Assembly: GCF_002019705.1 (NCBI RefSeq)
Contig: NZ_KV917377.1
Location: 4,155,938 to 4,219,937, forward strand
Length of the DNA: 64,000 nucleotides
From: Shouchella patagoniensis
Lineage (GTDB): Bacteria > Bacillota > Bacilli > Bacillales > Bacillaceae_D
Direction: 5' to 3'
The notes under the pieces: generated by a model
Told to the model about the DNA's origin: nothing
Seen by the model: only the letters and a program-made list of their open reading frames with translations
Database searches by the model: none
In this document: positions 1-64,000 of the stretch, one piece after another
Layout of the letters: every line of letters starts with the position of its first letter
How positions within the stretch are numbered: the stretch's first letter is position 1
Made by a program: the position numbers and the translations under genes

Positions 1-2
1 TC

Positions 3-116
3 CTCTTATCTACCAAGGGTAACCTTGTGAGAATTAGCACCTTGAATGGGCAGTGTAAGCCAAAACAGGTTGCCGGGTTTCATTGGGATCGTCCCTCCAC
101 CAGCTCTTCATAAGAG
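3..116 (-). promoter_or_regulatory. SAM-I riboswitch (S-box) aptamer, leftward
   Basis: Read on the minus strand, this stretch has the S-box layout. P1 is formed by CTCTTAT (116-110) and ATAAGAG (9-3). Between them are the conserved GAGGGA and GAAACCCGGCAACC blocks and the AAGGTGCTAATTC segment. The expression platform and the regulated gene lie before base 1. It is divergent from a second S-box at 293, so two SAM-sensing leaders share one intergenic region. By the known behaviour of S-box leaders, the off-window gene should be a methionine, cysteine or SAM-related gene turned off by SAM. A 63-codon rightward reading frame across this RNA is not credible as a gene. Confidence 0.9.
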
Positions 117-151
117 TAAAAATAAATTAAGTTTGGTCAATCTTATAATGG

Positions 152-180
152 ATTATGACAGTGTGCGTCTACTCTGTCAA
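152..180 (-). promoter_or_regulatory. Sigma-A promoter for the leftward S-box
   Basis: On the minus strand TTGACA (180-175) and CATAAT (157-152) are separated by 17 bases. This places a start about 30 bases before the leftward aptamer. Inferred from sequence only. Confidence 0.6.
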
Positions 181-205
181 TTAGGAAAAAAGTTTATTAA
201 ATCTA

Positions 206-234
206 TTGACAATGAATTTAAACACTCGTATTAT
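206..234 (+). promoter_or_regulatory. Sigma-A promoter for the mtn/ABC operon
   Basis: TTGACA (206-211), a 17-base spacer and TATTAT (229-234) form a near-consensus vegetative promoter. Transcription would begin near 241, about 50 bases before the S-box P1 helix. Confidence 0.75.
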
Positions 235-292
235 TAAAACCAATTACTCTGATTGGGAATAGAGAATTTGAGTACACAACTTTATTATGAAA

Positions 293-442
293 CTCTTATC
301 GAGAGCTGGCTGAGGGAATTGGCCCTGTGAAGCCCGGCAACCGACCTAATCATCATGTGTATCTTTTATGATGAGAACCTTTAAGGTATGAAGGCACGGT
401 GCTACATCCAACAGACTTTTATTTGAGTCTGAAAGATAAGAG
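293..442 (+). promoter_or_regulatory. SAM-I riboswitch (S-box), rightward
   Basis: P1 pairs CTCTTATC (293-300) with GATAAGAG (435-442). The conserved core is visible: GAGAGCTGGCTGAGGGA, GAAGCCCGGCAACC and AAGGCACGGTGCTACATCC. The 3' P1 strand AAGAGG (438-443) can also pair with CCTCTT (462-467), the left arm of the following terminator. That gives the usual antiterminator/terminator switch: SAM bound stabilises P1, frees the terminator and stops transcription. It controls the transporter-mtnK-mtnA operon, linking methylthioribose salvage to sulfur supply. Confidence 0.95.
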
Positions 443-460
443 GTAGGATCATCGCATTCC

Positions 461-492
461 GCCTCTTTCTTAAATCGAAAGAGGCTTTTTTA
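461..492 (+). terminator. S-box-controlled intrinsic terminator
   Basis: GCCTCTTTC (461-469) and GAAAGAGGC (477-485) form a 9-bp stem with a short loop followed by TTTTTTA. It is mutually exclusive with the antiterminator formed by the S-box P1 strand. Confidence 0.92.
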
Positions 493-519
493 TATTTTTA
501 ATAGATGGAGAGATGAGAC

Positions 520-1626
520 ATGAGAAAAGCATTTGGGGTTAAACCAATCGGGGTTTCTGCAGCTTGCATTCTACTTCTTGCTGCTTGTGGGGATGGAGAT
601 GCAACGGAGGTTCAAGCAGACATCGATTTAGATGGTGTGCCAGAGAGATTCGCTCAAGGAGAAGGCGCGAAAATTAAAGTCATCCGTAAAATAGGTGGAG
701 ACGATCATACAGCTCAATATTTAGCAGGAGTTCAACAAGAAGGGGAGGCTTTAGGATTTGATGTGGACGTCTTTACGGCTAATGGTGATACAGTGAAGTA
801 TCATGATGCGATCTCGCAAGCAATTAATGGGGGATACGATGGCTTAATCCTTTCCCATGGCGATGATGCTGCTACGGTAGATGCTGTAAAACGTGCAGTT
901 GATCAAGGGATAGAGGTTGTCACATTTGATTCAAATCCTGATTTAGAGACAATTGAAGGTGTGACATTAACCTCACAAGATGATGAAGAACTCGCTACAC
1001 TTGCACTAGGTAAGTTAATTGAAGATTTTGACGGGGAGGCGGATATTGTTTATTTGTGGGTGGATGGATTTCCTCCAATGGTCCGAAGAGACGCTGTCTA
1101 TCAAGAGGTTCTGGCCGATCAACCAGGAATCAATGAACTTGAACGATTTGGTGTAGCGGCAGAAGACACATCCACGCAAACACAAAATGCGGTTGTAGCC
1201 TTGCTTAATAAATACCGAGAAGGTGAAATTGATGCAATTTTTGCGACTTGGGATGCATTTGCAATTGGAGCAACACGTGCACTTGAGGAAGCAGGACGAG
1301 ATGAAATTGACATCTATGGCATTGATGTATCAAATGCCGATCTTCAAATGATGCAACAAGAAAATAGTACATGGAACTATACAGCTGCCGTTGATCCAAA
1401 GCTAATTGGGTCTATCAACTTACGGATTCTTGCAAAGAAATTAGCTGGTGAAGAAACACCCCAGTTTTATGATTTAGAAGCCTCCCTCATTTCTCGCGAT
1501 CAATTACTGCAAGCCGAGAGTGAAGTGAATATGGTCACATTAACAGATGTCCTTCCTAACTGGGGTGAGTCAGATGCCTTTTTAGAAGACTGGATGACTG
1601 TGTTAAAAGAACATAACGAACAATAG
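520..1626 (+). CDS. Substrate-binding lipoprotein of a ribose-type ABC importer (candidate methylthioribose transporter)
   Basis: A 368-residue periplasmic-binding-protein-like lipoprotein (Peripla_BP_4 type). A signal peptide ends in the lipobox LLAAC about residue 23, followed by an acidic linker and a sugar-binding fold related to RbsB. The start is supported by GGAGAG upstream. It lies first behind the S-box, followed by the ATPase, the permease and then mtnK and mtnA. The regulation and neighbours together suggest that it captures methylthioribose released into the environment. The family assignment is seen; the substrate is inferred from context. Confidence 0.88.
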   Translation: MRKAFGVKPIGVSAACILLLAACGDGDATEVQADIDLDGVPERFAQGEGAKIKVIRKIGGDDHTAQYLAGVQQEGEALGFDVDVFTANGDTVKYHDAISQAINGGYDGLILSHGDDAATVDAVKRAVDQGIEVVTFDSNPDLETIEGVTLTSQDDEELATLALGKLIEDFDGEADIVYLWVDGFPPMVRRDAVYQEVLADQPGINELERFGVAAEDTSTQTQNAVVALLNKYREGEIDAIFATWDAFAIGATRALEEAGRDEIDIYGIDVSNADLQMMQQENSTWNYTAAVDPKLIGSINLRILAKKLAGEETPQFYDLEASLISRDQLLQAESEVNMVTLTDVLPNWGESDAFLEDWMTVLKEHNEQ

Positions 1627-1634
1627 GTGATTTG

Positions 1635-3131
1635 ATGAAGCTACAGATGAAAGAAATTTCAGTTTCCTACCCTGGTGTAAAAGCGCTTGATCAGGCTGCT
1701 TTTGAGGTGAGTGGAGGCTCGGCCCACGCGCTAATTGGTGCAAATGGCGCAGGTAAATCAACGCTAATGAAAGTGTTATCGGGTTCCGAGGCAGGGTACG
1801 CGGGAACGGTATTAGTTGATGGGCAAGAGGTTTCAATTCGTTCACCCAGAGATGCGCAAATGCTTGGCATTCAAATCGTTCATCAAGAAGTAGATACGGG
1901 GCTCGTGCCGTACGTATCTGTTGCAGAAAATATGCATTTGTATACATTTGGATCGAGTCAGAAGAAAAAGGGTTGGGTGAAATGGAGCTCTTTGTACAAG
2001 AGGGCAGCGGACGTTCTCGACACACTCGGAATTGAGATTTCAACGAGAAAGCTAGTTAGTGAGTTAACGCTTGCAGAAAAACAAATGGTCCTTATCGCAC
2101 GAGCCGTCATGACTGATTGCCGCCTGTTGATTTTAGATGAACCAACCGCTCCGCTTAGTCATGCCGAAACAAAGCAACTGTTTCGGATCGTACGAGATTT
2201 ACAGAAGAAGAACGTAGCGGTCGTGTTTATTTCTCATCGCTTAGCAGAGTTGTTTGAGATTTGTGATGTGATCACAGTGATGAGGAATGGACATGTGATT
2301 TCCACGCGATCAATCGCGGATACGTCAATTGATCAAGTCGTTGAGGATATGTTGGGAGAGCCATTAGACGAGCAATTTACGACTAGAAGCTCAAGTGCTG
2401 GTGCTCTCTGTTTGGAAGCTCGTTCCTTATCCGATGGAGGCAAAATAAAGGACGTTTCTTTGACTGTTCGAAAAGGGGAGATTGTTGGTTTAGCAGGTTT
2501 GGTTGGGGCGGGAAAGACAGAGCTTTGTAAGCTGCTCTTTGGTGCTTCAGTCCGAACGTCGGGTTCGTTCTTACTGAATGGAGAACCTATCCGTTTGTCT
2601 TCTCCTGCTGACGCAGTTCGAAAGGGGATTGCTTTTGTGCCAGAGGAGAGACGAAAAGAGGGGATTCTAATTGATGAGACCGTTTCGGCAAACTTATCTG
2701 CTGCGAGTCTTGATCTGTTTAGCAACCGTCTTGGCTTCTGGAATGAAAAGAAGGAAAAAGCGAGTGCACATACGCTTATACAAGCTCTTGGTATTAAGAC
2801 GCCTGGACCAGAGGCACTGGTAAAAAACTTATCTGGGGGAAATCAACAGAAAGTCGCGATTGGCAAATGGTTAGTAAACGATGCTAACCTTTATCTCTTT
2901 GATGAACCAACAAAAGGAGTGGACGTTGGCGCACGAAAGGATATCTTTGAGTTGATTGCAGAGCTTGCTGCGAGAGGAAAAGCAGTGATTTATGCCTCTT
3001 GTGAACTAGCAGATATGATTGGCATGACGGATCGGACGTATGTTCTTTACGATGGGAACATTGTTAAAGAATTAACGACCGCACAAACAAATGAAGAGGA
3101 ACTGCTCTACCTCTCTACTGGAGGCATGTAA
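1635..3131 (+). CDS. Sugar-type ABC transporter ATPase, two nucleotide-binding domains
   Basis: About 498 residues in the RbsA/MglA layout. The first ATPase domain has the Walker A GANGAGKST and a Walker B with LILDEPTAP. The second has a degenerate Walker A (GLVGAGKTE), the signature LSGGNQQK and a Walker B YLFDEPTKG. ATG 1635 follows AGGTGA; a TTG one codon earlier is also possible. The stop overlaps nothing and the permease starts 1 base later. It powers import of the pentose-like substrate, probably methylthioribose. Confidence 0.9.
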   Translation: MKLQMKEISVSYPGVKALDQAAFEVSGGSAHALIGANGAGKSTLMKVLSGSEAGYAGTVLVDGQEVSIRSPRDAQMLGIQIVHQEVDTGLVPYVSVAENMHLYTFGSSQKKKGWVKWSSLYKRAADVLDTLGIEISTRKLVSELTLAEKQMVLIARAVMTDCRLLILDEPTAPLSHAETKQLFRIVRDLQKKNVAVVFISHRLAELFEICDVITVMRNGHVISTRSIADTSIDQVVEDMLGEPLDEQFTTRSSSAGALCLEARSLSDGGKIKDVSLTVRKGEIVGLAGLVGAGKTELCKLLFGASVRTSGSFLLNGEPIRLSSPADAVRKGIAFVPEERRKEGILIDETVSANLSAASLDLFSNRLGFWNEKKEKASAHTLIQALGIKTPGPEALVKNLSGGNQQKVAIGKWLVNDANLYLFDEPTKGVDVGARKDIFELIAELAARGKAVIYASCELADMIGMTDRTYVLYDGNIVKELTTAQTNEEELLYLSTGGM

Positions 3132-3132
3132 G

Positions 3133-4119
3133 ATGGCTACACCTGAAGTGAAACAACCTTCATCTTTTGATTTTTTTCGATTCTTATATAAATATGGAAC
3201 CCTTATCCTCATTGTTCTTTTACTTATTGGCTTCTCAGTCGCAAACCCTGCTTTTCTTCAAGCTAGCAATATTGTGACAATCTTGCGCTCGATTTCCATT
3301 GTGACAATTATTGCGATTGGGATTACCATCTCTCTTTCTGTTGGGGGCTTTGATTTATCCGTTGGTTCGGTCGCGTCTCTATCCAATGCCGTTGTCATCT
3401 CGATGTTTGTCTGGTACTCCCAGACACCATTGATTGCGATTGGAGCAGCGATTGCCGCCGCCCTTATTGTTGGCGCTTTTAACGCCTTTATGATCGTTAA
3501 AATCCGTATTCCTGATTTACTCCTTACATTAGCCGTTATGTTTATTATTCAAGGGGTCGCCTTGACCTATACAAGGGGCGCCACAATCTCGGAAAATATG
3601 ATTATGCCAGATGGCAGTTATGCCGAGGGAACGATGAGTCCGATTTTCGCCAAGCTTGGTCAGGTTCCTTACATTATTATCATCATGCTCGTCTGTGTTG
3701 TCGCTGTTCATGTGTTTCTAACGTACACGAAACACGGGCGCAGTCTTTATATTATCGGTGGGAACGAAGAGGCTGCTCGATTGTCTGGTATTGCTGTAAA
3801 CAAGTATAAAGTAATTGCTTACTTACTCTCCGCTTTCTTTGCCGCATTAGGTGGGATTATTCTTGCTTCACGTGTGATGACAGCGGAGATTAACGCAGGA
3901 GGTCCATACTTAATGGACGCTGTTGCTGCTGCATTTATCGGCTTTGCCGTTTTTGGAGCGGGGAAACCAAATGCGATTGGAACGTTTGTTGGCGCTATAT
4001 TAATTGGGATCCTCGCAAACGGTCTAGTCATGATGAGTGTTCCTTATTATGCAATGGATATTGTGAAAGGAACAGTGCTCGCTCTCGCATTAGCGATTAC
4101 GTACTATAAATACAAATAA
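3133..4119 (+). CDS. Ribose-type ABC transporter permease
   Basis: A polytopic RbsC-family (BPD_transp_2) permease of about 328 residues with 8-10 hydrophobic helices. The conserved loop SVGGFDLSVGSV and the motif HGRSLYIIGGNEEAARLSGI are clear. ATG 3133 follows GGAGG (3120-3124), which lies within the ATPase 3' end. The longer in-frame extension back to 3091 lies inside the ATPase gene and was not used. It completes the binding protein/ATPase/permease trio of the S-box operon. Confidence 0.9.
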   Translation: MATPEVKQPSSFDFFRFLYKYGTLILIVLLLIGFSVANPAFLQASNIVTILRSISIVTIIAIGITISLSVGGFDLSVGSVASLSNAVVISMFVWYSQTPLIAIGAAIAAALIVGAFNAFMIVKIRIPDLLLTLAVMFIIQGVALTYTRGATISENMIMPDGSYAEGTMSPIFAKLGQVPYIIIIMLVCVVAVHVFLTYTKHGRSLYIIGGNEEAARLSGIAVNKYKVIAYLLSAFFAALGGIILASRVMTAEINAGGPYLMDAVAAAFIGFAVFGAGKPNAIGTFVGAILIGILANGLVMMSVPYYAMDIVKGTVLALALAITYYKYK

Positions 4120-4133
4120 CTGGAGGAGATCAC

Positions 4134-5366
4134 ATGACAACCTTTACTGAAACGTATTTTACGATGACGGAAACGGATGCCATTACGTATGCAAAATCAA
4201 CTCTATCATTCTTTGCGGATGATGCCGAGCTGTCTTGTAACGAAATTGGCGATGGCAATTTAAACTACGTTTTCCGATTAGTTGATAAGGGCAGTGGTCA
4301 ATCACTTATTATTAAACAAGCTGGACCTGTTGCACGGATCTCCGACGAATTTAAAGTGTCACCCGATCGTAATCGAATCGAACACGACATTTTAAAAATA
4401 CAGGGGGCGCTTGTCCCGGACTATGTTCCTAAAGTGTATCACTATGATCCAATCATGAATTGCACAGTGATGGAGGATTTGTCTGAGTACACGATTTTGC
4501 GGAAAGCCTTTTTGTCTCATCAAACATTCCCTCATCTAGCAGACCACCTTTCTACCTTTTTAGTGAATACATTGCTTTCAACATCGGATCTTGTTCTTGG
4601 CCATAAGGAGAAAAAAGAACAAGTAAAAGCGTTCATTAATCCAGAGCTCTGCGAAATAACGGAAGATCTTGTTTATACAGAACCTTTTTACAACTGTGCT
4701 CGAAATGATGTTTTTGAGGGTACTTTACCGTTTGTACAAAAAGAGATTTGGGGAGATGGATCGTTGGCGCTCGAGACAGCGAAGTTAAAGTTTCAATTTT
4801 TAACAAAAGCGCAATCGTTGCTTCATGGTGATTTCCACACAGGCTCGATCTTCGTTACGAAAGACCGAACAAAAGTAATAGATCCAGAATTTGCTTTTTA
4901 TGGACCGGCTGGTTATGACATCGGCAATATTATCGCCAACCTCTTATTTGCTTATGTGAATGGAGATCAAACAATTGAAGACCCGCCAGCCCGTGAACAA
5001 TTTACAACATATATTCTGACCACAATTAGAGACATCATTGAATTGTTTAAAGAGAAATTTATTGAAGCTTTCTATGATCAAGTGACTGAACATGTTGCAC
5101 AATACCCTGGCTTCTTAGAGTATTATCTTGCAGAGTTAATTGCGGACACGGCCGCGGTGGCAGGGCTGGAATTATCTCGGCGTGTCATTGGCTTGGCGCC
5201 TGTGGCTGATTTAACTGAAATCGCTGATCCAACGAAGAGAGCTACTGCTGAAATCACGTGCTTAAGAGCAGCGAAAGTCTTTATAGTAAACCGTAATGAC
5301 TTCTTTCACGGAGATGATTTTACTCGTGTTATTCGCGAGAATACGTGCAGGGAGGCAGTGCAATGA
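4134..5366 (+). CDS. mtnK: S-methyl-5-thioribose kinase MtnK
   Basis: A 410-residue kinase of the APH/choline-kinase-like MtnK family. It phosphorylates methylthioribose to methylthioribose 1-phosphate in methionine salvage. Visible landmarks are LIIKQAGP in the N-lobe, the Brenner-type catalytic loop [12 protein letters not shown] near residue 230, and [25 protein letters not shown] lies just upstream. It overlaps mtnA by ATGA, indicating translational coupling. The location behind an S-box matches the known regulation of this pathway in Bacillus. Confidence 0.96.
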
Positions 5367-6433
5367 ATCAAATTGTTGATGTGATTCAATCGGTTAAACT
5401 TAGTGAGGATGGCGCGAGTTTAATAATCTTGGATCAAACGTTACTTCCAGGTAAAAAAGGATATGAACAACTAGAAACACCAATTGAGGTTTTTGAGGCG
5501 ATTGTTCAGTTGAAAGTGAGAGGAGCACCAGCAATCGGCATTGCCGCGGCTTATGGGCTTTATCTTGGTGTGAAAAAAAGCGATGCTGTAAATAAAGATC
5601 AACTGCGGTCCTCGTTTTTAGAGGTTAAAGCGTTGTTGGCCTCCTCCCGTCCTACTGCTGTCAATTTATTTTGGGCATTAGATCGAATGGAAGATCGATT
5701 GAAGAAAGAAGAGACACGGGGTTCGTCGATGACAGATATCGTTTACGCGCTAAAAGAAGAAGCGGAATCGATACGGCTTGAGGACGAACAAATTTGTGAA
5801 GCGATTGGCGAGCACGCACTAACCTTACTAAAGCCAGGAAGTGGCATTTTAACCCATTGTAATGCGGGCACAATTGCCACAGCCAAATACGGAACTGCCC
5901 TTGCTCCGATTTATCTTGGCCAGCAAAAAGGCTATCAATTTAAAGTGTATGCGGATGAAACAAGGCCCTTATTACAAGGAGCACGTTTAACTGCGTGGGA
6001 GCTCTCTGAAGCCAATATTGATGTGACGTTAATCTGTGATAATATGGCTTCTCTTGTTATGGGTGAAGGCAAAGTCCAAGCCGTCCTTGTGGGTTGTGAC
6101 CGTGTTGCAGCGAACGGTGATACAGCGAATAAAATTGGCACATCAGGTGTAGCGATTTTAGCAAAGCATTATGGCATTCCGTTTTATGTTTGTGCCCCAA
6201 CGTCGACGATTGACTTTAACAGTAAGCACGGCCGCGATATTGAGATTGAGGAACGCGCAGCGGAGGAAATCACAACAAAATGGTATACAGAACCGATGGC
6301 CCCTGAAGGCGTAAAAACGTATAACCCTGCCTTTGATGTCACGGATCACTCGCTCATCACTGCGATCGTGACAGAGGAAGGCATCTTTAAACCAACTGAA
6401 TTAGATCGATTAGACAAAACACGAAGAGGGTAA
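5363..6433 (+). CDS. mtnA: S-methyl-5-thioribose-1-phosphate isomerase MtnA
   Basis: About 356 residues, eIF2B-alpha-like. It converts methylthioribose 1-phosphate to methylthioribulose 1-phosphate. The motifs [26 protein letters not shown] (catalytic Cys) and [17 protein letters not shown] (catalytic Asp) are intact. ATG 5363 overlaps the mtnK stop as ATGA and has GGAGG at 5351. The remaining salvage genes (mtnW, X, B, D) are not in the window after it, so they must be elsewhere. Confidence 0.96.
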
Positions 6434-6508
6434 GCTGGCCACTTCTTTGAAAGGGTAGCTGTCCTCTCTTTTCAGTCTAATCCGATTGTCGATGTTGTCG
6501 ATAACTTT

Positions 6509-6538
6509 AAAACATTTTTCAATTGAAAGATGTTTTTC
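6509..6538. terminator. Bidirectional terminator between mtnA and the convergent oxidoreductase
   Basis: AACATTTTTC and GAAAGATGTT form a 10-bp stem around AATT, with A-rich 5' and T-rich 3' flanks. It fits both converging transcripts. Confidence 0.65.
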
Positions 6539-6569
6539 CTCTTTTCTATACCGCAAATAGATGTCATTA

Positions 6570-7157
6570 TTAGCTTGCGATTTTTTGAAAATAACGCTGG
6601 ATTTTTGCTAGTTTCTTTGCTTGTTTTCCCTTTCGGCTCTCCATATAACCAAATTCAAAAAACGTTACTTTTTTCATGCCTACAAACTGGAATACTGCTT
6701 TCTTCATTAATGCTTTATGAGCGTTGTTTAGCAAAAATAAGGGGTAGTGTGTTGGTCCTTTCATCGTTGATATACATACTACCGACTTGCCTTGTAACAA
6801 CCCTTCCGTTTGAAACCCTTTTTTATCTTTATAGGCAAAATTCGCAGCAAAGACTCGATCAACGTATCCCATAAGTATTGCTGGGGGACGTCCCCACCAA
6901 ATCGGGTATACAAAAACAAGTTTGTCTGCCCAAGTGATTTGGTCTCGGTAGATTTCAAGTTCGGGGTCACGATACATGTCCCGTCTTCGTTTGTCCTTGT
7001 TAAACAAAAGCACGGGGTTAAAGTTTTCTTCGTAAAGATCGAGTACTTGTATGTTTTTAATGTTGGAGTTTTCCTTGCTGCCTTTAAGTACGCTTTGCAA
7101 GAAAGCATCCGTTAAGCTAGTGTGATTTGGATGAATGTAAAGAATAAGTAGATTCAT
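6570..7157 (-). CDS. NAD(P)H-dependent quinone/flavin oxidoreductase, flavodoxin fold
   Basis: About 195 residues of the NQO1/KefF/MdaB-like Flavodoxin_2 family. It starts MNLLILYIHPN and contains the WADKLVFVYPIWWGRPPAILMGY-type flavin loop and FEFGYM near the C-terminus. ATG 7157 has GGTGG 4 bases upstream; an ATG four codons earlier lies in the RBS itself. It is divergent from a MarR regulator with two palindromes between them, the common MarR/quinone-reductase arrangement that answers quinones or aldehydes. Confidence 0.88.
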   Translation of the reverse strand: MNLLILYIHPNHTSLTDAFLQSVLKGSKENSNIKNIQVLDLYEENFNPVLLFNKDKRRRDMYRDPELEIYRDQITWADKLVFVYPIWWGRPPAILMGYVDRVFAANFAYKDKKGFQTEGLLQGKSVVCISTMKGPTHYPLFLLNNAHKALMKKAVFQFVGMKKVTFFEFGYMESRKGKQAKKLAKIQRYFQKIAS

Positions 7158-7173
7158 AAGCCACCTCATTTAC

Positions 7174-7225
7174 TTATCAATTGATAACAATATAGCAAGA
7201 GATGCATTTAGTTGTCAATTGATAA
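7174..7225. promoter_or_regulatory. Twin MarR-type operators
   Basis: The perfect palindrome TTATCAATTGATAA (7174-7187) and the near copy TTGTCAATTGATAA (7212-7225) lie 38 bases apart, centre to centre, between the divergent oxidoreductase and MarR genes. The size and position suit a dimeric winged-helix repressor that controls both genes. Confidence 0.75.
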
Positions 7226-7275
7226 TTGTTTAATGATAACTTTTTTGTTATCTTTTCTATTAAGAGGTGAAAAAG

Positions 7276-7704
7276 ATGAACAAAGAAACGCTTTTTAAAA
7301 AGTGGGTGGCCTTTACAGCGTCCGTTCATCAGGTGACACATGAACTAAGGCAACATGCCAAATCGGACTCCATTACATCTGTTCAATACCATATTCTTGA
7401 ATATCTAATGGTGAGCCAGCCTGTAACACCTAGTGAGATTAGCGATTGCCAACATATACCGATGCCAAACACGAGCCGGGAATTAAAAAAGTTAACCGAG
7501 AAAAACCTAATTGAACGCGTTAACGATCCAGAAGACCGTCGAAAACAATACATTCGCCTTTCAAAAGAAGGAGAATCAATGATGAATAAAACGTTTGCCA
7601 CAATTGAGTCTCGTTTTGAAAAGCGACTGCAACACGCATCAAAAGAAGAAATAGAGGAAATAGAACAAGCTTTGGAGCTGTTGCAAAAGAAGCTGTTTTA
7701 CTAA
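7276..7704 (+). CDS. MarR family transcriptional regulator
   Basis: About 142 residues with the MarR winged helix: the recognition region near PMPNTSRELKKLTEKNLIERV and the wing DPEDRRKQYIRLS. ATG 7276 follows AGAGGTGA; a GTG at 7267 falls inside that RBS. It is divergent from the quinone reductase and probably represses it and itself through the twin palindromes upstream. The ligand is not evident. Confidence 0.9.
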   Translation: MNKETLFKKWVAFTASVHQVTHELRQHAKSDSITSVQYHILEYLMVSQPVTPSEISDCQHIPMPNTSRELKKLTEKNLIERVNDPEDRRKQYIRLSKEGESMMNKTFATIESRFEKRLQHASKEEIEEIEQALELLQKKLFY

Positions 7705-7720
7705 CAGAAAGAAAAGGTGA

Positions 7721-7754
7721 GGGGCGCTGTCCGATTTGGCAGGGACGCCCTTTT
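7721..7754 (+). terminator. Terminator after marR
   Basis: GGGCG (7722-7726) and CGCCC (7746-7750) close a GC-rich hairpin with an inner CTGTCC/GGCAGG stem, followed by TTTT. Confidence 0.7.
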
Positions 7755-7800
7755 CGTGATTCCATGTTAAACTAGGAACCTATTTAGAGGGAGCGATGCT

Positions 7801-9384
7801 ATGGAAAGAATAAAGGATTGGCCCTTAAGCAAAAAACGTACAACGATTCGAACCCGCGTACTAATTGTTTTTTCCATTCTTGTGTGTGCCCTTATCTCAT
7901 TATTCACACTTGTTCATGCTTACTTTGAAAGCGTTAACTTAGACGAAGAATACAGACAGTTATCGAGGCAGACGGCAAATGCTCTTTCCTTTATGCCAGC
8001 TTTGGCTGGTGCTCTTCATGATGAAGATATAAGCGAAGTACAAGGCATTATTGACCGCATCCGTTTACAGGCGAATAACCCGCTTGTCTTTGTGATGGAC
8101 AAGGAAGGAAAAGACGTGTTGTCCGGAATTATGGAAGAGAATCAGGAAACCTTGCAGCCTACGCTTGTGTTTGGCTCCTATGTAACCGAACGAACGGAAT
8201 TACGTGGGGAAGAAGTGATTCAAACGACAGCACCGATTTATGATCAAGTCGACGAGGCAGAACAGTTAATCGGCGCTGTAAGTGTAAACTATTCGATGGA
8301 TACAATTCGAGAAGAGTTGGTTGGGCGACTATGGCGTAATGCGAGTGCAGGGCTTGCTGGTCTAGGGTTGAGTTTGCTTTGTGCGTGGTTGATTTCATCA
8401 AGTGTGCAACGGGATACATTTGGGCATGAACCCGCTTTAGTGGCAGCGTTATATAAAGAACGGGAAACGTTGCTTAAAGCGGTGAATGAAGGCATTTGCG
8501 CAGTGAACAAACAAGGAGGCATTACGTTGCTGAACCCTGCTGCTGAAGCAATTTTGCCAAAGAAACAAGCGAGCGAAACCGTGCTGAAGGTGCTTGGCTT
8601 GGATCAAGCGCTTCTAAAAGGCGAGTCGTTCTATGATGAGATGCGATCGATTGAGGGGAAAACGTTGATGGTGAATTGCCGCCCTATCTATAAAAATGGG
8701 GAACGGACTGGAGCGATTAGCAGTTTTAGGGACTTTACAGAAATGAAACAAGTGAAAGAAACGATGGCACAGCTACAAGTACAATCTGATGGACTTCGTG
8801 CTCAAACGCATGAGTTTCGAAATAAACTGTATGTGCTTATGGGGTTGTTACAGCTTGGAAAGCAAGAGGAGGCACTAGACTTTATCGTCAAAGAAACAAA
8901 TGTTCAGCGCTCCCAGACGACGCCTCTTTTTCAAAAAGTAACAGATATCGGCGTCCAAGCACTTTTACTCGCAAAAATGGCGAAAGCATCTGAAAAACAT
9001 GTCCACTTGTCGATCGAGGATTCAAGTGAATTACAGCCAATTAAACGGGTTCCGATGTCTGATTTGTCGGTCATAATTGGCAATGTTTTAGACAACGCAA
9101 TTGAAGCAGTTGCATACACAAAGAAAAAAGAAGTGCGCTTTTTCGCGAGTGATGCAGGAGACGAGTGGGTGATTGATGTGTATGACAGTGGTGAGGGGTT
9201 TAGTCACGAAGGAAGACATTTATTTGAAGAAGGTGTCTCTACGAAAGGAGAGGGCCGTGGATTTGGTCTCTCAAACGTGAGCGAAACGCTATTGAAGTGG
9301 GACGGGCTGATGGAAATCGCTTCTTTGCCGGAAAAAGGAGGGACGGTTGTATCCATTTATATACCGAAAGAAAGAAGGGGCTGA
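7801..9384 (+). CDS. CitA/DcuS-type sensor histidine kinase
   Basis: A 527-residue membrane kinase. It has TM1 at about 18-40, an extracytoplasmic sensor of about 130 residues, TM2 at about 180-200, a PAS domain (LLKAVNEGICAVNKQGGI), then an H-box of the SPOB-like class (RAQTHEFRNKLYVLMGLL). The catalytic domain has the N-box GNVLDNAIEAV and G-boxes DSGEGF and GRGFGLSNV. GGGAG precedes the ATG. It lies upstream of its response regulator and a TctCBA transporter, so it likely senses citrate or another carboxylate outside the cell. Confidence 0.93.
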   Translation: MERIKDWPLSKKRTTIRTRVLIVFSILVCALISLFTLVHAYFESVNLDEEYRQLSRQTANALSFMPALAGALHDEDISEVQGIIDRIRLQANNPLVFVMDKEGKDVLSGIMEENQETLQPTLVFGSYVTERTELRGEEVIQTTAPIYDQVDEAEQLIGAVSVNYSMDTIREELVGRLWRNASAGLAGLGLSLLCAWLISSSVQRDTFGHEPALVAALYKERETLLKAVNEGICAVNKQGGITLLNPAAEAILPKKQASETVLKVLGLDQALLKGESFYDEMRSIEGKTLMVNCRPIYKNGERTGAISSFRDFTEMKQVKETMAQLQVQSDGLRAQTHEFRNKLYVLMGLLQLGKQEEALDFIVKETNVQRSQTTPLFQKVTDIGVQALLLAKMAKASEKHVHLSIEDSSELQPIKRVPMSDLSVIIGNVLDNAIEAVAYTKKKEVRFFASDAGDEWVIDVYDSGEGFSHEGRHLFEEGVSTKGEGRGFGLSNVSETLLKWDGLMEIASLPEKGGTVVSIYIPKERRG

Positions 9385-9388
9385 AAGG

Positions 9389-10075
9389 ATGAATGTGTTG
9401 ATTGCGGAAGACGATTACAGGGTGGCGATGATTCATTCAGAATACATAAATTCGAGTGACGGCTGTCGTCAGGTTGGGCATGTGTTAAACGGACAGGACT
9501 TATTCAAACGACTTGAAGAAAACCCAACCGCGGATCTTCTGCTTCTCGATTTATACTTTCCTGATATCGAGAGGCAGGAACTTTTGCAGAAGGTGCGGAC
9601 AAACTATCCTACTTTAGACATCATCATTGTGTCTGCGTCTGATGATATCGAAATCCTCCAGCAAGCGAAACGATTTGGTGTGTTTGCCTTTTTACAGAAA
9701 CCGGTAGACGCATCATTGTTTAAACAAACGCTTGAAGATTACGCAAACGAACAAACCTTTTTCAAGCGGTCAAACGCAACCTTTTCAAAAGAAGATGCAG
9801 AACGGGTCCTTGGCGGAAAGCCTAAAACAACTTCACGATCACCGTCGGCAACGATTCTGCCTACGGGAATTGATGCGATTACACTTGAGCGGGTGTATAA
9901 GGCGCTTAAACAAGCACAAGAGGGCTTAACGATTGAAGGCACGTGTGAGGAGATTGGCATTTCAAGGACAACCGCAAGGCGTTATCTTGAGCATCTTGTA
10001 CGAGAAGCAGACATTTATACTCAATTAAGCTACGGTGAAATTGGCAGACCTGAACGTCGCTATCGATTGAAATAA
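9389..10075 (+). CDS. CitB/DcuR/DctR-type response regulator
   Basis: About 228 residues. The receiver domain starts MNVLIAEDDYRVAMIH, has the phospho-acceptor in LLLLDLYFPD and the conserved Lys in FAFLQKPVD. The C-terminal helix-turn-helix contains GISRTTARRYLEHLV. ATG 9389 sits after AAAGGA, 4 bases past the kinase stop, so the two are translated together. It probably activates the tctCBA genes just downstream in response to external carboxylates. Confidence 0.93.
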   Translation: MNVLIAEDDYRVAMIHSEYINSSDGCRQVGHVLNGQDLFKRLEENPTADLLLLDLYFPDIERQELLQKVRTNYPTLDIIIVSASDDIEILQQAKRFGVFAFLQKPVDASLFKQTLEDYANEQTFFKRSNATFSKEDAERVLGGKPKTTSRSPSATILPTGIDAITLERVYKALKQAQEGLTIEGTCEEIGISRTTARRYLEHLVREADIYTQLSYGEIGRPERRYRLK

Positions 10076-10079
10076 AGGA

Positions 10080-10110
10080 AGAGGCCGATTTGGGTTTCTT
10101 TTTTTTGTGT
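10080..10110 (+). terminator. Possible terminator after the two-component genes
   Basis: GGAAGAGGCC and GGGTTTCTT can form an imperfect stem followed by a run of eight T. The pairing contains mismatches. Confidence 0.4.
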
Positions 10111-10165
10111 GGCCATAAAGGCTAAAAAGCATGAAAGGGTTAAAAAGAATATTAGAGATGTTTTA

Positions 10166-10226
10166 TTGTTTCGACAATACTAGGCGTGCTATAGTGCTTG
10201 AAACAAGTTTATGAAAGCGTTTGCTT
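10166..10226 (+). promoter_or_regulatory. tct promoter with a CcpA cre-like site
   Basis: TTGTTT (10166-10171), an 18-base spacer and TATAGT (10190-10195) form a weak promoter, as expected if an activator is needed. Downstream of it ATGAAAGCGTTTGCTT (10211-10226) matches the cre consensus WTGNAANCGNWWNCAW except near the end. A cre just after the start site normally blocks transcription, so the transporter is probably under carbon catabolite repression as well as two-component control. Confidence 0.6.
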
Positions 10227-10246
10227 TAATTGGAGGGTGTTTACGA

Positions 10247-11215
10247 ATGAAAAAAAGCATGTTCATTCTTAGCTTGGCGTTTCTTGCTGGATGTAGTGCC
10301 AGCGTACAATCAACCGCTTCTTTTCCCGATCGGACAATAGAGATTATCGCCCCAGCTACTCCAGGTGGAGGGTGGGATATGACTGCTCGATCGATTCAGC
10401 GTGCCCTCGTCGAAGACGGGAAACTGGATGAAAACGTAACCGTTTTAAACAAGCCTGGCGGTGGCGGAGAAGTAGGTTGGCAATACTTGAACCAGCAAAA
10501 TAGCCATTTTGCTGCTGTAAATTCAAGTTTGCTTTTAACAAGCAACTTGCTTGGGCAAAGTGATTTATCGTATGAAGACTTCACCCCGCTTGCCATGCTC
10601 TCAACCGAGTGGCTCGCTGTCGCTTCCGGCGCAGATTCCCCATTTGAAGATGGTAAAGAAGTGATGATGCAACTTAAGGAAGATCCTAAATCGTTAACGA
10701 TTGGCGTGAGCCCTTCCCTCGGTTCTGGTAATCACCTCGCTTTTGTGCAAGCAGCGGTTGCGTACGGTGTTGATCCGACAGAACTGCAATTTCTTGTCTA
10801 TAGTAGCGGCGGGGACATTATGAATGCGCTCCTAGGCGGTCATATTGATATAGCTACAAATTCAGTGTCTGGTTTTGCTGAGCAATACGAAATCGGAGAA
10901 GTTACGATTTTGGCGATTACTTCGGAAGAACGGCTCGAGGCGTTTCCTGAAGTGCCTACTTGGACTGAGCTTGGTGCAGAAATGGTTTTTCCTCATTGGC
11001 GCGGCATTATGGGACCAGAGGGGATGACCCAAGAAGAGATTGACGTGTGGAACGAGTGGCTGTCTTCGATGGTGGAAACAGACGAATGGAACACGATTTT
11101 GAAAAATAATGATTTGGATGCTTTTTATATGGACAGTAGCGAAACAACTGCATTTATGGAAGAACAAGCTACGTTTTTTGAAGAGATTATTGTTGATTCA
11201 GGCCTTGCGCCTTAA
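10247..11215 (+). CDS. tctC: Tripartite tricarboxylate transporter substrate-binding protein TctC
   Basis: A lipoprotein of about 322 residues. The signal peptide MKKSMFILSLAFLAGC has the lipobox LAGC, followed by a Bug/TctC fold with PATPGGGWDMTAR and NKPGGGGEVGW. ATG 10247 follows GGAGGG; an ATG 12 codons earlier lacks an RBS and overlaps the cre-like site. It delivers a tricarboxylate, probably citrate, to TctA/TctB at the membrane. Confidence 0.92.
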   Translation: MKKSMFILSLAFLAGCSASVQSTASFPDRTIEIIAPATPGGGWDMTARSIQRALVEDGKLDENVTVLNKPGGGGEVGWQYLNQQNSHFAAVNSSLLLTSNLLGQSDLSYEDFTPLAMLSTEWLAVASGADSPFEDGKEVMMQLKEDPKSLTIGVSPSLGSGNHLAFVQAAVAYGVDPTELQFLVYSSGGDIMNALLGGHIDIATNSVSGFAEQYEIGEVTILAITSEERLEAFPEVPTWTELGAEMVFPHWRGIMGPEGMTQEEIDVWNEWLSSMVETDEWNTILKNNDLDAFYMDSSETTAFMEEQATFFEEIIVDSGLAP

Positions 11216-11231
11216 TGGAGGAGATGGAAGT

Positions 11232-11696
11232 ATGCATGCCGTTCGGTTATCAATGCCGTTGTTTTTTATTGTGCTAAGCGTCGCATATGGCATTCTCATT
11301 TTACAGCTGCCACAAGCCACGCTTGGTGATGCAATGGCACCACTTTATTTTCCAGCTGCCATTTGTGTCGGGTTGTTGCTGTTTTCGATTATTGATTTGG
11401 TTCAAGTAATGAAGAAAAAGGAAAAAGCAGCGCCTGAAGATTTACTGTTGCTCGTTCGTAGATCGACCCTTACGACCATTGGTGTCATCGTGGTTCTGTG
11501 CATCATTTATACGCTATTGTTTGAATACGCCGGGTTTTTGTTATCTACAGTTACGTTTTTAGCCGCATTGCTTTTTTACTTAAATGGCAAAACAAAATGG
11601 CGAGTAAATATTCTTGTAACAGGCATCGTTTCTTTAAGCACCTGGTATATCTTTAGCCAATTGCTTGAAATTAGTTTGCCGGCGTTTGGAGGGTAA
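11232..11696 (+). CDS. tctB: Tripartite tricarboxylate transporter small membrane subunit TctB
   Basis: About 154 residues with four predicted membrane helices, in the TctB position and size. ATG 11232 follows GGAGGAGA; a longer frame reaching back into tctC was not used. It partners TctA as the small subunit of the sodium- or proton-driven carboxylate importer. Confidence 0.88.
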   Translation: MHAVRLSMPLFFIVLSVAYGILILQLPQATLGDAMAPLYFPAAICVGLLLFSIIDLVQVMKKKEKAAPEDLLLLVRRSTLTTIGVIVVLCIIYTLLFEYAGFLLSTVTFLAALLFYLNGKTKWRVNILVTGIVSLSTWYIFSQLLEISLPAFGG

Positions 11697-11700
11697 AAAA

Positions 11701-13209
11701 ATGGAGTGGTCCATTGTGATAGACGGGTTTTTTACCGCACTTGAACCAATGAATGTGGTGTGGTTAATTTTTGGTGCCTTGCTTGGTACGATTGTTGGGA
11801 TTTTACCTGGACTTGGTCCCGCAACTGGAGTAGCGGTTTTAATTCCGCTTACGTTTGGCATGAATCCCGTTAGTGCACTAATCCTTATGTCAGCGATCTA
11901 TTATGGAGCTCTTTTTGGTGGGTCAAGAAGTTCAATCTTAATTAACACGCCAGGAGATGGCTCGTCGATTGCAGCCACATTTGATGGCTATCCGATGACG
12001 TTAAAAGGGCAAGCCGGACAAGCGATGTCAATCGCAGCGATGGCATCTTTATTTGGGGGAATCATGGCGATCTTTGGGTTTATCTTTCTTGCCATTCCTC
12101 TTGCACAATTTGCGTTGAATTTTGGACCGGCCGAGTATTTCATGCTTTTCTTATTTACGTTATCGGCAGTGGTGGCCCTCTCAACAGGGAAAATGATTAA
12201 AGGATTTGTTGCGATGTTTGTTGGGCTTGCGATCAGCACAGTAGGTATCGACTTGCAATCTGGTGTGCATCGCTTCACATTTGGTGTGCCTCATTTTACA
12301 GATGGTATTAATTTTATCGTGATCATTATTGGGATTTATGCATTAGGAGAAGTCTTATACAATATGTTTCCGAAGAAAACCGATCAGCAGCCAAAAAACC
12401 AAACGATCGGCAGTAAATGGTTTACGAAAGAACAATGGAAACGGTCGCTTGGTCCTATTTTCCGCAGCGGTCCACTTGGCTTCTTCCTTGGTGTATTGCC
12501 TGGTTCTGGAGGGACGATCTCGTCCTTACTTGCGTACAGCACAGAAAAACAATTATCTAAGCGAAAAGACGAGTTCGGCAAAGGTGCAGTCGAAGGCCTC
12601 GTTGCCCCGGAATCTGCCAATAGTTCAGCGGCAGTCGGTTCACTAATTCCGATGCTGACGATGGGCATCCCAGGTTCTGGAACAACTGCGGTTATGCTCG
12701 GGGCTCTAGTTATGATTGGTATCACGCCAGGACCGCTTTTGTTTGAAAACAGTCCAGATCTTGTCTGGACACTAATTAATAGTATGTTTATCGGAAACTT
12801 GATTCTCGTTATCATCAACATTTTAATGGTTGGCCTCTTAATTAAAGTATTGCGCACGCCTGCTAATGTTCTCTATCCAATCGTGCTTGTGCTATCTTTT
12901 ATTGGCGCTTATACGCTTGGCTATAGCACAATTGATTTTTATTTGCTTATTGCAGCGGGGTTGCTAGGCTTGCTCATGCGGGTGCTAGACTATCCAGTCG
13001 CACCGTTAATTTTGGCGTTAATTATCGGCGGTGAAATGGAACAAAACATACGGCGGGCATCAATTATTTACGAAAGCCCGCAAGCGATTTTCTTTGCATC
13101 GCCAATTGCGACGACATTGTTTGGTTTAACACTACTCTCTCTTTGTTATCCATTGTTTGTAAAACTGTTCAAACGAAAAACAAGGAAAGGAACAGGCGCA
13201 TCGATGTGA
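11701..13209 (+). CDS. tctA: Tripartite tricarboxylate transporter large permease TctA
   Basis: About 502 residues with roughly 10-12 membrane helices. It shows the TctA repeats GILPGLGPATGVAVLIPLTF and LGVLPGSGGTISSLLAY, plus ANSSAAVGSLIPMLTMGIPG. ATG 11701 follows GGAGGG with 4 bases between tctB and tctA. It is the transporting subunit of the system and is followed by a clear terminator, so the tct operon ends here. Confidence 0.94.
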   Translation: MEWSIVIDGFFTALEPMNVVWLIFGALLGTIVGILPGLGPATGVAVLIPLTFGMNPVSALILMSAIYYGALFGGSRSSILINTPGDGSSIAATFDGYPMTLKGQAGQAMSIAAMASLFGGIMAIFGFIFLAIPLAQFALNFGPAEYFMLFLFTLSAVVALSTGKMIKGFVAMFVGLAISTVGIDLQSGVHRFTFGVPHFTDGINFIVIIIGIYALGEVLYNMFPKKTDQQPKNQTIGSKWFTKEQWKRSLGPIFRSGPLGFFLGVLPGSGGTISSLLAYSTEKQLSKRKDEFGKGAVEGLVAPESANSSAAVGSLIPMLTMGIPGSGTTAVMLGALVMIGITPGPLLFENSPDLVWTLINSMFIGNLILVIINILMVGLLIKVLRTPANVLYPIVLVLSFIGAYTLGYSTIDFYLLIAAGLLGLLMRVLDYPVAPLILALIIGGEMEQNIRRASIIYESPQAIFFASPIATTLFGLTLLSLCYPLFVKLFKRKTRKGTGASM

Positions 13210-13224
13210 ACGATACAGGGAAAC

Positions 13225-13253
13225 AAAAAGCGCTGCTCTGCAGCGTTTTTTGT
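13225..13253 (+). terminator. Terminator after tctA
   Basis: CGCTG (13231-13235) and CAGCG (13241-13245) with loop CTCTG, extended by A-rich and T-rich flanks and ending in a T6 run. Confidence 0.8.
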
Positions 13254-13374
13254 TTAGTGAGAGAAAAAAGGCTTGAGTAATAACTGGAGAAATGAGTTGC
13301 CAGCAAAAATACAGCTTCTTTGGAGAATAATACGCTTATCGATACGTAAACATTAGAGTCATTTTATTGTAAAG

Positions 13375-13472
13375 TACATGCGACTATTGACAGAATGTAT
13401 GAAGAATCATACGATATTGTTAACTTAATTTATATTTAGGTTGACAATAGAGGTCAATAGTAGCCGCATGTA
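13375..13472. repeat. Long imperfect inverted repeat framing the bioB promoter
   Basis: TACATGCGACTATTGAC (13375-13391) and its near inverse GTCAATAGTAGCCGCATGTA (13453-13472) flank about 60 bases that hold the bioB promoter and BirA box. The left arm contains the -35 hexamer. The function is unknown. Confidence 0.65.
13387..13448 (+). promoter_or_regulatory. bioB promoter and BirA operator
   Basis: TTGACA (13387-13392), 17 bases and TACGAT (13410-13415) form the promoter. Immediately downstream, ATTGTTAAC (13416-13424), exactly 15 bases, and GTTGACAAT (13440-13448) match the bacillar BirA operator TTGTTAAC-N15-GTTWACAA. Biotinyl-AMP-bound BirA would repress bioB when biotin is plentiful. 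A leader of about 200 bases without a recognised structure follows before bioB. Confidence 0.88.
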
Positions 13473-13647
13473 ATGAATGAAAGCAATCGTTATAGCGTTT
13501 AGAACGGATCTAATGATAGATTTATTTTTTATAATTATATGAAGAGTATTGGAAGGTGCGTACAACGCATAGAGTTGCAGATAGAACAACGTTCAAAAAG
13601 TGGTCCGCTGCTATATTGACACACATATCAATCAATGGGGGTAGGGA

Positions 13648-14676
13648 ATGAACCAGTGGATGGAACTAGCATACCGAGTATTAGATGGAGAAGAGGTAAC
13701 CAACCAAGAGGCTTTGTCGATTTTAAAGTGTCCAGATGATGATGTTTTATTACTTATGCATGCAACTTTTCAAATTAGAAAGTTTTATTACGGAAAAAAA
13801 GTAAAACTTAATATGATTATGAATGCAAAATCTGGTTTGTGCCCAGAGAATTGCGGCTATTGTTCTCAATCAGCCATTTCAAAAGCAGCGATTGACTCCT
13901 ACAGATTTGTTACTAAGGATACGATTCTTGCAGGAGCAAAGCGAGCGCATGAATTAAATATAGGAACTTACTGTATTGTTGCTAGTGGAAGAGGTCCATC
14001 CAACAGAGAAGTGGATCAAGTCGTTGACGCAGTAACAGAGATTAAGCACAGATATGGATTAAAAATATGTGCATGTCTTGGACTTTTAAAGCCCGGGCAA
14101 GCAGAACGGCTAAAAGAAGCCGGGGTAAATCGTTATAATCATAATATTAATACTTCAAAAAATAACCATCCAAACATAACGACTTCACATACATACGCTG
14201 ATCGAGTTAATACGGTGGAAGTTGCGAAAAAAACCGGAATGTCTCCATGTTCAGGTGTTATTGTAGGGATGAAAGAAACCATGCAAGATGTGGTTGATAT
14301 GGCAAACAGTTTAAGGATACTTGATGCAGATTCAATACCAGTAAATTTTTTACATGCTATTGATGGCACACCATTAGAAAACGTAAAAGAATTAAATCCG
14401 CTTTACTGCTTAAAAATCCTAGCTTTATTTCGTTTCATCAATCCAACAAAAGAAATCCGAATTTCAGGTGGACGCGAGGTGAATCTTCGTTCATTACAGC
14501 CACTCGGCTTATATGCTGCTAATTCAATCTTTGTCGGGGACTATTTAACAACGTCAGGTCAAAAAGAAACAGAGGATCACAAAATGTTGCTTGACTTAGG
14601 GTTTGAAGTTGAGTCGGTGGAAGAAATGAAGGCTAGTTTGGTCCATGATGAAAACAAGTTGAAGTATAACTCATGA
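13648..14676 (+). CDS. bioB: Biotin synthase BioB
   Basis: A 342-residue radical SAM enzyme that inserts sulfur into dethiobiotin. The radical SAM cluster motif CPENCGYC is followed by SQSAISKA, and the second cluster region includes the conserved Arg in EIRISGGREVNLR. GGGGGTAGGG precedes ATG 13648. It stands alone here, without bioA, D, F or W, behind its own BirA operator, so the other pathway steps or imported dethiobiotin must come from elsewhere. Confidence 0.96.
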   Translation: MNQWMELAYRVLDGEEVTNQEALSILKCPDDDVLLLMHATFQIRKFYYGKKVKLNMIMNAKSGLCPENCGYCSQSAISKAAIDSYRFVTKDTILAGAKRAHELNIGTYCIVASGRGPSNREVDQVVDAVTEIKHRYGLKICACLGLLKPGQAERLKEAGVNRYNHNINTSKNNHPNITTSHTYADRVNTVEVAKKTGMSPCSGVIVGMKETMQDVVDMANSLRILDADSIPVNFLHAIDGTPLENVKELNPLYCLKILALFRFINPTKEIRISGGREVNLRSLQPLGLYAANSIFVGDYLTTSGQKETEDHKMLLDLGFEVESVEEMKASLVHDENKLKYNS

Positions 14677-14794
14677 CACTTAAACTGTACACGTCCGTTT
14701 TCATCCACGGTGTTTTTAAGAAATCTTATTTTTTTATGATAAATTGTGCTTTGTTACTTACTATATAGGAGAAATATCCAGTAGGGGACAAGGG

Positions 14795-14833
14795 GAGGAC
14801 GATCCGGTATACACCGGATCGTGCCTCTTTTAT
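14795..14833 (+). terminator. Terminator after bioB
   Basis: CGATCCGGT and ACCGGATCG form a strong stem around a 4-base loop, extended outward by GAGG/CCTC and followed by TTTTAT. Confidence 0.85.
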
Positions 14834-14871
14834 ATGAACCTTTTTTGTAAGGCACGATACTATGGGAGCTC

Positions 14872-16020
14872 CTAGTGGGCTTTTTTTCGATAAACTAGTC
14901 CAAGAATCATCGCTGGTACGGTACAAACAATCATTCCGAGAAAAGCATACGCTGGTTTGATATCAAACAGAAAGCCACCATATAACGTAAAAATCGCCGT
15001 GCTCCAACTTAGGGCGACCGCAGAATAGAGCCCTTGTACTTTTGGAATCTCGTTTTGCGGGATGTTTTGAATTAAGTATTTCATAAAAGCATAATGAGCC
15101 ATCGCAAATGAAAAGGCGTGCAACGTTTGGGCAATGGAAAACATAATTATATTTGGAAAGGCAAAAACGAGTAGCCAGCGAATCGTTGCGCCAAGTCCTG
15201 CCAGTGCGAGTAAAGAACCGATTGAGAAGCGTCGAAAGGTTCGATCTGCTAAGGTAAAAAAAACAATTTCCGCAAGTACGGCAATATTTAAGATGACGCC
15301 AATCACATAATAGGGTGTTTCAATCGTTTTGAGATAAAGGTATCCATAATTGTAATAAGATGCGTGTCCTGCTTGGAGCAAAATAACAATGAGTAAAACG
15401 AGCCAAAAATGTTTTCGCTGAAACAATTTCGATAAACCAACCGCTTTTGTTTGTTGCACCTGTGGTTTTGCCGATAAAATAGCCGGTGCAGGTCTGAAGC
15501 CTAAGTAGACGAGGACGGCTACGCCGAGTATGAGCGCCAGTAATATGATGTGATCACCAAAGAGCGCAATGAAAACGGATAAAACGACTCCGGCAAAGAC
15601 AAATCCAATGGAGCCCCATTGACGGCTCTTTCCGTAATGCAGTAATTGTTTATGTTGGACGAGCATACCTGCAGCACTTTCTAAAATAGGCATTAAGGCT
15701 GGATAAAGCAAGTGAAAGAAAATCGTGACGATCAGCAAGCTTGTAAAAGATTGAGAGGGGATATAGAGAAGCAGGGCAATGAATGTCCCGATACTCGCTC
15801 CATTTATTAGCATTTTGCTGCTAACCTTGCCTGATAAATAAGGGAAGGCGAATAAAGTAGAAAGTCCTCTTGCAACTAAACCTAGGCTCATAATGAGACT
15901 TGCTTCTGTTACCGTAAGCCCCTTTGCATAAACCATCCATCCTGTCCAATAAGGCAGAAAGATTCCCCACGTTAAAAAGAAGCTAAAATAGCGAGTACTC
16001 ATCCAGCGATGTGTGTTCAT
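14872..16020 (-). CDS. MFS transporter (MFS_1-like, nucleoside/HcaT-type)
   Basis: About 382 residues with 12 predicted membrane helices. It starts MNTHRWMSTRYFSFFLTWGIFLPYW, as in LacY/NupG-like and YwbF-type transporters. ATG 16020 has GGAGG at 16027-16031; a longer frame to 16062 has no RBS. It is divergent from a Crp/Fnr-family regulator, which may control it. The substrate is not evident. Confidence 0.85.
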   Translation of the reverse strand: MNTHRWMSTRYFSFFLTWGIFLPYWTGWMVYAKGLTVTEASLIMSLGLVARGLSTLFAFPYLSGKVSSKMLINGASIGTFIALLLYIPSQSFTSLLIVTIFFHLLYPALMPILESAAGMLVQHKQLLHYGKSRQWGSIGFVFAGVVLSVFIALFGDHIILLALILGVAVLVYLGFRPAPAILSAKPQVQQTKAVGLSKLFQRKHFWLVLLIVILLQAGHASYYNYGYLYLKTIETPYYVIGVILNIAVLAEIVFFTLADRTFRRFSIGSLLALAGLGATIRWLLVFAFPNIIMFSIAQTLHAFSFAMAHYAFMKYLIQNIPQNEIPKVQGLYSAVALSWSTAIFTLYGGFLFDIKPAYAFLGMIVCTVPAMILGLVYRKKAH

Positions 16021-16117
16021 TGTGTTTCCTCCAATTGTGTCCTCTGTTCGTATGATTCGCATGATATCATGGAAAGAATAAGGATACTATGAGATATCGC
16101 ATATATTGAGGTGAAAG

Positions 16118-16789
16118 ATGTACGCTTATACAGGTGAGAAGAAGCAGTTCTATATGAATATGCATTCGATTGCTCATCCATTTTCGTTTCCTGTGGAAAC
16201 GTTTATGGAAGTGTTCGAATATCAACGCAATGAATGGATCATTAATGAAGGAAAGAAACCAAGTCACCTTTTTTATGTGGTGGAAGGTAAGGCAAAAATC
16301 TATACAACACATCAAAATGGCAAGGTATCTTTAATCAATTTTATTAAGCCAAAAGATTTCATTGGGGAAATGGAACTCATTGATGAAGGTTATTATTCTA
16401 AAGGCATTCAAGCTGCAACCAAGATCGTTTGTTTTGCGATCCCCTTTCAGCAATGTCGCACACAATTATTAGGGGATGCTCTATTTCTCCGTGAATTAAC
16501 AAAATTTCTAAGTGTAAAAGCAACGTTTATGGCTAAAAAATATGCGCAAAGTCTCGCTTTTCCACTTGAAAACCGACTTGCCTATTTTATCTTGGAACTT
16601 TCTGATGAAGGAATCTATCAGGAAAAGCATGTAACAGTGTGTGATTATTTAGGCGTATCATACCGCCACCTTCTTCATGTTCTTAATCAATTTTGTCAAA
16701 AGGGTTATTTGAAAAAGAAGGGTCGAGATTATGTGGTGAGCGACAAGCAGTCTCTCGAACAACTTGCTATGGTATTAATAAATAAATAA
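16118..16789 (+). CDS. Crp/Fnr family transcriptional regulator (YeiL-like)
   Basis: A 223-residue regulator. The N-terminal cyclic-nucleotide-binding-like beta barrel (LFYVVEGKAKIYTTHQNGK, GEMELID) is followed by a long dimer helix and a winged helix (VCDYLGVSYRHLLHVLNQF). GAGGTGAAAG precedes the ATG. There is no clear FNR-type Cys cluster at the N-terminus. The nearest target by position is the divergent MFS gene. Confidence 0.87.
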   Translation: MYAYTGEKKQFYMNMHSIAHPFSFPVETFMEVFEYQRNEWIINEGKKPSHLFYVVEGKAKIYTTHQNGKVSLINFIKPKDFIGEMELIDEGYYSKGIQAATKIVCFAIPFQQCRTQLLGDALFLRELTKFLSVKATFMAKKYAQSLAFPLENRLAYFILELSDEGIYQEKHVTVCDYLGVSYRHLLHVLNQFCQKGYLKKKGRDYVVSDKQSLEQLAMVLINK

Positions 16790-16800
16790 ATAAATAGGCG

Positions 16801-16842
16801 CAGATGCCCCCATTCTTACGTACAAATGGGAAGAGGCATCTG
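16801..16842 (+). terminator. Inverted repeat after the Crp/Fnr gene
   Basis: CAGATGCC (16801-16808) and GGCATCTG (16835-16842) with inner CCAT/ATGG pairing form a stable hairpin. It lacks a U-tract, so termination is only likely. Confidence 0.5.
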
Positions 16843-16982
16843 TGTAAATCATTCAGAATCGCAAGTGATATTTAAAATGTCTTGCAATAGTGCTACAATA
16901 TAAAAAGGAATAAATCCACAATGGTGTGGCATGCTATGTGTTCACATTGTTTGCGAATATTAACATATAAGGACGGATAAGG

Positions 16983-18518
16983 ATGACTGACAAACAAAGT
17001 ACAACAGACGTTTTATTAATCGGTGCTGGAGTCATGAGTTCGACTTTAGGTGTACTTCTGAAAGAATTAGCACCAGATTGGAAGATCCAAGTATTCGAAA
17101 AGCTTGCAAATGCAGGGGAAGAAAGCTCGAATGAATGGAACAATGCGGGTACAGGACATGCGGCACTGTGTGAGCTTAATTACACGAATGTAAAGCCGGA
17201 TGGAACGGTCGACATTAGCAAAGCGATTAAGATTAATGAACAGTTTCAAACATCGATGCAATTCTGGTCTTACCTTGTTACCCGTAACTTAATTCAACAA
17301 CCGCAGGAATTTATTAGAGCATTGCCGCATATGAGCGTTGTCCAAGGCGAAAGTAATGTAGAATTTTTGAAAAAACGTTTTAAAGCGCTTTCTTCTAATC
17401 CGCTATTTAAAGGGATGGAATTTGCAGACGACCCAGAAAAATTAATGGAATGGATTCCACTTATGATGAAAGACCGCTCATCAGACGAACCGATAGCGGC
17501 AACAAAAATAGACACAGGAACAGATGTAAATTTTGGTGCACTAACACATAAAATGTTTGACCATTTAGAAGAAGAAAACGTCGAGATTCATTACAACCAT
17601 AGTGTAACCGATATTACACGCGGAAGCAACGGACGTTGGGACGTCAAAATACGTAATCTTGAAAGCGGTACAATTGAAACGCATACTGCAAAATTTGTCT
17701 TTATTGGTGGTGGCGGAGGTAGTCTGCATTTATTACAGAAATCTGGGATTCCTGAAAGCAAACATATTGGTGGTTTCCCGGTAAGTGGAATCTTTATGAC
17801 ATGTAATAACCCAGCGATTGTGGAGCAACATCATGCGAAAGTTTACGGAAAAGCAAAAGTGGGCGCCCCACCGATGTCTGTGCCCCATTTAGATACAAGA
17901 TTCATCGATAATGAAAAGAAATTGCTGTTTGGACCGTTTGCTGGCTTTTCACCAAAATTTTTAAAGTACGGTTCTGTACTTGATTTATTTACATCTGTGA
18001 AAGCCAATAACCTCTTTACGATGCTCGCTGCCGGAGCAAAAAATATGGGGTTAACGAAATACTTAATTCAACAAGTACTGTTATCAAAAGAACAACGGAT
18101 GAACGAGTTACGCGAGTTTATCCCAAACGCTAAAAGCGAAGATTGGGACTTAGTTGTCGCTGGTCAGCGTGTTCAAGTCATTCGTGATACAGAAGCAGGT
18201 GGAAAAGGAACACTTCAATTTGGCACAGAAGTGATTAGTGCAAGAGACGGCTCCCTTGCCGCACTGCTTGGGGCTTCCCCAGGGGCTTCAACGGCTGTCC
18301 ATGTCATGCTTGAAGTACTAGAAAGATGTTTTCCAAAACAGATGCCAGAGTGGGAAGCAAAAATCAAGGAAATGGTGCCTTCTTTTAGAATGTCACTAGC
18401 AGAGAAGCCGTTGCTTCTAAATGAGGTTCATGCATCAACAGCGAAAGCGTTGGAATTACATGTAGATGATAACCAGACAAAAGTGAAAACGGAATCGGAT
18501 TTTTTAAAGCAAGCGTAA
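16983..18518 (+). CDS. mqo: Malate:quinone oxidoreductase Mqo
   Basis: A 511-residue membrane-associated flavoprotein that oxidises malate to oxaloacetate and reduces quinone. The N-terminal FAD motif [12 protein letters not shown] is followed by [17 protein letters not shown], and [18 protein letters not shown] is in the middle. An AAGG stretch precedes the ATG. It is monocistronic with a strong terminator. The length is typical of the family. Confidence 0.97.
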
Positions 18519-18546
18519 GAAGTTGAAAATAGAAGTGTTAAAGGAA

Positions 18547-18582
18547 GGCTGCTCTTAGCATGTTAAGAGCAGTCTTTTTTTG
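18547..18582 (+). terminator. Terminator after mqo
   Basis: GCTGCTCTTA and TAAGAGCAGT form a long stem around GCATGT, followed by TTTTTTT. Confidence 0.9.
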
Positions 18583-18680
18583 TAGCTAAAAAAACGCAAG
18601 GCATTGGGTTGGTTTAGGGTGAACTTGAAGGGTCAAAGCAAAGAACAAAATAAGAAGTAAGCATTTATAATTAACCATCA

Positions 18681-18723
18681 CGCAACCATATAGTTGACAA
18701 GCAACTATATGGTTGCGTATACT
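18681..18723 (+). promoter_or_regulatory. Operator palindrome and promoter of the ArsR gene
   Basis: CGCAACCATATAGTTG (18681-18696) and CAACTATATGGTTGCG (18702-18717) are perfect inverse copies separated by ACAAG. The -35 TTGACA (18694-18699) lies in the middle, and TATACT (18718-18723) abuts the right arm with an 18-base spacer. A dimeric ArsR repressor bound here would cover the whole promoter, giving autoregulation. The -10 ends 6 bases before the start codon. Confidence 0.82.
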
Positions 18724-18729
18724 CAATAG

Positions 18730-19008
18730 ATGACTTGGGATAGAGATGCACTATTTAAAGCACTTAGCGACTCGACACGAAGGCTAATTATAGACGAACT
18801 TTCCGAACGTAACGAGCAAACGTTGTTTGAACTTACGGTACGTCTTATTACGAATCACGACCTCTCCATTTCGCGACAGGCGATTGCTAAACATCTTTCT
18901 GTATTGGAAGATGCAGGGCTCGTGCAATCAAAACGAAAAGGTAAATATCGAGTACTTCTATTTAACAACGAACCACTAAAAAATTTGTTAGAAGGTTGGG
19001 TAGAATAA
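18730..19008 (+). CDS. ArsR-type winged-helix repressor, probably leaderless
   Basis: A 92-residue HTH_20-type regulator: LFKALSDSTRRLIIDELSER at the start and LSISRQAIAKHLSVLEDAGLV as recognition region. No ribosome binding site precedes ATG 18730, and the -10 box puts transcription start at or next to the A of the ATG, so translation may be leaderless. The N-terminus is already full length for the family. There are no metal-binding Cys clusters, so this is not a classic arsenic sensor. It is likely co-transcribed with the VOC gene. Confidence 0.85.
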   Translation: MTWDRDALFKALSDSTRRLIIDELSERNEQTLFELTVRLITNHDLSISRQAIAKHLSVLEDAGLVQSKRKGKYRVLLFNNEPLKNLLEGWVE

Positions 19009-19082
19009 ATAACCTAATAATGGATTGCATTCAGTTTAGGGCAGAGCCCCATAGATTCACCGATAAAAGGAGATAAAAGATA

Positions 19083-19466
19083 ATGAAAATTATTGTTACT
19101 AGTATTTTCGTAGAAGATCAAGAAAAGGCGCTAGCATTTTATACAGAAACATTAGGGTTTATAAAAAAACATGACGTCCCGACAGGGGAATTTAGATGGA
19201 TTGCGCTTGTTTCTCCCGAGGATCAAAAAGGTACTGAGCTACTGCTTGAACCGAATAATCATCCAGCCGCAAAAGAGTATCAACAGAAGTTATTTGCTGA
19301 AGGCGTACCAGTCACAATGTTTGGGATTGCGGATATTCACGCAGAGTACAAGCGTTTAATGGAAAGAGGCGTGACGTTTACGATGGAACCAACAAAAATG
19401 GGTGATCAAACAATAGCTGTTTTTGATGATACTTGTGGCAATTTCATTCAGATGATTCAGGAGTAG
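19083..19466 (+). CDS. VOC superfamily (glyoxalase/bleomycin-resistance-like) protein
   Basis: A 127-residue protein with two beta-alpha-beta-beta-beta modules; VEDQEKALAFYTETLGF and FDDTCGNFIQM are typical. AAAAGGAGAT precedes ATG 19083. It lies 74 bases after the ArsR gene, a frequently seen pair, and ends before a terminator. The substrate is unknown: it could be a lyase, dioxygenase or ligand-sequestering resistance protein. Confidence 0.85.
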   Translation: MKIIVTSIFVEDQEKALAFYTETLGFIKKHDVPTGEFRWIALVSPEDQKGTELLLEPNNHPAAKEYQQKLFAEGVPVTMFGIADIHAEYKRLMERGVTFTMEPTKMGDQTIAVFDDTCGNFIQMIQE

Positions 19467-19556
19467 GTAAACAAAGCAATGCTTACAAACAGGGCTTTAA
19501 ACATTCTAACCATAGCTCTACTCATTCAGGGCGAGTTGAATAAATGAGCGACAAAC

Positions 19557-19588
19557 AAAAGCGTCCCGGCGAATCTGGGACGCTTTTG
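19557..19588. terminator. Terminator after the VOC gene
   Basis: AAAAGCGTCCC (19557-19567) and GGGACGCTTTT (19577-19587) form a symmetric A-stem-T terminator, usable on both strands. Confidence 0.88.
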
Positions 19589-19850
19589 TTGTGCCAGAAA
19601 TAAACGCCAGTTGTAGGTAGAAACAGTTCCTATTACACAATATTAGGGAATTTCAAAGGAAGTGTCTCTTATTCCTACAAACATCTGTTATGATACGTAT
19701 ACAGCTATTATGAAATGGAGCTATTTGATCATTTTAGAGCATATGTATACAACTATAGGTTTCAAGGAATAGTCGATTTTCTGCTAAGAAACTGTACATA
19801 ATAAAGGACCTTTGGTTTTCGTTACGTTTATTAAGAGAGGACAGATTCAT
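19589..19850. other. Intergenic stretch without a recognised feature
   Basis: AT-rich, with no credible reading frame. Two GTATAC-containing pieces (near 19697 and 19745) are the only notable short repeats; I assign no function. Confidence 0.4.
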
Positions 19851-20036
19851 ATGTATGTAGGAGCTGTCATTTTTGCCTTAATAGGCATGGTTGCCGCTGT
19901 TGTTCACATATTCACTAATTTTTTTCGTAGTCAGAACGACATGGCTTGGTTTTTATACAGCCTATCTCAAATATTGATGTGGGTTTCACTCTTTTTCTTA
20001 TTAAGTAAAGCTGGTTCGTTAAGAAGAGAAGGTTAA
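19851..20036 (+). CDS. Small membrane protein
   Basis: A 61-residue protein of about two membrane helices (VGAVIFALIGMVAAVVHIF and a second around WFLYSLSQILMWVSLFFLL) with a basic C-terminus. GAGAGGACAG precedes ATG 19851; the longer frame to 19812 lacks an RBS. The family is not recognised. Confidence 0.6.
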   Translation: MYVGAVIFALIGMVAAVVHIFTNFFRSQNDMAWFLYSLSQILMWVSLFFLLSKAGSLRREG

Positions 20037-20060
20037 TCAAGCATCTGCTTGTTTTGAAAA

Positions 20061-20611
20061 ATGGTGATCATACCTTGCTTTATATTCGGAAAATCTGAAA
20101 ACGGGTTACTTGGAATTGGGGCATATCCAAGTGAGGAAGCAGTTGACCCAGATTTAATTAATGCTGGGAAAGAAACAGTGACTGCTAAAGAAGGTGCTTC
20201 CTACTTCGACAGTGCTGAATCGTTTGCGATGATTCGTGGTGGTCATATTGATCTGGCTATCCTTGGTGGAATGGAAGTATCAGAATCAGGCGATCTTGCT
20301 AGCTGGATGATTCTAGGAAAATGGTAAAAGGAATGGGTGGTGCAATGGACTTGGTCCAAGGGGCAAAGAAGATTGTCGTCATTATGGACCATACAAACAA
20401 GTACGGTGAGTCAAAAGTGAAGCGCAGTTGTACACTACCTTTAACCGGAAAGGCGGTCGTTCATCGGTTAATTACGGATTTAGCTGTCTTTGCATTTAAC
20501 AATGGGGAAATGACGCTACTAGAGCTTCAAGAAGGTGTGGCACTTGCAGAAGTAAAAGAAAAGACAGAGGCGTGTTTTACAGTAAGCGCTACGTTTGAAT
20601 GTAATACTTGA
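20061..20611 (+). pseudogene. scoB: Remnant of 3-oxoacid CoA-transferase subunit B
   Basis: Two overlapping frames together match the C-terminal three quarters of ScoB/Ato[41 protein letters not shown] and [14 protein letters not shown] in one frame, then [20 protein letters not shown] and HTNKYGESKVKRSCTLPLTG in the next. The shift lies at the A4 run 20318-20321, where one more A would restore GKMVKGMGG. About 50 N-terminal residues, normally including a glycine-rich CoA region, are missing, and no subunit A gene is adjacent. The gene is therefore truncated as well as frameshifted. Confidence 0.88.
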
Positions 20612-20621
20612 TGAGGTCTAT

Positions 20622-20656
20622 AAAAAAGAGTGCTACACACTGTGGCACTCTTTTTC
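20622..20656. terminator. Terminator after the scoB remnant
   Basis: AAAAAGAGTGC (20623-20633) and GCACTCTTTTT (20645-20655) form an A-stem-T hairpin, also usable by the convergent lipoprotein gene. Confidence 0.88.
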
Positions 20657-20674
20657 TAACCGGAGTATCATGGT

Positions 20675-20956
20675 TCAATCGTTTTCTGAAAATCCAACTC
20701 GATCTTTGTCTGCTTTATATGAAATAAAATATTTAGTTCCAACTTCAATAAGGTTAAATACATTTTTATCGACTGCTAGTATGTATGTTTCTTCACCTTG
20801 ATTTTTTGCTTTCATGTAATATTGACCATCTTTCTCTAAACGCTCAGTCACATCTACGATTGCGGCTCCACTCCTATCATAATGACAAGCAACTAGCATG
20901 AGTATAGATGAAGATAATACTAAGGGTTTAAATACATCCGATTTCTCCCCCGCCAA
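20675..20956 (-). CDS. Small lipoprotein, possibly frameshifted at its start
   Basis: The mature part (CHYDRSGAAIVDVTERLEKD onward) follows a hydrophobic stretch ending in the lipobox LMLVAC. The only start in frame is a TTG at 20956 without RBS. One frame over, ATG 20937 sits right behind GGGGGAG and reads MYLNP before a stop. One extra base near 20925-20930 would join it to LVLSSSILMLVAC as a good signal peptide. Either the gene is a recent pseudogene or a base is missing in the sequence. The function is not recognised. Confidence 0.55.
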   Translation of the reverse strand: MAGEKSDVFKPLVLSSSILMLVACHYDRSGAAIVDVTERLEKDGQYYMKAKNQGEETYILAVDKNVFNLIEVGTKYFISYKADKDRVGFSEND

Positions 20957-21196
20957 TTCTAAAGACTACGATCAACTAGTATCAACGAGGTTTTCCTTAA
21001 TTAAGGATAGCCTTATTGTTGTGTCGTTCACCTAAATGATTGAATGTATAAATCATTCAACGGGTAGGTAATTAAATTATCTTAGTGAATATTTTCAATA
21101 TCAATAAAAACATTCTCTTATTCAACAAAAATTTATTGAAAAGCAATAAATTTGATGTTAAATTTAAAAGGATAATAAATAAGTGAGGTGCTTTTT

Positions 21197-21673
21197 ATGA
21201 AACGAGGATCAACATGGTTTTTAAGAATGGCGGTTTTTCTTATTGGGACGCCAGTTCTTATCTTGGCTTTATTTGGCTTGTATTGGTTAGCAAATAATCC
21301 AGTAAGTCCTGATTACGACCAGCTCTTATATCCCATTTTAGTAGGTATGTATGTAACAGTGATACCGTTTATCGTTGCATTGTATCAGGCTTTTAAACTC
21401 TTAACGTATATTGATAAGAACCAATCTTTCTCAGAATTGACGGTTAAATCCCTTAAGAACATCAAATTCTGTGGCCTGATTATCAGTGGATTGTATGTTG
21501 GAATGATGCCATTTGTTTATCTCGTAGCAGAACTAGATGATGCCCCAGGACTAATTGTAGTTGGTATGGTTCTTGCCTTTGCTTCAATCGTGATTGCAGT
21601 TTTTGCAGCTGTTCTTCAAAGGCTTTTACAAGAAGCGATTGATATCAAATCGGAAAATGACTTAGTAGTCTGA
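21197..21673 (+). CDS. DUF2975 family membrane protein
   Basis: About 158 residues with four membrane helices and the central motif IDKNQSFSELTVKSLKNIKF typical of DUF2975. GAGGTG precedes ATG 21197. The next gene, 9 bases on, is a small XRE regulator, which is the standard partner in this widely found two-gene unit. The biochemical role is unknown; the pair may sense membrane state. Confidence 0.85.
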   Translation: MKRGSTWFLRMAVFLIGTPVLILALFGLYWLANNPVSPDYDQLLYPILVGMYVTVIPFIVALYQAFKLLTYIDKNQSFSELTVKSLKNIKFCGLIISGLYVGMMPFVYLVAELDDAPGLIVVGMVLAFASIVIAVFAAVLQRLLQEAIDIKSENDLVV

Positions 21674-21682
21674 GGTGAAACA

Positions 21683-21898
21683 ATGGCAATTAGAATAAAT
21701 ATTGATGTGGTGATGGCTAAAAGGAAAATGAGCGTAACAGAGCTCTCTGAAAGGGTGGGAATAACAATGGCTAACCTATCTATATTAAAAAATGGAAAGG
21801 CAAAAGCGATTCGTTTTTCAACTTTAGAAGCCATTTGTAAGGCATTAGAGTGTCAACCTGGAGACATTTTAGAATACAAAAGTGAAGAAGATGTTTAA
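21683..21898 (+). CDS. Small XRE-family regulator (YozG-like)
   Basis: A 71-residue single-domain helix-turn-helix protein: VVMAKRKMSVTELSERVGIT, then ANLSILKNGKAKAIRFSTLE and CKALECQPGDILEY. GAGGTGAAACA precedes the ATG. It is coupled to the DUF2975 gene and probably regulates that unit. Confidence 0.9.
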   Translation: MAIRINIDVVMAKRKMSVTELSERVGITMANLSILKNGKAKAIRFSTLEAICKALECQPGDILEYKSEEDV

Positions 21899-21930
21899 AG
21901 ACTTGGAAGATCACCCATGATGCAATTTTT

Positions 21931-21960
21931 AAAGAGTGCTATAGTGAAAAGCACTCTTAT
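21931..21960. terminator. Hairpin between the XRE gene and the convergent MFS remnant
   Basis: AAGAGTGC (21932-21939) and GCACTCTT (21951-21958) form an 8-bp stem. The A- and T-rich flanks are modest. Confidence 0.55.
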
Positions 21961-22989
21961 AAAGCTTTCTTTTTATCAGTCGGAACAAAGAAACCTATCA
22001 GCCCTAATCCTGCAAACAATACAAAACTAAATGGATATGTGGTCAGCTCGATCGTTTTTCCCGCAAAGAAAGAGCCTACTGATTGGCCAATTCCTAGAGC
22101 TAGGAAAGACAAGCTAACGCCTAAGGCTGGTAAGGTGTTAAAAATCCTTGTACCCCAAACAATAAATAATCCAGTAAGGAAGATATACGTACTTCCAAAT
22201 AACGCTGCGGAAATATAGACAGTCAAATGAGATGATACTGTTAAAATGGATAGGACCATTAAAAACAGAAGCAGTCGATAAGACCATGTTAATCCGATTT
22301 TCTGAATAAAGCCTCCTGCTACTCCACCTAACACACCCGCTATTCCCATAATAATCCAAAATACAACACTTTCAGTTGTAGTCATCGTATAGACTGTCGT
22401 TAGATAACTCCTTGAAAAAGTCCAGTAAATGGAAGAACTCATGCCAATTATAAATGAAGCGATAAGTAAGAACTTTGCTTTTGTTATAATGGATAGCCAA
22501 TGAAGCTTTTGATCTAAAACGTGTTTTTGTTTATTGGAAGATGGAATGGAATAATAATTCCAAATCAATACAATCACCGCTATAATGGCAAAGAAAAGAT
22601 AGGATAGTCTCCAATGTTCTGTAAAGAGTAATACAACGGGTCCCGTTAAAATGATCCCAAAACTTGTTCCACTATTTATCCATGTATTTCCTTGATCAAC
22701 GTCTTTTTTTGTTAACGTATGTTTTGCTATTTGTAACGATGATCGCTGGATTAACCGCCGTTGTTGGGATGATAGGCATCGCTACTGCACAATCATTTTC
22801 CCACTTAGTCGTTAGCATCTTTATCGCAGGTGTTGGTAGCGGGCGACCTAACCTCTTAATTAAGAATGAGGAAAGAAGCAAAGCGATTGAATAAGAGACA
22901 AAAGCGGTAGAACCTACAAAAACTCAAACGAGCAAGGGCATAGGTAACGGCAATCATCGCCAGACCTGGTAATACGATTTTCCACATGT
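21957..22989 (-). pseudogene. MFS transporter (YbfB/YjiJ-like) broken by a deletion and an internal inversion
   Basis: The start ATG 22989 with GAGGTG upstream encodes MWKIVLPGLAMIAVTYALAR. After SF about 20 codons are missing, and the frame resumes as GSTAFVSYSIALLLSSFLIK (to about 22860). The next piece of the protein, AGLTAVVGMIGIATAQSF followed by SHLVVSIFIAGVGSG, is encoded on the PLUS strand within about 22718-22850, that is, inverted. The minus-strand gene resumes with DQGNTWINSGTSFGIILTGP and runs to 21957. It sits downstream of a TetR gene and carries the same operator as that gene. Confidence 0.85.
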
Positions 22990-23028
22990 CAAATTCACCT
23001 CGTATATAAACTGTTTTCAATTAATTGA

Positions 23029-23048
23029 TAGATATAACGATCAATCTA
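23029..23048. promoter_or_regulatory. TetR operator, copy 1
   Basis: TAGATATAACGATCAATCTA lies between the TetR gene and the MFS remnant start. It is an imperfect palindrome and 19 of 20 bases match the copy at 23623, upstream of tetR itself. Confidence 0.78.
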
Positions 23049-23075
23049 TTTTGTGGAAAAAGGAGCATAAACTCC

Positions 23076-23606
23076 TTACGAAGAAAATAATTCTTTGACG
23101 GAATACGTTAACTCTTCGGCTATTGTCTCTACGTGAAACACTTCAGCCAACGCGGTAGCTCCTTCAAATAAAAGAACTAATCGAATCGCTTCTTTTTCAT
23201 CCAACCCTTTCTCCTGAAAGAATGTTAATAAGCGATTTTTATGTTGTTGGGCGAAATCAACAATTTCACTATTATACGATTGATTTACAGAATATTCTTC
23301 CCTAGCTTTTAAAAACATGCAGCCACTTGAATTATAGGAGCGTATCCAGTTCATGTGAGATTCTGCTAACGCTAATGCAGAAGATTTCTTATCGCCTATC
23401 GAACGATCTAATGAATGGAGATACCTTTCTTCTCTTCTTCTTAATACTTCTAAAATAAGCGCTTCTTTTGAAGCAAAATGATTGTAAAGTGTCATCAGAG
23501 CAACACCCGATTCATTAATAATCTGCTTCAGGCCGATCGTATGAAACCCATGTTTATCAAATAATCGCTCTGATTGCTCAAGTAGTTGCTCACGTTTTTT
23601 ACTCAT
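23076..23606 (-). CDS. TetR/AcrR family transcriptional regulator
   Basis: About 176 residues with the N-terminal TetR helix-turn-helix (LFDKHGFHTIGLKQIINESG, LYNHFASKEALILEVL) and a C-terminal ligand domain with SSGCMFLKAREEY. ATG 23606 is taken with AAAGGATG upstream; an ATG four codons earlier is possible. Twin operators before this gene and before the MFS gene indicate that it repressed both. The exporter is now broken, so the regulator may be an orphan. Confidence 0.9.
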   Translation of the reverse strand: MSKKREQLLEQSERLFDKHGFHTIGLKQIINESGVALMTLYNHFASKEALILEVLRRREERYLHSLDRSIGDKKSSALALAESHMNWIRSYNSSGCMFLKAREEYSVNQSYNSEIVDFAQQHKNRLLTFFQEKGLDEKEAIRLVLLFEGATALAEVFHVETIAEELTYSVKELFSS

Positions 23607-23622
23607 AAATAAACACATCCTT

Positions 23623-23642
23623 TAGATATAACGATCACTCTA
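23623..23642. promoter_or_regulatory. TetR operator, copy 2
   Basis: TAGATATAACGATCACTCTA lies just upstream of the tetR start. It is a one-mismatch copy of the element at 23029, supporting autoregulation plus control of the neighbouring MFS gene. Confidence 0.78.
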
Positions 23643-23955
23643 AAATGATAATATAGTATCAATCGATAATCAACTCTTTAAACGGTTAGCTGTTAGTTCC
23701 TAGTTTCCAGCTACCTTGGGGGAACCGAAGATTCAATTTCAAATCGCCACCTTCATTATGAGAAAACGCAATGAAGAAAGTTAGCATCTTAAAAAGGAAT
23801 GTCTGTGAGTTTGTCGAATGTTAGCTTAAGCACAGTAAGGGAGTTGATGCCTGTATGAACAGAATGAACTTCATTACTTCGGGTAGATATGGTGATTCGA
23901 TTATTAGTATGACTGGGAAGAGGCATAGGGCTCAAGTTTGGCAGAAGGAGCGTGG
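23643..23955. other. Intergenic stretch between tetR and the ABM gene
   Basis: No convincing gene. A short open frame from about 23856 has no family resemblance and overlaps the RBS of the next gene. Confidence 0.35.
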
Positions 23956-24287
23956 TTGGAGTTAAGTAACTTAGCAAATACATATAAATTACCCTATTAT
24001 GCAGTTGTCTTTGTTTCAGAGCGAACGAAAGGTGACAAGGGGTATGGGGTAATGGCAAAAAAATGGTCGAATTAGCGAGTAGACAAGAAGGATATTTAGG
24101 TATTGAGAATGCAAGAGATTCAGATTTGGGCATTACCGTTTCTTACTGGAAAACCCTCGACGATATTACTGCTTGGAAAACAAATGTAGCTCACCAAATC
24201 GCTCAAGAACGTGGAAAAAAAGAATGGTATAGTCGTTTCGCAGTACGTGTATGTAAAGTAGAGCGTGATTATCTATTTGAAATGTAA
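23956..24287 (+). pseudogene. Antibiotic-biosynthesis-monooxygenase (ABM) family protein, one-base frameshift
   Basis: From TTG 23956 (GGAG upstream) the frame reads LELSNLANTYKLPYYAVVFV, then SERTKGDKGYGVMAKK. The next frame continues as MVELASRQEGYLGIENARDS and ends with RFAVRVCKVERDY. Adding one A to the A7 run 24057-24063 joins the two into a full-length protein of about 110 residues with the usual ABM dimeric alpha/beta-barrel pattern. The 332-base span fits one missing base. It is either a fresh pseudogene or a homopolymer sequencing error. Confidence 0.8.
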
Positions 24288-24373
24288 GATAAGGAGACAA
24301 CATAAAGAGTTTCATCATTATAATGAACGAATTTATTTATTGTCAGTAAATATGGATGAAAGGACGTATGGAC

Positions 24374-24742
24374 ATGAGTGAGGAACAAATTATGAATCCA
24401 ATTTTAAATCAAATTGGTACGATATTTATTCCTGTAAGCAACATCGAAGAAGCTCGTAATTGGTATTGTGACCTACTAGGTCTCCCGTCAGATGGTGAAA
24501 TCTTACATGGGCATTTGTATATCTTACCTATGAATGGAACGGGAATTGTATTAGACAGTAAAATTTATTCAGAGAACACTATTTTTAAGGTTCCACTTTT
24601 TCATTTGAACACAAACAATATAGAACAAGCATTTGAGTATATGAAAAGTAAGAATGTTGAGTTAACGACAGATATTCAGCATAACCATTGGTTTAATTTT
24701 AAAGACCTTGATGGAAATCATTTAATGATGTGTAAATGTTAA
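24374..24742 (+). CDS. VOC superfamily protein
   Basis: About 122 residues: IFIPVSNIEEARNWYCDLLG opens the first beta-alpha-beta module and FKDLDGNHLMMCKC closes the second. ATG 24374 is 9 bases after AAAGGA; ATG 24368 is too close to it. Metal-type residues (His in LHGHLYI, Glu/Asp near the end) are partly present. The substrate is unknown. Confidence 0.8.
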   Translation: MSEEQIMNPILNQIGTIFIPVSNIEEARNWYCDLLGLPSDGEILHGHLYILPMNGTGIVLDSKIYSENTIFKVPLFHLNTNNIEQAFEYMKSKNVELTTDIQHNHWFNFKDLDGNHLMMCKC

Positions 24743-24885
24743 CGTTGTTGAAGTAGGAGGTCTTACTTCTAAAGAAAGTGTAAGCTTCTTGTATAGCCAG
24801 GTTATAATCCTTATCGTTACTCAAAAGGGATATTCAATCGTTGTTCTATTCTTTTTCGTCATTGAAAAGGGGGGAGTTAAATCAT

Positions 24886-25842
24886 ATGGTTTATGAAATG
24901 GAACGCTTTTCTAATGCATTAAAGTCCGTTGCCAGAAATCAAGATATTAAAAAGTATATTCAGCAATCAGAGGTACTTTTTCCTCTATTTATGGCGGGTG
25001 TAAAACGATTTGTTGCGGGAGAAACTCGGCAAGAAGGTTTAGAACGAGCAAAGAAATATATTCAAAATGGACATCGGGTTTCGCTTGAATTTATAGGTGA
25101 GAACACAACATCTAGGATGGGGAGTATCGATGCGAAAAATGAATTTTTAGCATTAATAGATGACCTATCACAACAATTAATAAAAGCGACGGTTTCCTTT
25201 GACCTTTCCCATATTGGGATGATGGTATCAGATAAACTTGCTCTAACTCATTTAAAAGAGTTAGCTACTGCTGCATATCCTACTGATATTCAGCTGATGA
25301 TTAGCATGGAGGAGTCAGAAAAAACAGACCGAATCCTATCTATTTATAAAGAGGTTTCAGCGGAATTTGAAAATTTGGGAATTACATTACAAGTCCATTT
25401 AAAACGATCTGCTGATGATTTAAACCAACTCCTACAAACACAAGGACGAATTAGGCTAGTGAAGGGTGCTTATCAAGAGCCAGAAGGTACATATATTCCA
25501 AGATCTAATGAATTAAACGAACGTTATATTGATTTTGCAAAAAAGTGTATTTCTAATAACCACTTATTATCTATCGCTAGTCATGACCAGAGTTTACTAA
25601 ATGAATTAGAGTCAACTGGTATACTATCCCATTCATTAGTTGAAGTAGAAATGTTAGATGGTGTAGGTAGCAATGATCTTCAAAAACTAATTGCTAAACA
25701 GGTAAATACAAAAGTGTATATTACGTATGGTACGGAGTGGTATCTGTATTTAGCTCACCGAATTGCTGAGTATCCTCCAAATATCTATACATTTGTTTCT
25801 GATATTGTTGAGGAAAGTTTCGTGAATTCGACTAATAAGTGA
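24886..25842 (+). CDS. Proline dehydrogenase family protein
   Basis: About 318 residues with the PRODH TIM-barrel signatures VSLEFIGENTTS, GRIRLVKGAYQEPEGTY and WYLYLAHRIAEYPPNIYTFV. FAD-dependent oxidation of proline to pyrroline-5-carboxylate is the family reaction. ATG 24886 lies behind AAAGGGGGGAG. There is no P5C dehydrogenase gene beside it. Some active-site positions differ from canonical PutB, so the substrate could be another imino acid. Confidence 0.82.
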   Translation: MVYEMERFSNALKSVARNQDIKKYIQQSEVLFPLFMAGVKRFVAGETRQEGLERAKKYIQNGHRVSLEFIGENTTSRMGSIDAKNEFLALIDDLSQQLIKATVSFDLSHIGMMVSDKLALTHLKELATAAYPTDIQLMISMEESEKTDRILSIYKEVSAEFENLGITLQVHLKRSADDLNQLLQTQGRIRLVKGAYQEPEGTYIPRSNELNERYIDFAKKCISNNHLLSIASHDQSLLNELESTGILSHSLVEVEMLDGVGSNDLQKLIAKQVNTKVYITYGTEWYLYLAHRIAEYPPNIYTFVSDIVEESFVNSTNK

Positions 25843-26049
25843 AAGTAAGGTTCTTTTGACCACTTGAAAATTGAACATTTATTCCATTTTGATAATAAGC
25901 AGGCGGAAAATCATCTTCTTCTCTGTAGGTATATTCTCCATATACTTTTTCAAAATCATCTATGGAGTCTCCGATCTTAGCAGTTTTTTACTGCAACCAC
26001 CTAGTAACAAAAGCTTTGCAAATACAATTAGATACAAATCATTCTTCAT
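25832..26049 (-). pseudogene. Small lipoprotein gene with a one-base frameshift
   Basis: ATG 26049 (GAGGG upstream) encodes a signal peptide ending in LLLLGGC (lipobox LGGC), then SKK and a stop in that frame. The next frame continues AKIGDSIDDFEKVYGEYTYR and ends ...QKNLTFTY at 25832. One more base in the T6 run 25984-25989 (A6 on the coding strand) would join them into about 72 residues. The span of 218 bases fits one missing base. It converges with and slightly overlaps the proline dehydrogenase 3' end. Confidence 0.65.
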
Positions 26050-26377
26050 TGAGAGCCCTCACTATCTGGGGAATTATGGGCGTATCCCATTTTAATGGTA
26101 CCATGATTCTCTCTTTAGAAGGAAGTTACTAGGCAGATAAAAAAAGAACAAGAAGGTAGCATGATAGACATCCTTCTTGGTTGATTCATGCCTCTTTGTC
26201 TTCTTCTATTTCTTCTAACTACTTTTAAGGAAGGTGGATTAAAGCGAAGAGTAAAAATAGGCATCTATTTTTATCTGGCCTTTTTGTGAATAAAAGGGAA
26301 ATGAACATATATGTAGAATTTCTTTGATAAAATGGGTGTTTTTATTTTTATAATGGGTAAACCAAGGAGATTTTTGG
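26050..26377. other. Intergenic stretch with one hairpin
   Basis: CAAGAAGG (26149-26156) and CCTTCTTGG (26172-26180) pair; read leftward this is followed by a T-rich run, like a terminator, but no leftward gene feeds it. Otherwise nothing is recognised. Confidence 0.4.
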
Positions 26378-27238
26378 ATGGGGATTTATATAAATAGAAA
26401 CAAGGAGCTAAAATGGATGAATAGCGATTTTGGTAAATACGATGTACCACGTACGCTGCAAAAATTAATTGATTTAGAATCGGTTCTTGGTGACTCTGAA
26501 TCGTTTTACCATGGGTTTTCTTTTTATCTTTCCTTTGATGCATTGCAGATATTTTAATACACCAAGTGATGTAATTGTATTTGGTCATATAGGTATAGAC
26601 GGAATTCATTATGGGTTCCTGACAGATTATAGTTCTGTTACGGACCTTGAGGAAGCGCCTATCGTTTGCGTTTCTCCAATGGATTTTGATTGTCCAACCC
26701 GCATCGTCGCAAGAAATCTACGTGAATTAATTTAAATGACAGTGAACTATTTTATAATCAGTTTGTGAGTGAAACGAGTTATTTAGAAGCCAAAGATCGA
26801 TGGGAGAAAGAGGCGGCTAACTCCCCATACCAATTATCTGAAAAGGAAAAATTGGTTCAGGAGAGAGGCAAAAGTTTTTTAATAGAAAATCTTCAAATAG
26901 CTATTATTGACCATCCTTATCGTTACCTTCTAGAAATAAATTTGGAGCGAAAAAGAATGGTGAGCATCGAAACACAGGATGGACTGGGTATTACGACTCC
27001 ACTTCTTCAACATGAAAAGCACATTTCATTCCCAGTACACAAAGACACAGACCCTGATATGAAGTTGTTGCAAGACTACCTTGATTCTGCACCAGTTGCC
27101 TCGCGACTTGCGCTGTTTAGGGACATTCAACTTAATTTTGTGTTGGAAAACTGCAAAGAACTGTACAAAATAGTAATTGATGCAATGAGTAAAATGGACC
27201 TTATGGATGAAGCGAACCGGTTATCTGTACACAATTAA
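26378..27238 (+). pseudogene. Unrecognised cytosolic protein gene with two frameshifts
   Basis: Three consecutive frames read as one protein. First MGIYINRNKELKWMNSDFGK and LQKLIDLESVLGD up to SFYLSFDAL (about 26550); second RYFNTPSDVIVFGHIGIDGI up to RIVARNLRELI (26730); third NDSELFYNQFVSETSYLEAK to the stop at 27238. AAGGAGA precedes ATG 26378, and ATG 26417 also has an AAGGAG. The first shift looks like loss of two bases and the second is also not in a homopolymer, so real decay is likely. I do not recognise the family. Confidence 0.7.
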
Positions 27239-27508
27239 ACATAAAAGAGAAAGATAATTATTTCTCTTTACTTGTCGTTATTTATTTTTGAAAAAACAAT
27301 CTGATTCCAAATGCTAATAAGACGGTACCCATAATGCCTGAATTTCTTTAAAACATCTTTTTATCCTAGTACTATGGCAGCTGAATTATCACCAGAGCGC
27401 ATCATTTTCTTGAAAATGCTTAAAAACGGTGATAGACAACCGATAAATATAGTACGAAAGAAACGGGTAAAAATTCGTCTGTAAATGGGGCGACTTAGGA
27501 GGAACCAG

Positions 27509-27784
27509 ATGTTTATTAAAGAGAAATTTACTAGTTGGGGGCTTTATCTTATTCCAATCGCCTTGCTTTTCGTGTTGCCGCCTGTTGCTATGTTCGTGCT
27601 ACCGGAAGAGCATGAAGGCTTTATTGAAGCGAAAGAATCAGGCAATGTGCTAATCATTGCAAATGAAGAGGTTGTTGTTACCGATCATGTATATGATGAA
27701 GTGAATGAAGGGGAATATATCCAAATAAAAGGGAATAAGATGGAGATGTTTGATGTTAAAGGTAAATTAACTAGTGAACGTTAA
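27509..27784 (+). CDS. Small membrane-anchored protein of unknown function
   Basis: 91 residues: one N-terminal membrane helix (WGLYLIPIALLFVLPPVAMF) and an acidic soluble C-terminal half (EEVVVTDHVYDEVNEGEY). AGGAGG at 27497 supports ATG 27509. It is followed by a terminator. The family is not recognised. Confidence 0.65.
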   Translation: MFIKEKFTSWGLYLIPIALLFVLPPVAMFVLPEEHEGFIEAKESGNVLIIANEEVVVTDHVYDEVNEGEYIQIKGNKMEMFDVKGKLTSER

Positions 27785-27865
27785 GATGATTCATTAAGGC
27801 ATGGGGACCAGTTCATTTTTCAAGCAATAACACGTTAAGAAGATCGTTTCGTTTATATTGAATGA

Positions 27866-27902
27866 TAAAAAAGACCAATCTTAGAGATTGGTCTTTTTTT
27901 TT
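27866..27902 (+). terminator. Terminator
   Basis: AAAAAGACCAATC and GATTGGTCTTTTT with loop TTAGA, followed by more T. Confidence 0.92.
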
Positions 27903-27979
27903 AGTGTAACAAAAATCTAAAAAATGACTAAACTATTAGGACTTCATTTCATTAAAAGGGCAACCTCGGGAGCGCCTAG

Positions 27980-28867
<888 letters not shown>

Positions 28868-29008
28868 AGCAATAAAATCATTGTTTTATATGGTATACGT
28901 GGGATTAGATGCTTGAATAAGTCATCTATTTTTACGTATTAGGGATTTTCTTGATGGAGGAGAGGACTCATTGTAGGCGCTATAAAAAAGAGGTTATAAA
29001 TAATTACA

Positions 29009-29047
29009 CAACAAGATGGAGCTGTTACCTTCAGCTCCATCTTGTTG
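29009..29047. terminator. Long hairpin between convergent genes
   Basis: CAACAAGATGGAGCTG and CAGCTCCATCTTGTTG form a perfect 16-bp stem around seven bases. It sits between the collagen-like gene and the convergent SDR gene, and probably terminates one or both despite a weak U-tract. Confidence 0.7.
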
Positions 29048-29058
29048 ATAAACAATTA

Positions 29059-29853
29059 CTAAAAAATAGTCGGAACCATCCCACCATCCATACGAATTGG
29101 TGATCCTTTGAATGCGGATGCATAAGGACTACATACAAATGTTGCAAGTCTACCGATTTCGCTAGGCTTAATAAATCGTTGAATTTCAGATTGAGGCAGG
29201 TTTGCGGCCATGAAGGCTGTTTCTTTTTCGAAAAAAGTCATATTTTTAGTAGGGTAAAGCTCATCGATGATTTGGTGCACCTTCTCAGAGAGTGTAGGTC
29301 CCGGCATAATCGTATTCACTGTTACTTCAGTACCTTTTGTTAATTTTGACAAGCTTTTTGACAACGATAGTAGCATCGACTTTGTCATGCCATATTGAGG
29401 CATCTGTCCTGAAGGCATGATTGCTTCTTCACTCGCAATAAAAAGAATGCGACCAAATTTATTTTTAAGCATGTTAGACAAGTAAAATTTTGTTAGTGCA
29501 TTTGCCGCAAGCACATTTGTTTGAAAATAGGTCTCCCATACGTCGTCGTTAATGTCCTCGTATGGCATGATTTCATAGATTCCTATGTTGTTCACTAACA
29601 AGTCAATAGCGGGGAACTTTTGAAATAAAGCTTCTCTTTGCTTAGGATCAACAAGATCAGCTGCTGCATTTTGAGGAGAGGTAGCTGGGAAGCTTGCCTT
29701 CATTTCCGCAACGGTTTGTTCGACCTGTTCATGATTGCGTCCGTTAATAAGTACATGAACGCCTTCCTTAGCAAGCTCTATAGCAATTGCTTTCCCAATT
29801 CCTTTCGTTGAACCTGTAACCAATGCTGTTTTATTTTGTAATCCTATATCCAT
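29059..29853 (-). CDS. Short-chain dehydrogenase/reductase
   Basis: 264 residues, classical SDR. The cofactor motif TGSTKGIGKA is near residue 15, NNIGIY in the middle, and the catalytic Ser ... YGMTK pair is in SEEAIMPSGQMPQYGMTK. GGAGA lies upstream of ATG 29853. It is downstream of and co-directional with an AraC-type regulator, which may activate it. The substrate is unknown. Confidence 0.9.
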   Translation of the reverse strand: MDIGLQNKTALVTGSTKGIGKAIAIELAKEGVHVLINGRNHEQVEQTVAEMKASFPATSPQNAAADLVDPKQREALFQKFPAIDLLVNNIGIYEIMPYEDINDDVWETYFQTNVLAANALTKFYLSNMLKNKFGRILFIASEEAIMPSGQMPQYGMTKSMLLSLSKSLSKLTKGTEVTVNTIMPGPTLSEKVHQIIDELYPTKNMTFFEKETAFMAANLPQSEIQRFIKPSEIGRLATFVCSPYASAFKGSPIRMDGGMVPTIF

Positions 29854-30015
29854 CCTACATGTCTCCTGTCTATTTACTTACCGCGTCATTTGTTAGTAAC
29901 TGTGTGCCGGTTCGTCTTTATCATACTGGTTAACAGTTGTTTGGTAACTAGTAGACAGCGCCATTGTTCTTGCTTTACACGCCATTGATGAAATTTTACC
30001 TATGGATTGAGTTCA

Positions 30016-31026
30016 TTAATGTTCTCCAAGATGGCTTGTGCGCCAATTCGCAGGCGTATCTCCTTCCCACAGGCGGAACGCGCGATAAAACGAATTCTGA
30101 TCTTCATATCCGACTAAGAAAGCAATTTCTTTTATATCGAGTGTAGGATCTATTAAATGCTGTCGTGCCTGCTCGTGCCTCGCTTCTGTTAAAAGATGTT
30201 TAAAGCTTGATTGTTCTTCAGTGAGCCGGCGCTGTAAGGTGCGTTCGCTCATCCCCAACTCTTTAGCGACCGTCTCAATGTTAGGGCGCCCTGCAGTAAG
30301 AGTGCGTTTCATAATCCATTTGACTGTCTCGGTAATTGAGTAACTGCGCTGTTGTTCGTTTAACGAGTGATCTAGAGCAGGAGATAAAATGTCCAGTAAT
30401 TCTTTGTTATATGAGATAAAAGGGCGGTCCAAATCTTCCCGAGAAAAAATCAATTGATTGGATTTAGTGCCAATTTTTATAGAACAACCGAAATAAGATT
30501 CAAGTGTTTTGACATCACCCATCGGCTGTGAGAATTGGACAGACTGCGCCTTCAGTGGCTGGCCAGTGCCCCGGCGTCCAAGCTCCAGTAAAAAGGCCAA
30601 TGTAATCCCGATTAATATTGGTGGGCAAGATTGCTCGTTCTCTAGCCATTCTAGCTCGAGGCTACAATGCTCTCCTTTTTCCGTCATTCGTAGGTTTTCG
30701 GGAGGGCACATTTGTTTGTAACGAGCCATCCGTTGTAGCGCATCACGGTAATCTCTAGCGTGGTAAGTTGCTAGTACCGTCGGCGGGTACTTTGTTGTTT
30801 CAAAGCCAGTCGCAAGCTCGATTATTCCTTTAGCCATGTCTCCAATGAGCTCGGAATACGCATGCCAAATCGCAAAGTACTGAGCGGTTGTAACAATCGG
30901 TTCTGTTACTATCGTAAGCGACAGGTTTACTCTACGAGCGACATCGTGAGCTGCCACTCCGATTTGGTGTAATCCAAGCCAAAAACCAGGTGGCATTTTA
31001 ATACGGTCAGATGGTTGAGACTTCAT
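30016..31026 (-). CDS. AraC family regulator with an OruR/ArgR-type sensor domain
   Basis: About 336 residues. The N-terminal half resembles the Arabinose_bd (PF12625) ligand domain, and the C-terminal AraC double helix-turn-helix carries LGMSERTLQRRLTEEQSSFK and IAFLVGYEDQNSFYRAFRLW. ATG 31026 has GGAGG upstream; an extension to 31101 lacks one. The nearest downstream target is the SDR gene. Confidence 0.9.
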   Translation of the reverse strand: MKSQPSDRIKMPPGFWLGLHQIGVAAHDVARRVNLSLTIVTEPIVTTAQYFAIWHAYSELIGDMAKGIIELATGFETTKYPPTVLATYHARDYRDALQRMARYKQMCPPENLRMTEKGEHCSLELEWLENEQSCPPILIGITLAFLLELGRRGTGQPLKAQSVQFSQPMGDVKTLESYFGCSIKIGTKSNQLIFSREDLDRPFISYNKELLDILSPALDHSLNEQQRSYSITETVKWIMKRTLTAGRPNIETVAKELGMSERTLQRRLTEEQSSFKHLLTEARHEQARQHLIDPTLDIKEIAFLVGYEDQNSFYRAFRLWEGDTPANWRTSHLGEH

Positions 31027-31303
31027 AAGTAGAGCCTCCTTCTTAGAGATTGATTTGTTACCTATTATCGTACTTTGCCCATGTCGACTTGTAACTAGCA
31101 AATAGTGACAAGTGGCTTGCTGATTACGCCAAGTTAGTCAGGTGGGTAACTTCAATATGTTCCAAACACGTTTCTGACTACTCGTAAAGAAGCCGCCATT
31201 TTTTAAAGGGGGCTTCTTCCGTGTCATTTTTTCTGTCTACTTTATATAGAAAGGTTTGCTAAATAGAGTGGAAAATAAGAAGATGTAAAAAGGTACGAGG
31301 AAA

Positions 31304-32188
31304 ATGAATGAGTATGAGTTGGTCAGTGATTATCGTCACAATAAGGTTTTGAGAGAACAATTTAATGAATTGGTGAAGGTGACGTTTGGGATTGATTTTA
31401 GCGTATGGTATGAGAAAGGCTATTGGAACGAAACGTATATCCCGTATTCTTTTATTGATAATGGGAAGGTAATTGCGAATGCATCTGTGTATAAGATGTC
31501 TGTTGTCATCAACGATCTTTCCTATGATGCGATTCAAATTGGTACAGTGATGACGGATAAATTATATCGCAACAAGGGATTGGCGAAGCGTTTGATGGAT
31601 CATATTATAGAAGAATACAAAGGTTCCTGCGATTTTATGTACTTGTTTGCGAATGAATCGGTCTTAGATTTTTACCCGAAACTTGGGTTTGTTCGTATTG
31701 ATGAAAGTGAGTATCGTTTAAACGTAAACAACAGCAATACGCAACGAGAGACAAGCGCGTGTCCACGAAAATTAAGTGTTGAGGACGACCTGGCAATACT
31801 TGAGCGCTTCGCAACAAACCGTTTGATCGGTCATACACTGGACGTGAAAAACAACAAAGAGTTATTGATGTTCTATTTCGTTCTTGTTTTTTCAGAAGCG
31901 ATCTACTATATAGAAGAGCTAGAAACGATCGTTTTAATGGAACAAGATGAAGACATCTTGCACGTTTACGATTTAATTTCACTGAAAGAACAGGAGATGG
32001 AATTGATTTTAAGCCATTTCTGTTTAGATTCAACGAAAAGTGTCGTTTTGCATTTTACCCCTGAAAAGCAGATAGTAGGAATGGACGTTCAAGTTGTGCC
32101 AGCTGATGACGATGCCTTATTTGTTATAGGGAACGCACCATTTTTAAACAACAGGCATGTGAAATTTCCGCTAACCTCTCATTGCTAA
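31304..32188 (+). CDS. GNAT N-acetyltransferase
   Basis: 294 residues. The N-terminal GNAT fold has the acetyl-CoA motif IGTVMTDKLYRNKGLAKRLM and the later LDFYPKLGFVRI. The C-terminal half is an additional, poorly conserved domain, as in the Eis-like two-domain acetyltransferases. GAGGAAA precedes ATG 31304. It is monocistronic with a terminator. The acceptor substrate is unknown. Confidence 0.85.
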   Translation: MNEYELVSDYRHNKVLREQFNELVKVTFGIDFSVWYEKGYWNETYIPYSFIDNGKVIANASVYKMSVVINDLSYDAIQIGTVMTDKLYRNKGLAKRLMDHIIEEYKGSCDFMYLFANESVLDFYPKLGFVRIDESEYRLNVNNSNTQRETSACPRKLSVEDDLAILERFATNRLIGHTLDVKNNKELLMFYFVLVFSEAIYYIEELETIVLMEQDEDILHVYDLISLKEQEMELILSHFCLDSTKSVVLHFTPEKQIVGMDVQVVPADDDALFVIGNAPFLNNRHVKFPLTSHC

Positions 32189-32198
32189 AAAACGTATG

Positions 32199-32235
32199 AA
32201 ACGGGGCTATCTCACATAGCCTCGTTTCTTTTTTT
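32199..32235 (+). terminator. Terminator after the GNAT gene
   Basis: AAACGGGGCTAT and ATAGCCTCGTTT pair around CTCAC, followed by a long T run. Confidence 0.85.
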
Positions 32236-32251
32236 AAAAGATTTGTTCAAA

Positions 32252-32303
32252 CCATTATAATTTTCACTATCATCCTTCCATTATAATTTTCACTATCATC
32301 CTT
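32252..32303. repeat. Exact tandem duplication of 26 bases
   Basis: Two adjacent copies (32252-32277 and 32278-32303) begin CCATTATAATTTTCACTATC and end ATCCTT. They lie just upstream of the next gene, whose promoter region they may include. Confidence 0.85.
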
Positions 32304-32351
32304 TATAATGGATGTCGAAATGATAGCCTCTCAAAAAAAGGGGAAAATACA

Positions 32352-32786
32352 ATGACTTTTCGTTCAAAAGTAGATCGTTCTTTATTACTCGTTAGCTTTT
32401 CTACACCTTGGTTAATAATGTTTCCAGCTTTTTTTCTTTTTAGTGAAGCAACATTCATTATGTTGGTTTCTTTTATTCTCGCTGTTTGCTTTATGTGGTG
32501 GTATATCCAATCGATTACGTTTGTTTTTGATAAAGAGTATTTACTCATTAAAAGTGGGCCGGTTAAAAAGAAAATTCTGTATCAAAACATAACAAGGGTT
32601 ACTCCCACAACAGAAAAGTATACTGGATTTCGAATTTCAACGTCTGATAAGGGACTAGAATTAAGTTTGAAATTAGAGGCTGTCAATAGTATGAAGATTT
32701 TACCGAGGAATAAACATGCGTTTATTACTGAATTAAGAAAACGATGTCCGCATGCAGTCATTTCGGAGAATCAAGAATTTGAGTGA
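32352..32786 (+). CDS. Membrane protein with a bacterial PH-like domain
   Basis: 144 residues: two N-terminal membrane helices, then a soluble domain starting ITFVFDKEYLLIKSGPVKKK with IRYxxI-like features (ILYQNITRVTPT), as in short bacterial PH domains (bPH_4 type). AAAAGGGG precedes the ATG. The function is unknown; related proteins are envelope-stress associated. Confidence 0.7.
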   Translation: MTFRSKVDRSLLLVSFSTPWLIMFPAFFLFSEATFIMLVSFILAVCFMWWYIQSITFVFDKEYLLIKSGPVKKKILYQNITRVTPTTEKYTGFRISTSDKGLELSLKLEAVNSMKILPRNKHAFITELRKRCPHAVISENQEFE

Positions 32787-32820
32787 AAGCCCTTTTTAAA
32801 AGTAGAAAGGGTTTTTTATT
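32787..32820 (+). terminator. Terminator after the PH-like gene
   Basis: CCCTTT (32790-32795) pairs with AAAGGG, with A/T extension, followed by TTTTTT. Confidence 0.75.
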
Positions 32821-32897
32821 CTATCTACTTCTTTAAAAAAATAGATCGCTTCCGAGACTGTAAGTAGCGAGGACTGCCAAACCTCATTTTTGCTCGC

Positions 32898-33122
32898 ATG
32901 AAGAAAAACAACTCGCTAACGGTCGATTCGCTTGTGTCTATAACTAAAGAGCGTTTAGAGCTTGATTCGAAGGTTGAACAAAGAAGTTTAAATCGACGTC
33001 ATTTGGGCTACTTAAGTAAGGTAGGTATCAACCAACAAAGTGAGGAGGATATCTATGTTGGATCGCTTAGAGCGAGATCTGTTTCGTCGAGAATTGAAAT
33101 TCCTGAAAATGTTAAGGAATAA
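32898..33122 (+). CDS. Doubtful small basic protein
   Basis: 74 codons, rich in Lys, Arg and Glu (DSLVSITKERLELDSKVEQR). The first 35 residues vaguely recall FbpB-like small Fur-regulated proteins, but no Fur box or RBS is visible. It overlaps the better supported gene at 33055. It may be a remnant. Confidence 0.3.
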   Translation: MKKNNSLTVDSLVSITKERLELDSKVEQRSLNRRHLGYLSKVGINQQSEEDIYVGSLRARSVSSRIEIPENVKE

Positions 33123-33225
33123 AATCACCGATAAAGAGGTTCGTTTCGTAAAGATGATTGATGATCAGATTAATCATCTTGAATCGATCCTTCATGAAGA
33201 AACAGATAATGCAATCAATGATTAG
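33055..33225 (+). CDS. Small charged helical protein
   Basis: 56 residues: MLDRLERDLFRRELKFLKML followed by RNKITDKEVRFVKMIDDQIN, probably a two-helix hairpin or coiled coil. GAGGAGG at 33041 supports ATG 33055. The family is not recognised. Confidence 0.5.
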   Translation: MLDRLERDLFRRELKFLKMLRNKITDKEVRFVKMIDDQINHLESILHEETDNAIND

Positions 33226-33332
33226 TAGGAAAGGATGGAGTAATGCCCATCCTACATATCCGTTGCGAAGAGGGGGAACTTCCTCACTAGTGATTGATTG
33301 GTACTAATCAGATTATAGCTCTGATCTGAACG

Positions 33333-33364
33333 GGGAACGTATCGTTTATACGTTCCCTTTTTAT
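33333..33364 (+). terminator. Terminator
   Basis: GGGAACGTAT and ATACGTTCCC form a perfect 10-bp stem around CGTTT, followed by TTTTT. Confidence 0.92.
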
Positions 33365-33410
33365 GATTCGTGCCTGTGTCAGGTCGATTTTGCACATATT
33401 CACTAAAGAC

Positions 33411-33887
33411 TTATTTTGTCTCTTTTTCAAACTTCTCTCGTGCTTCCCCAATTAATTTTTCTGCATCTTCCATTCTTTTTACAGCAGTAGATGTTTGCTC
33501 GTCGTCTTGATTGATTAGTGCTTCTAAATAAGAGAAGCATGCGGCGTGCAAAGCGTACCTACTTTCTAAAGCAATTGTATAATGATCTGCAAATCGCACG
33601 GGTACTTTTTCTTTCATATAGATTTCAAAAGCAATAATATCCGCAAGCTCTTCTGCTTGGAGTGTGTCTAATTCATCTATTGGATGTTGATTTTCTTCAT
33701 TCTCTAAAGAAGCATAAAAAGATTCATGAAAGCTGTCCATATCATCATTAAATACGATCATCGTATCTACATAGAAATGTTCCTCCTTAGATAACTCTGC
33801 TCCTCCAAATGCTTCAAAACTGCAGCCAGATAATAGTGAAAAAAGAATGATAGCCATCGATAATCGCCACTTGATTCTTTTCAACAT
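33411..33887 (-). CDS. Lipoprotein of unknown function
   Basis: 158 residues. The signal peptide MLKRIKWRLSMAIILFSLLSGC has the lipobox LSGC; the mature part is acidic and helical (EEHFYVDTMIVFNDDMDSFH, KRMEDAEKLIGEAREKFEKE). AAAAGGAGG precedes the ATG. The family is not recognised. Confidence 0.8.
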   Translation of the reverse strand: MLKRIKWRLSMAIILFSLLSGCSFEAFGGAELSKEEHFYVDTMIVFNDDMDSFHESFYASLENEENQHPIDELDTLQAEELADIIAFEIYMKEKVPVRFADHYTIALESRYALHAACFSYLEALINQDDEQTSTAVKRMEDAEKLIGEAREKFEKETK

Positions 33888-34262
33888 TCAGCCTCCTTTT
33901 GGATTAATGACAAGTATGTATATTCCTAGAAATCGAGCGTTATTCTTTTTTCTGGAAGGAAGGAGAAGGAGGGAAACGTTGACTTGTGGATGGAATGTTT
34001 CGACGAATAGATAACAAAATCGGTGGAAGAAATGTTATCTGCTACGTAAAGAAATACTGCAAAATAGAGTGGTCGTTTGGAGAAAACGATTACGACGTAA
34101 TAGAAGAAGAGGAAGACGGAAATTAAAAAAAGATAAGTAGAAATGAATCTCACGCATAAGCATGCTGAGATGTTTTTGTTGTTTGGGCGAATAAAGGGAG
34201 AAAGGACGCCTTTGGAGGGAGTTGCATATACATAAGGCTAGAGAAATGAGTGAGGTGAGAGA
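33888..34262. other. Region upstream of the long collagen-like gene
   Basis: No credible gene; the open frames on both strands lack RBS and family resemblance. A sporulation-sigma promoter for the collagen gene is expected here, but I could not fix one with confidence. Confidence 0.4.
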
Positions 34263-35987
<1,725 letters not shown>

Positions 35988-36033
35988 AGGAAGGTTAAAC
36001 GAGATAAAGCGTCCCTTTAAAGCGAGGCGTGTG

Positions 36034-36234
36034 TTGACAAGTGAGAGTAGAAGAGCATAAACTAAAAGGACTAAGACGATACTAAAAAAGCCTATGTTGC
36101 AGTGGTTGCACCCACTACAACATAGGCGAAAACAGATGAGTCAACTCAAAGGTTGGCGCATGAGTCTGAACATGCAGAACAACAAATACGCCCCTCAACG
36201 AGTTGTCAGGCTCGAGGGGCTATTTGTCTTTTTT
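36034..36234 (+). ncRNA. Candidate antitoxin RNA of a type I toxin-antitoxin pair
   Basis: TTGACA (36034-36039), an 18-base spacer and TAAACT form a possible promoter. The transcript would contain the stem GCCTATGTTG/CAACATAGGC (36090-36127) and end at the GCCCCT...AGGGGC hairpin (36190-36220) followed by a T-rich stretch to about 36234. That 3' end overlaps the 3' part and terminator of the leftward holin-like toxin, the geometry of txpA/RatA-type pairs. Not proven without expression data. Confidence 0.5.
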
Positions 36235-36327
36235 AAGAAGCAATACCAAAGTAATCATTCCAATGACAAACATGGCTGTGCTTGATGCGACAGTGATTAC
36301 GAGAGTGATTGCTTCAAATAGTGACAA
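36220..36327 (-). CDS. Holin-like toxin peptide (type I toxin, Hol_Tox-like)
   Basis: 35 residues starting at TTG 36327 (AAAGGGGGTG just upstream): LSLFEAITLVITVASSTAMF, then VIGMITLVLLLKKDK. A short N-terminal FEA motif, a single membrane helix and a Lys-rich tail match the putative holin-like toxin family (BsrG/TxpA/YonT relatives). An extended -10 (TGATACAAT on the minus strand, hexamer 36396-36391) gives a leader of about 57 bases. The hairpin after its stop codon is shared with the opposite transcript. Confidence 0.65.
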   Translation of the reverse strand: MSLFEAITLVITVASSTAMFVIGMITLVLLLKKDK

Positions 36328-36499
36328 GGCTTCACCCCCTTTTGCTAGGAGTGTCGCCGCCCTTCGAGTCTTCTGTTTATCCTTCTGTTTATTGTATCAC
36401 GATTGGTCTGTTTATTCGCGCCATTATAGGTACATTCAAAAAGTGAATAAGATTACCCAACTAAACTATGTTCACAAAGGCCAGTAGGTCTCTGTTGAG

Positions 36500-36922
36500 T
36501 TATGGATTTGGATACGTTTCTTGTAAAAAGGTGACAGACTGCTTAATGAATGCTTTTAATACGTCGATGTCAATGTCAGCCACTTTATTAATGTACACAC
36601 ATGATTTACCGGTTGTATGTTTTCCGAAGTTCGCTAATAAATGCGCTCGCTCCGTATCACCAGTTGCAAAATATAAACTGATTTTCGCTTTGCGAGGCGA
36701 GAAGCCGACTAAGGGTGCGTCGCCTTCGTGACCAGAGGAATACGTGTAATGATAGTGACCAAACCCGATGATACTGGGTCCCCACATTTTGGCTTCAAAA
36801 CCTGTTGTTTCAGTAAAAATGTCTAGTAATGTATATGCATCTTCCCGTTTTTTAGGGTGATCGACACTTTCAATAAACTCAATGACGCTGTTGTCTGTTT
36901 CTTTGGTTTTTGGTTTGTACAT
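36500..36922 (-). CDS. DUF1801 family protein
   Basis: 140 residues with WGPSIIGFGHYHYTYSSGHE, FSPRKAKISLYF and FGKHTTGKSCVYINKVADID, typical of DUF1801 (YdhG-like) proteins. AAGGAA lies about 14 bases before ATG 36922. The fold is a small alpha/beta domain. The role is unknown. Confidence 0.85.
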   Translation of the reverse strand: MYKPKTKETDNSVIEFIESVDHPKKREDAYTLLDIFTETTGFEAKMWGPSIIGFGHYHYTYSSGHEGDAPLVGFSPRKAKISLYFATGDTERAHLLANFGKHTTGKSCVYINKVADIDIDVLKAFIKQSVTFLQETYPNP

Positions 36923-37057
36923 TGGTATAGACCCATTCCTTCCAAAGGATAATTTTATGCTGGATGATATGTTCTTGATAGACGATTGATAGTCCTTCTA
37001 TTTTACTTTGGATTTACCTTTCAGGAAAGCGAAGTTGAATGAAACGCACCCTACTAC

Positions 37058-37093
37058 AAAAAGAAGAAGAACTTCGAGATCTTCTTCTTTTTC
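37058..37093. terminator. Terminator between convergent or adjacent genes
   Basis: AAAAAGAAGAAGA and TCTTCTTCTTTTT form a symmetric stem around ACTTCGAGA. It ends the leftward DUF4256 gene. Confidence 0.85.
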
Positions 37094-37108
37094 GAGTTGT
37101 TGACTAAT

Positions 37109-37672
37109 CTAAACCTTTAACACGCCACGAAACCCTCTGGCCGCGTAATAAGAGGAGGCCCCATTGTGGTAAATGAACACTTGTCCAAAGCGGTAATCAC
37201 CAAAAAGAGCGCCACCAAGTTCTCTAATAGTAGAAGGTGTTTGAACCCAACTAGATGTTTTTAGATCAAATGGACCATGTTCTTGCAACGAACGGTATTG
37301 AGCTTCCGTTACTAATTCAATGCCCATGTCTGTCGCCATATCAATTGCGTTGTTTTCAGGTTTATGGTTTTTCCTTGATTCCAATCCCTCAAGGTCGTAA
37401 CAAGTGCTTCTCCGTCCTTTAGGACTTTCTGGTGCACAATCAATAAAGATGTACTCGTTTGTTTCGGTATCAAACCCAACAACGTCGGGTTCGCCGCCCG
37501 TTCGTTCCATTTCCTTTAAAGACCATAACTTTTCGGGATTGCTTTCTAATTTTGCTTCAATGGCAGCCCAGTCAAGATCTTCATGTCTGTTCATATGTTT
37601 GTCAAACCGTTTTTTTAATACGCCTAGTACTTCTTCACGCTGCTCCAGTAACAATTCTTTCTTATTGCTCAT
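37109..37672 (-). CDS. DUF4256 family protein
   Basis: 187 residues: KRFDKHMNRHEDLDWAAIEA, then TGGEPDVVGFDTETNEYIFI and GALFGDYRFGQVFIYHNGAS. These match the conserved blocks of DUF4256, a family of unknown function common in Firmicutes. GGGAG precedes ATG 37672. Monocistronic. Confidence 0.88.
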   Translation of the reverse strand: MSNKKELLLEQREEVLGVLKKRFDKHMNRHEDLDWAAIEAKLESNPEKLWSLKEMERTGGEPDVVGFDTETNEYIFIDCAPESPKGRRSTCYDLEGLESRKNHKPENNAIDMATDMGIELVTEAQYRSLQEHGPFDLKTSSWVQTPSTIRELGGALFGDYRFGQVFIYHNGASSYYAARGFRGVLKV

Positions 37673-37757
37673 CGGTTAATCTCCCTTACGATTTATTTTG
37701 TTAAAAATACGATACTTTGCGGTGGTTGTCTACTGCCTTTTTTCTAAAGTTATAGAT

Positions 37758-38735
37758 TCAGTCTCCAATTTTAGCTATCTCTTGGTACATAGTAACCACT
37801 TCTTGGGCTGAACGAACCACTTCTGCTCTCAAATCGGTTGGAGAAATCACTTTTAGTTGATTGCCAAATCCTAAACAAAATTCAAGCGCCTCTTGTTTGT
37901 CATTAAACGTTAACTCAATAAAAGTCCACTCTTTTTTAGGGTGGGGTTTAACATGGAGGGCGTGAACAAATTTTGATGTGAATGTGATCCGCTTTAATAG
38001 GGCCTTTGTGGTTTCAAGTGTTACAACATACTCTGGCAAACGACTAATAAACGCCGCTTTCGACTTTTCCCAGTGATCGATTAAATGAAAATGAGGAGGT
38101 CTTTTAAATTCATCATCTAAAATAGTGGCGGCGGTTATTCGTGATACGCGGTATGTACGAAATTGGTTGTCTCTTTTTGCGATGACATACCATTGGTTTG
38201 TTTTAGCGACTAAACCTAAAGGTTCAATTTCTCTTATATCTTCTCGTCCGTCTGCTTTCTTGTAAACGATCTCGAGTTTTCGATTTTCAAAAACTGCTTT
38301 TTGGACCACTTCTAAGTACGTTGTCTCTGCTTCCCCCTCTCTCCATGTACCTGTATCAATATAAATGCGTTCCCAAATCGTTTTTGTCTCAACACGATGA
38401 CTTGTTGGCATAGAAGAAAGTAGCTTTTCTCGAACATCAATCATTCCCTTATTAATCCCTAAATCGTTTAAGAGTTTTTCAGATGGAAACGCTAATAAGG
38501 AATGAAGATCGTCAGGTTTTAAGGCCGTTAAATTGGTTTTAAAGTCATCTAAAAGGGACCAGCCTCCATGTTTGCCCCGAACGGAGTAGATCGGTATTCC
38601 AGCTACACTTAACGCATCCATATCTCGGAGTATCGTCCGTGGAGAAACATCAAGCTCCTTGGCTAATGCGTCTGTCGTTATTCTACCTCTGTTTTGTAAG
38701 AGGGATATAATTGCAATAAATCGTTCTGCACGCAT
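37758..38735 (-). CDS. WYL-domain transcriptional regulator
   Basis: 325 residues. The N-terminal DeoR-like winged helix (GRITTDALAKELDVSPRTIL, RDMDAL) is followed by a WYL domain (REIEPLGLVAKTNQWYVIAK) and a WCX C-terminal extension. GAGGTGATTTC precedes ATG 38735. It is divergent from a dihydrofolate-reductase-like gene; the operator-like dyad between them suggests that it controls that gene. Confidence 0.92.
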   Translation of the reverse strand: MRAERFIAIISLLQNRGRITTDALAKELDVSPRTILRDMDALSVAGIPIYSVRGKHGGWSLLDDFKTNLTALKPDDLHSLLAFPSEKLLNDLGINKGMIDVREKLLSSMPTSHRVETKTIWERIYIDTGTWREGEAETTYLEVVQKAVFENRKLEIVYKKADGREDIREIEPLGLVAKTNQWYVIAKRDNQFRTYRVSRITAATILDDEFKRPPHFHLIDHWEKSKAAFISRLPEYVVTLETTKALLKRITFTSKFVHALHVKPHPKKEWTFIELTFNDKQEALEFCLGFGNQLKVISPTDLRAEVVRSAQEVVTMYQEIAKIGD

Positions 38736-38779
38736 GAAATCACCTCATTTGTTTATCGTAACCAATAGATTATCCTTTT

Positions 38780-38802
38780 AATATGACAGAGGGTGTCGTA
38801 TT
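38780..38802. promoter_or_regulatory. Dyad operator between the WYL regulator and the DHFR-like gene
   Basis: AATATGACA and TGTCGTATT are near-perfect inverse arms separated by 5 bases. It lies upstream of TATAAT (38810-38815). Confidence 0.55.
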
Positions 38803-38843
38803 AAGATTTTATAATGAGTGTACACGAAAAAAGGGGTGTTGAC

Positions 38844-39383
38844 ATGAGTGAGAAAAGAAATGTGGTTTTATTTATTGCAACGAGTTTGGATGGGTATATT
38901 GCGACAGAAGAAGAACAATTAGATTGGTTGTTTGAAGTTGAGGGAGAAGGAGATAATGGCTTTTCTGCCTTTTACGAAACGATCGATACCGTTTTGATGG
39001 GAAGAAAGACGTATGATTGGATAAACAACGCAGACAATATGGATGAATTTCTATATAAGGATAAGAGAAGCGTTGTTTTCACACGATCGACATTGGAAGA
39101 TAATGACCATACACACTTTATCAATCAGAATATAGAAGGTTTTGTGAAACAAATAAAACAGGAAAAAGGGAAGAAAATCTGGTTAGTCGGTGGCGGTCAA
39201 CTCGTTTCTACCTTTTTGGAGAACAATTTACTTGATGAGGTCATTGTCACGGTTGCACCAAAAATCATTGGGAAGGGGATTCCACTCTTTCCTGAAGGGA
39301 CGTATAAACAAAACCTTTCGTTAGAAGGTGTGCAAACGTTTAATCAGTTTGTTGAGTTGCGTTATAAGGTCGATAAGAAATAG
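38844..39383 (+). CDS. Dihydrofolate reductase-like (RibD C-terminal type) protein
   Basis: About 179 residues: VLFIATSLDGYIATEEEQLD, VLMGRKTYDW and KIWLVGGGQLVSTFLENNLL, the pattern of YyaP/YwjB-type RibD_C reductases that use NADPH. AAGGGGTG precedes ATG 38844; a start at 38814 lies over the promoter. The physiological substrate is unknown. Confidence 0.88.
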   Translation: MSEKRNVVLFIATSLDGYIATEEEQLDWLFEVEGEGDNGFSAFYETIDTVLMGRKTYDWINNADNMDEFLYKDKRSVVFTRSTLEDNDHTHFINQNIEGFVKQIKQEKGKKIWLVGGGQLVSTFLENNLLDEVIVTVAPKIIGKGIPLFPEGTYKQNLSLEGVQTFNQFVELRYKVDKK

Positions 39384-39461
39384 GAAAGCTTTATCGTGCT
39401 AAGTGGTTAGGTTTGGGGTATTGTAAAAGAAGAAGCAAAAAAAGTAAGGAGGCATACCCTA

Positions 39462-39941
39462 ATGATTACAGCTACAGATAAAGAATACCTCAAACGAGCT
39501 GTTGGGCTAGCAAAAAAAGCGTTAGAAGCAGGCGATGAACCCTTTGGTTCTGTGCTCGTTTCAAACGATGGCGACGTCTTATATGAAGATCATAATCATG
39601 TATCAAGTGGAGATCAGACCCAGCATCCAGAGTTCGCCATTGCGAGATGGGCAGCGTTGTATTTAAAAAACGAGGAACGCTCCCAGGCGACGGTTTATAC
39701 GTCTGGAGAGCATTGCCCGATGTGTGCATCGGCACATGCATTCGTAGGGCTTGGACGAATCGTCTATGCCAGTTCGTCTAAGCAGCTTAGGCAATGGAAA
39801 CAAGAGTGGGGTGTTCAAGCAGGAAACGTAAAAGGATTAGCCATTCAAGACGTCGTACATCAGATTGAAGTAGATGGACCTGACGAAGAACTTTCAGAGC
39901 AAGTCCGACTTTTGCATGAACAAAAACATAAGAGTAAATAA
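39462..39941 (+). CDS. Nucleoside/cytidine deaminase-like protein
   Basis: 159 residues with the zinc deaminase layout: HPEFAIARWA (where HAE is usual, so the catalytic Glu is present after HP) and SGEHCPMCASA (where PCxxC is usual, giving the two Cys ligands). AAGGAGG precedes the ATG. Members of this subfamily with HPE are common in Bacillales. The base or nucleoside substrate is unknown. Confidence 0.85.
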   Translation: MITATDKEYLKRAVGLAKKALEAGDEPFGSVLVSNDGDVLYEDHNHVSSGDQTQHPEFAIARWAALYLKNEERSQATVYTSGEHCPMCASAHAFVGLGRIVYASSSKQLRQWKQEWGVQAGNVKGLAIQDVVHQIEVDGPDEELSEQVRLLHEQKHKSK

Positions 39942-39946
39942 TGCGT

Positions 39947-39981
39947 AAAACGAAGCGACATAAAGATGCGCTTCGTTTTTG
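39947..39981 (+). terminator. Terminator after the deaminase gene
   Basis: AAAACGAAGCG (39947-39957) and CGCTTCGTTTTT (39969-39980). Confidence 0.9.
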
Positions 39982-40187
39982 TTACGTCTTATAGGGTGCT
40001 TGAAATGGTTAAGCTTTGTTAGTGTCATTAGACGATTGTCTTTAGTTAGTCTCTACTTAAATTGTTTCGTCTGGGAAACTCTTTTACTATCCCCCAATAC
40101 CTTTTGGAATGCGAAAAAAGGTTGCTATAGACCCACTCGAAACCCGCTTGCTATAATCAAATCATTCGTTGTCAAGGGGTGTAGCAA

Positions 40188-41057
40188 GTGGAAGAAAGAT
40201 ATAGTGAACTTAGAGAAGGTGAGCGTGGAGCTGTTGTCAGCTTAGTTTCGTACATCATCCTTGCCATATTAAAATTAACCATTGGTATCTATGCTGGATC
40301 AGTCGCTTTGCGCGCTGACGGTTTTAATAATGTTACAGATATTATCGTATCCATTGCTGTTTTAATTGGGTTACGTGTTTCTCAAAAGCCACCAGATAAA
40401 AATCATCCCTACGGTCACTGGAAAGCAGAAACAGTGGCCGCTCTTATTGCGTCCTTCATCATTATGGTTGTCGGGATTCAAGTATTAATTGATGCTTTTG
40501 GCTCCTTTATCTCTGGGAGTGCCGAAGCGCCAGCCCCAATTGCTGCATGGGTTGGGGGGGTTGGTTTTGTGGTCATGTTCGGTGTTTATCTATACAACCG
40601 TCGACTCGCCAAACGAATTAAAAGCCAAGCGATCGATTCTGTCGCAAAAGATAACTTATCGGATGCATTAGTCAGTGCCGGCGCGACGATCGGAATTATC
40701 GGCGCACAATTTGGCATGCCTTGGCTTGATCCAATTTTGGCCGTTGTAGTCGGTTTTATTATCTGTCACACAGCCTGGGGGATTTTTAGAAGTTCTTCTT
40801 TATCCTTAACAGATGGCATCTCGAAAAAAGAGATTGATCAATTAAAAGAAACGATCTATCAAGTGGAAGAAGTCACCGCTGTCAAAAATGTAAAGGCCAG
40901 GTATTATGGCAGTAGTTTAATCGTTGATCTAGTAATTGAATTAAACAAATCTCTCACTCTAGAAGAAGTACACGATATTACCGACTTGGTTGAAGAACGT
41001 GTGAAAACGGAGCACCGAGCGATTGACGTTCACGTCCATGCAGAACCTGGTCATTAA
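40188..41057 (+). CDS. Cation diffusion facilitator, MneP/MneS-like manganese exporter
   Basis: 289 residues with six membrane helices. The metal site is formed by DGFNNVTDII in helix 2 and HPYGHWKAE beyond it, the pattern of Bacillus CDF manganese exporters. The C-terminal cytoplasmic dimer domain ends DVHVHAEPGH. It starts at GTG 40188 behind AAGGGG. By family it exports Mn(II), or another divalent metal, in exchange for protons. Confidence 0.88.
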   Translation: MEERYSELREGERGAVVSLVSYIILAILKLTIGIYAGSVALRADGFNNVTDIIVSIAVLIGLRVSQKPPDKNHPYGHWKAETVAALIASFIIMVVGIQVLIDAFGSFISGSAEAPAPIAAWVGGVGFVVMFGVYLYNRRLAKRIKSQAIDSVAKDNLSDALVSAGATIGIIGAQFGMPWLDPILAVVVGFIICHTAWGIFRSSSLSLTDGISKKEIDQLKETIYQVEEVTAVKNVKARYYGSSLIVDLVIELNKSLTLEEVHDITDLVEERVKTEHRAIDVHVHAEPGH

Positions 41058-41074
41058 GTATGATCGATCATTTG

Positions 41075-41117
41075 AAAAACCTGACTCTTCATGCCTTTAG
41101 GCAGAGTCGGGTTTTGT
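41075..41117 (+). terminator. Terminator after the CDF gene
   Basis: AAAACCTGACTC and GAGTCGGGTTTT pair around a loop that itself contains GCCT/AGGC, then T. Confidence 0.82.
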
Positions 41118-41131
41118 TGGTTAAAGTAGAC

Positions 41132-41680
41132 TTAGTCTGTGATACAATCATTAAGCTGTATGCGCCAAATCATATGATCATGCCCAGTACCCCAATAGTC
41201 TTTCAGCACAAAATGAGGGTCGCTAAATTTCTTAATCCATATGCTTTGCGCGCGATGATAGCCACTATCTAAATAGAATTCGGTGATCCCATTTTTTTGT
41301 AACGTAGCATAAACCGCTTGGAGCAATAAATTGCCTACGCCTTTCTTTTGAAAGTTAGGGTGCACAAATACGGTACCTATTTCGATTGGATTCTTGTCAG
41401 CATCGGTTGTCCATTTTTTGATGAGATCACTTACTGGGCCATATTCAATAGAGCCTATAATCGTGTCACCATAATAAGCAATCAAAAAATATCTTTTTTC
41501 ACCATTGCTTGCAAAATCACTTTCTAAATAGGTTCCCTTCGTTTCGATTTCATTCTTCATCTCATTTAATTTGTCGCCTATCCCTTCTTTCGTAAACGTA
41601 TCCGTGACCACTGTTTTAAAAAATTCGTTTACCTGTACACGGTCCTCTACTACTGGTCTTCGAATCTCTACGTGTAGCAT
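41132..41680 (-). CDS. GNAT N-acetyltransferase
   Basis: 182 residues with the acetyl-CoA motif TVFVHPNFQKKGVGNLLLQA and a C-terminal FYLDSGYHRAQSIWIKKFSD. GGAGGTGG precedes ATG 41680. The substrate is unknown. It lies next to another, unrelated GNAT gene on the same strand. Confidence 0.87.
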   Translation of the reverse strand: MLHVEIRRPVVEDRVQVNEFFKTVVTDTFTKEGIGDKLNEMKNEIETKGTYLESDFASNGEKRYFLIAYYGDTIIGSIEYGPVSDLIKKWTTDADKNPIEIGTVFVHPNFQKKGVGNLLLQAVYATLQKNGITEFYLDSGYHRAQSIWIKKFSDPHFVLKDYWGTGHDHMIWRIQLNDCITD

Positions 41681-41733
41681 TCAAACCACCTCCAACCATT
41701 CCTACATAAGAACGTGCACTTAGACGCTTAGTC

Positions 41734-42783
41734 TTAGGAAGAACGTATCTTTTTGGCGAACGCTTTCCATTCTGCCTTATCTTGAAACGAAGCAAATTCG
41801 TTATAGTTTAGAAGATCGTTCACAGGAACGCTCGGTTCCAGTGCAACAAGATCGTTAATGGTGAGCATGGACCTTTCCATGTTGTTTGATAACCCCCAAC
41901 ATCTCGCAGCTTGCCTATAATATTTTGGTTCAATTTTATTCATTTGTTCGTAGTGTATGGCCCATTCACTCCATTGTTCATGTGTTAAGTCAGTGACATT
42001 TTCAATTGGTGGGTATGGGGAGAATGAAAGATATTCTTTTCCTTTTTTGAATCCTATTTTCTCAGCTATTGTATAAGAACCGACATTTGTATCAACACAA
42101 TGCCAGCCAATTTCCTTCACTCCATTTAACATACTCGAATCGACAGTCGCAGCTAGAGCAATCGAACCTAATCCTCTTCTCCTAAAATCTTTGTGCGTGT
42201 GTATGCCTATTTCGATTTGATCCCCAACGATACAATCGACTAGACACCAGCAAACAATTTTATTGCCTTGTCTTATATACGCTCCTAAGCAGTAATCTTT
42301 CACTTCGTTCCTGTTTTTGAAAACAAACCATTCTTTTATTTTTTCACTATTTTCATACTGAATGTCATCTAACGTATCGACCTGTACGTATTCCAACGTG
42401 TATTGGTTATCCAAAGATGCGACATAGTTCTCAAAGCGAAGTTCCTCAAACTGATAGTATCTCCGCTTATATTTCTTAAGCGCTCGATTACAATGAATGT
42501 CATTGATTTTCTCTTCCCAATCGCTCGTATCACATGTAATTGGATCATAGAAGTCTAATAGTTTTTTTACTCCTTCATTAAACTTCTTATTGTTTGAATC
42601 ACCCGCAACAACATTACATTCGGGTGTCATGATCAACGTTGAAGACGGTTCTTCAACATGATCAACATAAATCTCACCTGGGGTATTTCCTGTAATAACG
42701 GCAGCAATCGATAACTCATGATTTGTATGCTTAATCAACTTTGACACTTTACCAAAATCACGTGGGTCTAATTGATGAATCAA
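41734..42783 (-). CDS. ZmaR-like GNAT acetyltransferase (GNAT_acetyltran type)
   Basis: 349 residues: an N-terminal domain with NTPGEIYVDHVEEPSSTLIM and a GNAT core with EIGIHTHKDFRRRGLGSIAL and HCVDTNVGSYTIAEKIGFKK. This architecture is that of the zwittermicin-resistance-like GNAT family (PF12746). The C-terminal tail of about 80 residues (YYRQAARCWGLSNNMERSML) is an extra TPR-like piece. It starts at TTG 42783 behind GGAG. The substrate is unknown. Confidence 0.82.
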   Translation of the reverse strand: MIHQLDPRDFGKVSKLIKHTNHELSIAAVITGNTPGEIYVDHVEEPSSTLIMTPECNVVAGDSNNKKFNEGVKKLLDFYDPITCDTSDWEEKINDIHCNRALKKYKRRYYQFEELRFENYVASLDNQYTLEYVQVDTLDDIQYENSEKIKEWFVFKNRNEVKDYCLGAYIRQGNKIVCWCLVDCIVGDQIEIGIHTHKDFRRRGLGSIALAATVDSSMLNGVKEIGWHCVDTNVGSYTIAEKIGFKKGKEYLSFSPYPPIENVTDLTHEQWSEWAIHYEQMNKIEPKYYRQAARCWGLSNNMERSMLTINDLVALEPSVPVNDLLNYNEFASFQDKAEWKAFAKKIRSS

Positions 42784-43062
42784 CTAACCAGCTCCTAATC
42801 TATTTTTTTACATCTAATACATTTCGATCTACGCGTACAATAAACCTGCATAGATTGGTCTCTAGAAAAAATTGTGTGAGTGATAAGCAGAACGTTTTTC
42901 AGGTAGAGATGACGAGGGGACAGTGGATCATGAGCGAAGGAAAAATGAAAGGAACCAATGGAGAAATAGGGTGGTTGAACGGATGGTGAAAGAACATGTT
43001 TATGATTTGTTTCAAAAGGTATAGCTATCATAGTCAATCAGTTAGTGGACAGGAGGTGCAAA

Positions 43063-43254
43063 ATGAGGAAAATCATAACAAATGCAATTATGGCGAGTGT
43101 GGTTGTTGCTTTAATAACCGCATTATTCAGTTTTTTGATACGTGGAACGCTTAACTGGATAGATGTATTAAACTCTGTCCTTGGAACATTTATCATTTGG
43201 GCAGTGTTGTTCCCTCTAGTTAATAAACATTGGAGAGGTCAAATGGAAGAGTAA
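43063..43254 (+). CDS. Small membrane protein
   Basis: 63 residues with two membrane helices (IMASVVVALITALFSFLI and VLNSVLGTFIIWAVLFPLV). CAGGAGGTG precedes ATG 43063. It lies directly before another small membrane gene. The family is not recognised. Confidence 0.65.
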   Translation: MRKIITNAIMASVVVALITALFSFLIRGTLNWIDVLNSVLGTFIIWAVLFPLVNKHWRGQMEE

Positions 43255-43269
43255 TGGCGGGGGTGTAAC

Positions 43270-43520
43270 ATGTTAAGAATGGGAATGATTTTCTGTATTC
43301 CTCTTATGTTTTGGTATGTGATTGAACGGTTTATTTTTTCAATCACAGGCTGGGGGGAACCCGTGTTTTTTTATACTTCGGACTGTTATTCCTTGTCGCT
43401 ACAGTAATGGCTTTAAAAGACAATCCAACAAGAGAAGTCAAAATACAGTCAGCTGTAGTCCTGCTACTTTTAGTTGTACCGGGGTTATTTCTAGGCATTC
43501 GAAATTTACTGAACGGATAA
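43270..43520 (+). pseudogene. Small membrane protein gene with a one-base frameshift
   Basis: ATG 43270 (GGGGGTG upstream) encodes MLRMGMIFCIPLMFWYVIER and FIFSITGWGEPVFF, then leaves frame. The next frame continues YFGLLFLVATVMALKDNPTR and ends PGLFLGIRNLLNG. One more T in the T7 run 43366-43372 restores a protein of about 83 residues with three membrane helices. The 251-base span fits one missing base. It is a fresh pseudogene or a sequencing error. Confidence 0.7.
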
Positions 43521-43711
43521 GCTGTTCGCAAAAGCGGATGGTTTTTTCCTCCTAAAGGAGACGGACAGGAAGAACAATAAGGCTTAAACACAAATCCAGC
43601 CCTTTTCCTAATTATTAATGAAAAACCCCTTTATTTTTAAAGCAATTAAAGATAGGATTTATTTATACATAGGGAACCGTTTAATGAGATTAGGGGAAAA
43701 AGGAGAACGAG

Positions 43712-44887
43712 ATGAACAACATTAAGAATTTAATAGAAATCTTCATTGTCTCTACTCGGTTAGGACTTACTTCTTTTGGTGGACCAGTGGCTCACTTAGG
43801 TTATTTCCATGCAGAATATGTTCAAAAGAGAAAGTGGATGAATGAAAGGGGTTATGCGGATTTAGTTGCGTTAAGTCAGTTTTTACCGGGGCCTGCGAGT
43901 AGCCAAGTTGGAATTGGGATTGGTGTTATGCGAGGCGGCATTTTAGGAGGGATTGTTTCATTTATTGGGTTTACCATGCCTTCTGTCCTTGCTTTAATTC
44001 TGTTTGCGTATGTAGCTCAACAAGTTGGTGTGGCAGATTCCGGTATCATTCAAGGGTTAAAAATCGTTGCTGTTGCGATTGTTGCACATGCGATTCTTGG
44101 TATGGCAAAAAACTTGACACCCGATCTTGCAAGAAAAACAATCGCTTTATTTGCATTAGTCGCCACATTGCTTATCCCTCATTTCGCATCACAAATAGGG
44201 GTCATACTAGTGGCGGGCGTGCTGGGTTTTATCCTTTTTGGAAATCATAAAGATCATGAAGCCGAACCGATAAAAATGCCTATCTCAAAAAGAGTTGGCA
44301 CTCTGTTTCTAACGCTTTTTGTTGCTTTATTAATTGGTCTGCCCATTTTAAGTAGTTTCAGTTCATCTACATGGGTTGACATCATTGATCGCTTTTATCG
44401 AGCTGGCTCATTTGTGTTTGGTGGTGGCCATGTTGTCCTCCCTTTATTGGAGCGAGAGTTTGTTCCTACTGGTTTGATCAGTGCAGAGTCATTTTTAGCT
44501 GGCTACGGCGCGGCTCAAGCGGTACCAGGACCATTATTCACTTTTGCTTCCTATATCGGAGCCGATATCGGCGGTTGGGTTGGCGGTGTCGTTGCGACCA
44601 TCGCGATTTTCTTACCAGCAATCCTTCTGATCATTGGGGTTTTCCCATTTTGGCATTCCTTACGAAAGAAAAGGAAAATAAATGGTGCGTTTCTAGCCGT
44701 AAATGCTGCGGTCGTTGGCCTATTAATCTCCGCATTTTATCAACCGATTTGGACCAGTGCAATCCTTTCTCCATACGATTTTTCTTTAGCAGCAATTTTG
44801 TTTTTTATGTTGGTTTATTTAAAACTGCCTCCTTGGAGCATTGTACTCGTTGGTGCGTTAGGGGGAGTATTCATTCACTCGTTATAA
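43712..44887 (+). CDS. chrA: Chromate transporter ChrA (two-domain CHR)
   Basis: 391 residues with two CHR halves. The first has LGLTSFGGPVAHLGYFHAEY and FLPGPASSQVGIGIG; the second has YRAGSFVFGGGHVVLPLLER and YGAAQAVPGPLFTFASYIGA. About ten membrane helices. AAAAGGAGAACG precedes the ATG. Long-chain ChrA proteins export chromate, though many chromosomal members act on other anions. Confidence 0.93.
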   Translation: MNNIKNLIEIFIVSTRLGLTSFGGPVAHLGYFHAEYVQKRKWMNERGYADLVALSQFLPGPASSQVGIGIGVMRGGILGGIVSFIGFTMPSVLALILFAYVAQQVGVADSGIIQGLKIVAVAIVAHAILGMAKNLTPDLARKTIALFALVATLLIPHFASQIGVILVAGVLGFILFGNHKDHEAEPIKMPISKRVGTLFLTLFVALLIGLPILSSFSSSTWVDIIDRFYRAGSFVFGGGHVVLPLLEREFVPTGLISAESFLAGYGAAQAVPGPLFTFASYIGADIGGWVGGVVATIAIFLPAILLIIGVFPFWHSLRKKRKINGAFLAVNAAVVGLLISAFYQPIWTSAILSPYDFSLAAILFFMLVYLKLPPWSIVLVGALGGVFIHSL

Positions 44888-44927
44888 TGTGGTGAATTCG
44901 CTTGATGAAACCTATTTCCAAAAAAAT

Positions 44928-44966
44928 AAAGAGACCAATTCCATCAACTGGGATTGGCTTTTTTCG
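44928..44966 (+). terminator. Terminator after chrA
   Basis: GACCAATTCC and GGGATTGGCT pair around ATCAACT, followed by TTTTTT. Confidence 0.82.
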
Positions 44967-45145
44967 TTCGCCTGATGGAGAAAATGAAAGCAATAGACGA
45001 TTGATCCAAAGGAACTGGGCGTAATGAAAAATATAACTGGTTATAAATGCTTGGTAGCTATTAACAATTTGCGAAGTTCCAGATAAAATTTAAGTAGTAT
45101 AAGTCATTTGACACAGTCATCAGCCAAATAAGAGGAGATGATTTG

Positions 45146-45409
45146 ATGAAAGTAAGACGATACTACCATGATCCGAATCAACTAATGATTGATTTAAGGA
45201 AAGAAAAAGGGTTGACCCAACAAGAACTGGCAAACAGATTGAGTGTTAGCCAAACAATGGTTGCGGAAGTTGAAGCGGGCAGGAAACAATTCACCGAAGA
45301 AAAGCAAGCATTCACAGCCTTTATCTTAGGCGCCACAGCAAAAGAGTTGTTCCCAGAAAGAATCGATCGCAGAAGAGCACACTTCAAGAAAAAATATCAA
45401 AATAATTAG
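45146..45409 (+). CDS. XRE-family helix-turn-helix protein
   Basis: 87 residues: LRKEKGLTQQELANRLSVSQ followed by TMVAEVEAGRKQFTEEK, a single HTH domain with a basic tail. GAGGAGATG precedes ATG 45146. It is the first gene of a phage- or plasmid-like replication module, and likely its regulator. Confidence 0.85.
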   Translation: MKVRRYYHDPNQLMIDLRKEKGLTQQELANRLSVSQTMVAEVEAGRKQFTEEKQAFTAFILGATAKELFPERIDRRRAHFKKKYQNN

Positions 45410-45448
45410 ATAAAAAGAATTTGTATGGATGAAGGAGACGAGGATGCC

Positions 45449-46351
45449 ATGAATTTTATGACCATTTACATGATCTATGAAACGTATGAACGCCAAGACC
45501 TATTCCCTAGACATACGCTGGCATTATGGAGAGCGCTGTTATTTGTTGCGGCGAATCGAGAAGGGTTGCAGTTTACGCTCGTTAACGTTGATTTAATGAA
45601 AGAAGCTGGATTGAAGAAAGATTTGTTTTTTGCTGCGCGAAAGGAACTTGAAGAGAAGGGTTATCTGCTTGTCGAAAGTGTGCGTGGCAGTCGCTATGCC
45701 ACGTACACACTTTTAGATGGATCATCTAAAAAAGCAACAAAAGCTGTCGGCAAACCCGTCGCTCAACCTGTCGGCAAACCTGTCGGCGAAAAGGGTACGG
45801 AAATGCAGGTGAAGGCTGATGTACCAACGGATAAAGTTGTCGACAAACCTGTCTGTGAACCTGTCGATAAACCTGTCGAGCTTTTGTCCTCACACGCGTC
45901 GCGTACGCATGCGGGGGAGAAAGGGTTTGATTCTAAGTCTTTAAAAGCTTTTAAAACCAAAGATCAAAACCTTGCTACTACTACTCGCGGCGCGGCGATT
46001 CTTGCTCATGCTGAATGTGTGGGCTTTCGGCTCATAAGTGGGAGGATGGTACATGGACTTGAGGAATGGTTAAAGCGAAATTCGTTTCCAGAGAGCTTAT
46101 TAATGGCGAAACGGGCGCTTGATTTGGCAAGTGATGCGAATGCCTTTAACTGGAATTACGTCCAAACGCTTTTGATCACGTGGGAGAAGAAGCAATTTAC
46201 AACGGTTGCTCAGACGATTAAAGAACGGGAAGAGTGGTTTAAACAACGTGCGTATCAGGCAAAAAAACAAGCAACTATGCGGAAAGGGGATCAAGATGAT
46301 GAATCCGGCAAGAGAACATTTTTCGAACAGCATCCATTTGCAGACTTCTGA
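45449..46351 (+). CDS. DnaD-like replication initiator with internal iterons
   Basis: About 300 residues. The N-terminal winged helix (HTLALWRALLFVAANREGLQ) is followed by a Lys-Pro-Val-rich linker (repeating KPVGKPV, residues about 95-150) and a C-terminal DnaD-type domain (GLEEWLKRNSFPESLLMAKR, FNWNYVQTLLITWEKKQF). ATG 45449 with GGAGACGAGG is preferred over 45425. The linker is encoded by two tandem clusters of 12-bp repeats that look like iterons. It overlaps the downstream DnaC-like gene by 56 bases. The family loads the primosome at a phage or plasmid origin. Confidence 0.85.
   Translation: MNFMTIYMIYETYERQDLFPRHTLALWRALLFVAANREGLQFTLVNVDLMKEAGLKKDLFFAARKELEEKGYLLVESVRGSRYATYTLLDGSSKKATKAVGKPVAQPVGKPVGEKGTEMQVKADVPTDKVVDKPVCEPVDKPVELLSSHASRTHAGEKGFDSKSLKAFKTKDQNLATTTRGAAILAHAECVGFRLISGRMVHGLEEWLKRNSFPESLLMAKRALDLASDANAFNWNYVQTLLITWEKKQFTTVAQTIKEREEWFKQRAYQAKKQATMRKGDQDDESGKRTFFEQHPFADF
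45745..45885 (+). repeat. Two clusters of four 12-bp iterons (candidate origin)
   Basis: 45745-45792 and 45838-45885 each hold four head-to-tail 12-mers, consensus TGTCGRCAAACC: for example TGTCGGCAAACC at 45745 and 45769, TGTCGACAAACC at 45838, TGTCGATAAACC at 45862. They are inside the DnaD-like gene, where phage origins recognised by their own initiator are often found. Confidence 0.72.
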
Positions 46352-47147
46352 AGACAATGTGGTCAGTCGGTATACGTGTGAAGGGTGTGAACAAAATGTC
46401 ACTGTTTACAATGTGGAAGCGTACCAAGGACCAAACAAAGGGACTTTTCGTCCTATTCCCTATGGATGCAAGTGTGAAGACCTAGAACTAGGTCGGCTTG
46501 TCTTACGGCGACAGCGAGAGATTCTTGCAAAACAGCGGAAGGAGCTTTTCGACCACCATAGCCTCGTCAACAGCGACTTATTAAAGGCTTCCCTTGATTC
46601 GTATGAGCCCACAACAGAACAACAAACGCTCGCACTCCAAATGTGTCGCCATTATGCGTTTACCTTTTCAATGGACAAGCCGCTTAATCTCCTTTTCAAA
46701 GGGGGCTGTGGAGTGGGCAAAAGCCATCTCGCTATGGGCATTATGAAAGCGTTATTTCGAAAGCGGTTAAACGGGATTTTTATTACAGTGCCCCAGTTGC
46801 TCACGTATTTAAAGCATACGTTTCACGATAAGAAAGTGAGTGAGTACGAATTGATCCAGCGCCTGAAAAATGTGGATTGCCTTGTGCTTGATGATATTGG
46901 CGCTGAGTATACCCGTAACGACCGAGAAAATTGGGCTGTCAGCAAAGTGTTTGAATTAATTGATGCCAGACTTGGCAAACCAATGATTTATACAACGAAC
47001 TTATCAAGCAGGCAATTATACGACCGGCTCGGAAAAAGGAACCATTCCCGTCTTTTGTACAACACAAAACTGATCCGCGTAGACGGAGTCGATTTTCGGG
47101 CCAATGATTTTAATAGGAGGAACGCAGATGAAGAAAGTTATGATTGA
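46296..47147 (+). CDS. DnaC-like helicase loader (AAA+ ATPase)
   Basis: About 283 residues. An N-terminal Cys cluster (YTCEGCEQNVTVYN and YGCKCEDLE) could bind zinc. The AAA+ core has Walker A FKGGCGVGKSH, Walker B CLVLDDIGAE and sensor 1 IYTTNLSSRQL. ATG 46296 follows AAAGGGGA and lies inside the previous gene. With the DnaD-like protein it forms a phage-type helicase loading pair. The amidase gene overlaps its end by 20 bases. Confidence 0.92.
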   Translation: MMNPAREHFSNSIHLQTSEDNVVSRYTCEGCEQNVTVYNVEAYQGPNKGTFRPIPYGCKCEDLELGRLVLRRQREILAKQRKELFDHHSLVNSDLLKASLDSYEPTTEQQTLALQMCRHYAFTFSMDKPLNLLFKGGCGVGKSHLAMGIMKALFRKRLNGIFITVPQLLTYLKHTFHDKKVSEYELIQRLKNVDCLVLDDIGAEYTRNDRENWAVSKVFELIDARLGKPMIYTTNLSSRQLYDRLGKRNHSRLLYNTKLIRVDGVDFRANDFNRRNADEESYD

Positions 47148-47805
47148 CGCAGGACATGGAGGAAGTGATCCAGGTGCAGTTGGGCACGGGATGCAAGAAA
47201 AAAGCTTGGTCCTGATGATCGCGAAAGGGATTGAAGCAGAACTATCAGCATATCAAGTTGAAGTGAAACTAACACGCGCGACGGACCGGATTGTCTCGCT
47301 CACGGACCGAGCCCGGCAAGCAAACACGTGGGGAGCGGACTTGTTTGTTTCGATTCACATCAATGCAGGTGGAGGGACAGGCTTTGAGTCTTTTACACAT
47401 CCAAGCGCTGGTCGAACAACAAAAACGATGCAACAAACCATTCATCAAGCGATCATAAAGCAACTAAACGTGCGAGATCGAGGTCAAAAAACAGCGAATT
47501 TCGCCGTTCTAAGAGAAACAGAGATGCCTGCCGTCTTAACCGAAAGTCTGTTTATCGATCATGTGCAAGACGCAAAGCTGTTGAAAAAACGCAGCACGAT
47601 TGAAGCAATTGTGGCTGGTCACCGTGAAGGCATCGTCAACGCTCTCGCACTCTCGAAAAAACATAAGCTATCTGTGCATGATCAACTGTATCGCGTCATT
47701 GTCGATAACAAACAAGTAGGTGCCTATACAGAAGCGAAAAACGCTGCCAAACAAGTTGAAGCTCACTTTGGTCGCGCGAAATCGATTCGATTGGAGCGTG
47801 TGTAA
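47128..47805 (+). CDS. N-acetylmuramoyl-L-alanine amidase (Amidase_3)
   Basis: 225 residues. The zinc amidase domain has DAGHGGSDPGAVG (His ligand), the Glu in MQEKSLVLMIAK, FVSIHINAGGGTGFES (second His) and LTESLFIDH (catalytic Glu). A short C-terminal SPOR-like piece (YRVIVDNKQVGAYTEAKNAA) follows. AGGAGGAACG precedes ATG 47128. No signal peptide is visible, so release would need a holin or lysis, as for phage endolysins. Confidence 0.9.
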   Translation: MKKVMIDAGHGGSDPGAVGHGMQEKSLVLMIAKGIEAELSAYQVEVKLTRATDRIVSLTDRARQANTWGADLFVSIHINAGGGTGFESFTHPSAGRTTKTMQQTIHQAIIKQLNVRDRGQKTANFAVLRETEMPAVLTESLFIDHVQDAKLLKKRSTIEAIVAGHREGIVNALALSKKHKLSVHDQLYRVIVDNKQVGAYTEAKNAAKQVEAHFGRAKSIRLERV

Positions 47806-47806
47806 G

Positions 47807-48106
47807 ATGGGAACTTCAGTTTTAACTGGCTGCGTTAAAAAGATTAATATTATTAACCGTACAGGTAGAGAGCGCTGGCACCAAGAAATCCAAATTCTCG
47901 TCTCTGACATCGAAATGAATAACGACAACTTAATTGAAGTTCGCCGCTTCCGCCCGGACGAAATCGTCGAGATCCAGTTGCGCTCTGCCCAGTTATCGCT
48001 GTTCGACAAACCAGAAGACGAAGCCTCCACAGAGAATGACGTCGAAGAACTATGCATCGAAAACGGAGGAGACAACCCTAAGATTGAAAAGGAATTTCGT
48101 TTCTAA
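47807..48106 (+). CDS. Small phage-module protein of unknown function
   Basis: 99 residues starting MGTSVLTGCVKKINIINRTG; it contains VRRFRPDEIVEIQLRSAQLS and an acidic tail. ATG 47807 lies 1 base past the amidase stop with GGAGCG upstream inside the amidase gene. The family is not recognised. Confidence 0.6.
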   Translation: MGTSVLTGCVKKINIINRTGRERWHQEIQILVSDIEMNNDNLIEVRRFRPDEIVEIQLRSAQLSLFDKPEDEASTENDVEELCIENGGDNPKIEKEFRF

Positions 48107-48216
48107 CAACGTATCGGTTATAAAGAGCGAATAATGGTTATATTCATTTAATTTTTGATACAAGCAAGAAAGTCAGATGCTACTCTTACTCTATCAACAG
48201 GAAAGGAGGAACCCCA

Positions 48217-48444
48217 ATGGCCCGAAAACAACCGTACGCACAACGTCTAAACCTCGCAATGGAGAACGGCTTCACTGACACAGGCAACCCGATCTTTCGC
48301 CGTTTCGGTTTCAGTGTCCAAACAGACGCTGACATTGACCAACTGTTCCTAGTTGCCAACGCTATTGCCAGCCTCTGCAGCTTAACGCTAGGCGAAGCAA
48401 CATTAACAGAAAACAGCTATCTACGCCCAAGTCCAAACAACTAA
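48217..48444 (+). CDS. DUF1659 family protein
   Basis: 75 residues: LNLAMENGFTDTGNPIFRRF and LFLVANAIASLCSLTLGEAT match DUF1659, a small Firmicute family that almost always travels with DUF2922 and YvrJ. AAAGGAGGAACC precedes the ATG. The role is unknown. Confidence 0.9.
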   Translation: MARKQPYAQRLNLAMENGFTDTGNPIFRRFGFSVQTDADIDQLFLVANAIASLCSLTLGEATLTENSYLRPSPNN

Positions 48445-48463
48445 ACGAAAGGAGAGCAACCCA

Positions 48464-48682
48464 ATGAACGAAAAAACACTGGAACTACGCTTCCGCACCG
48501 ACGAAGGCCAAGTGATCACGATTCGTGTCCCAACACCAAAAGACGATCTCACTCAAGCGGAAATTAGCGACGTGATGGACACGATCTTAGCGAACAACGT
48601 CTTCTACGGAAATGCATCAATGATCACAACAAAAGTTGACGCACGTATCGTCACACGCGCAGTTGATACAATCGCCGTCTAA
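48464..48682 (+). CDS. DUF2922 family protein
   Basis: 72 residues: LELRFRTDEGQVITIRVPTP and VMDTILANNVFYGNASMITT match DUF2922. AAAGGAGAGC precedes the ATG, 19 bases after the DUF1659 stop. It is followed by a terminator before the yvrJ gene. Confidence 0.9.
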   Translation: MNEKTLELRFRTDEGQVITIRVPTPKDDLTQAEISDVMDTILANNVFYGNASMITTKVDARIVTRAVDTIAV

Positions 48683-48688
48683 CAATCA

Positions 48689-48722
48689 AAGCGGCTCCAC
48701 CAACCGGAGCCGCATTTCTTTA
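48689..48722 (+). terminator. Terminator or attenuator before yvrJ
   Basis: GCGGCTCC (48691-48698) and GGAGCCGC (48706-48713) form an 8-bp stem followed by ATTTCTTT. Confidence 0.78.
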
Positions 48723-48741
48723 CTAGAAAGGATGAAAAACA

Positions 48742-48906
48742 ATGACAGACTGGGTCACACTTATTTCCAATGTTGGCTTTCCGATTGCCGTCGCCTCGTA
48801 CTTACTCGTCCGACTCGAACCGGTTGTAAAAGATTTGCAGCAATCAATCGCCGGACTCACAACCGTGATTAGTAGACAGGAGAAGGATAGCGGAGAGAGG
48901 GAATGA
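48742..48906 (+). CDS. YvrJ family protein
   Basis: 54 residues: MTDWVTLISNVGFPIAVASY followed by LLVRLEPVVKDLQQSI, one membrane helix and a short coiled tail, as in YvrJ. GAAAGGATG precedes ATG 48742. It completes the DUF1659/DUF2922/YvrJ trio. Confidence 0.88.
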   Translation: MTDWVTLISNVGFPIAVASYLLVRLEPVVKDLQQSIAGLTTVISRQEKDSGERE

Positions 48907-48945
48907 TGGAAATGCTAGAATCATAGATAAAGGGCGGGTGTCGGG

Positions 48946-48977
48946 AACAAGCGCGGGGAGGGGGCGCTTGTTTTTTT
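48946..48977 (+). terminator. Terminator at the end of the phage-like module
   Basis: AACAAGCGC (48946-48954) and GCGCTTGTT (48964-48972) followed by TTTTT. Confidence 0.9.
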
Positions 48978-49047
48978 ATGTAAGGAACGGTCCAGTGTTA
49001 GTGAGGAATATACGTTACTAGTAAATCGTCTTTATCTTAGTATGTAA

Positions 49048-49091
49048 AATGGTAAGGTGGGGGTCAGCGGTTCGAATCCGCTTGGAAGCTT
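49048..49091 (+). other. 3' fragment of a tRNA-Thr gene, probable attachment site
   Basis: From the anticodon loop onward (ATGGTAAGG, anticodon GGT) through the T-arm AGCGG-TTCGAAT-CCGCT to the acceptor strand TTGGAAGCTT, this matches the 3' half of a bacillar tRNA-Thr. The 5' half is absent and the variable region has diverged. Partial tRNA 3' ends are the usual mark of tyrosine-recombinase integration. An integrase remnant lies 1.6 kb further in. Confidence 0.72.
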
Positions 49092-49500
49092 CGTAAGTAC
49101 TGATTTAATAGGGTTTAATTATTCTTCAATTAATTATATTTTCTGATTTATAGTTAACTTCTAACCTTTATTATATGGAATAGTACTCAACAGGTATCTT
49201 TAGCATGAGCAATTAAAAACTGTCTTAAATGAAGTTGATGGAATAATGGATTATAAATAGTGAGACAAATATTGTATCTGTAATTTTTCTAATCAAAATA
49301 GTGTGGAATTCCCTTATCTTTTCAACACTATGATTAAAAATTGAATGCTAACCATCCACAATAATTAACACAGCTAGGATCAAGCTTCGTATTGTAACCA
49401 CTAAATAAATATTCAACTAAATTATTACTCGTTTTTAGTATTTTAAAATGTCATTTATATCTAATTATTATTAAGGTTATTATTCAAGGTAATAGTCCAT
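49092..49500. other. AT-rich gene-free stretch inside the element end
   Basis: No reading frame, RNA motif or terminal repeat is recognised; composition is markedly AT-rich from here onward. Confidence 0.4.
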
Positions 49501-50193
49501 TTAAGTAAGAGTGGCGTTAACTCTTATTCCAGAATGGTACTCTAATCTTATATGGCTATCTAGTTCCTCAACTAAATCGAAAGCCTCATCAAATTGATCT
49601 AACGACCATTCATCACGTTTCGATTTTAATTCGCTCTTTAAGTAGCTATTAAAATAAAGACCCAGTAGACCACCGTTGTTATTAGCTTTACTGTAAATCC
49701 AAGCATATTCCTTCGGTAAAAGATTTTTATCCTCAATAAGATTTGTTTCATCTAAATTTAACTCAAAGTCAACGACTATTTGAGGAATAACTTCTTCTTT
49801 AATCTTTATGTCTAAGTCTTTTTTCGTCCGTCTATAATAAAGATCAGGTCGTGTTAATTTATCGGTATCAGTACTTCTTTTCGACTGTCTTATAAAGTCT
49901 TTAGCTTGATCTTCGTCAATATTTAGCATTGCTTTTAATTCTAATTTTTTTCGTTTCTCTTCCCGTATTACCGTTTGTGGAGTAATTATTAGTACTCTAC
50001 CTTCTGAAATACCAAAAGGAGCTATTCCCATCAAGCCTGTTTTCCCTATACCGGTTGGTAAGTTAACCATTGCATGCTCATTCTCATTGTCATTAAGAAA
50101 ATGGTTAAATATTGCTTCATAAGCTCTTTCTTGAGGTTCTTTAAGTAAGGCATTACCTTTGATATTTGATGTAGCTTCTAAGAAATAACTCAT
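49501..50193 (-). pseudogene. DEAD/DEAH helicase remnant
   Basis: 230 residues. The N-terminus has a ResIII-like motif I (MVNLPTGIGKTGLMGIAPFG) and motif Ia-like VLIITPQTVIREE. No DEAH box, motif III or VI follows; instead the sequence jumps to a short C-terminal piece. That pattern suggests an internal deletion of a much longer helicase. RBS GGAGG and ATG 50193 are intact, so a truncated protein could be made. It probably belongs to the integrated element. Confidence 0.6.
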
Positions 50194-50432
50194 AATTTGC
50201 CTCCTGCATGACGTATTTCCTATATTATCCTTTTATTTTCTTCAAGCGTCCACCAATAATTATGATTATAATCCAATGGATCCCAAGAAAAGTATAAATA
50301 GCATAACTTTAGGTCCGTGAAAAAACAGGATACAGCTGTATTGATATGAATTAGCTGCATCCTCTATTATTAAAGCAGTTAAATGCTCCACCAATGAACT
50401 TTATTAATGCTTTTATTGGTTATATTCAAATG

Positions 50433-50681
50433 TTACTTCGATAGACCCTTCCGCTTTTGAAAAAACTTGTTAGTTATAGGTGTCTTGTCGCTTATATTAA
50501 TATCGACCTCCCATGAATGTTCGATTCCTTCGTTAGTCATTTGAAAAACCAGTATATTGTTATTTTGTGTCTCAGTTAAGAAGTGGTTATAAAGAGAATC
50601 TAAAGACCAGTCTTCACTTACATAAGATTTATAACGATCGATGTTTGCAATAGCTATATTGACGGTATCCCCAAATGCCAT
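50433..50681 (-). CDS. Small protein of unknown function
   Basis: 82 residues: MAFGDTVNIAIANIDRYKSY, WSLDSLYNHFLTETQNNNIL. The nearest GGAGGAG is about 20 bases upstream, so the start is uncertain. The family is not recognised. It sits between helicase and integrase remnants. Confidence 0.45.
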   Translation of the reverse strand: MAFGDTVNIAIANIDRYKSYVSEDWSLDSLYNHFLTETQNNNILVFQMTNEGIEHSWEVDINISDKTPITNKFFQKRKGLSK

Positions 50682-50721
50682 AGTTTATTTCAAGTATGCT
50701 CTCCTCCAGTAATAATATAGT

Positions 50722-51214
50722 TTAATCCTTGTATAAATTCTTACTAAACATTGCAATAGCCTCTCTGTGAATTGAAGGTAACAAGTGATTATAAGTATCT
50801 AATGTTGTAGTGATACTCGTATGTCCTAATCTCTCCGCCACTACTTTTACCGGAATACCTTGCAAAAACATTAAGGTTGCATGCCTATGCCTCAAATCAT
50901 GAAAGCGAATGGAAGGTACATTAGCATCTTCTTTAAGCTGATACCATTTTCGGTTTAGATTGCGGGGAGTTACATGTGTACCTAAGCTAGTGCAAACAAC
51001 TAAATCATTATCTTTATATTCTCTTCTAGCTCGTTCTTTCTCATATTCAACTCGTGCTTTACGCTTCTGTAATTTACGAACAGTTACTTCATCTAAATCA
51101 ATTGTACGATTAAAGCTAGCTTTTGTTTTCCCATCTGAATTCCCATATGGAGTGTGAGTCACAACAGTACGCAATAACTCTTTTTTAAAGTCGACATCCT
51201 TCCAGAGAGGATAT
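50722..51214 (-). pseudogene. int: Tyrosine recombinase (integrase), C-terminal remnant
   Basis: The catalytic half is intact: PLWKDVDFKKELLRTV (start of the domain, upstream of any start codon), RTIDLDEVTV, IRFHDLRHRHATLMFLQGIP and LGHTSITTTLDTYNHLLP with the R-H-x-x-R-H box and the Tyr nucleophile. The N-terminal arm and core-binding domains are missing and a stop lies just before 51214. This is a truncated ICE/phage integrase and matches the tRNA fragment at 49048. Confidence 0.88.
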
Positions 51215-51229
51215 ATTTTAATTTAATTA

Positions 51230-51950
51230 TTAATTATTTTGGATATTCAAGTAATGGATATAGAGTCTTTCTATTTTCGAAATAAAATAAGTAGGATAGG
51301 TGGATGGAGAGTGTCGGTCCAGGAAACTCAGATAATTAACTGCCATGTTAAGAGTTATTATATTTTCGAGTTCGGAGTCAAAATGAAAGTTAGGATTTTT
51401 TTTTATTAAATCTAATGCTTCATAAAATAATTGGTTTGACTTTAAAAAATCGTTTTTAAATCTCAAAGTAATTCCTAAAGAGATGTATATTTTAATATCG
51501 AGAGAGTTAATTTCTCCGTTGAAATCGTTTACTTTTAGTATTGATAAAAATTTTTTCTGCATCGTTAAATCTATTTTCTGTCAAATGAAGCATGCCTTCA
51601 AAAATCATTTGTTGTTTTTTTGAATACGTAGAGTCAATAGTAATGAGCGACTTAAACTCATGAAACATTTTCTTGTACTGGATAAAATTATAGCTGTTAT
51701 AAAGATTATATAGAGAGTCGACGAAAAAGTCGAAATTATCCGGATTTTCCACTTCGAAAAATCTCGTTAAATAGTTCAAACTGACGTTCAGTTTCTTAGC
51801 TATATCATATATAACCTTAATAGTAGGGACAGTACTACCGGATTCAATTTTGCTTATTAAGGATTGATCACAAATGCTTTCAGCTAGTTTTTTTTGAGAA
51901 ATCCCTTTTGATTTTCTTATTTCAGCAATAGCTTTTCCTAAATTATACAT
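51230..51950 (-). pseudogene. PlcR/Rgg-like (RRNPP) quorum regulator, frameshifted
   Basis: ATG 51950 (AGGAGTG upstream) begins an XRE domain (IAEIRKSKGISQKKLAESIC, LISKIESGSTVPTIKV), followed by TPR-like helices (NLYNSYNFIQYKKMFHEFKS, LTENRFNDAEKIF). The frame is lost near 51540-51556 and resumes as INSLDIKIYISLGITLRFKN, LFYEALDLIKKNPNFHF to 51230. The 721-base span has one base too many, most simply in the A6 of the coding strand (51551-51556). Joined, it is about 240 residues, close to PlcR-type regulators. It diverges from the biosynthetic genes and has a perfect PlcR-like box before it. Confidence 0.75.
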
Positions 51951-51972
51951 TAAATCACTCCTAGATCAATTT

Positions 51973-51988
51973 TATGAATATATTCATA
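51973..51988. promoter_or_regulatory. PlcR-box palindrome
   Basis: TATGAATATATTCATA fits the Bacillus cereus group PlcR box TATGNAN4TNCATA at every fixed position and is fully palindromic. It lies 23 bases before the regulator start and about 140 before the biosynthetic operon. Confidence 0.75.
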
Positions 51989-51998
51989 CAGATCTAAG

Positions 51999-52027
51999 AA
52001 TATAGAATAATATGTTAAATATATCAA
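51999..52027 (-). promoter_or_regulatory. Promoter of the PlcR/Rgg-like gene
   Basis: On the minus strand TTGATA (52027-52022), 17 bases and TATATT (52004-51999). The start near 51992 puts the palindrome at about +4 to +20, a position suited to autorepression. Confidence 0.6.
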
Positions 52028-52092
52028 GTAAAAGACTTGTATTCTATATAATATGAATTTACAAAGTATTTTCTTAAATCAGTCTCGTAGGT

Positions 52093-52098
52093 TATAGT
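52093..52098 (+). promoter_or_regulatory. -10 element of the biosynthetic operon
   Basis: TATAGT with no good -35 (TTTCTT at 17 bases) about 30 bases before the first gene. A weak -35 is what an activator-dependent promoter would show. Confidence 0.4.
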
Positions 52099-52125
52099 AT
52101 TTTTAGAGAGAGGGGGTGTACTTAG

Positions 52126-53319
52126 ATGACAAGGTATAAAGAAATTATTGCTAATTCTGATGCTTCTATTTTTCCTTATGAAGATTATATGTTAGAACCG
52201 GTAAAGATTGACCGAGGAAAGCTAAAAGAGTTAAGAGATGCTAGCAAAAAGCTATTAGCCATTTTCTCCAAGTATGTAAAGGAAAAAAAAACGTCTCTGA
52301 TTGAAGGTTCCGGGTTAGAAGCTTTCGAAAAAATTTTACTGTCAGACCAAGAAATAATGGAATTCTTTAGATGGGATGTCATTAAAGACGCAAATGGCAA
52401 TTGGAAGTTTATTGAATTAAATGGGGGCAGTACAGTTGGCGGTTTGGCGGTTTTTAAATTAAAGGACATCTATGAAGGATTAGATAATTATCAAAATTTA
52501 AGTGATCCTAATGCTCTTGTTTGTTGGGGAAAAGCTTTAAAATCACTCATAAAAGGTAAGAATGTTGTATTTGTAGGCGATAAGGATTACCTAGAAGAGA
52601 AATATTCTGTATTGAAAGTTTTAACACGGGAATTAAAGAAACATACCACTTTAGTTTCGATAGCATCGCCAGAACAGTTGATGTCTATTAATAATTACGT
52701 ATATTTAAATGGGGAAAAAGTGGATTTTGTCTACAGACTCTTTACTATCGAAGATGTGAAAAACAACTATTTTTTATATAAGGATCTGTTGAGATCAGTT
52801 CTACTTGATAAGGTAATGATGCCAATGGGTTTTTATCAAAGCGATGTATTAGGGAATAAAAATGCTTTTTCTCTCTTATATGAGTTAGCAGAAAAAAATC
52901 AGCTGGATCACCATGAAAAAAAAGTGATTTATAAATATGTACCTAGAACAATCAATCTAAAAAATGCTTCTTTAGGCTATCTTATGAATAATAGAGAAAA
53001 TTTATTAATTAAATCGGCATTGGGGTATGGAGGAACAAACATTTTCTGTGGTTGGAAATATACCGCTTTAGAATGGGGTTCATTAATTAAAGAGTGTAAT
53101 TCCAGTACACATCAATTTGTTGTACAAGAAAAGATTTTTTTTGATGAGCAAAAAAATGATTACTTTTCTGAACAAAAGATACAAAGCAATCTGATGAACC
53201 TGATTTGGGGAGTATACATCGTTAATGGGCGCTATTCCGGTAGCGTAATTCGCGCAAATATTAAAGGAACAGATTTAATTGGTGGTAATAACGGTTCCAA
53301 AGTAGGGATCATTAATTAG
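52126..53319 (+). CDS. Circularly permuted ATP-grasp enzyme 1
   Basis: 397 residues. The early block DVIKDANGNWKFIELNGGST (Glu and Asn as metal ligands) precedes the nucleotide lobe NLLIKSALGYGGTNIFCGWK, the permuted order seen in glutathionylspermidine-synthetase-like and CP_ATPgrasp proteins. GAGGGGGTG precedes ATG 52126. It is clearly related to the product at 57853, motif for motif. The expected chemistry is amide bond formation through an acyl phosphate. First gene of the eleven-gene operon; the substrate is unknown. Confidence 0.72.
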   Translation: MTRYKEIIANSDASIFPYEDYMLEPVKIDRGKLKELRDASKKLLAIFSKYVKEKKTSLIEGSGLEAFEKILLSDQEIMEFFRWDVIKDANGNWKFIELNGGSTVGGLAVFKLKDIYEGLDNYQNLSDPNALVCWGKALKSLIKGKNVVFVGDKDYLEEKYSVLKVLTRELKKHTTLVSIASPEQLMSINNYVYLNGEKVDFVYRLFTIEDVKNNYFLYKDLLRSVLLDKVMMPMGFYQSDVLGNKNAFSLLYELAEKNQLDHHEKKVIYKYVPRTINLKNASLGYLMNNRENLLIKSALGYGGTNIFCGWKYTALEWGSLIKECNSSTHQFVVQEKIFFDEQKNDYFSEQKIQSNLMNLIWGVYIVNGRYSGSVIRANIKGTDLIGGNNGSKVGIIN

Positions 53320-53333
53320 AAATAGGTGATGTT

Positions 53334-54203
53334 TTGATATTAATTCTCTGTAGAGAGAAAACATTTGACGTTCTAACCCTAGATAAAGAACTAACATCTA
53401 CCCTAAATGTAGATGTACTATCCTTAATGCCCAATGAGCTTTCCTTGGAATTTATGGATCAAAAAAAAATTTCTTTGAGACATAGAGGTGATTTGCTTGA
53501 ACCAGAGTTAATAATCGGTTGGACTTCCTTACATCAAAAAGATAATGGAAACACGCTTTTAAGTATTCTTCGTAAAAATGGATATAAAGTTTTGAATAAC
53601 GATGAGAATCTAGGCTTAGCTCAAAATAAGATACTAAATTCTTCGATCTTAAGAGCATACGGAATACCAAACATACGGACATTCTTAGTTGGGAACCTTA
53701 CAGACGCTGTGAGGATTGCCAGTGAGTTATCTTATCCATTGGTATTGAAGCCTTTAATTGGCGCCAAAGGGGAAGGCATAAGAAAAATTAGTTCTAAAGA
53801 GCAATTAATAGATGAAACAGAAGTTATTTTCTCAAACAACGAAATGATCTGCATGCAAGAGTGTATTAATAAGCCAGAAAGAGATATAAGGGTAAGAGTT
53901 ATTGGTTATAAAGCTGAATTTGCATTTTATCGTTTCGTTGGTCCTGATGGTTTTATAACTAATTTATCCAAAGGAAGCCATTGGGAAGAAGCTCATTTAG
54001 ATGAAACTCTTAGAAGCCTTGCCGAAAAAGCTGCCATTGCATTCAATGCACCAATAGCAGGTGTAGATATAGTTGAAGATATCGACACTGGAGAATTAAA
54101 AGTTATTGAGGTTAATGCTACCCCAGCAATAACTTGGCCTTACGAAAAAACGGTTAAAACTTTAGTTAGCTATGTAGAAACCCTATTAAAAGAGGAGAAC
54201 TGA
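53334..54203 (+). CDS. RimK-type ATP-grasp ligase
   Basis: 289 residues starting at TTG 53334 behind AGGTGATG. ATP-grasp landmarks: LVLKPLIGAKGEGIRKIS (ATP lobe), PERDIRVRVIG, GVDIVEDIDTGELKVIEVNA (metal-binding Glu and Asn). It belongs with LysX/RimK-like ligases that join an amino acid to an acyl or amino-acyl carboxylate with ATP. It begins 14 bases after ligase 1 and is followed by the oxidase after 2 bases. The likely peptide-bond-forming step of the pathway. Confidence 0.85.
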   Translation: MILILCREKTFDVLTLDKELTSTLNVDVLSLMPNELSLEFMDQKKISLRHRGDLLEPELIIGWTSLHQKDNGNTLLSILRKNGYKVLNNDENLGLAQNKILNSSILRAYGIPNIRTFLVGNLTDAVRIASELSYPLVLKPLIGAKGEGIRKISSKEQLIDETEVIFSNNEMICMQECINKPERDIRVRVIGYKAEFAFYRFVGPDGFITNLSKGSHWEEAHLDETLRSLAEKAAIAFNAPIAGVDIVEDIDTGELKVIEVNATPAITWPYEKTVKTLVSYVETLLKEEN

Positions 54204-54205
54204 CA

Positions 54206-54916
54206 ATGAGCATTCAAGAAAATTATATCACTGAAATTAAGGACTTAGTAGAAGAAAATAAAAAGATTACACATCCTTTATACCAAAAAATCATGAGTGG
54301 AAAAGCTGATAAAGAATTATTAAAGAATTTTGTTCTACACCGCTACCATATTAAAAGTTTCTGGACTAGAAATATATCGGCGATTCATTCTAAGACGCCA
54401 GATGTAGAATCTAGAATTGCATTAGCAGAAAATATTTTTGAAGAGGAAACCGGTCAATTAACAAATAGTAAAAGACACTTGGATTTATTTTTTAACTTTG
54501 GCGAGCAATTTGGCTTAACGAAAGAAGAATTAGATGGTTTGGAATTGCTCGAAGAAACAAAAGCTGTCATCGAATGGAATAATAAAGTTTGTGGACCAGA
54601 CCATCACCTAGTTGAAGCGGTTGCTGCCCTTATCATCTACATGGAAGGACAACCTCCCGTTGAATTCAATGGTAAGACTATGAATACTGCAATGAAGGAT
54701 TTGTACAACGTGAATAAAGATGGTATGGATTATTTTACTATTCACAGCAGTCATGAAAACGATGTTGAAGACGATCATGCAGAGGTTGGTTTTAATCTAT
54801 TAAAGAAGTATGCAAATACTTCTGAGTTGAGAGAAAAGTCAATTAAAGCACTTAAGAAGTCTATTGAGGTACGAATGAACCATTTTACAGCTATTCTGGA
54901 AACAGTTAGGGAATAG
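54206..54916 (+). CDS. Heme-oxygenase-like diiron oxidase (HDO/TenA-like)
   Basis: 236 residues, all-helical TenA/PqqC fold. Candidate iron ligands are Glu in FEEETGQLTNSKRHLDLFF, the His in that helix, and HSSHENDVEDDHAEVG near residue 180, the H-x(n)-D-x-x-H pattern of HDO enzymes. AGGAG precedes ATG 54206. HDOs use O2 for N-oxygenation, desaturation or C-C cleavage of amino acids (for example BelK, HrmI, UndA, BesC). The 2Fe-2S protein at the end of the operon could supply electrons. The exact reaction is unknown. Confidence 0.78.
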   Translation: MSIQENYITEIKDLVEENKKITHPLYQKIMSGKADKELLKNFVLHRYHIKSFWTRNISAIHSKTPDVESRIALAENIFEEETGQLTNSKRHLDLFFNFGEQFGLTKEELDGLELLEETKAVIEWNNKVCGPDHHLVEAVAALIIYMEGQPPVEFNGKTMNTAMKDLYNVNKDGMDYFTIHSSHENDVEDDHAEVGFNLLKKYANTSELREKSIKALKKSIEVRMNHFTAILETVRE

Positions 54917-54932
54917 ATCATATTTTAGAGAA

Positions 54933-54959
54933 CCTTCCTTCGATTATATCGAAGGAAGG
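54933..54959 (+). other. Intra-operon mRNA hairpin
   Basis: CCTTCCTTCGAT and its inverse ending GGAAGG make a near-perfect stem around 54933-54959 between the oxidase and lyase genes. It has no U-tract, and the next RBS follows at once. It is possibly an mRNA processing or stability element. Confidence 0.6.
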
Positions 54960-54979
54960 CATTAGGAGGAGGGAATAAA

Positions 54980-55912
54980 TTGATATTATTAGATGTTACT
55001 TTAAGAGACGGGGGCTATCTAAATCAATTCAACTTTAAATATGACTCTATTCATGAGATTCTCCTGCATTTGGAGAATACAAATGTAGATTACGTAGAGT
55101 TGGGCTATTATAAAGGGCCAGCTTCAGGAGGAGAAGGATTAGGCGTAACTGCCAATATCAACTTGGACGTTTTAGAGTATTTTAAGGAACTCTTCCCCAA
55201 AATAAAATTTGTCATTATGTTACATCCCAAAAATGTATCCATTGAAGAACTAGAAGTGTTAAGTAATAAACCAATTGATCTAATAAGAGTTTGTATTACC
55301 GAAGCTTCATTAGACCAGGGACTAGAGTATGTAAAAAGATTGAAACGGATGAATCACAAGGTTAGCGCAAACTTCACACGCGCCACATGGATAGATCCAC
55401 ATATAATAGCTTCGTATATGAAACAGGCAGAGAATAATGGTGCAGATATTGTTTATTTTGCTGATTCTAATGGAAGCATGTATCCAGATAAAGTTGCAGA
55501 ATACGTAAAGACTATTCTCCAGTATGTTAATATCCCAGTGGGGTTTCATCCTCATAATAATTTGAATTTAGCTCTTGCCAATTCAATTACTGCTATTCAA
55601 CACGGAGCTAAATATGTTGATTCTTCCTTAAATGGTCTAGGTAAAGGAGGAGGAAATTTAGAGACGGAAATTTTCATCTCCTATTTGGAAAGAACAAATC
55701 AAAATCAAAAGTTTGATTTACTTAAAGCATTTGAAGGTAAAGATTATATAATAAAAGAGTTCTCTTATAGTTCGGACTACCTATTAAATCTATTATTTGG
55801 TATAAAAGATTATTCGATGGACTATATGAAGGTAGTTACAAAAGAATGTGAAAGTAATAACTTTTCTGTAAAAGATTATATTTATCATAATAATATCAAA
55901 GGTTGTTCTTAA
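54980..55912 (+). CDS. DRE-TIM metallolyase (HMGL/4-hydroxy-2-oxovalerate aldolase-like)
   Basis: 310 residues. LLDVTLRDGGYLNQF carries the Arg-Asp catalytic pair, VELGYYKGPASGGEG follows, IVYFADSNGSMYPDKV and GFHPHNNLNLALANSI supply the HxH metal ligands, and GLGKGGGNLETEIF comes later. It starts at TTG 54980 behind TAGGAGGAGGG. The family makes or breaks C-C bonds next to a 2-oxo acid (aldol or Claisen type). Here it may build the carbon skeleton of the amino acid made by the aminotransferase downstream. The stop shares a base with the next start. Confidence 0.83.
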   Translation: MILLDVTLRDGGYLNQFNFKYDSIHEILLHLENTNVDYVELGYYKGPASGGEGLGVTANINLDVLEYFKELFPKIKFVIMLHPKNVSIEELEVLSNKPIDLIRVCITEASLDQGLEYVKRLKRMNHKVSANFTRATWIDPHIIASYMKQAENNGADIVYFADSNGSMYPDKVAEYVKTILQYVNIPVGFHPHNNLNLALANSITAIQHGAKYVDSSLNGLGKGGGNLETEIFISYLERTNQNQKFDLLKAFEGKDYIIKEFSYSSDYLLNLLFGIKDYSMDYMKVVTKECESNNFSVKDYIYHNNIKGCS

Positions 55913-56934
55913 TGAGCGAACACAAATACCTAGAGCTTGAAGATCATCTAAGTTTCTTTCAACGTGGCAAGAAATATGGAGATCATTTCCGATATGAAAT
56001 TAATGGGTTCTTGTCTGATAATTTAGCGAGGATAAACAAAGTACGAAAGACACCAATTTTATACACTGATGCAATGCATTACGTGAAGAAATGTATACCT
56101 TTCATTGAAAGAGAAATACCTAATATTGCTGAGGAGATATTAGGGTTAAGCAGAGGTGCGCAAATACCTTATGAGGAAGCAATGCTACTACAGCTAAGAA
56201 GAGAACTTATAAGTGATGATATCCTTGACTGTACAGCTTTCTCAAACTTTTTGGAGAATGGAAATAGTTTTTTAGCGGAGAATGTGGATCTACCAGGTAA
56301 CCTTAGTGATTTAGGGTGTATCGTTAAGACAAAACAAAAAAATGCTCCTGATATATTAATGTATACCCATATCGGCTTATTAGGCTATTTAGGTATGAAC
56401 TCTTCCGGTTTAGCTATTGGAATAAATATGGTAATGTCAGACGGGTGGGGCCCTGGCGTGCCCCCCTATTTAATTATCAAGGAACTCCTATTAAAGTGTC
56501 ACAACACAATAGATTGTATTAATAGAATAAAAAGCTTTTCAAGAACCTCATCCAGAAATTTCATGCTGGTTGATAACTTTAATCAATTCTGTGTTGAAAT
56601 GACTCCTTCTGATTTTGAAATTGTTAATAATTCCATGAATGTGCACACGAATCATTACTTGAATTATAAAATGAAAAAACATGAATCATTAGAAAAAAAA
56701 AGCAACTCGGTTAATAGACATAACTTTGTTTTAAGCAAGCTAGAACATGGGGTTACAAAAGACAATATTATAGAAATATTAACGGATCATGAACATGACA
56801 TTTGTTTGCATTCTAATTCTAATGCGAATAACTCAGAAACCATTGGGTCAGTTATTATGTATCCATCAAGTCAAGAGATGTCGGTAAACTTTGGAAAACC
56901 TTGTAAGAAGAATTTTATAACTTTTAAATTATAG
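55912..56934 (+). CDS. C45 family Ntn-hydrolase/acyltransferase (isopenicillin N acyltransferase-like)
   Basis: About 340 residues. The likely nucleophile is Cys107 in DILDCTAFSNF, with self-cleavage between Asp106 and Cys107 as in AAT-type precursors. Further blocks are FLAENVDLPG and MYTHIGLLGYLGMNSSGLAI. ATG 55912 overlaps the previous stop by one base; the two are coupled. The family moves or removes acyl groups on amino groups. In this pathway it could acylate, or cleave a protecting acyl or aminoacyl group from, the ATP-grasp product. Confidence 0.83.
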   Translation: MSEHKYLELEDHLSFFQRGKKYGDHFRYEINGFLSDNLARINKVRKTPILYTDAMHYVKKCIPFIEREIPNIAEEILGLSRGAQIPYEEAMLLQLRRELISDDILDCTAFSNFLENGNSFLAENVDLPGNLSDLGCIVKTKQKNAPDILMYTHIGLLGYLGMNSSGLAIGINMVMSDGWGPGVPPYLIIKELLLKCHNTIDCINRIKSFSRTSSRNFMLVDNFNQFCVEMTPSDFEIVNNSMNVHTNHYLNYKMKKHESLEKKSNSVNRHNFVLSKLEHGVTKDNIIEILTDHEHDICLHSNSNANNSETIGSVIMYPSSQEMSVNFGKPCKKNFITFKL

Positions 56935-56947
56935 GAGGCGCCGCACC

Positions 56948-57847
56948 ATGCTAGCATCAATAAATGGAAAAATCATTGATTATGAAAACGCAAGGATTCA
57001 TCTTAACTCACTTAGTATGAAATACGGATCCAGTGTTTTTGAAGGCATAAGAGCTTACAAAGATAAAAAAAAGGACGGAGTTAATATTATTCAATTGAAT
57101 GAGCACATTAGGCGTTTCTTTGAATCGATGAGGTTGGTAAAGTTAGAATGTGACTATAGCAGAGAGCAGGTCAAAGATTTTGTTATAAGCCTAATCAACC
57201 AAAATAAAATCAATACAGATATATATATTAGATTAGCTGCTTCAGTTTTTGAAGAGGGTGAGATATACACTAGAGGCAAAGCATCTATTACTGTAACCAT
57301 AAAACCTAAAAAAGAAGTGCTTCTAAAACCCAAAATAAACGTTATGGTTAGTAGTTGGAGAAGAATTAATGATAACGATATGCCGCCGAGAATAAAGAGT
57401 ATTTCCAATTATCAAAATAGCAGGTTGGCTATGTTGGAAGCGAGAGATTATGGTTTTGATAACAGCATCATACTTAATGCTAACGGTGGTGTAGCCGAGA
57501 GCCCGACTGCTTCATTATTTATGGTTAAAGATGGTGTATTGAATACTCCTAGGATAACAGATGGAATTCTAGAAAGTATTACTAGAACACTTATTATTAA
57601 TTTAGCAAAAATAAGTGAAATTAAGGTTGTTGAAAGAGAAATAGATCGTACTGAACTTTATTTGGCTGATGAACTTTTTATAGTAGGAACTGGCGCAGAG
57701 TTGATATCCATAGGAACTATAGATGGTTACCAATTTGAATCCAACAACAGTTCAATTTATGAAGTATTGAATAACAAACATCGTTCATTGGTCCGTGGAC
57801 TAGACAATTACAATATATATAGAACTTTTATAAATTCAGTGGAGTGA
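56948..57847 (+). CDS. Class IV aminotransferase (branched-chain type)
   Basis: 299 residues of the IlvE/DAAT fold-type IV family. LSMKYGSSVFEGIRAY is at the N-terminus, the PLP Lys is in PRIKSISNYQNSRLA, then NANGGVAESPTASLFMV. GGAGGCG precedes ATG 56948. It probably aminates a 2-oxo acid generated by the DRE-TIM enzyme, giving a non-standard amino acid. A housekeeping role is unlikely in this setting. The next gene follows after 5 bases. Confidence 0.88.
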   Translation: MLASINGKIIDYENARIHLNSLSMKYGSSVFEGIRAYKDKKKDGVNIIQLNEHIRRFFESMRLVKLECDYSREQVKDFVISLINQNKINTDIYIRLAASVFEEGEIYTRGKASITVTIKPKKEVLLKPKINVMVSSWRRINDNDMPPRIKSISNYQNSRLAMLEARDYGFDNSIILNANGGVAESPTASLFMVKDGVLNTPRITDGILESITRTLIINLAKISEIKVVEREIDRTELYLADELFIVGTGAELISIGTIDGYQFESNNSSIYEVLNNKHRSLVRGLDNYNIYRTFINSVE

Positions 57848-57852
57848 TAAAA

Positions 57853-59205
57853 ATGGCCGATATGATCAAAGAAGTGAGTTATATTAACTATTTTAATGAA
57901 CACAAAGAAAAGATAAAAGCAGAGATTAATGATTTAGAAAAAGCTTTAAAACAAACTGGATATCATTATAAAAATACAGAATTCCAATTATCACCCAAAA
58001 TTTCAATTGTAGATCAAGAGTTTCGTAATTATGCTAAAGAAATGTTCGAGGATTTGATTACGATCTTAAATAAACTTAATAGTGCATATTTGAATGACGA
58101 AAATATACAATCTTTTTATTCTCTAGATGATTTTAGTCAGTGTATTCTTACAGAAACAGCTCATAAAAAAAATGAAATTTTGGTTTCTCGTTTTGATTGT
58201 TTAATCAGTGAAGAAACAGGTGATATTAATGTAATAGAAAACAATACTGATTGTCCGGCAGGTTTAATTTTTACAGGTAGAATAAACAAAATAATAAAGA
58301 GTATGAACACATCAAAGAGTTATTTAAGTAATAGAGATATTGTCTTTGAGAATATTGATCGTGATAACTTTTTCTACGAACAATTACTCAGTATATATCA
58401 AAAGAAGCGGCCAGGTGATCAGGTGAAACACATTGTTGTCCTCCAGAAAGATGCATCACCAAGTTTAGAGATGTTAACCTTTAAGGAAATGTATTCAGGA
58501 TTGGACGTAGTTGTAAACATCTGCGATTTAAAAGATTTAGTAGAAAAGGAAGGGTTTCTGTATTATCAAGAGAAGAAAATCGATCTAATCTGGAATAAGA
58601 TAAATACAGCCAATTTCTTTGAATATTACCAATCAGCTGAAGCGAAGGACAAAGTTATTAGTTTGATAAATACAGAGACGGTTGTAATTAATAATTTTCA
58701 ATCAAGACTTATATCTGAGAATAAACTGACTTCAGCAGTTTTATCTGATCCGAAATTTCATTACTTGTTTTCTGTAAAGGAGAGGGGGCTCTTACGAAGG
58801 CATATTCCTTGGTCTAGAAAACTAGAAGATACTACGACAACACACAGTGGTGAGCAAATTGAATTAATAGATTTTGTTCTGAAATATAAGGACGATCTTG
58901 TTTTGAAAGCTCCCTATGACATAAGAGGAGATGGTGTTACAATAGGAACATCAACATCACAAAAAATATGGGATAAATTAGTAAAAAGGAAAATGAACAA
59001 AGGTTATACAATACAAAAATATATAGAACCAAAAAAAACATACGTTCCCAATGGGGATTATAGTGCTACTGTTCAGATCCCCTTCAGTTTAGATGCTTTC
59101 ATTTTAAATTCTATCTTTTGTGGATTCGGTTCGAAGGTTAGTAGTCAGAAAAAAATGAATATCTTTCAGGGGGGCAGTAAACATGTTATTTTAACTGAGA
59201 GGTGA
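57853..59205 (+). CDS. Circularly permuted ATP-grasp enzyme 2
   Basis: About 450 residues. SRFDCLISEETGDINVIENN matches the metal-ligand block of enzyme 1, IDLIWNKINTANFFEYYQSA matches its central segment, and LVLKAPYDIRGDGVTIGTST the ATP lobe. ATG 57853 is 9 bases past GGAG; GTG 57844 overlaps the previous gene. It is a divergent paralogue of the first gene product. Two such enzymes plus one RimK-type ligase imply at least two, perhaps three, ATP-driven condensations. Confidence 0.72.
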   Translation: MADMIKEVSYINYFNEHKEKIKAEINDLEKALKQTGYHYKNTEFQLSPKISIVDQEFRNYAKEMFEDLITILNKLNSAYLNDENIQSFYSLDDFSQCILTETAHKKNEILVSRFDCLISEETGDINVIENNTDCPAGLIFTGRINKIIKSMNTSKSYLSNRDIVFENIDRDNFFYEQLLSIYQKKRPGDQVKHIVVLQKDASPSLEMLTFKEMYSGLDVVVNICDLKDLVEKEGFLYYQEKKIDLIWNKINTANFFEYYQSAEAKDKVISLINTETVVINNFQSRLISENKLTSAVLSDPKFHYLFSVKERGLLRRHIPWSRKLEDTTTTHSGEQIELIDFVLKYKDDLVLKAPYDIRGDGVTIGTSTSQKIWDKLVKRKMNKGYTIQKYIEPKKTYVPNGDYSATVQIPFSLDAFILNSIFCGFGSKVSSQKKMNIFQGGSKHVILTER

Positions 59206-59210
59206 TGAAT

Positions 59211-60017
59211 ATGAAACAAGAAGAATATAACGTATTTTCGGAATATAACAACGAAGGGAACCCTGCAACCGTAATCCCTATAAGGTTGAGTGAGTCTGAG
59301 AATTATAACCTGTTAGATATCGCGAAGGAAAATAAGGGGGTATCAGTCTTTGTTACCCTTCATGATCTTATAGTAAAAGATGTATTAATTTATTCTTCTT
59401 CAGAAAGAATTAACTTTTGTGGTCATGGAATACTTGCTTTGTATAGGTTTTTAAATAGCAACTGTATAAATTGTGATCATCTAACATTGGGCGATAAGAA
59501 GGTATCATTTTCTGTTACTGAAGATAAATATTGGTTTTCTACTGATTCTGCAAATATAAGGAAGGCAGAATTAGATGTAGATTTGGTGGCAGAGGCATTT
59601 GGATTACATGCATCCGATTTCGTGGAACCAGAATTCTATGAAGCGAGTATTGGGAGTCCCAAATTGCTTGTGGAACTAGAGGATCTAAACACTATAAAAA
59701 AGGTTAACCCTCATTTTGAGCTTATAAAGAGAATATCTCTTGACTATAAGTTTAACGGGTTCTTCCTTTTTACAAGGGATACTATAGATCCTTCATCAGA
59801 TTTTTTTGCACGTAGCTTCAATCCGTTAAGTGGTATTCAAGAAGATATTGCTACCGGAGTTGCTGCTGGAGCATTGGGACTAGTGTTGAAAAAGCGTTAT
59901 GGAGATCTCCAAGAGTTCAAAGTAGAGCAGGGGCATTTATTTGATAATAGATGTAAAATTTTTATCAAAGAGGTAAACGGGTCAATATTTGTTGGAGGGC
60001 ATGTAACTCCGCGATAA
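59211..60017 (+). CDS. PhzF family isomerase/epimerase
   Basis: About 268 residues. NEGNPATVIPIRLS carries the catalytic Glu, INFCGHGILALYRFL is the GHxT-type block, and QEDIATGVAAGALGLVL is the second-half signature. GAGAGG precedes ATG 59211. PhzF-type enzymes shift a proton on an amino or oxo acid (isomerisation, epimerisation or beta-gamma shift). It probably adjusts stereochemistry or double-bond position in the pathway intermediate. Confidence 0.88.
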   Translation: MKQEEYNVFSEYNNEGNPATVIPIRLSESENYNLLDIAKENKGVSVFVTLHDLIVKDVLIYSSSERINFCGHGILALYRFLNSNCINCDHLTLGDKKVSFSVTEDKYWFSTDSANIRKAELDVDLVAEAFGLHASDFVEPEFYEASIGSPKLLVELEDLNTIKKVNPHFELIKRISLDYKFNGFFLFTRDTIDPSSDFFARSFNPLSGIQEDIATGVAAGALGLVLKKRYGDLQEFKVEQGHLFDNRCKIFIKEVNGSIFVGGHVTPR

Positions 60018-60050
60018 ATATAAGTACAAAACTAGGGGGAATTTAGTAAA

Positions 60051-60695
60051 ATGGAAAGTTACGTAACAGAGTTGGGGCAACTAACTACAAGTGCAATATC
60101 AGATGCGCTAGATGTACTAGGTTACAATGGGGGAATAAAAAATTTTCGTATTTATTCATGCGATAAGAGGATAATTGGTCCGGTTTTTACAGTTGAGTTT
60201 GCAGACAGTAGTGAGCCAGCCAAAGCAGCAGATTATATAGAAGAAGTTGATCCAGGAACTGTAGTAATGATCACAAACAATAACAGAGAGGACTGTACAG
60301 TCTGGGGGGACCTTCTTTCTTTATATGCTAAGAATAAGGGGATAACTGGGACTATTGTTTACGGTTGTTTTAGAGACATAGAAGAAATTAAAAATATAGA
60401 TTATCCCATATACTCAACTGGCCTATATATGAAATCAGGTAAGAATCGTGTCAAGTTAAAGTCCATTCAAGAACCTATAGTGATTGAAGGAACAAAAATT
60501 AATCCCGACGATTTTGTTGTAGTTGATACATCTGGTCTTTTGCATATACCAAAGGAATTAATTGATAAGGTGATACCTCTTGCGCAAGAAATAGAGGTAG
60601 TGGAAAATAGAATTAGAATTGACATTGCTTCGGGTAAAGAGATTAGAGATTCACGTGAAACTCACGATTATAACCAATTTGCTTTAAGAATGTAA
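60051..60695 (+). CDS. RraA-like lyase/decarboxylase
   Basis: 214 residues: TSAISDALDVLGYNGGIKNF, AADYIEEVDPGTVVMITNNN, WGDLLSLYAKNKGITGTIVY followed by GCFRDIEEI. The G-D-L and R-D elements are the metal- and substrate-binding residues of the HMG/CHA aldolase and oxaloacetate decarboxylase group of RraA-like proteins. GGGGGAA precedes the ATG. It is more likely an aldolase or decarboxylase on a pathway oxo acid than an RNase E regulator in this setting. Confidence 0.83.
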   Translation: MESYVTELGQLTTSAISDALDVLGYNGGIKNFRIYSCDKRIIGPVFTVEFADSSEPAKAADYIEEVDPGTVVMITNNNREDCTVWGDLLSLYAKNKGITGTIVYGCFRDIEEIKNIDYPIYSTGLYMKSGKNRVKLKSIQEPIVIEGTKINPDDFVVVDTSGLLHIPKELIDKVIPLAQEIEVVENRIRIDIASGKEIRDSRETHDYNQFALRM

Positions 60696-60699
60696 CATA

Positions 60700-61896
60700 A
60701 TGGATACAAACACTTCTAAGGCAAATCTCCAATTAATATTAACGGGAAATACGATTAATTTCATTGGTATTGGTTTTCAAGGCATAGCTATATCGTGGGC
60801 TCTATTACAATTAACGGGTAGTCCATTGACAATTGGAATTATGCTGTTTATAAGAGCATTACCTGCAATACTTTTAGTTACATTAGCAGGTTCTTTAGTC
60901 GACAAGGTAAATAGAAAATTAATTAGTTTGCTCAGTATATTCGTTCAGGGTGTGACAATGCTTATTTTTGCAATGATGGTCTTGTTCTGGCCTGTTGATT
61001 TTAATCTAATGATCCTCTATTTAATATCCTTGTTGACAGCTGTGGCTAATACCTTTTATTATCCAAGCAGCAAATCTTTAATACAAGAATTTACTTCTAA
61101 GAAGAATTTACTTAAAGCAAATGCAAAAATTGAAAGCTTGAGTCAAGTCGGGATGATTATTGGGACCGCTATTGGTGGTATAGTAGTTACAATATTCGAT
61201 CCTAAAGGATATATATTTATTAACGGTGTTATATATCTATTGTCAGCCCTATGTTTCGCTGCTTTGAGATATCAAACCAGAGAAAATAAAAACAAAATTG
61301 AAAAGAACCCTAAATTAAAAACAGGTGGAGGATTTAGCTATATTAAGCAGGAACGAGCGTTGTTCGTTTGCGTTTTATTTTTAGCAGTTCCTAGCCTTGT
61401 AGTACAAACAAACAATGTACTCATTGGTGCTTTTACTTATATTGAACTTGGTTTAAACGCACGACACTATAGCTATATTAATTTAAGTTATGGAATAGGA
61501 GCTTCCTTGGGAGGATTCATTCTCCTAAAACTAAACAAAGATAAGATTCCAGATGTTCGAATTATTTTTATAGGCTTAGTATGCATAGGTCTATTTGAGA
61601 TTGTTTTTGGTTTCAACAAACAAATACTAATAGCTGTCATTAGTATGTTTATTGTGGGTTTTGCTATATCCTTAAGCAGATCTTTGTTGATGTCATTAGT
61701 AATGAAAAAAACTGAATCTAATATTGCTGGAAGAGTACATTCTATAGTTAATCTTTTCAATTCTATAATTATGCTTTTTGCAGGTTTAACATTGGGATTA
61801 TTAGCAGAATTGACTCAATTCTCCGTGGTGTTCTCTTTAATCGGAATAACTGTAATTCTAATTGCTATTTTGGGGACTCGTTATCTAAAACAATAA
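60700..61896 (+). CDS. MFS exporter (EntS-like MFS_3)
   Basis: 398 residues with 12 membrane helices; FIRALPAILLVTLAGSLVDK, VNRK and later ANTFYYPSSKSLIQEFTSKK are typical of EntS/MFS_3 drug and siderophore exporters. It starts 4 bases after the RraA-like stop with little RBS, so it is probably coupled to it. It most likely exports the pathway product and gives self-protection. Confidence 0.87.
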   Translation: MDTNTSKANLQLILTGNTINFIGIGFQGIAISWALLQLTGSPLTIGIMLFIRALPAILLVTLAGSLVDKVNRKLISLLSIFVQGVTMLIFAMMVLFWPVDFNLMILYLISLLTAVANTFYYPSSKSLIQEFTSKKNLLKANAKIESLSQVGMIIGTAIGGIVVTIFDPKGYIFINGVIYLLSALCFAALRYQTRENKNKIEKNPKLKTGGGFSYIKQERALFVCVLFLAVPSLVVQTNNVLIGAFTYIELGLNARHYSYINLSYGIGASLGGFILLKLNKDKIPDVRIIFIGLVCIGLFEIVFGFNKQILIAVISMFIVGFAISLSRSLLMSLVMKKTESNIAGRVHSIVNLFNSIIMLFAGLTLGLLAELTQFSVVFSLIGITVILIAILGTRYLKQ

Positions 61897-61918
61897 ATTA
61901 AAGGAGAAACCTTTACTT

Positions 61919-62242
61919 ATGATACCAGGAGCAAACAGACACCTCCTTATTTGTAATGGGAAGAAATGTATGCAAAAAGGAGCTGCTGAACTTACTACTG
62001 CAATTAGGAAGGAATTAATAAAGGCCAATTTGAATAAAAAAGTATTTACTTCGCGCACATTCTGTAATGGCGAGTGCTCTTCAGGGTGTATTGTTATTAG
62101 TTACCCAGATGGTAATTGGTATGGAAATGTCGACGAAGACAACAGCATAGACATCATAAATTCTCTTGTAGATGATAAAATAGATGTTGATACTGATATT
62201 CTCTATACTTTTGAGAAAAAACAATTTTTGGAAATGGATTAA
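61919..62242 (+). CDS. Thioredoxin-like 2Fe-2S ferredoxin
   Basis: 107 residues. Cys12 and Cys17 (CNGKKC) with Cys49, Cys53 and Cys57 (CNGECSSGC) give the ligand set of thioredoxin-like 2Fe-2S proteins, followed by SYPDGNWYGNV. AAAGGAG lies 12 bases upstream. As the last gene of the operon it is a candidate electron donor for the diiron oxidase. Confidence 0.83.
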   Translation: MIPGANRHLLICNGKKCMQKGAAELTTAIRKELIKANLNKKVFTSRTFCNGECSSGCIVISYPDGNWYGNVDEDNSIDIINSLVDDKIDVDTDILYTFEKKQFLEMD

Positions 62243-62249
62243 TGGCAAG

Positions 62250-62740
62250 AGTAGTCGATTGAACCCGTCTCTGTGAATTGCACCCTATCAAGTAGACAAT
62301 CAAGCCATTTAACCGTTATGATAAAAGCCTTGTAGGAATCAATCGACGTATTCAGTTCAGAGGATAAATTGTACGAATTGAGTGCATAGCTCTCACATTT
62401 GTATATTCTACAAAACTATTCCATCGGTTAGCTGTCGATCAATCGCTTGAACCTAAGTGACATGTATTGAAACCCCCGATCGCTATGTAAGAGGGAGGTT
62501 GCTTCTGGATAGGCAGCAGTTCCTTGCTTCAGGGTATCGAAAACAAGTAATTGTTGTTCGAATTCCCCACTACGTAGCTAATAATAGAACTATTATATAA
62601 TCTCGGATGGCAATTAAATACGCTTTCTGAGAGAATCCATACGTGCGGTACCCATTCTTCATTTGGTCGCTGGAACTTGAAATCGCGATTTAACACATTT
62701 TTAGCGACGTGTTGTTACGGGCACTTTGTTATACTTTTTT
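62250..62740 (-). pseudogene. IS3-family transposase (OrfB) remnant
   Basis: Read leftward with frame changes: AKNVLNRDFKFQRPNEEWV (about 62715), SIISYV, then VFDTLKQGTAAYPEATSLLH and SDRGFQYMSLRFKRLID (about 62560-62450), then weak traces of the C-terminus (SIDSYKAF). LLHSDRGFQY is the conserved DDE segment of IS3-type transposases. Several stops and shifts make it dead. No terminal repeats could be fixed. It separates the biosynthetic operon from the conjugation genes. Confidence 0.75.
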
Positions 62741-62979
62741 TGAATAGTTGCTTTTCTAGGAGAAACACTTGGTAAGGTCTCTTTTTTGTTGTATTGTGTA
62801 CCTTGTAGTTTCCAGTTCACTCTAACCTTTTCAGGCTGCGGTCGTTCCTGAACAGATTCTCTATGAGAATATGAAAACAGCCGTTATAAGCACATCCCTG
62901 TGAAGCTTCGTTTCAATCGTTAGTTTGAAACTAGTGTGTTACGCGCCCGGCAGGTTTACGGGAATCGCCTATTCAGCAA
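62741..62979. other. Junction sequence with a leftward reading frame tail
   Basis: On the minus strand a frame of about 60 codons reads RLFSYSHRESVQERPQPEKV and RVNWKLQGTQYNKKE before stopping at 62701. It is charged like the conjugation-gene tail next door but has no start. Probably rearranged element DNA. Confidence 0.3.
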
Positions 62980-63698
62980 ACCTAGCATCAAGCGCCACCA
63001 AAAAGTGAGCGTCCGAGTGTCAAAGAAGGTCGAAACGATGCGCAACTAGCAGAAGCACGAAAACCACAAACAGATGGGAAACAAGAAAGCCCGTCTTCCA
63101 CGGTTGCACACCATGACCACATGAAACGTGCTGAACGGACACCTCAACAAATACGTGAAGAAAAGAAAGCAGAAAAGCGAAAGAAGAAAGCGGAAAAACA
63201 AACGTCTAAACAAGAGCACAAGGAACAAAAGCAACCAAGAGATGATTTAAGCCCAGTTGCGGTTCAACAAAAAGAAGAACGTCACGTTCCGAGACAAGAA
63301 ATTACTCAAAGAGAACACGAACGAAGCAACCACAGCCGCGTGATAATCAGGATCAATCGAATCGTACGTCTATCAAACAAGGTGATGTGACGTACTTAGA
63401 CGATCATCGAGCGTTGCGTTCGGTAGAGAAACCAGAGAGAGACAATCAATTACGTCAAACAAAAGGAGTAAATCCTATAAATCAACGAACGGAACAAAAA
63501 CCTTCACAAAACGAACCTCAATGGATACAAAACAAAGAGAATCAAGCGGTTCAACCAAATAAAAGGCTCGATGAACGCCATGGTCAACCAAAGACAGAAT
63601 CTATCAGAACCGCACAGCACAATGAAAAAAGAGAATTAGAAGCGATTGAAAAAGAAGAAGATCGACACACACGTAGAGCAAAGGGAGCGTCTAAATAG
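62980..63698 (+). pseudogene. C-terminal remnant of an ICE membrane protein (ConG/YddG-type tail)
   Basis: Two frames give one long basic, Gln/Glu-rich tail: ERPSVKEGRNDAQLAEARKP through RTPQQIREEKKAEKRKKKAE, then after a shift near 63330-63370 KQPQPRDNQDQSNRTSIKQG and LDDHRALRSVEKPERDNQLR to 63698. A stop at about 62978 precedes it, so the membrane part is lost. Placement directly before a CwlT-like gene matches conG-cwlT order in ICEBs1/Tn916-type elements. The assignment rests on position and composition. Confidence 0.55.
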
Positions 63699-63711
63699 AC
63701 GTTCCTTTTTG
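63679..63711 (+). terminator. Terminator overlapping the end of the ICE remnant
   Basis: AGGGAGCGTCT and AGACGTTCCTT pair around AAAT, followed by TTTT; the hairpin contains the stop codon at 63696. Confidence 0.75.
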
Positions 63712-63733
63712 TCGTGAAGAGGGAGGATGAGAC

Positions 63734-64000
63734 ATGAAAAAGCTAGGTTGTGGATTGTTTTTTGCTGCTGTACCATTTTTATTTGTGGCAATGATCCTCA
63801 TGGGCATTGTCATGGTAATCACAGGTGAAAGCAACACGACAGGTAGCGACGCCCATTCCGAGATTGAGAGCGACATTGATTCGGAATATACATTTAACGG
63901 AGTCAGCCCAGAGATTGAACGGTATCACCCATACTTTGAACGTTATGCAAAAGAAAACGGTATTGAAGACTATATCGAAATTTTAATGGCGATGACGATG
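63734..64000 (+). CDS. CwlT-like conjugation cell-wall hydrolase, N-terminal part
   Basis: The gene runs off the window after 89 residues. An N-terminal membrane anchor (GCGLFFAAVPFLFVAMILMG) is followed by an acidic linker and the start of a lysozyme-like domain (YHPYFERYAKENGIEDYIEI, LMAMTM). This matches CwlT/Orf14 of ICEBs1 and Tn916, a muramidase plus DL-endopeptidase needed for conjugation. GGGAGGATG precedes ATG 63734. Confidence 0.8.
   Translation, partial: MKKLGCGLFFAAVPFLFVAMILMGIVMVITGESNTTGSDAHSEIESDIDSEYTFNGVSPEIERYHPYFERYAKENGIEDYIEILMAMTM

What the first reader, a model, noticed from the sequence alone, without database searches (positions are those of the whole stretch)
52126..62242. 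Unrecognised NRPS-independent biosynthetic operon built on three ATP-grasp enzymes
Eleven co-directional genes with minimal spacing: CP-ATP-grasp 1, RimK-type ligase, HDO diiron oxidase, DRE-TIM lyase, C45 acyltransferase, class IV aminotransferase, CP-ATP-grasp 2, PhzF isomerase, RraA-like lyase, MFS exporter, 2Fe-2S protein. Each family is recognisable, but I know no described pathway with this set. The logic would be C-C bond formation, isomerisation, transamination to a non-standard amino acid, O2-dependent modification, ATP-grasp condensation, acyl trimming and export. The AT-rich composition and the mobile-element setting point to recent transfer.
Basis: partly seen in the sequence, partly recalled or inferred. 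Interest (0 to 1): 0.95.

Follow-up and report, generated by a model that had tools for sequence, protein, structure and literature searches.

The report
Conserved unexplained peptide-making gene cluster
A run of ten genes, found together in six bacterial genomes from three genera, looks like the recipe for a small modified peptide made without the usual large assembly-line enzymes, and no published pathway that matches it was found.

Summary
In detail: eleven co-directional, tightly packed ORFs of the stated families lie at 52126-62242. The conserved core is A-J; the 2Fe-2S gene K is in the window only. The other five loci carry a fourth ATP-grasp (X) that the window lacks. The HDO oxidase is the most conserved protein (window 65-69% to the others; the other nine 27-46%) and has an unusual metal motif, H-x7-E-x2-H instead of H-x3-D/E-x2-H. 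Best reading: an NRPS-free route to a short, HDO-oxidised, exported peptide with a non-standard amino acid. It works like the mangotoxin pathway (PMC13185094) but lacks MboB and MboE and adds amino-acid-building enzymes. HDO + ATP-grasp clusters are a described kind, so this is a new variant. Caveat: in the window's PhzF protein the expected catalytic Glu position is Arg, so the window copy may be altered. Product unknown; acquisition likely, 'recent' transfer not shown.

The parts
52126..53319 (+). A: circularly permuted ATP-grasp ligase 1 (397 aa)
   Evidence: CP_ATPgrasp_2 19.6 bits, below its cut-off of 32; 6 of 6 orthologues hit it, best 3.3e-9; profile homologous to G; orthologue in 5 of 5 other loci, 27-29% id
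53334..54203 (+). B: RimK/LysX-type ATP-grasp ligase (289 aa)
   Evidence: TIGR00768 145.0 bits, cut-off 143.4; 40-42% id to orthologues
54206..54916 (+). C: heme-oxygenase-like diiron oxidase, HDO (236 aa)
   Evidence: Haem_oxygenas_2 1.2e-25; AF2 model pLDDT 91.4, best PDB match CADD TMq 0.80; E80, H91, E147, H180, E188, H191 invariant in 6 of 6
54743..54778 (+). third metal motif of C, H180-x7-E188-x2-H191; four residues longer than in 26 of 26 other HDOs aligned
   Evidence: model confidence only 58 over residues 181-190
54980..55912 (+). D: DRE-TIM metallolyase, 4-hydroxy-2-oxoacid aldolase-like (310 aa)
   Evidence: HMGL-like 9.5e-34; RDGG and HxH in 6 of 6
55903..56934 (+). E: C45 autoproteolytic acyltransferase/hydrolase (343 aa)
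   Evidence: NF040521 198.8 bits, cut-off 85; Cys of the C-[TS]-A motif in 6 of 6
56948..57847 (+). F: class IV (branched-chain-like) aminotransferase (299 aa)
   Evidence: PF01063 4.3e-41; Lys of RIK[SC] in 6 of 6
57844..59205 (+). G: circularly permuted ATP-grasp ligase 2, GSP_synth-like (453 aa)
   Evidence: PF03738 30.6 bits, cut-off 29.3; 36% id to orthologues; 21-25% relatives in other gene neighbourhoods
59202..60017 (+). H: PhzF-family isomerase/epimerase (271 aa)
   Evidence: TIGR00654 83.1 bits, cut-off 76.2; EDxATG in 6 of 6, but the Glu three residues before FCGH in the other five is Arg in the window, with a Glu one residue earlier
60051..60695 (+). I: RraA-like class II aldolase/decarboxylase (214 aa)
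   Evidence: PF03737 1.1e-33; R-D motif in 6 of 6
60700..61896 (+). J: MFS transporter, probably an exporter (398 aa)
   Evidence: MFS_1 5.9e-36, MFS_3 7.2e-15; orthologue in 5 of 5 other loci
61919..62242 (+). K: thioredoxin-like 2Fe-2S ferredoxin (107 aa); window only, not part of the conserved core
   Evidence: PF01257 24.5 bits, cut-off 24.8; no match in the fetched stretches of the other 5 loci; Cys 12, 17, 49, 53, 57

Best explanation
Genes A-J are one biosynthetic cluster for a small exported peptide containing a non-proteinogenic amino acid, made without NRPS or ribosome. Inferred steps: D and I (two metal-dependent 2-oxoacid aldolase/decarboxylase enzymes) with the isomerase H build a branched or hydroxylated 2-oxo acid from central metabolites. 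F transaminates it to the amino acid. The ATP-grasp ligases B, G and A (plus X in the other five loci) form amide bonds to it. The HDO C uses O2 on the amino acid or peptide to make the reactive group; this is the step held most constant across the family. E removes or transfers an acyl or aminoacyl group, perhaps a protecting residue added by B. J exports the product. Shown here: families, synteny in six genomes, conserved catalytic motifs (with one exception in the window's H), purifying selection within g179. Not shown: every substrate, the order of steps, the product. Because A, H and the presence of X vary while C barely does, I expect a family of related peptides with one common oxidised unit and different flanking residues.
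For: All ten genes together in 6 of 6 genomes in which a close HDO orthologue (E<=1e-30) was found, in two gene orders. dN/dS between L078 and L081 is 0.034 (C) to 0.212 (A). Motifs kept in 6 of 6 for C, D, E, F, I and for EDxATG of H. C identity window to others 65-69%, against 27-46% for the other nine genes. X is an ATP-grasp with a sub-threshold L-amino-acid-ligase C-terminal domain hit. J hits MFS_1 and MFS_3. Precedent: the mangotoxin HDO acts on a tripeptide built by two ATP-grasp ligases (PMC13185094; outline, abstract and passages). Sporadic presence: 1 of 13 genomes of the window's genus.
Against: No product, expression or assay data. No substrate can be read from sequence: D and I score far below the equivalog models of any named aldolase, and F is below the branched-chain equivalog cut-offs. 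The window's H has Arg where the other five have the Glu before FCGH. A's structure could not be modelled (pLDDT 49.7). dN/dS between the closest g179 pairs reaches 0.37-0.46 for H and 0.29 for A, on little synonymous change. In the g179 loci the cluster sits in conserved flanks with flank-like GC, which would also suit a housekeeping cofactor pathway. The tests rest on six loci, four of them close relatives.
Confidence: 0.68

Rival explanations
1. The cluster makes a cofactor, a glutamate-tailed small molecule or a metal carrier rather than an antimetabolite peptide. B would add glutamate, as its relatives for methanopterin and F420 do, and C would act like its nearest solved relatives, which make p-aminobenzoate or PQQ.
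For: B's best equivalog hits are MptN and LysX, though far below their cut-offs; C's nearest solved relatives are CADD and PqqC; in g179 the cluster has conserved flanks (by eye in L078 dps and suf genes) and flank-like GC.
Against: Sporadic occurrence, an MFS gene and 3-4 different ligases suit a secreted product better; the pABA-synthase residues are not all kept.
Confidence: 0.15
2. A catabolic operon: D and I are aldolases of meta-cleavage type pathways and J is an importer.
For: D and I resemble 4-hydroxy-2-oxovalerate and 4-carboxy-4-hydroxy-2-oxoadipate aldolases.
Against: Three to four ATP-grasp ligases and a C45 enzyme have no place in such a route; no ring-cleaving dioxygenase or hydratase family was hit among A-K; D and I are far below the named-aldolase cut-offs.
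Confidence: 0.05
3. The window copy is a decaying or altered foreign remnant, functional elsewhere but not here.
For: It lacks X, which is absent from the whole genome beyond short 27% matches; the window's H has Arg at the expected catalytic Glu; the regulator upstream of A is split between two frames; AT-rich DNA and a clipped integrase nearby.
Against: All ten core frames are uninterrupted, and the motifs of C, D, E, F and I are kept. Raised from 0.10 to 0.12 after rechecking H; the main reading was lowered from 0.70 to 0.68 for the same reason.
Confidence: 0.12

Closest known systems
Mangotoxin pathway, mboABCDEF (PMC13185094)
   Same: An HDO beside ATP-grasp amino-acid ligases and no NRPS; a short peptide oxidised by the HDO (shown there, inferred here).
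   Different: No flavin/2Fe-2S reductase like MboB and no deiminase like MboE among A-K; the ligases include two circularly permuted ATP-grasps and a RimK type; five extra enzymes (D, E, F, H, I); a profile search of PDB with the six cluster HDOs listed CADD and PqqC first and no MboA, BesC or UndA at E<=1 (whether MboA's 9YPI is in that copy was not checked).
CADD / PabS self-sacrificing p-aminobenzoate synthases
   Same: Nearest solved relatives of C (E 3.6e-15; TMq 0.80); Tyr27 position kept.
   Different: Tyr43 position (my numbering from the alignment) is Phe in 6 of 6 and Lys152 position is Arg in 5 of 6; third metal motif four residues longer; TIGR04305 88.2 bits against a cut-off of 200.
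Bacilysin and similar BacD-type dipeptide pathways (recalled)
   Same: ATP-grasp ligation of an unusual amino acid plus an MFS exporter in bacilli (recalled).
   Different: X of the g179 locus scores 19.7 bits against the BacD model cut-off of 850, and the window has no X.
Gene neighbourhoods with G-like CP-ATP-grasps in Mesorhizobium, Bradyrhizobium, Pantoea, Photorhabdus, Pseudomonas, Amycolatopsis
   Same: 21-25% relatives of G; in the annotated Pantoea record beside other ATP-grasp ligases and an MFS gene.
   Different: None of the 14 loci L011-L024 has C, D, E, F, H, I or J homologues at E<=0.01 within the fetched flanks; most of these loci were not annotated further.

Membership tests
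HDO superfamily | heme-oxygenase fold | tested here: met
   AF2 pLDDT 91.4; Foldseek to CADD, PqqC, UndA, BesC, probability 1.00
HDO superfamily | three His and three carboxylate ligands in canonical spacing | tested here: inconclusive
   six candidate ligands invariant in 6 of 6, but the last triad is H-x7-E-x2-H against H-x3-D/E-x2-H in 26 of 26 others; the model is weak there
HDO superfamily | metal-dependent O2 activation | not testable with these tools
   needs protein
CADD/PabS pABA synthase | sacrificed Tyr27, essential Tyr43 and Lys152 | tested here: not met
   Y26 kept in 6 of 6, F42 in 6 of 6, Lys position Arg in 5 of 6 and Lys in the window; requirement from PMC11965152 passages, which name Tyr27, Lys152 and NePabS Tyr25, Tyr41, Lys159. 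Pairing Tyr41 with CADD Tyr43 and F42 is my reading of the alignment
BesC 4-chloro-allylglycine synthase | NCBIfam equivalog score | tested here: not met
   17.2 bits, cut-off 500
[quoted passage not shown]
   C beside A, B and G in 6 of 6 loci
Mangotoxin-type HDO + ATP-grasp cluster | dedicated reductase MboB and deiminase MboE | tested here: not met
   no such families hit among A-K; K is a bare ferredoxin in the window only
RimK alpha-L-glutamate ligase family (B) | TIGR00768 cut-off | tested here: met
   145.0 against 143.4 bits
Circularly permuted ATP-grasp (A) | Pfam gathering score | tested here: not met
   19.6 against 32 bits; 6 of 6 orthologues hit the family, best 3.3e-9, and A aligns with G at E 1.7e-27, so it probably works like one
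GSP_synth-like CP-ATP-grasp (G) | Pfam gathering score | tested here: met
   30.6 against 29.3 bits
PhzF family (H) | TIGR00654 cut-off; catalytic Glu (recalled) before FCGH | tested here: inconclusive
   83.1 against 76.2 bits; Glu position is Arg in the window and Glu in the other five
4-hydroxy-2-oxovalerate aldolase (D) | TIGR03217 equivalog cut-off | tested here: not met
   145.3 against 286 bits; the broad family PF00682 is met
Branched-chain aminotransferase (F) | NF005146 / TIGR01122 equivalog cut-off | tested here: not met
   249.3 against 279 and 232.7 against 245.55 bits; PF01063 is met

The most novel reading that the evidence does not exclude
The HDO of this cluster is a new functional class: its third metal-binding helix carries four extra residues, which changes the diiron site, and it performs an oxidation not seen in known HDOs on an amino acid that the cluster itself builds from 2-oxo acids, giving a family of peptide antibiotics with one shared, undescribed warhead across Bacilli.
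Probability: 0.3. Interest if true: 0.8.

Novelty: new variant of a known kind. Interest (0 to 1): 0.62.

Why it matters
About a dozen HDOs have validated functions, out of more than 10,000 sequences (PMC13108848, section 4). A compact, ten-gene, NRPS-free cluster conserved across three genera is an easily cloned way to find a new one together with its substrate pathway and exporter. The natural experiment of six orthologous clusters, one lacking a ligase, may let the constant oxidised unit be told apart from the variable peptide part.

Tried and rejected
Searching with G first: 14 genome loci and 10 plasmid records have G relatives. None of the 14 loci shares the rest of the cluster. Of the plasmid neighbourhoods fetched, one search found only A- and G-type matches, plus weak J- and B-like matches in Streptomyces BHT-5-2 (L009). 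A and G against 299 genomes of the order: one other, weak hit each; A's hit (L004) looks by eye like a different ATP-grasp gene pair, G's was not read. HDO in plasmids: only 4 records, 24-26%. Viral contig scans with G, the G alignment A2 and the two-HDO alignment A3: nothing. A D + I pair in a Legionella adelaidensis plasmid operon with a cyanophycin-synthetase-like ATP-grasp: D and I are 32-37% identical but no other gene matched at E<=1e-3, so it is kept as a lead only. Streptomyces plasmid loci with A-like proteins: different gene sets by their annotation in L007 and L071; L009 and L072 carry no annotation. The CADD (pABA synthase) reading of C was rejected on residues. A structure of A was tried and is too poor to use. 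Direct repeats that could be attachment sites: only short chance-like pairs.
Full report
What is there. Eleven ORFs on the + strand fill 52126-62242 with gaps of -10 to +63 bases. Ten open frames of 200 codons or more occur in that strand, against none in 100 base-shuffled copies. Families: A circularly permuted (CP) ATP-grasp 1, B RimK-type ATP-grasp, C HDO, D DRE-TIM (HMGL-like) lyase, E C45 acyltransferase, F class IV aminotransferase, G CP-ATP-grasp 2, H PhzF, I RraA-like, J MFS, K 2Fe-2S ferredoxin. A is the weakest single assignment: 19.6 bits against a cut-off of 32. All 6 of 6 orthologues nevertheless hit the same family at E<=0.01 (best 3.3e-9), and the profile of A matches that of G over 396 columns (probability 99.8, E 1.7e-27). 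No convincing solved relative was found by sequence for A (best E 0.058) or G (none at E<=1), and the AlphaFold model of A is unusable (pLDDT 49.7).

Is the set conserved? G and A found no orthologue in 299 genomes drawn from the order beyond the genome itself; each had one other, weak hit. The HDO found none in the other 12 of 13 genomes of the genus. In 398 genomes of the class it found one strong relative, G405 (E 6.9e-105, 66% identity); 26 more genomes had weaker matches, the best 5.6e-21. In G405's own genus no other of 7 genomes had a strong match. With an alignment of the two HDOs I then searched 15 genomes of G405's order (only G405 strong), 39 and 59 of two other orders (0 hits at E<=1e-35 and 1e-30; these two draws held no positive control), 398 of the phylum (only the own genome) and 392 of a further order, where 4 genomes, all of one genus (g179), matched at E about 1e-137. 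These draws overlap, so the counts are not additive. All five loci outside the window carry all ten genes A-J. Order is A-B-C-D-E-F-G-H-I-X-J in G405 and H-A-B-C-D-E-F-G-I-X-J in g179. X is a fourth ATP-grasp (416 and 396 aa in L053 and L078) with a sub-threshold L-amino-acid-ligase C-terminal domain hit. It is absent from the window cluster, and the whole window genome has only two short 27% matches to it. K has no counterpart in the fetched stretches of the five loci.

Are the genes under selection? Between L078 and L081 (dS 0.71-0.95) dN/dS is 0.034 for C, 0.085-0.153 for B, D, E, F, G, I and J, and 0.21 for A and H. The two closer pairs (dS 0.04-0.16) give 0 to 0.46, highest for H. Expected catalytic motifs are kept in 6 of 6 orthologues for the six HDO ligand candidates, RDGG and HxH of D, the Cys of E, the Lys of F, EDxATG of H and R-D of I. 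One result goes against an intact window copy: the Glu three residues before FCGH in H, present in the other five, is Arg in the window, with a Glu one residue earlier. The roles of these residues in D, E, F, H and I are recalled from family knowledge, not tested.

The HDO. It is 65-71% identical between the window, G405 and L078, while the other nine genes are at 27-61% in the same three comparisons (27-46% for the window against either). A tree of 32 HDO rows puts the six cluster proteins on one side of a branch (98/97). Three rows are flagged there as long: L051, L043 and the window's own HDO, so finer relations are unsure. The fold is a confident heme-oxygenase bundle (pLDDT 91.4), closest to CADD, then PqqC, UndA and BesC. 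The last metal motif is H180-x7-E188-x2-H191 in 6 of 6, against H-x3-D/E-x2-H in 26 of 26 other HDOs aligned, several of them near copies, and in CADD (alignment printed). The model has no helix from residue 181 to 188 and low confidence there (58 for residues 181-190), so whether H180 is still a ligand is open. Of the residues that p-aminobenzoate synthases need (PMC11965152, passages), Tyr27 is kept, the Tyr43 position is Phe in 6 of 6, and the Lys152 position is Arg in 5 of 6; a pABA-synthase role is therefore not supported.

How it probably works. The 2026 mangotoxin paper (PMC13185094; outline, abstract and passages) shows the closest worked example: two ATP-grasp ligases make a tripeptide, the HDO MboA oxidises its last residue to an alkyne with the help of the reductase MboB, and MboE hydrolyses the guanidinium. 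That paper reports 1447 HDOs near an ATP-grasp ligase and at least 25 unique clusters of that kind (its Figure S2C, which I could not open). The present cluster works like that in outline but adds D, F, H and I, which fit the building of a 2-oxo acid and its transamination, and E, which fits removal or transfer of an acyl or aminoacyl group. It has no MboB or MboE. All substrates and the order of steps are inference. The contrast between a nearly fixed HDO and faster-changing A, H and J, with X present in five of six loci, suggests one shared oxidised unit in variable peptides.

Mobility. GC is 33% in the cluster against 41% in the first 48 kb of the window. A clipped tyrosine-recombinase gene (50722-51174), a helicase-like piece (49501-50193), and DnaD- and DnaC-like genes lie upstream. 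G405's copy lies on a 13.8 kb contig whose first ORF (3-272) and last ORFs (12531-13724) look to me like transposase pieces; that is a reading by eye, not a search. In g179 the cluster has GC of 0.51-0.54 against flanks of 0.49-0.52, and flanks conserved across all four genomes; the flanking genes of L078 look by eye like mtnA/mtnK and dps on one side and sufC/sufD on the other. Movement between lineages is therefore likely; recency in the window is not shown, since no close relative of the window copy was found.

Literature. Searches for papers holding at least 4 of ATP-grasp, PhzF, heme oxygenase-like, RraA and biosynthetic gene cluster, at least 3 of RraA, 4-hydroxy-2-oxovalerate aldolase, ATP-grasp, PhzF and biosynthetic gene cluster, and at least 4 of ATP-grasp, Paenibacillus, biosynthetic gene cluster, aldolase and branched-chain aminotransferase returned 0. 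One search listed 8 papers and one search listed 9 of 10; from titles and abstract starts only, none appears to describe this set. Searches were broader or aimed at HDOs; brought up the mangotoxin paper. Only open-licence papers are held, so this is not proof of absence. The HDO review PMC13108848 was seen in outline and sections 4, 10 and 11.

Verdict. A real, conserved biosynthetic cluster that I did not find described, of a kind that has begun to be described; the enzyme to watch is its HDO.

Noticed in passing
window 51230-51950 (- strand): Divergent regulator beside gene A: an HTH_3 piece (51507-51950) and a TPR-like piece with a sub-threshold hit to the PrgX C-terminal region (51230-51562) lie in different frames, like a split quorum-sensing (RNPP-type) regulator.
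   Followed up: partly
window 50722-51174 (- strand): C-terminal part of a tyrosine recombinase/phage integrase, 150 aa, next to the cluster; its N-terminal part was not seen.
   Followed up: partly
window 45425-47805: DnaD-domain protein, DnaC/IstB-like ATPase and N-acetylmuramoyl-L-alanine amidase in a row, like a prophage or mobile-element module.
   Followed up: partly
window 34263-35987 and 28025-28867: Two long collagen-like (G-x-T repeat) proteins, probably spore-surface or exosporium proteins by eye.
   Followed up: no
window 3-442: Two SAM riboswitches on opposite strands, with ABC-transporter and mtnK/mtnA-like genes downstream on the + strand (by eye). In L078 mtnA/mtnK-like genes lie about 1 kb from the cluster, here about 46 kb away; probably chance.
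   Followed up: no
window 59202-60017: PhzF-like protein H has Arg where the five orthologues have the Glu before FCGH, with a Glu one residue earlier; a changed reaction or a damaged enzyme.
   Followed up: no
L010 13892-19156: Legionella adelaidensis plasmid operon with a D-like aldolase and an I-like RraA protein beside a cyanophycin-synthetase-like ATP-grasp and an isopropylmalate-type dehydrogenase: the D + I pair may be a reusable module.
   Followed up: partly
L005 8910-20577: Pantoea agglomerans plasmid genes with a G-like CP-ATP-grasp, ThiF, TauD, CapA, ATP-grasp and MFS genes; may be another NRPS-free peptide cluster.
   Followed up: no
L021 10001-12123: Amycolatopsis thermalba: a G-like ligase match is followed within about 150 bases by a B-like RimK match (25% identity), the same ligase pair in an otherwise different setting.
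   Followed up: no
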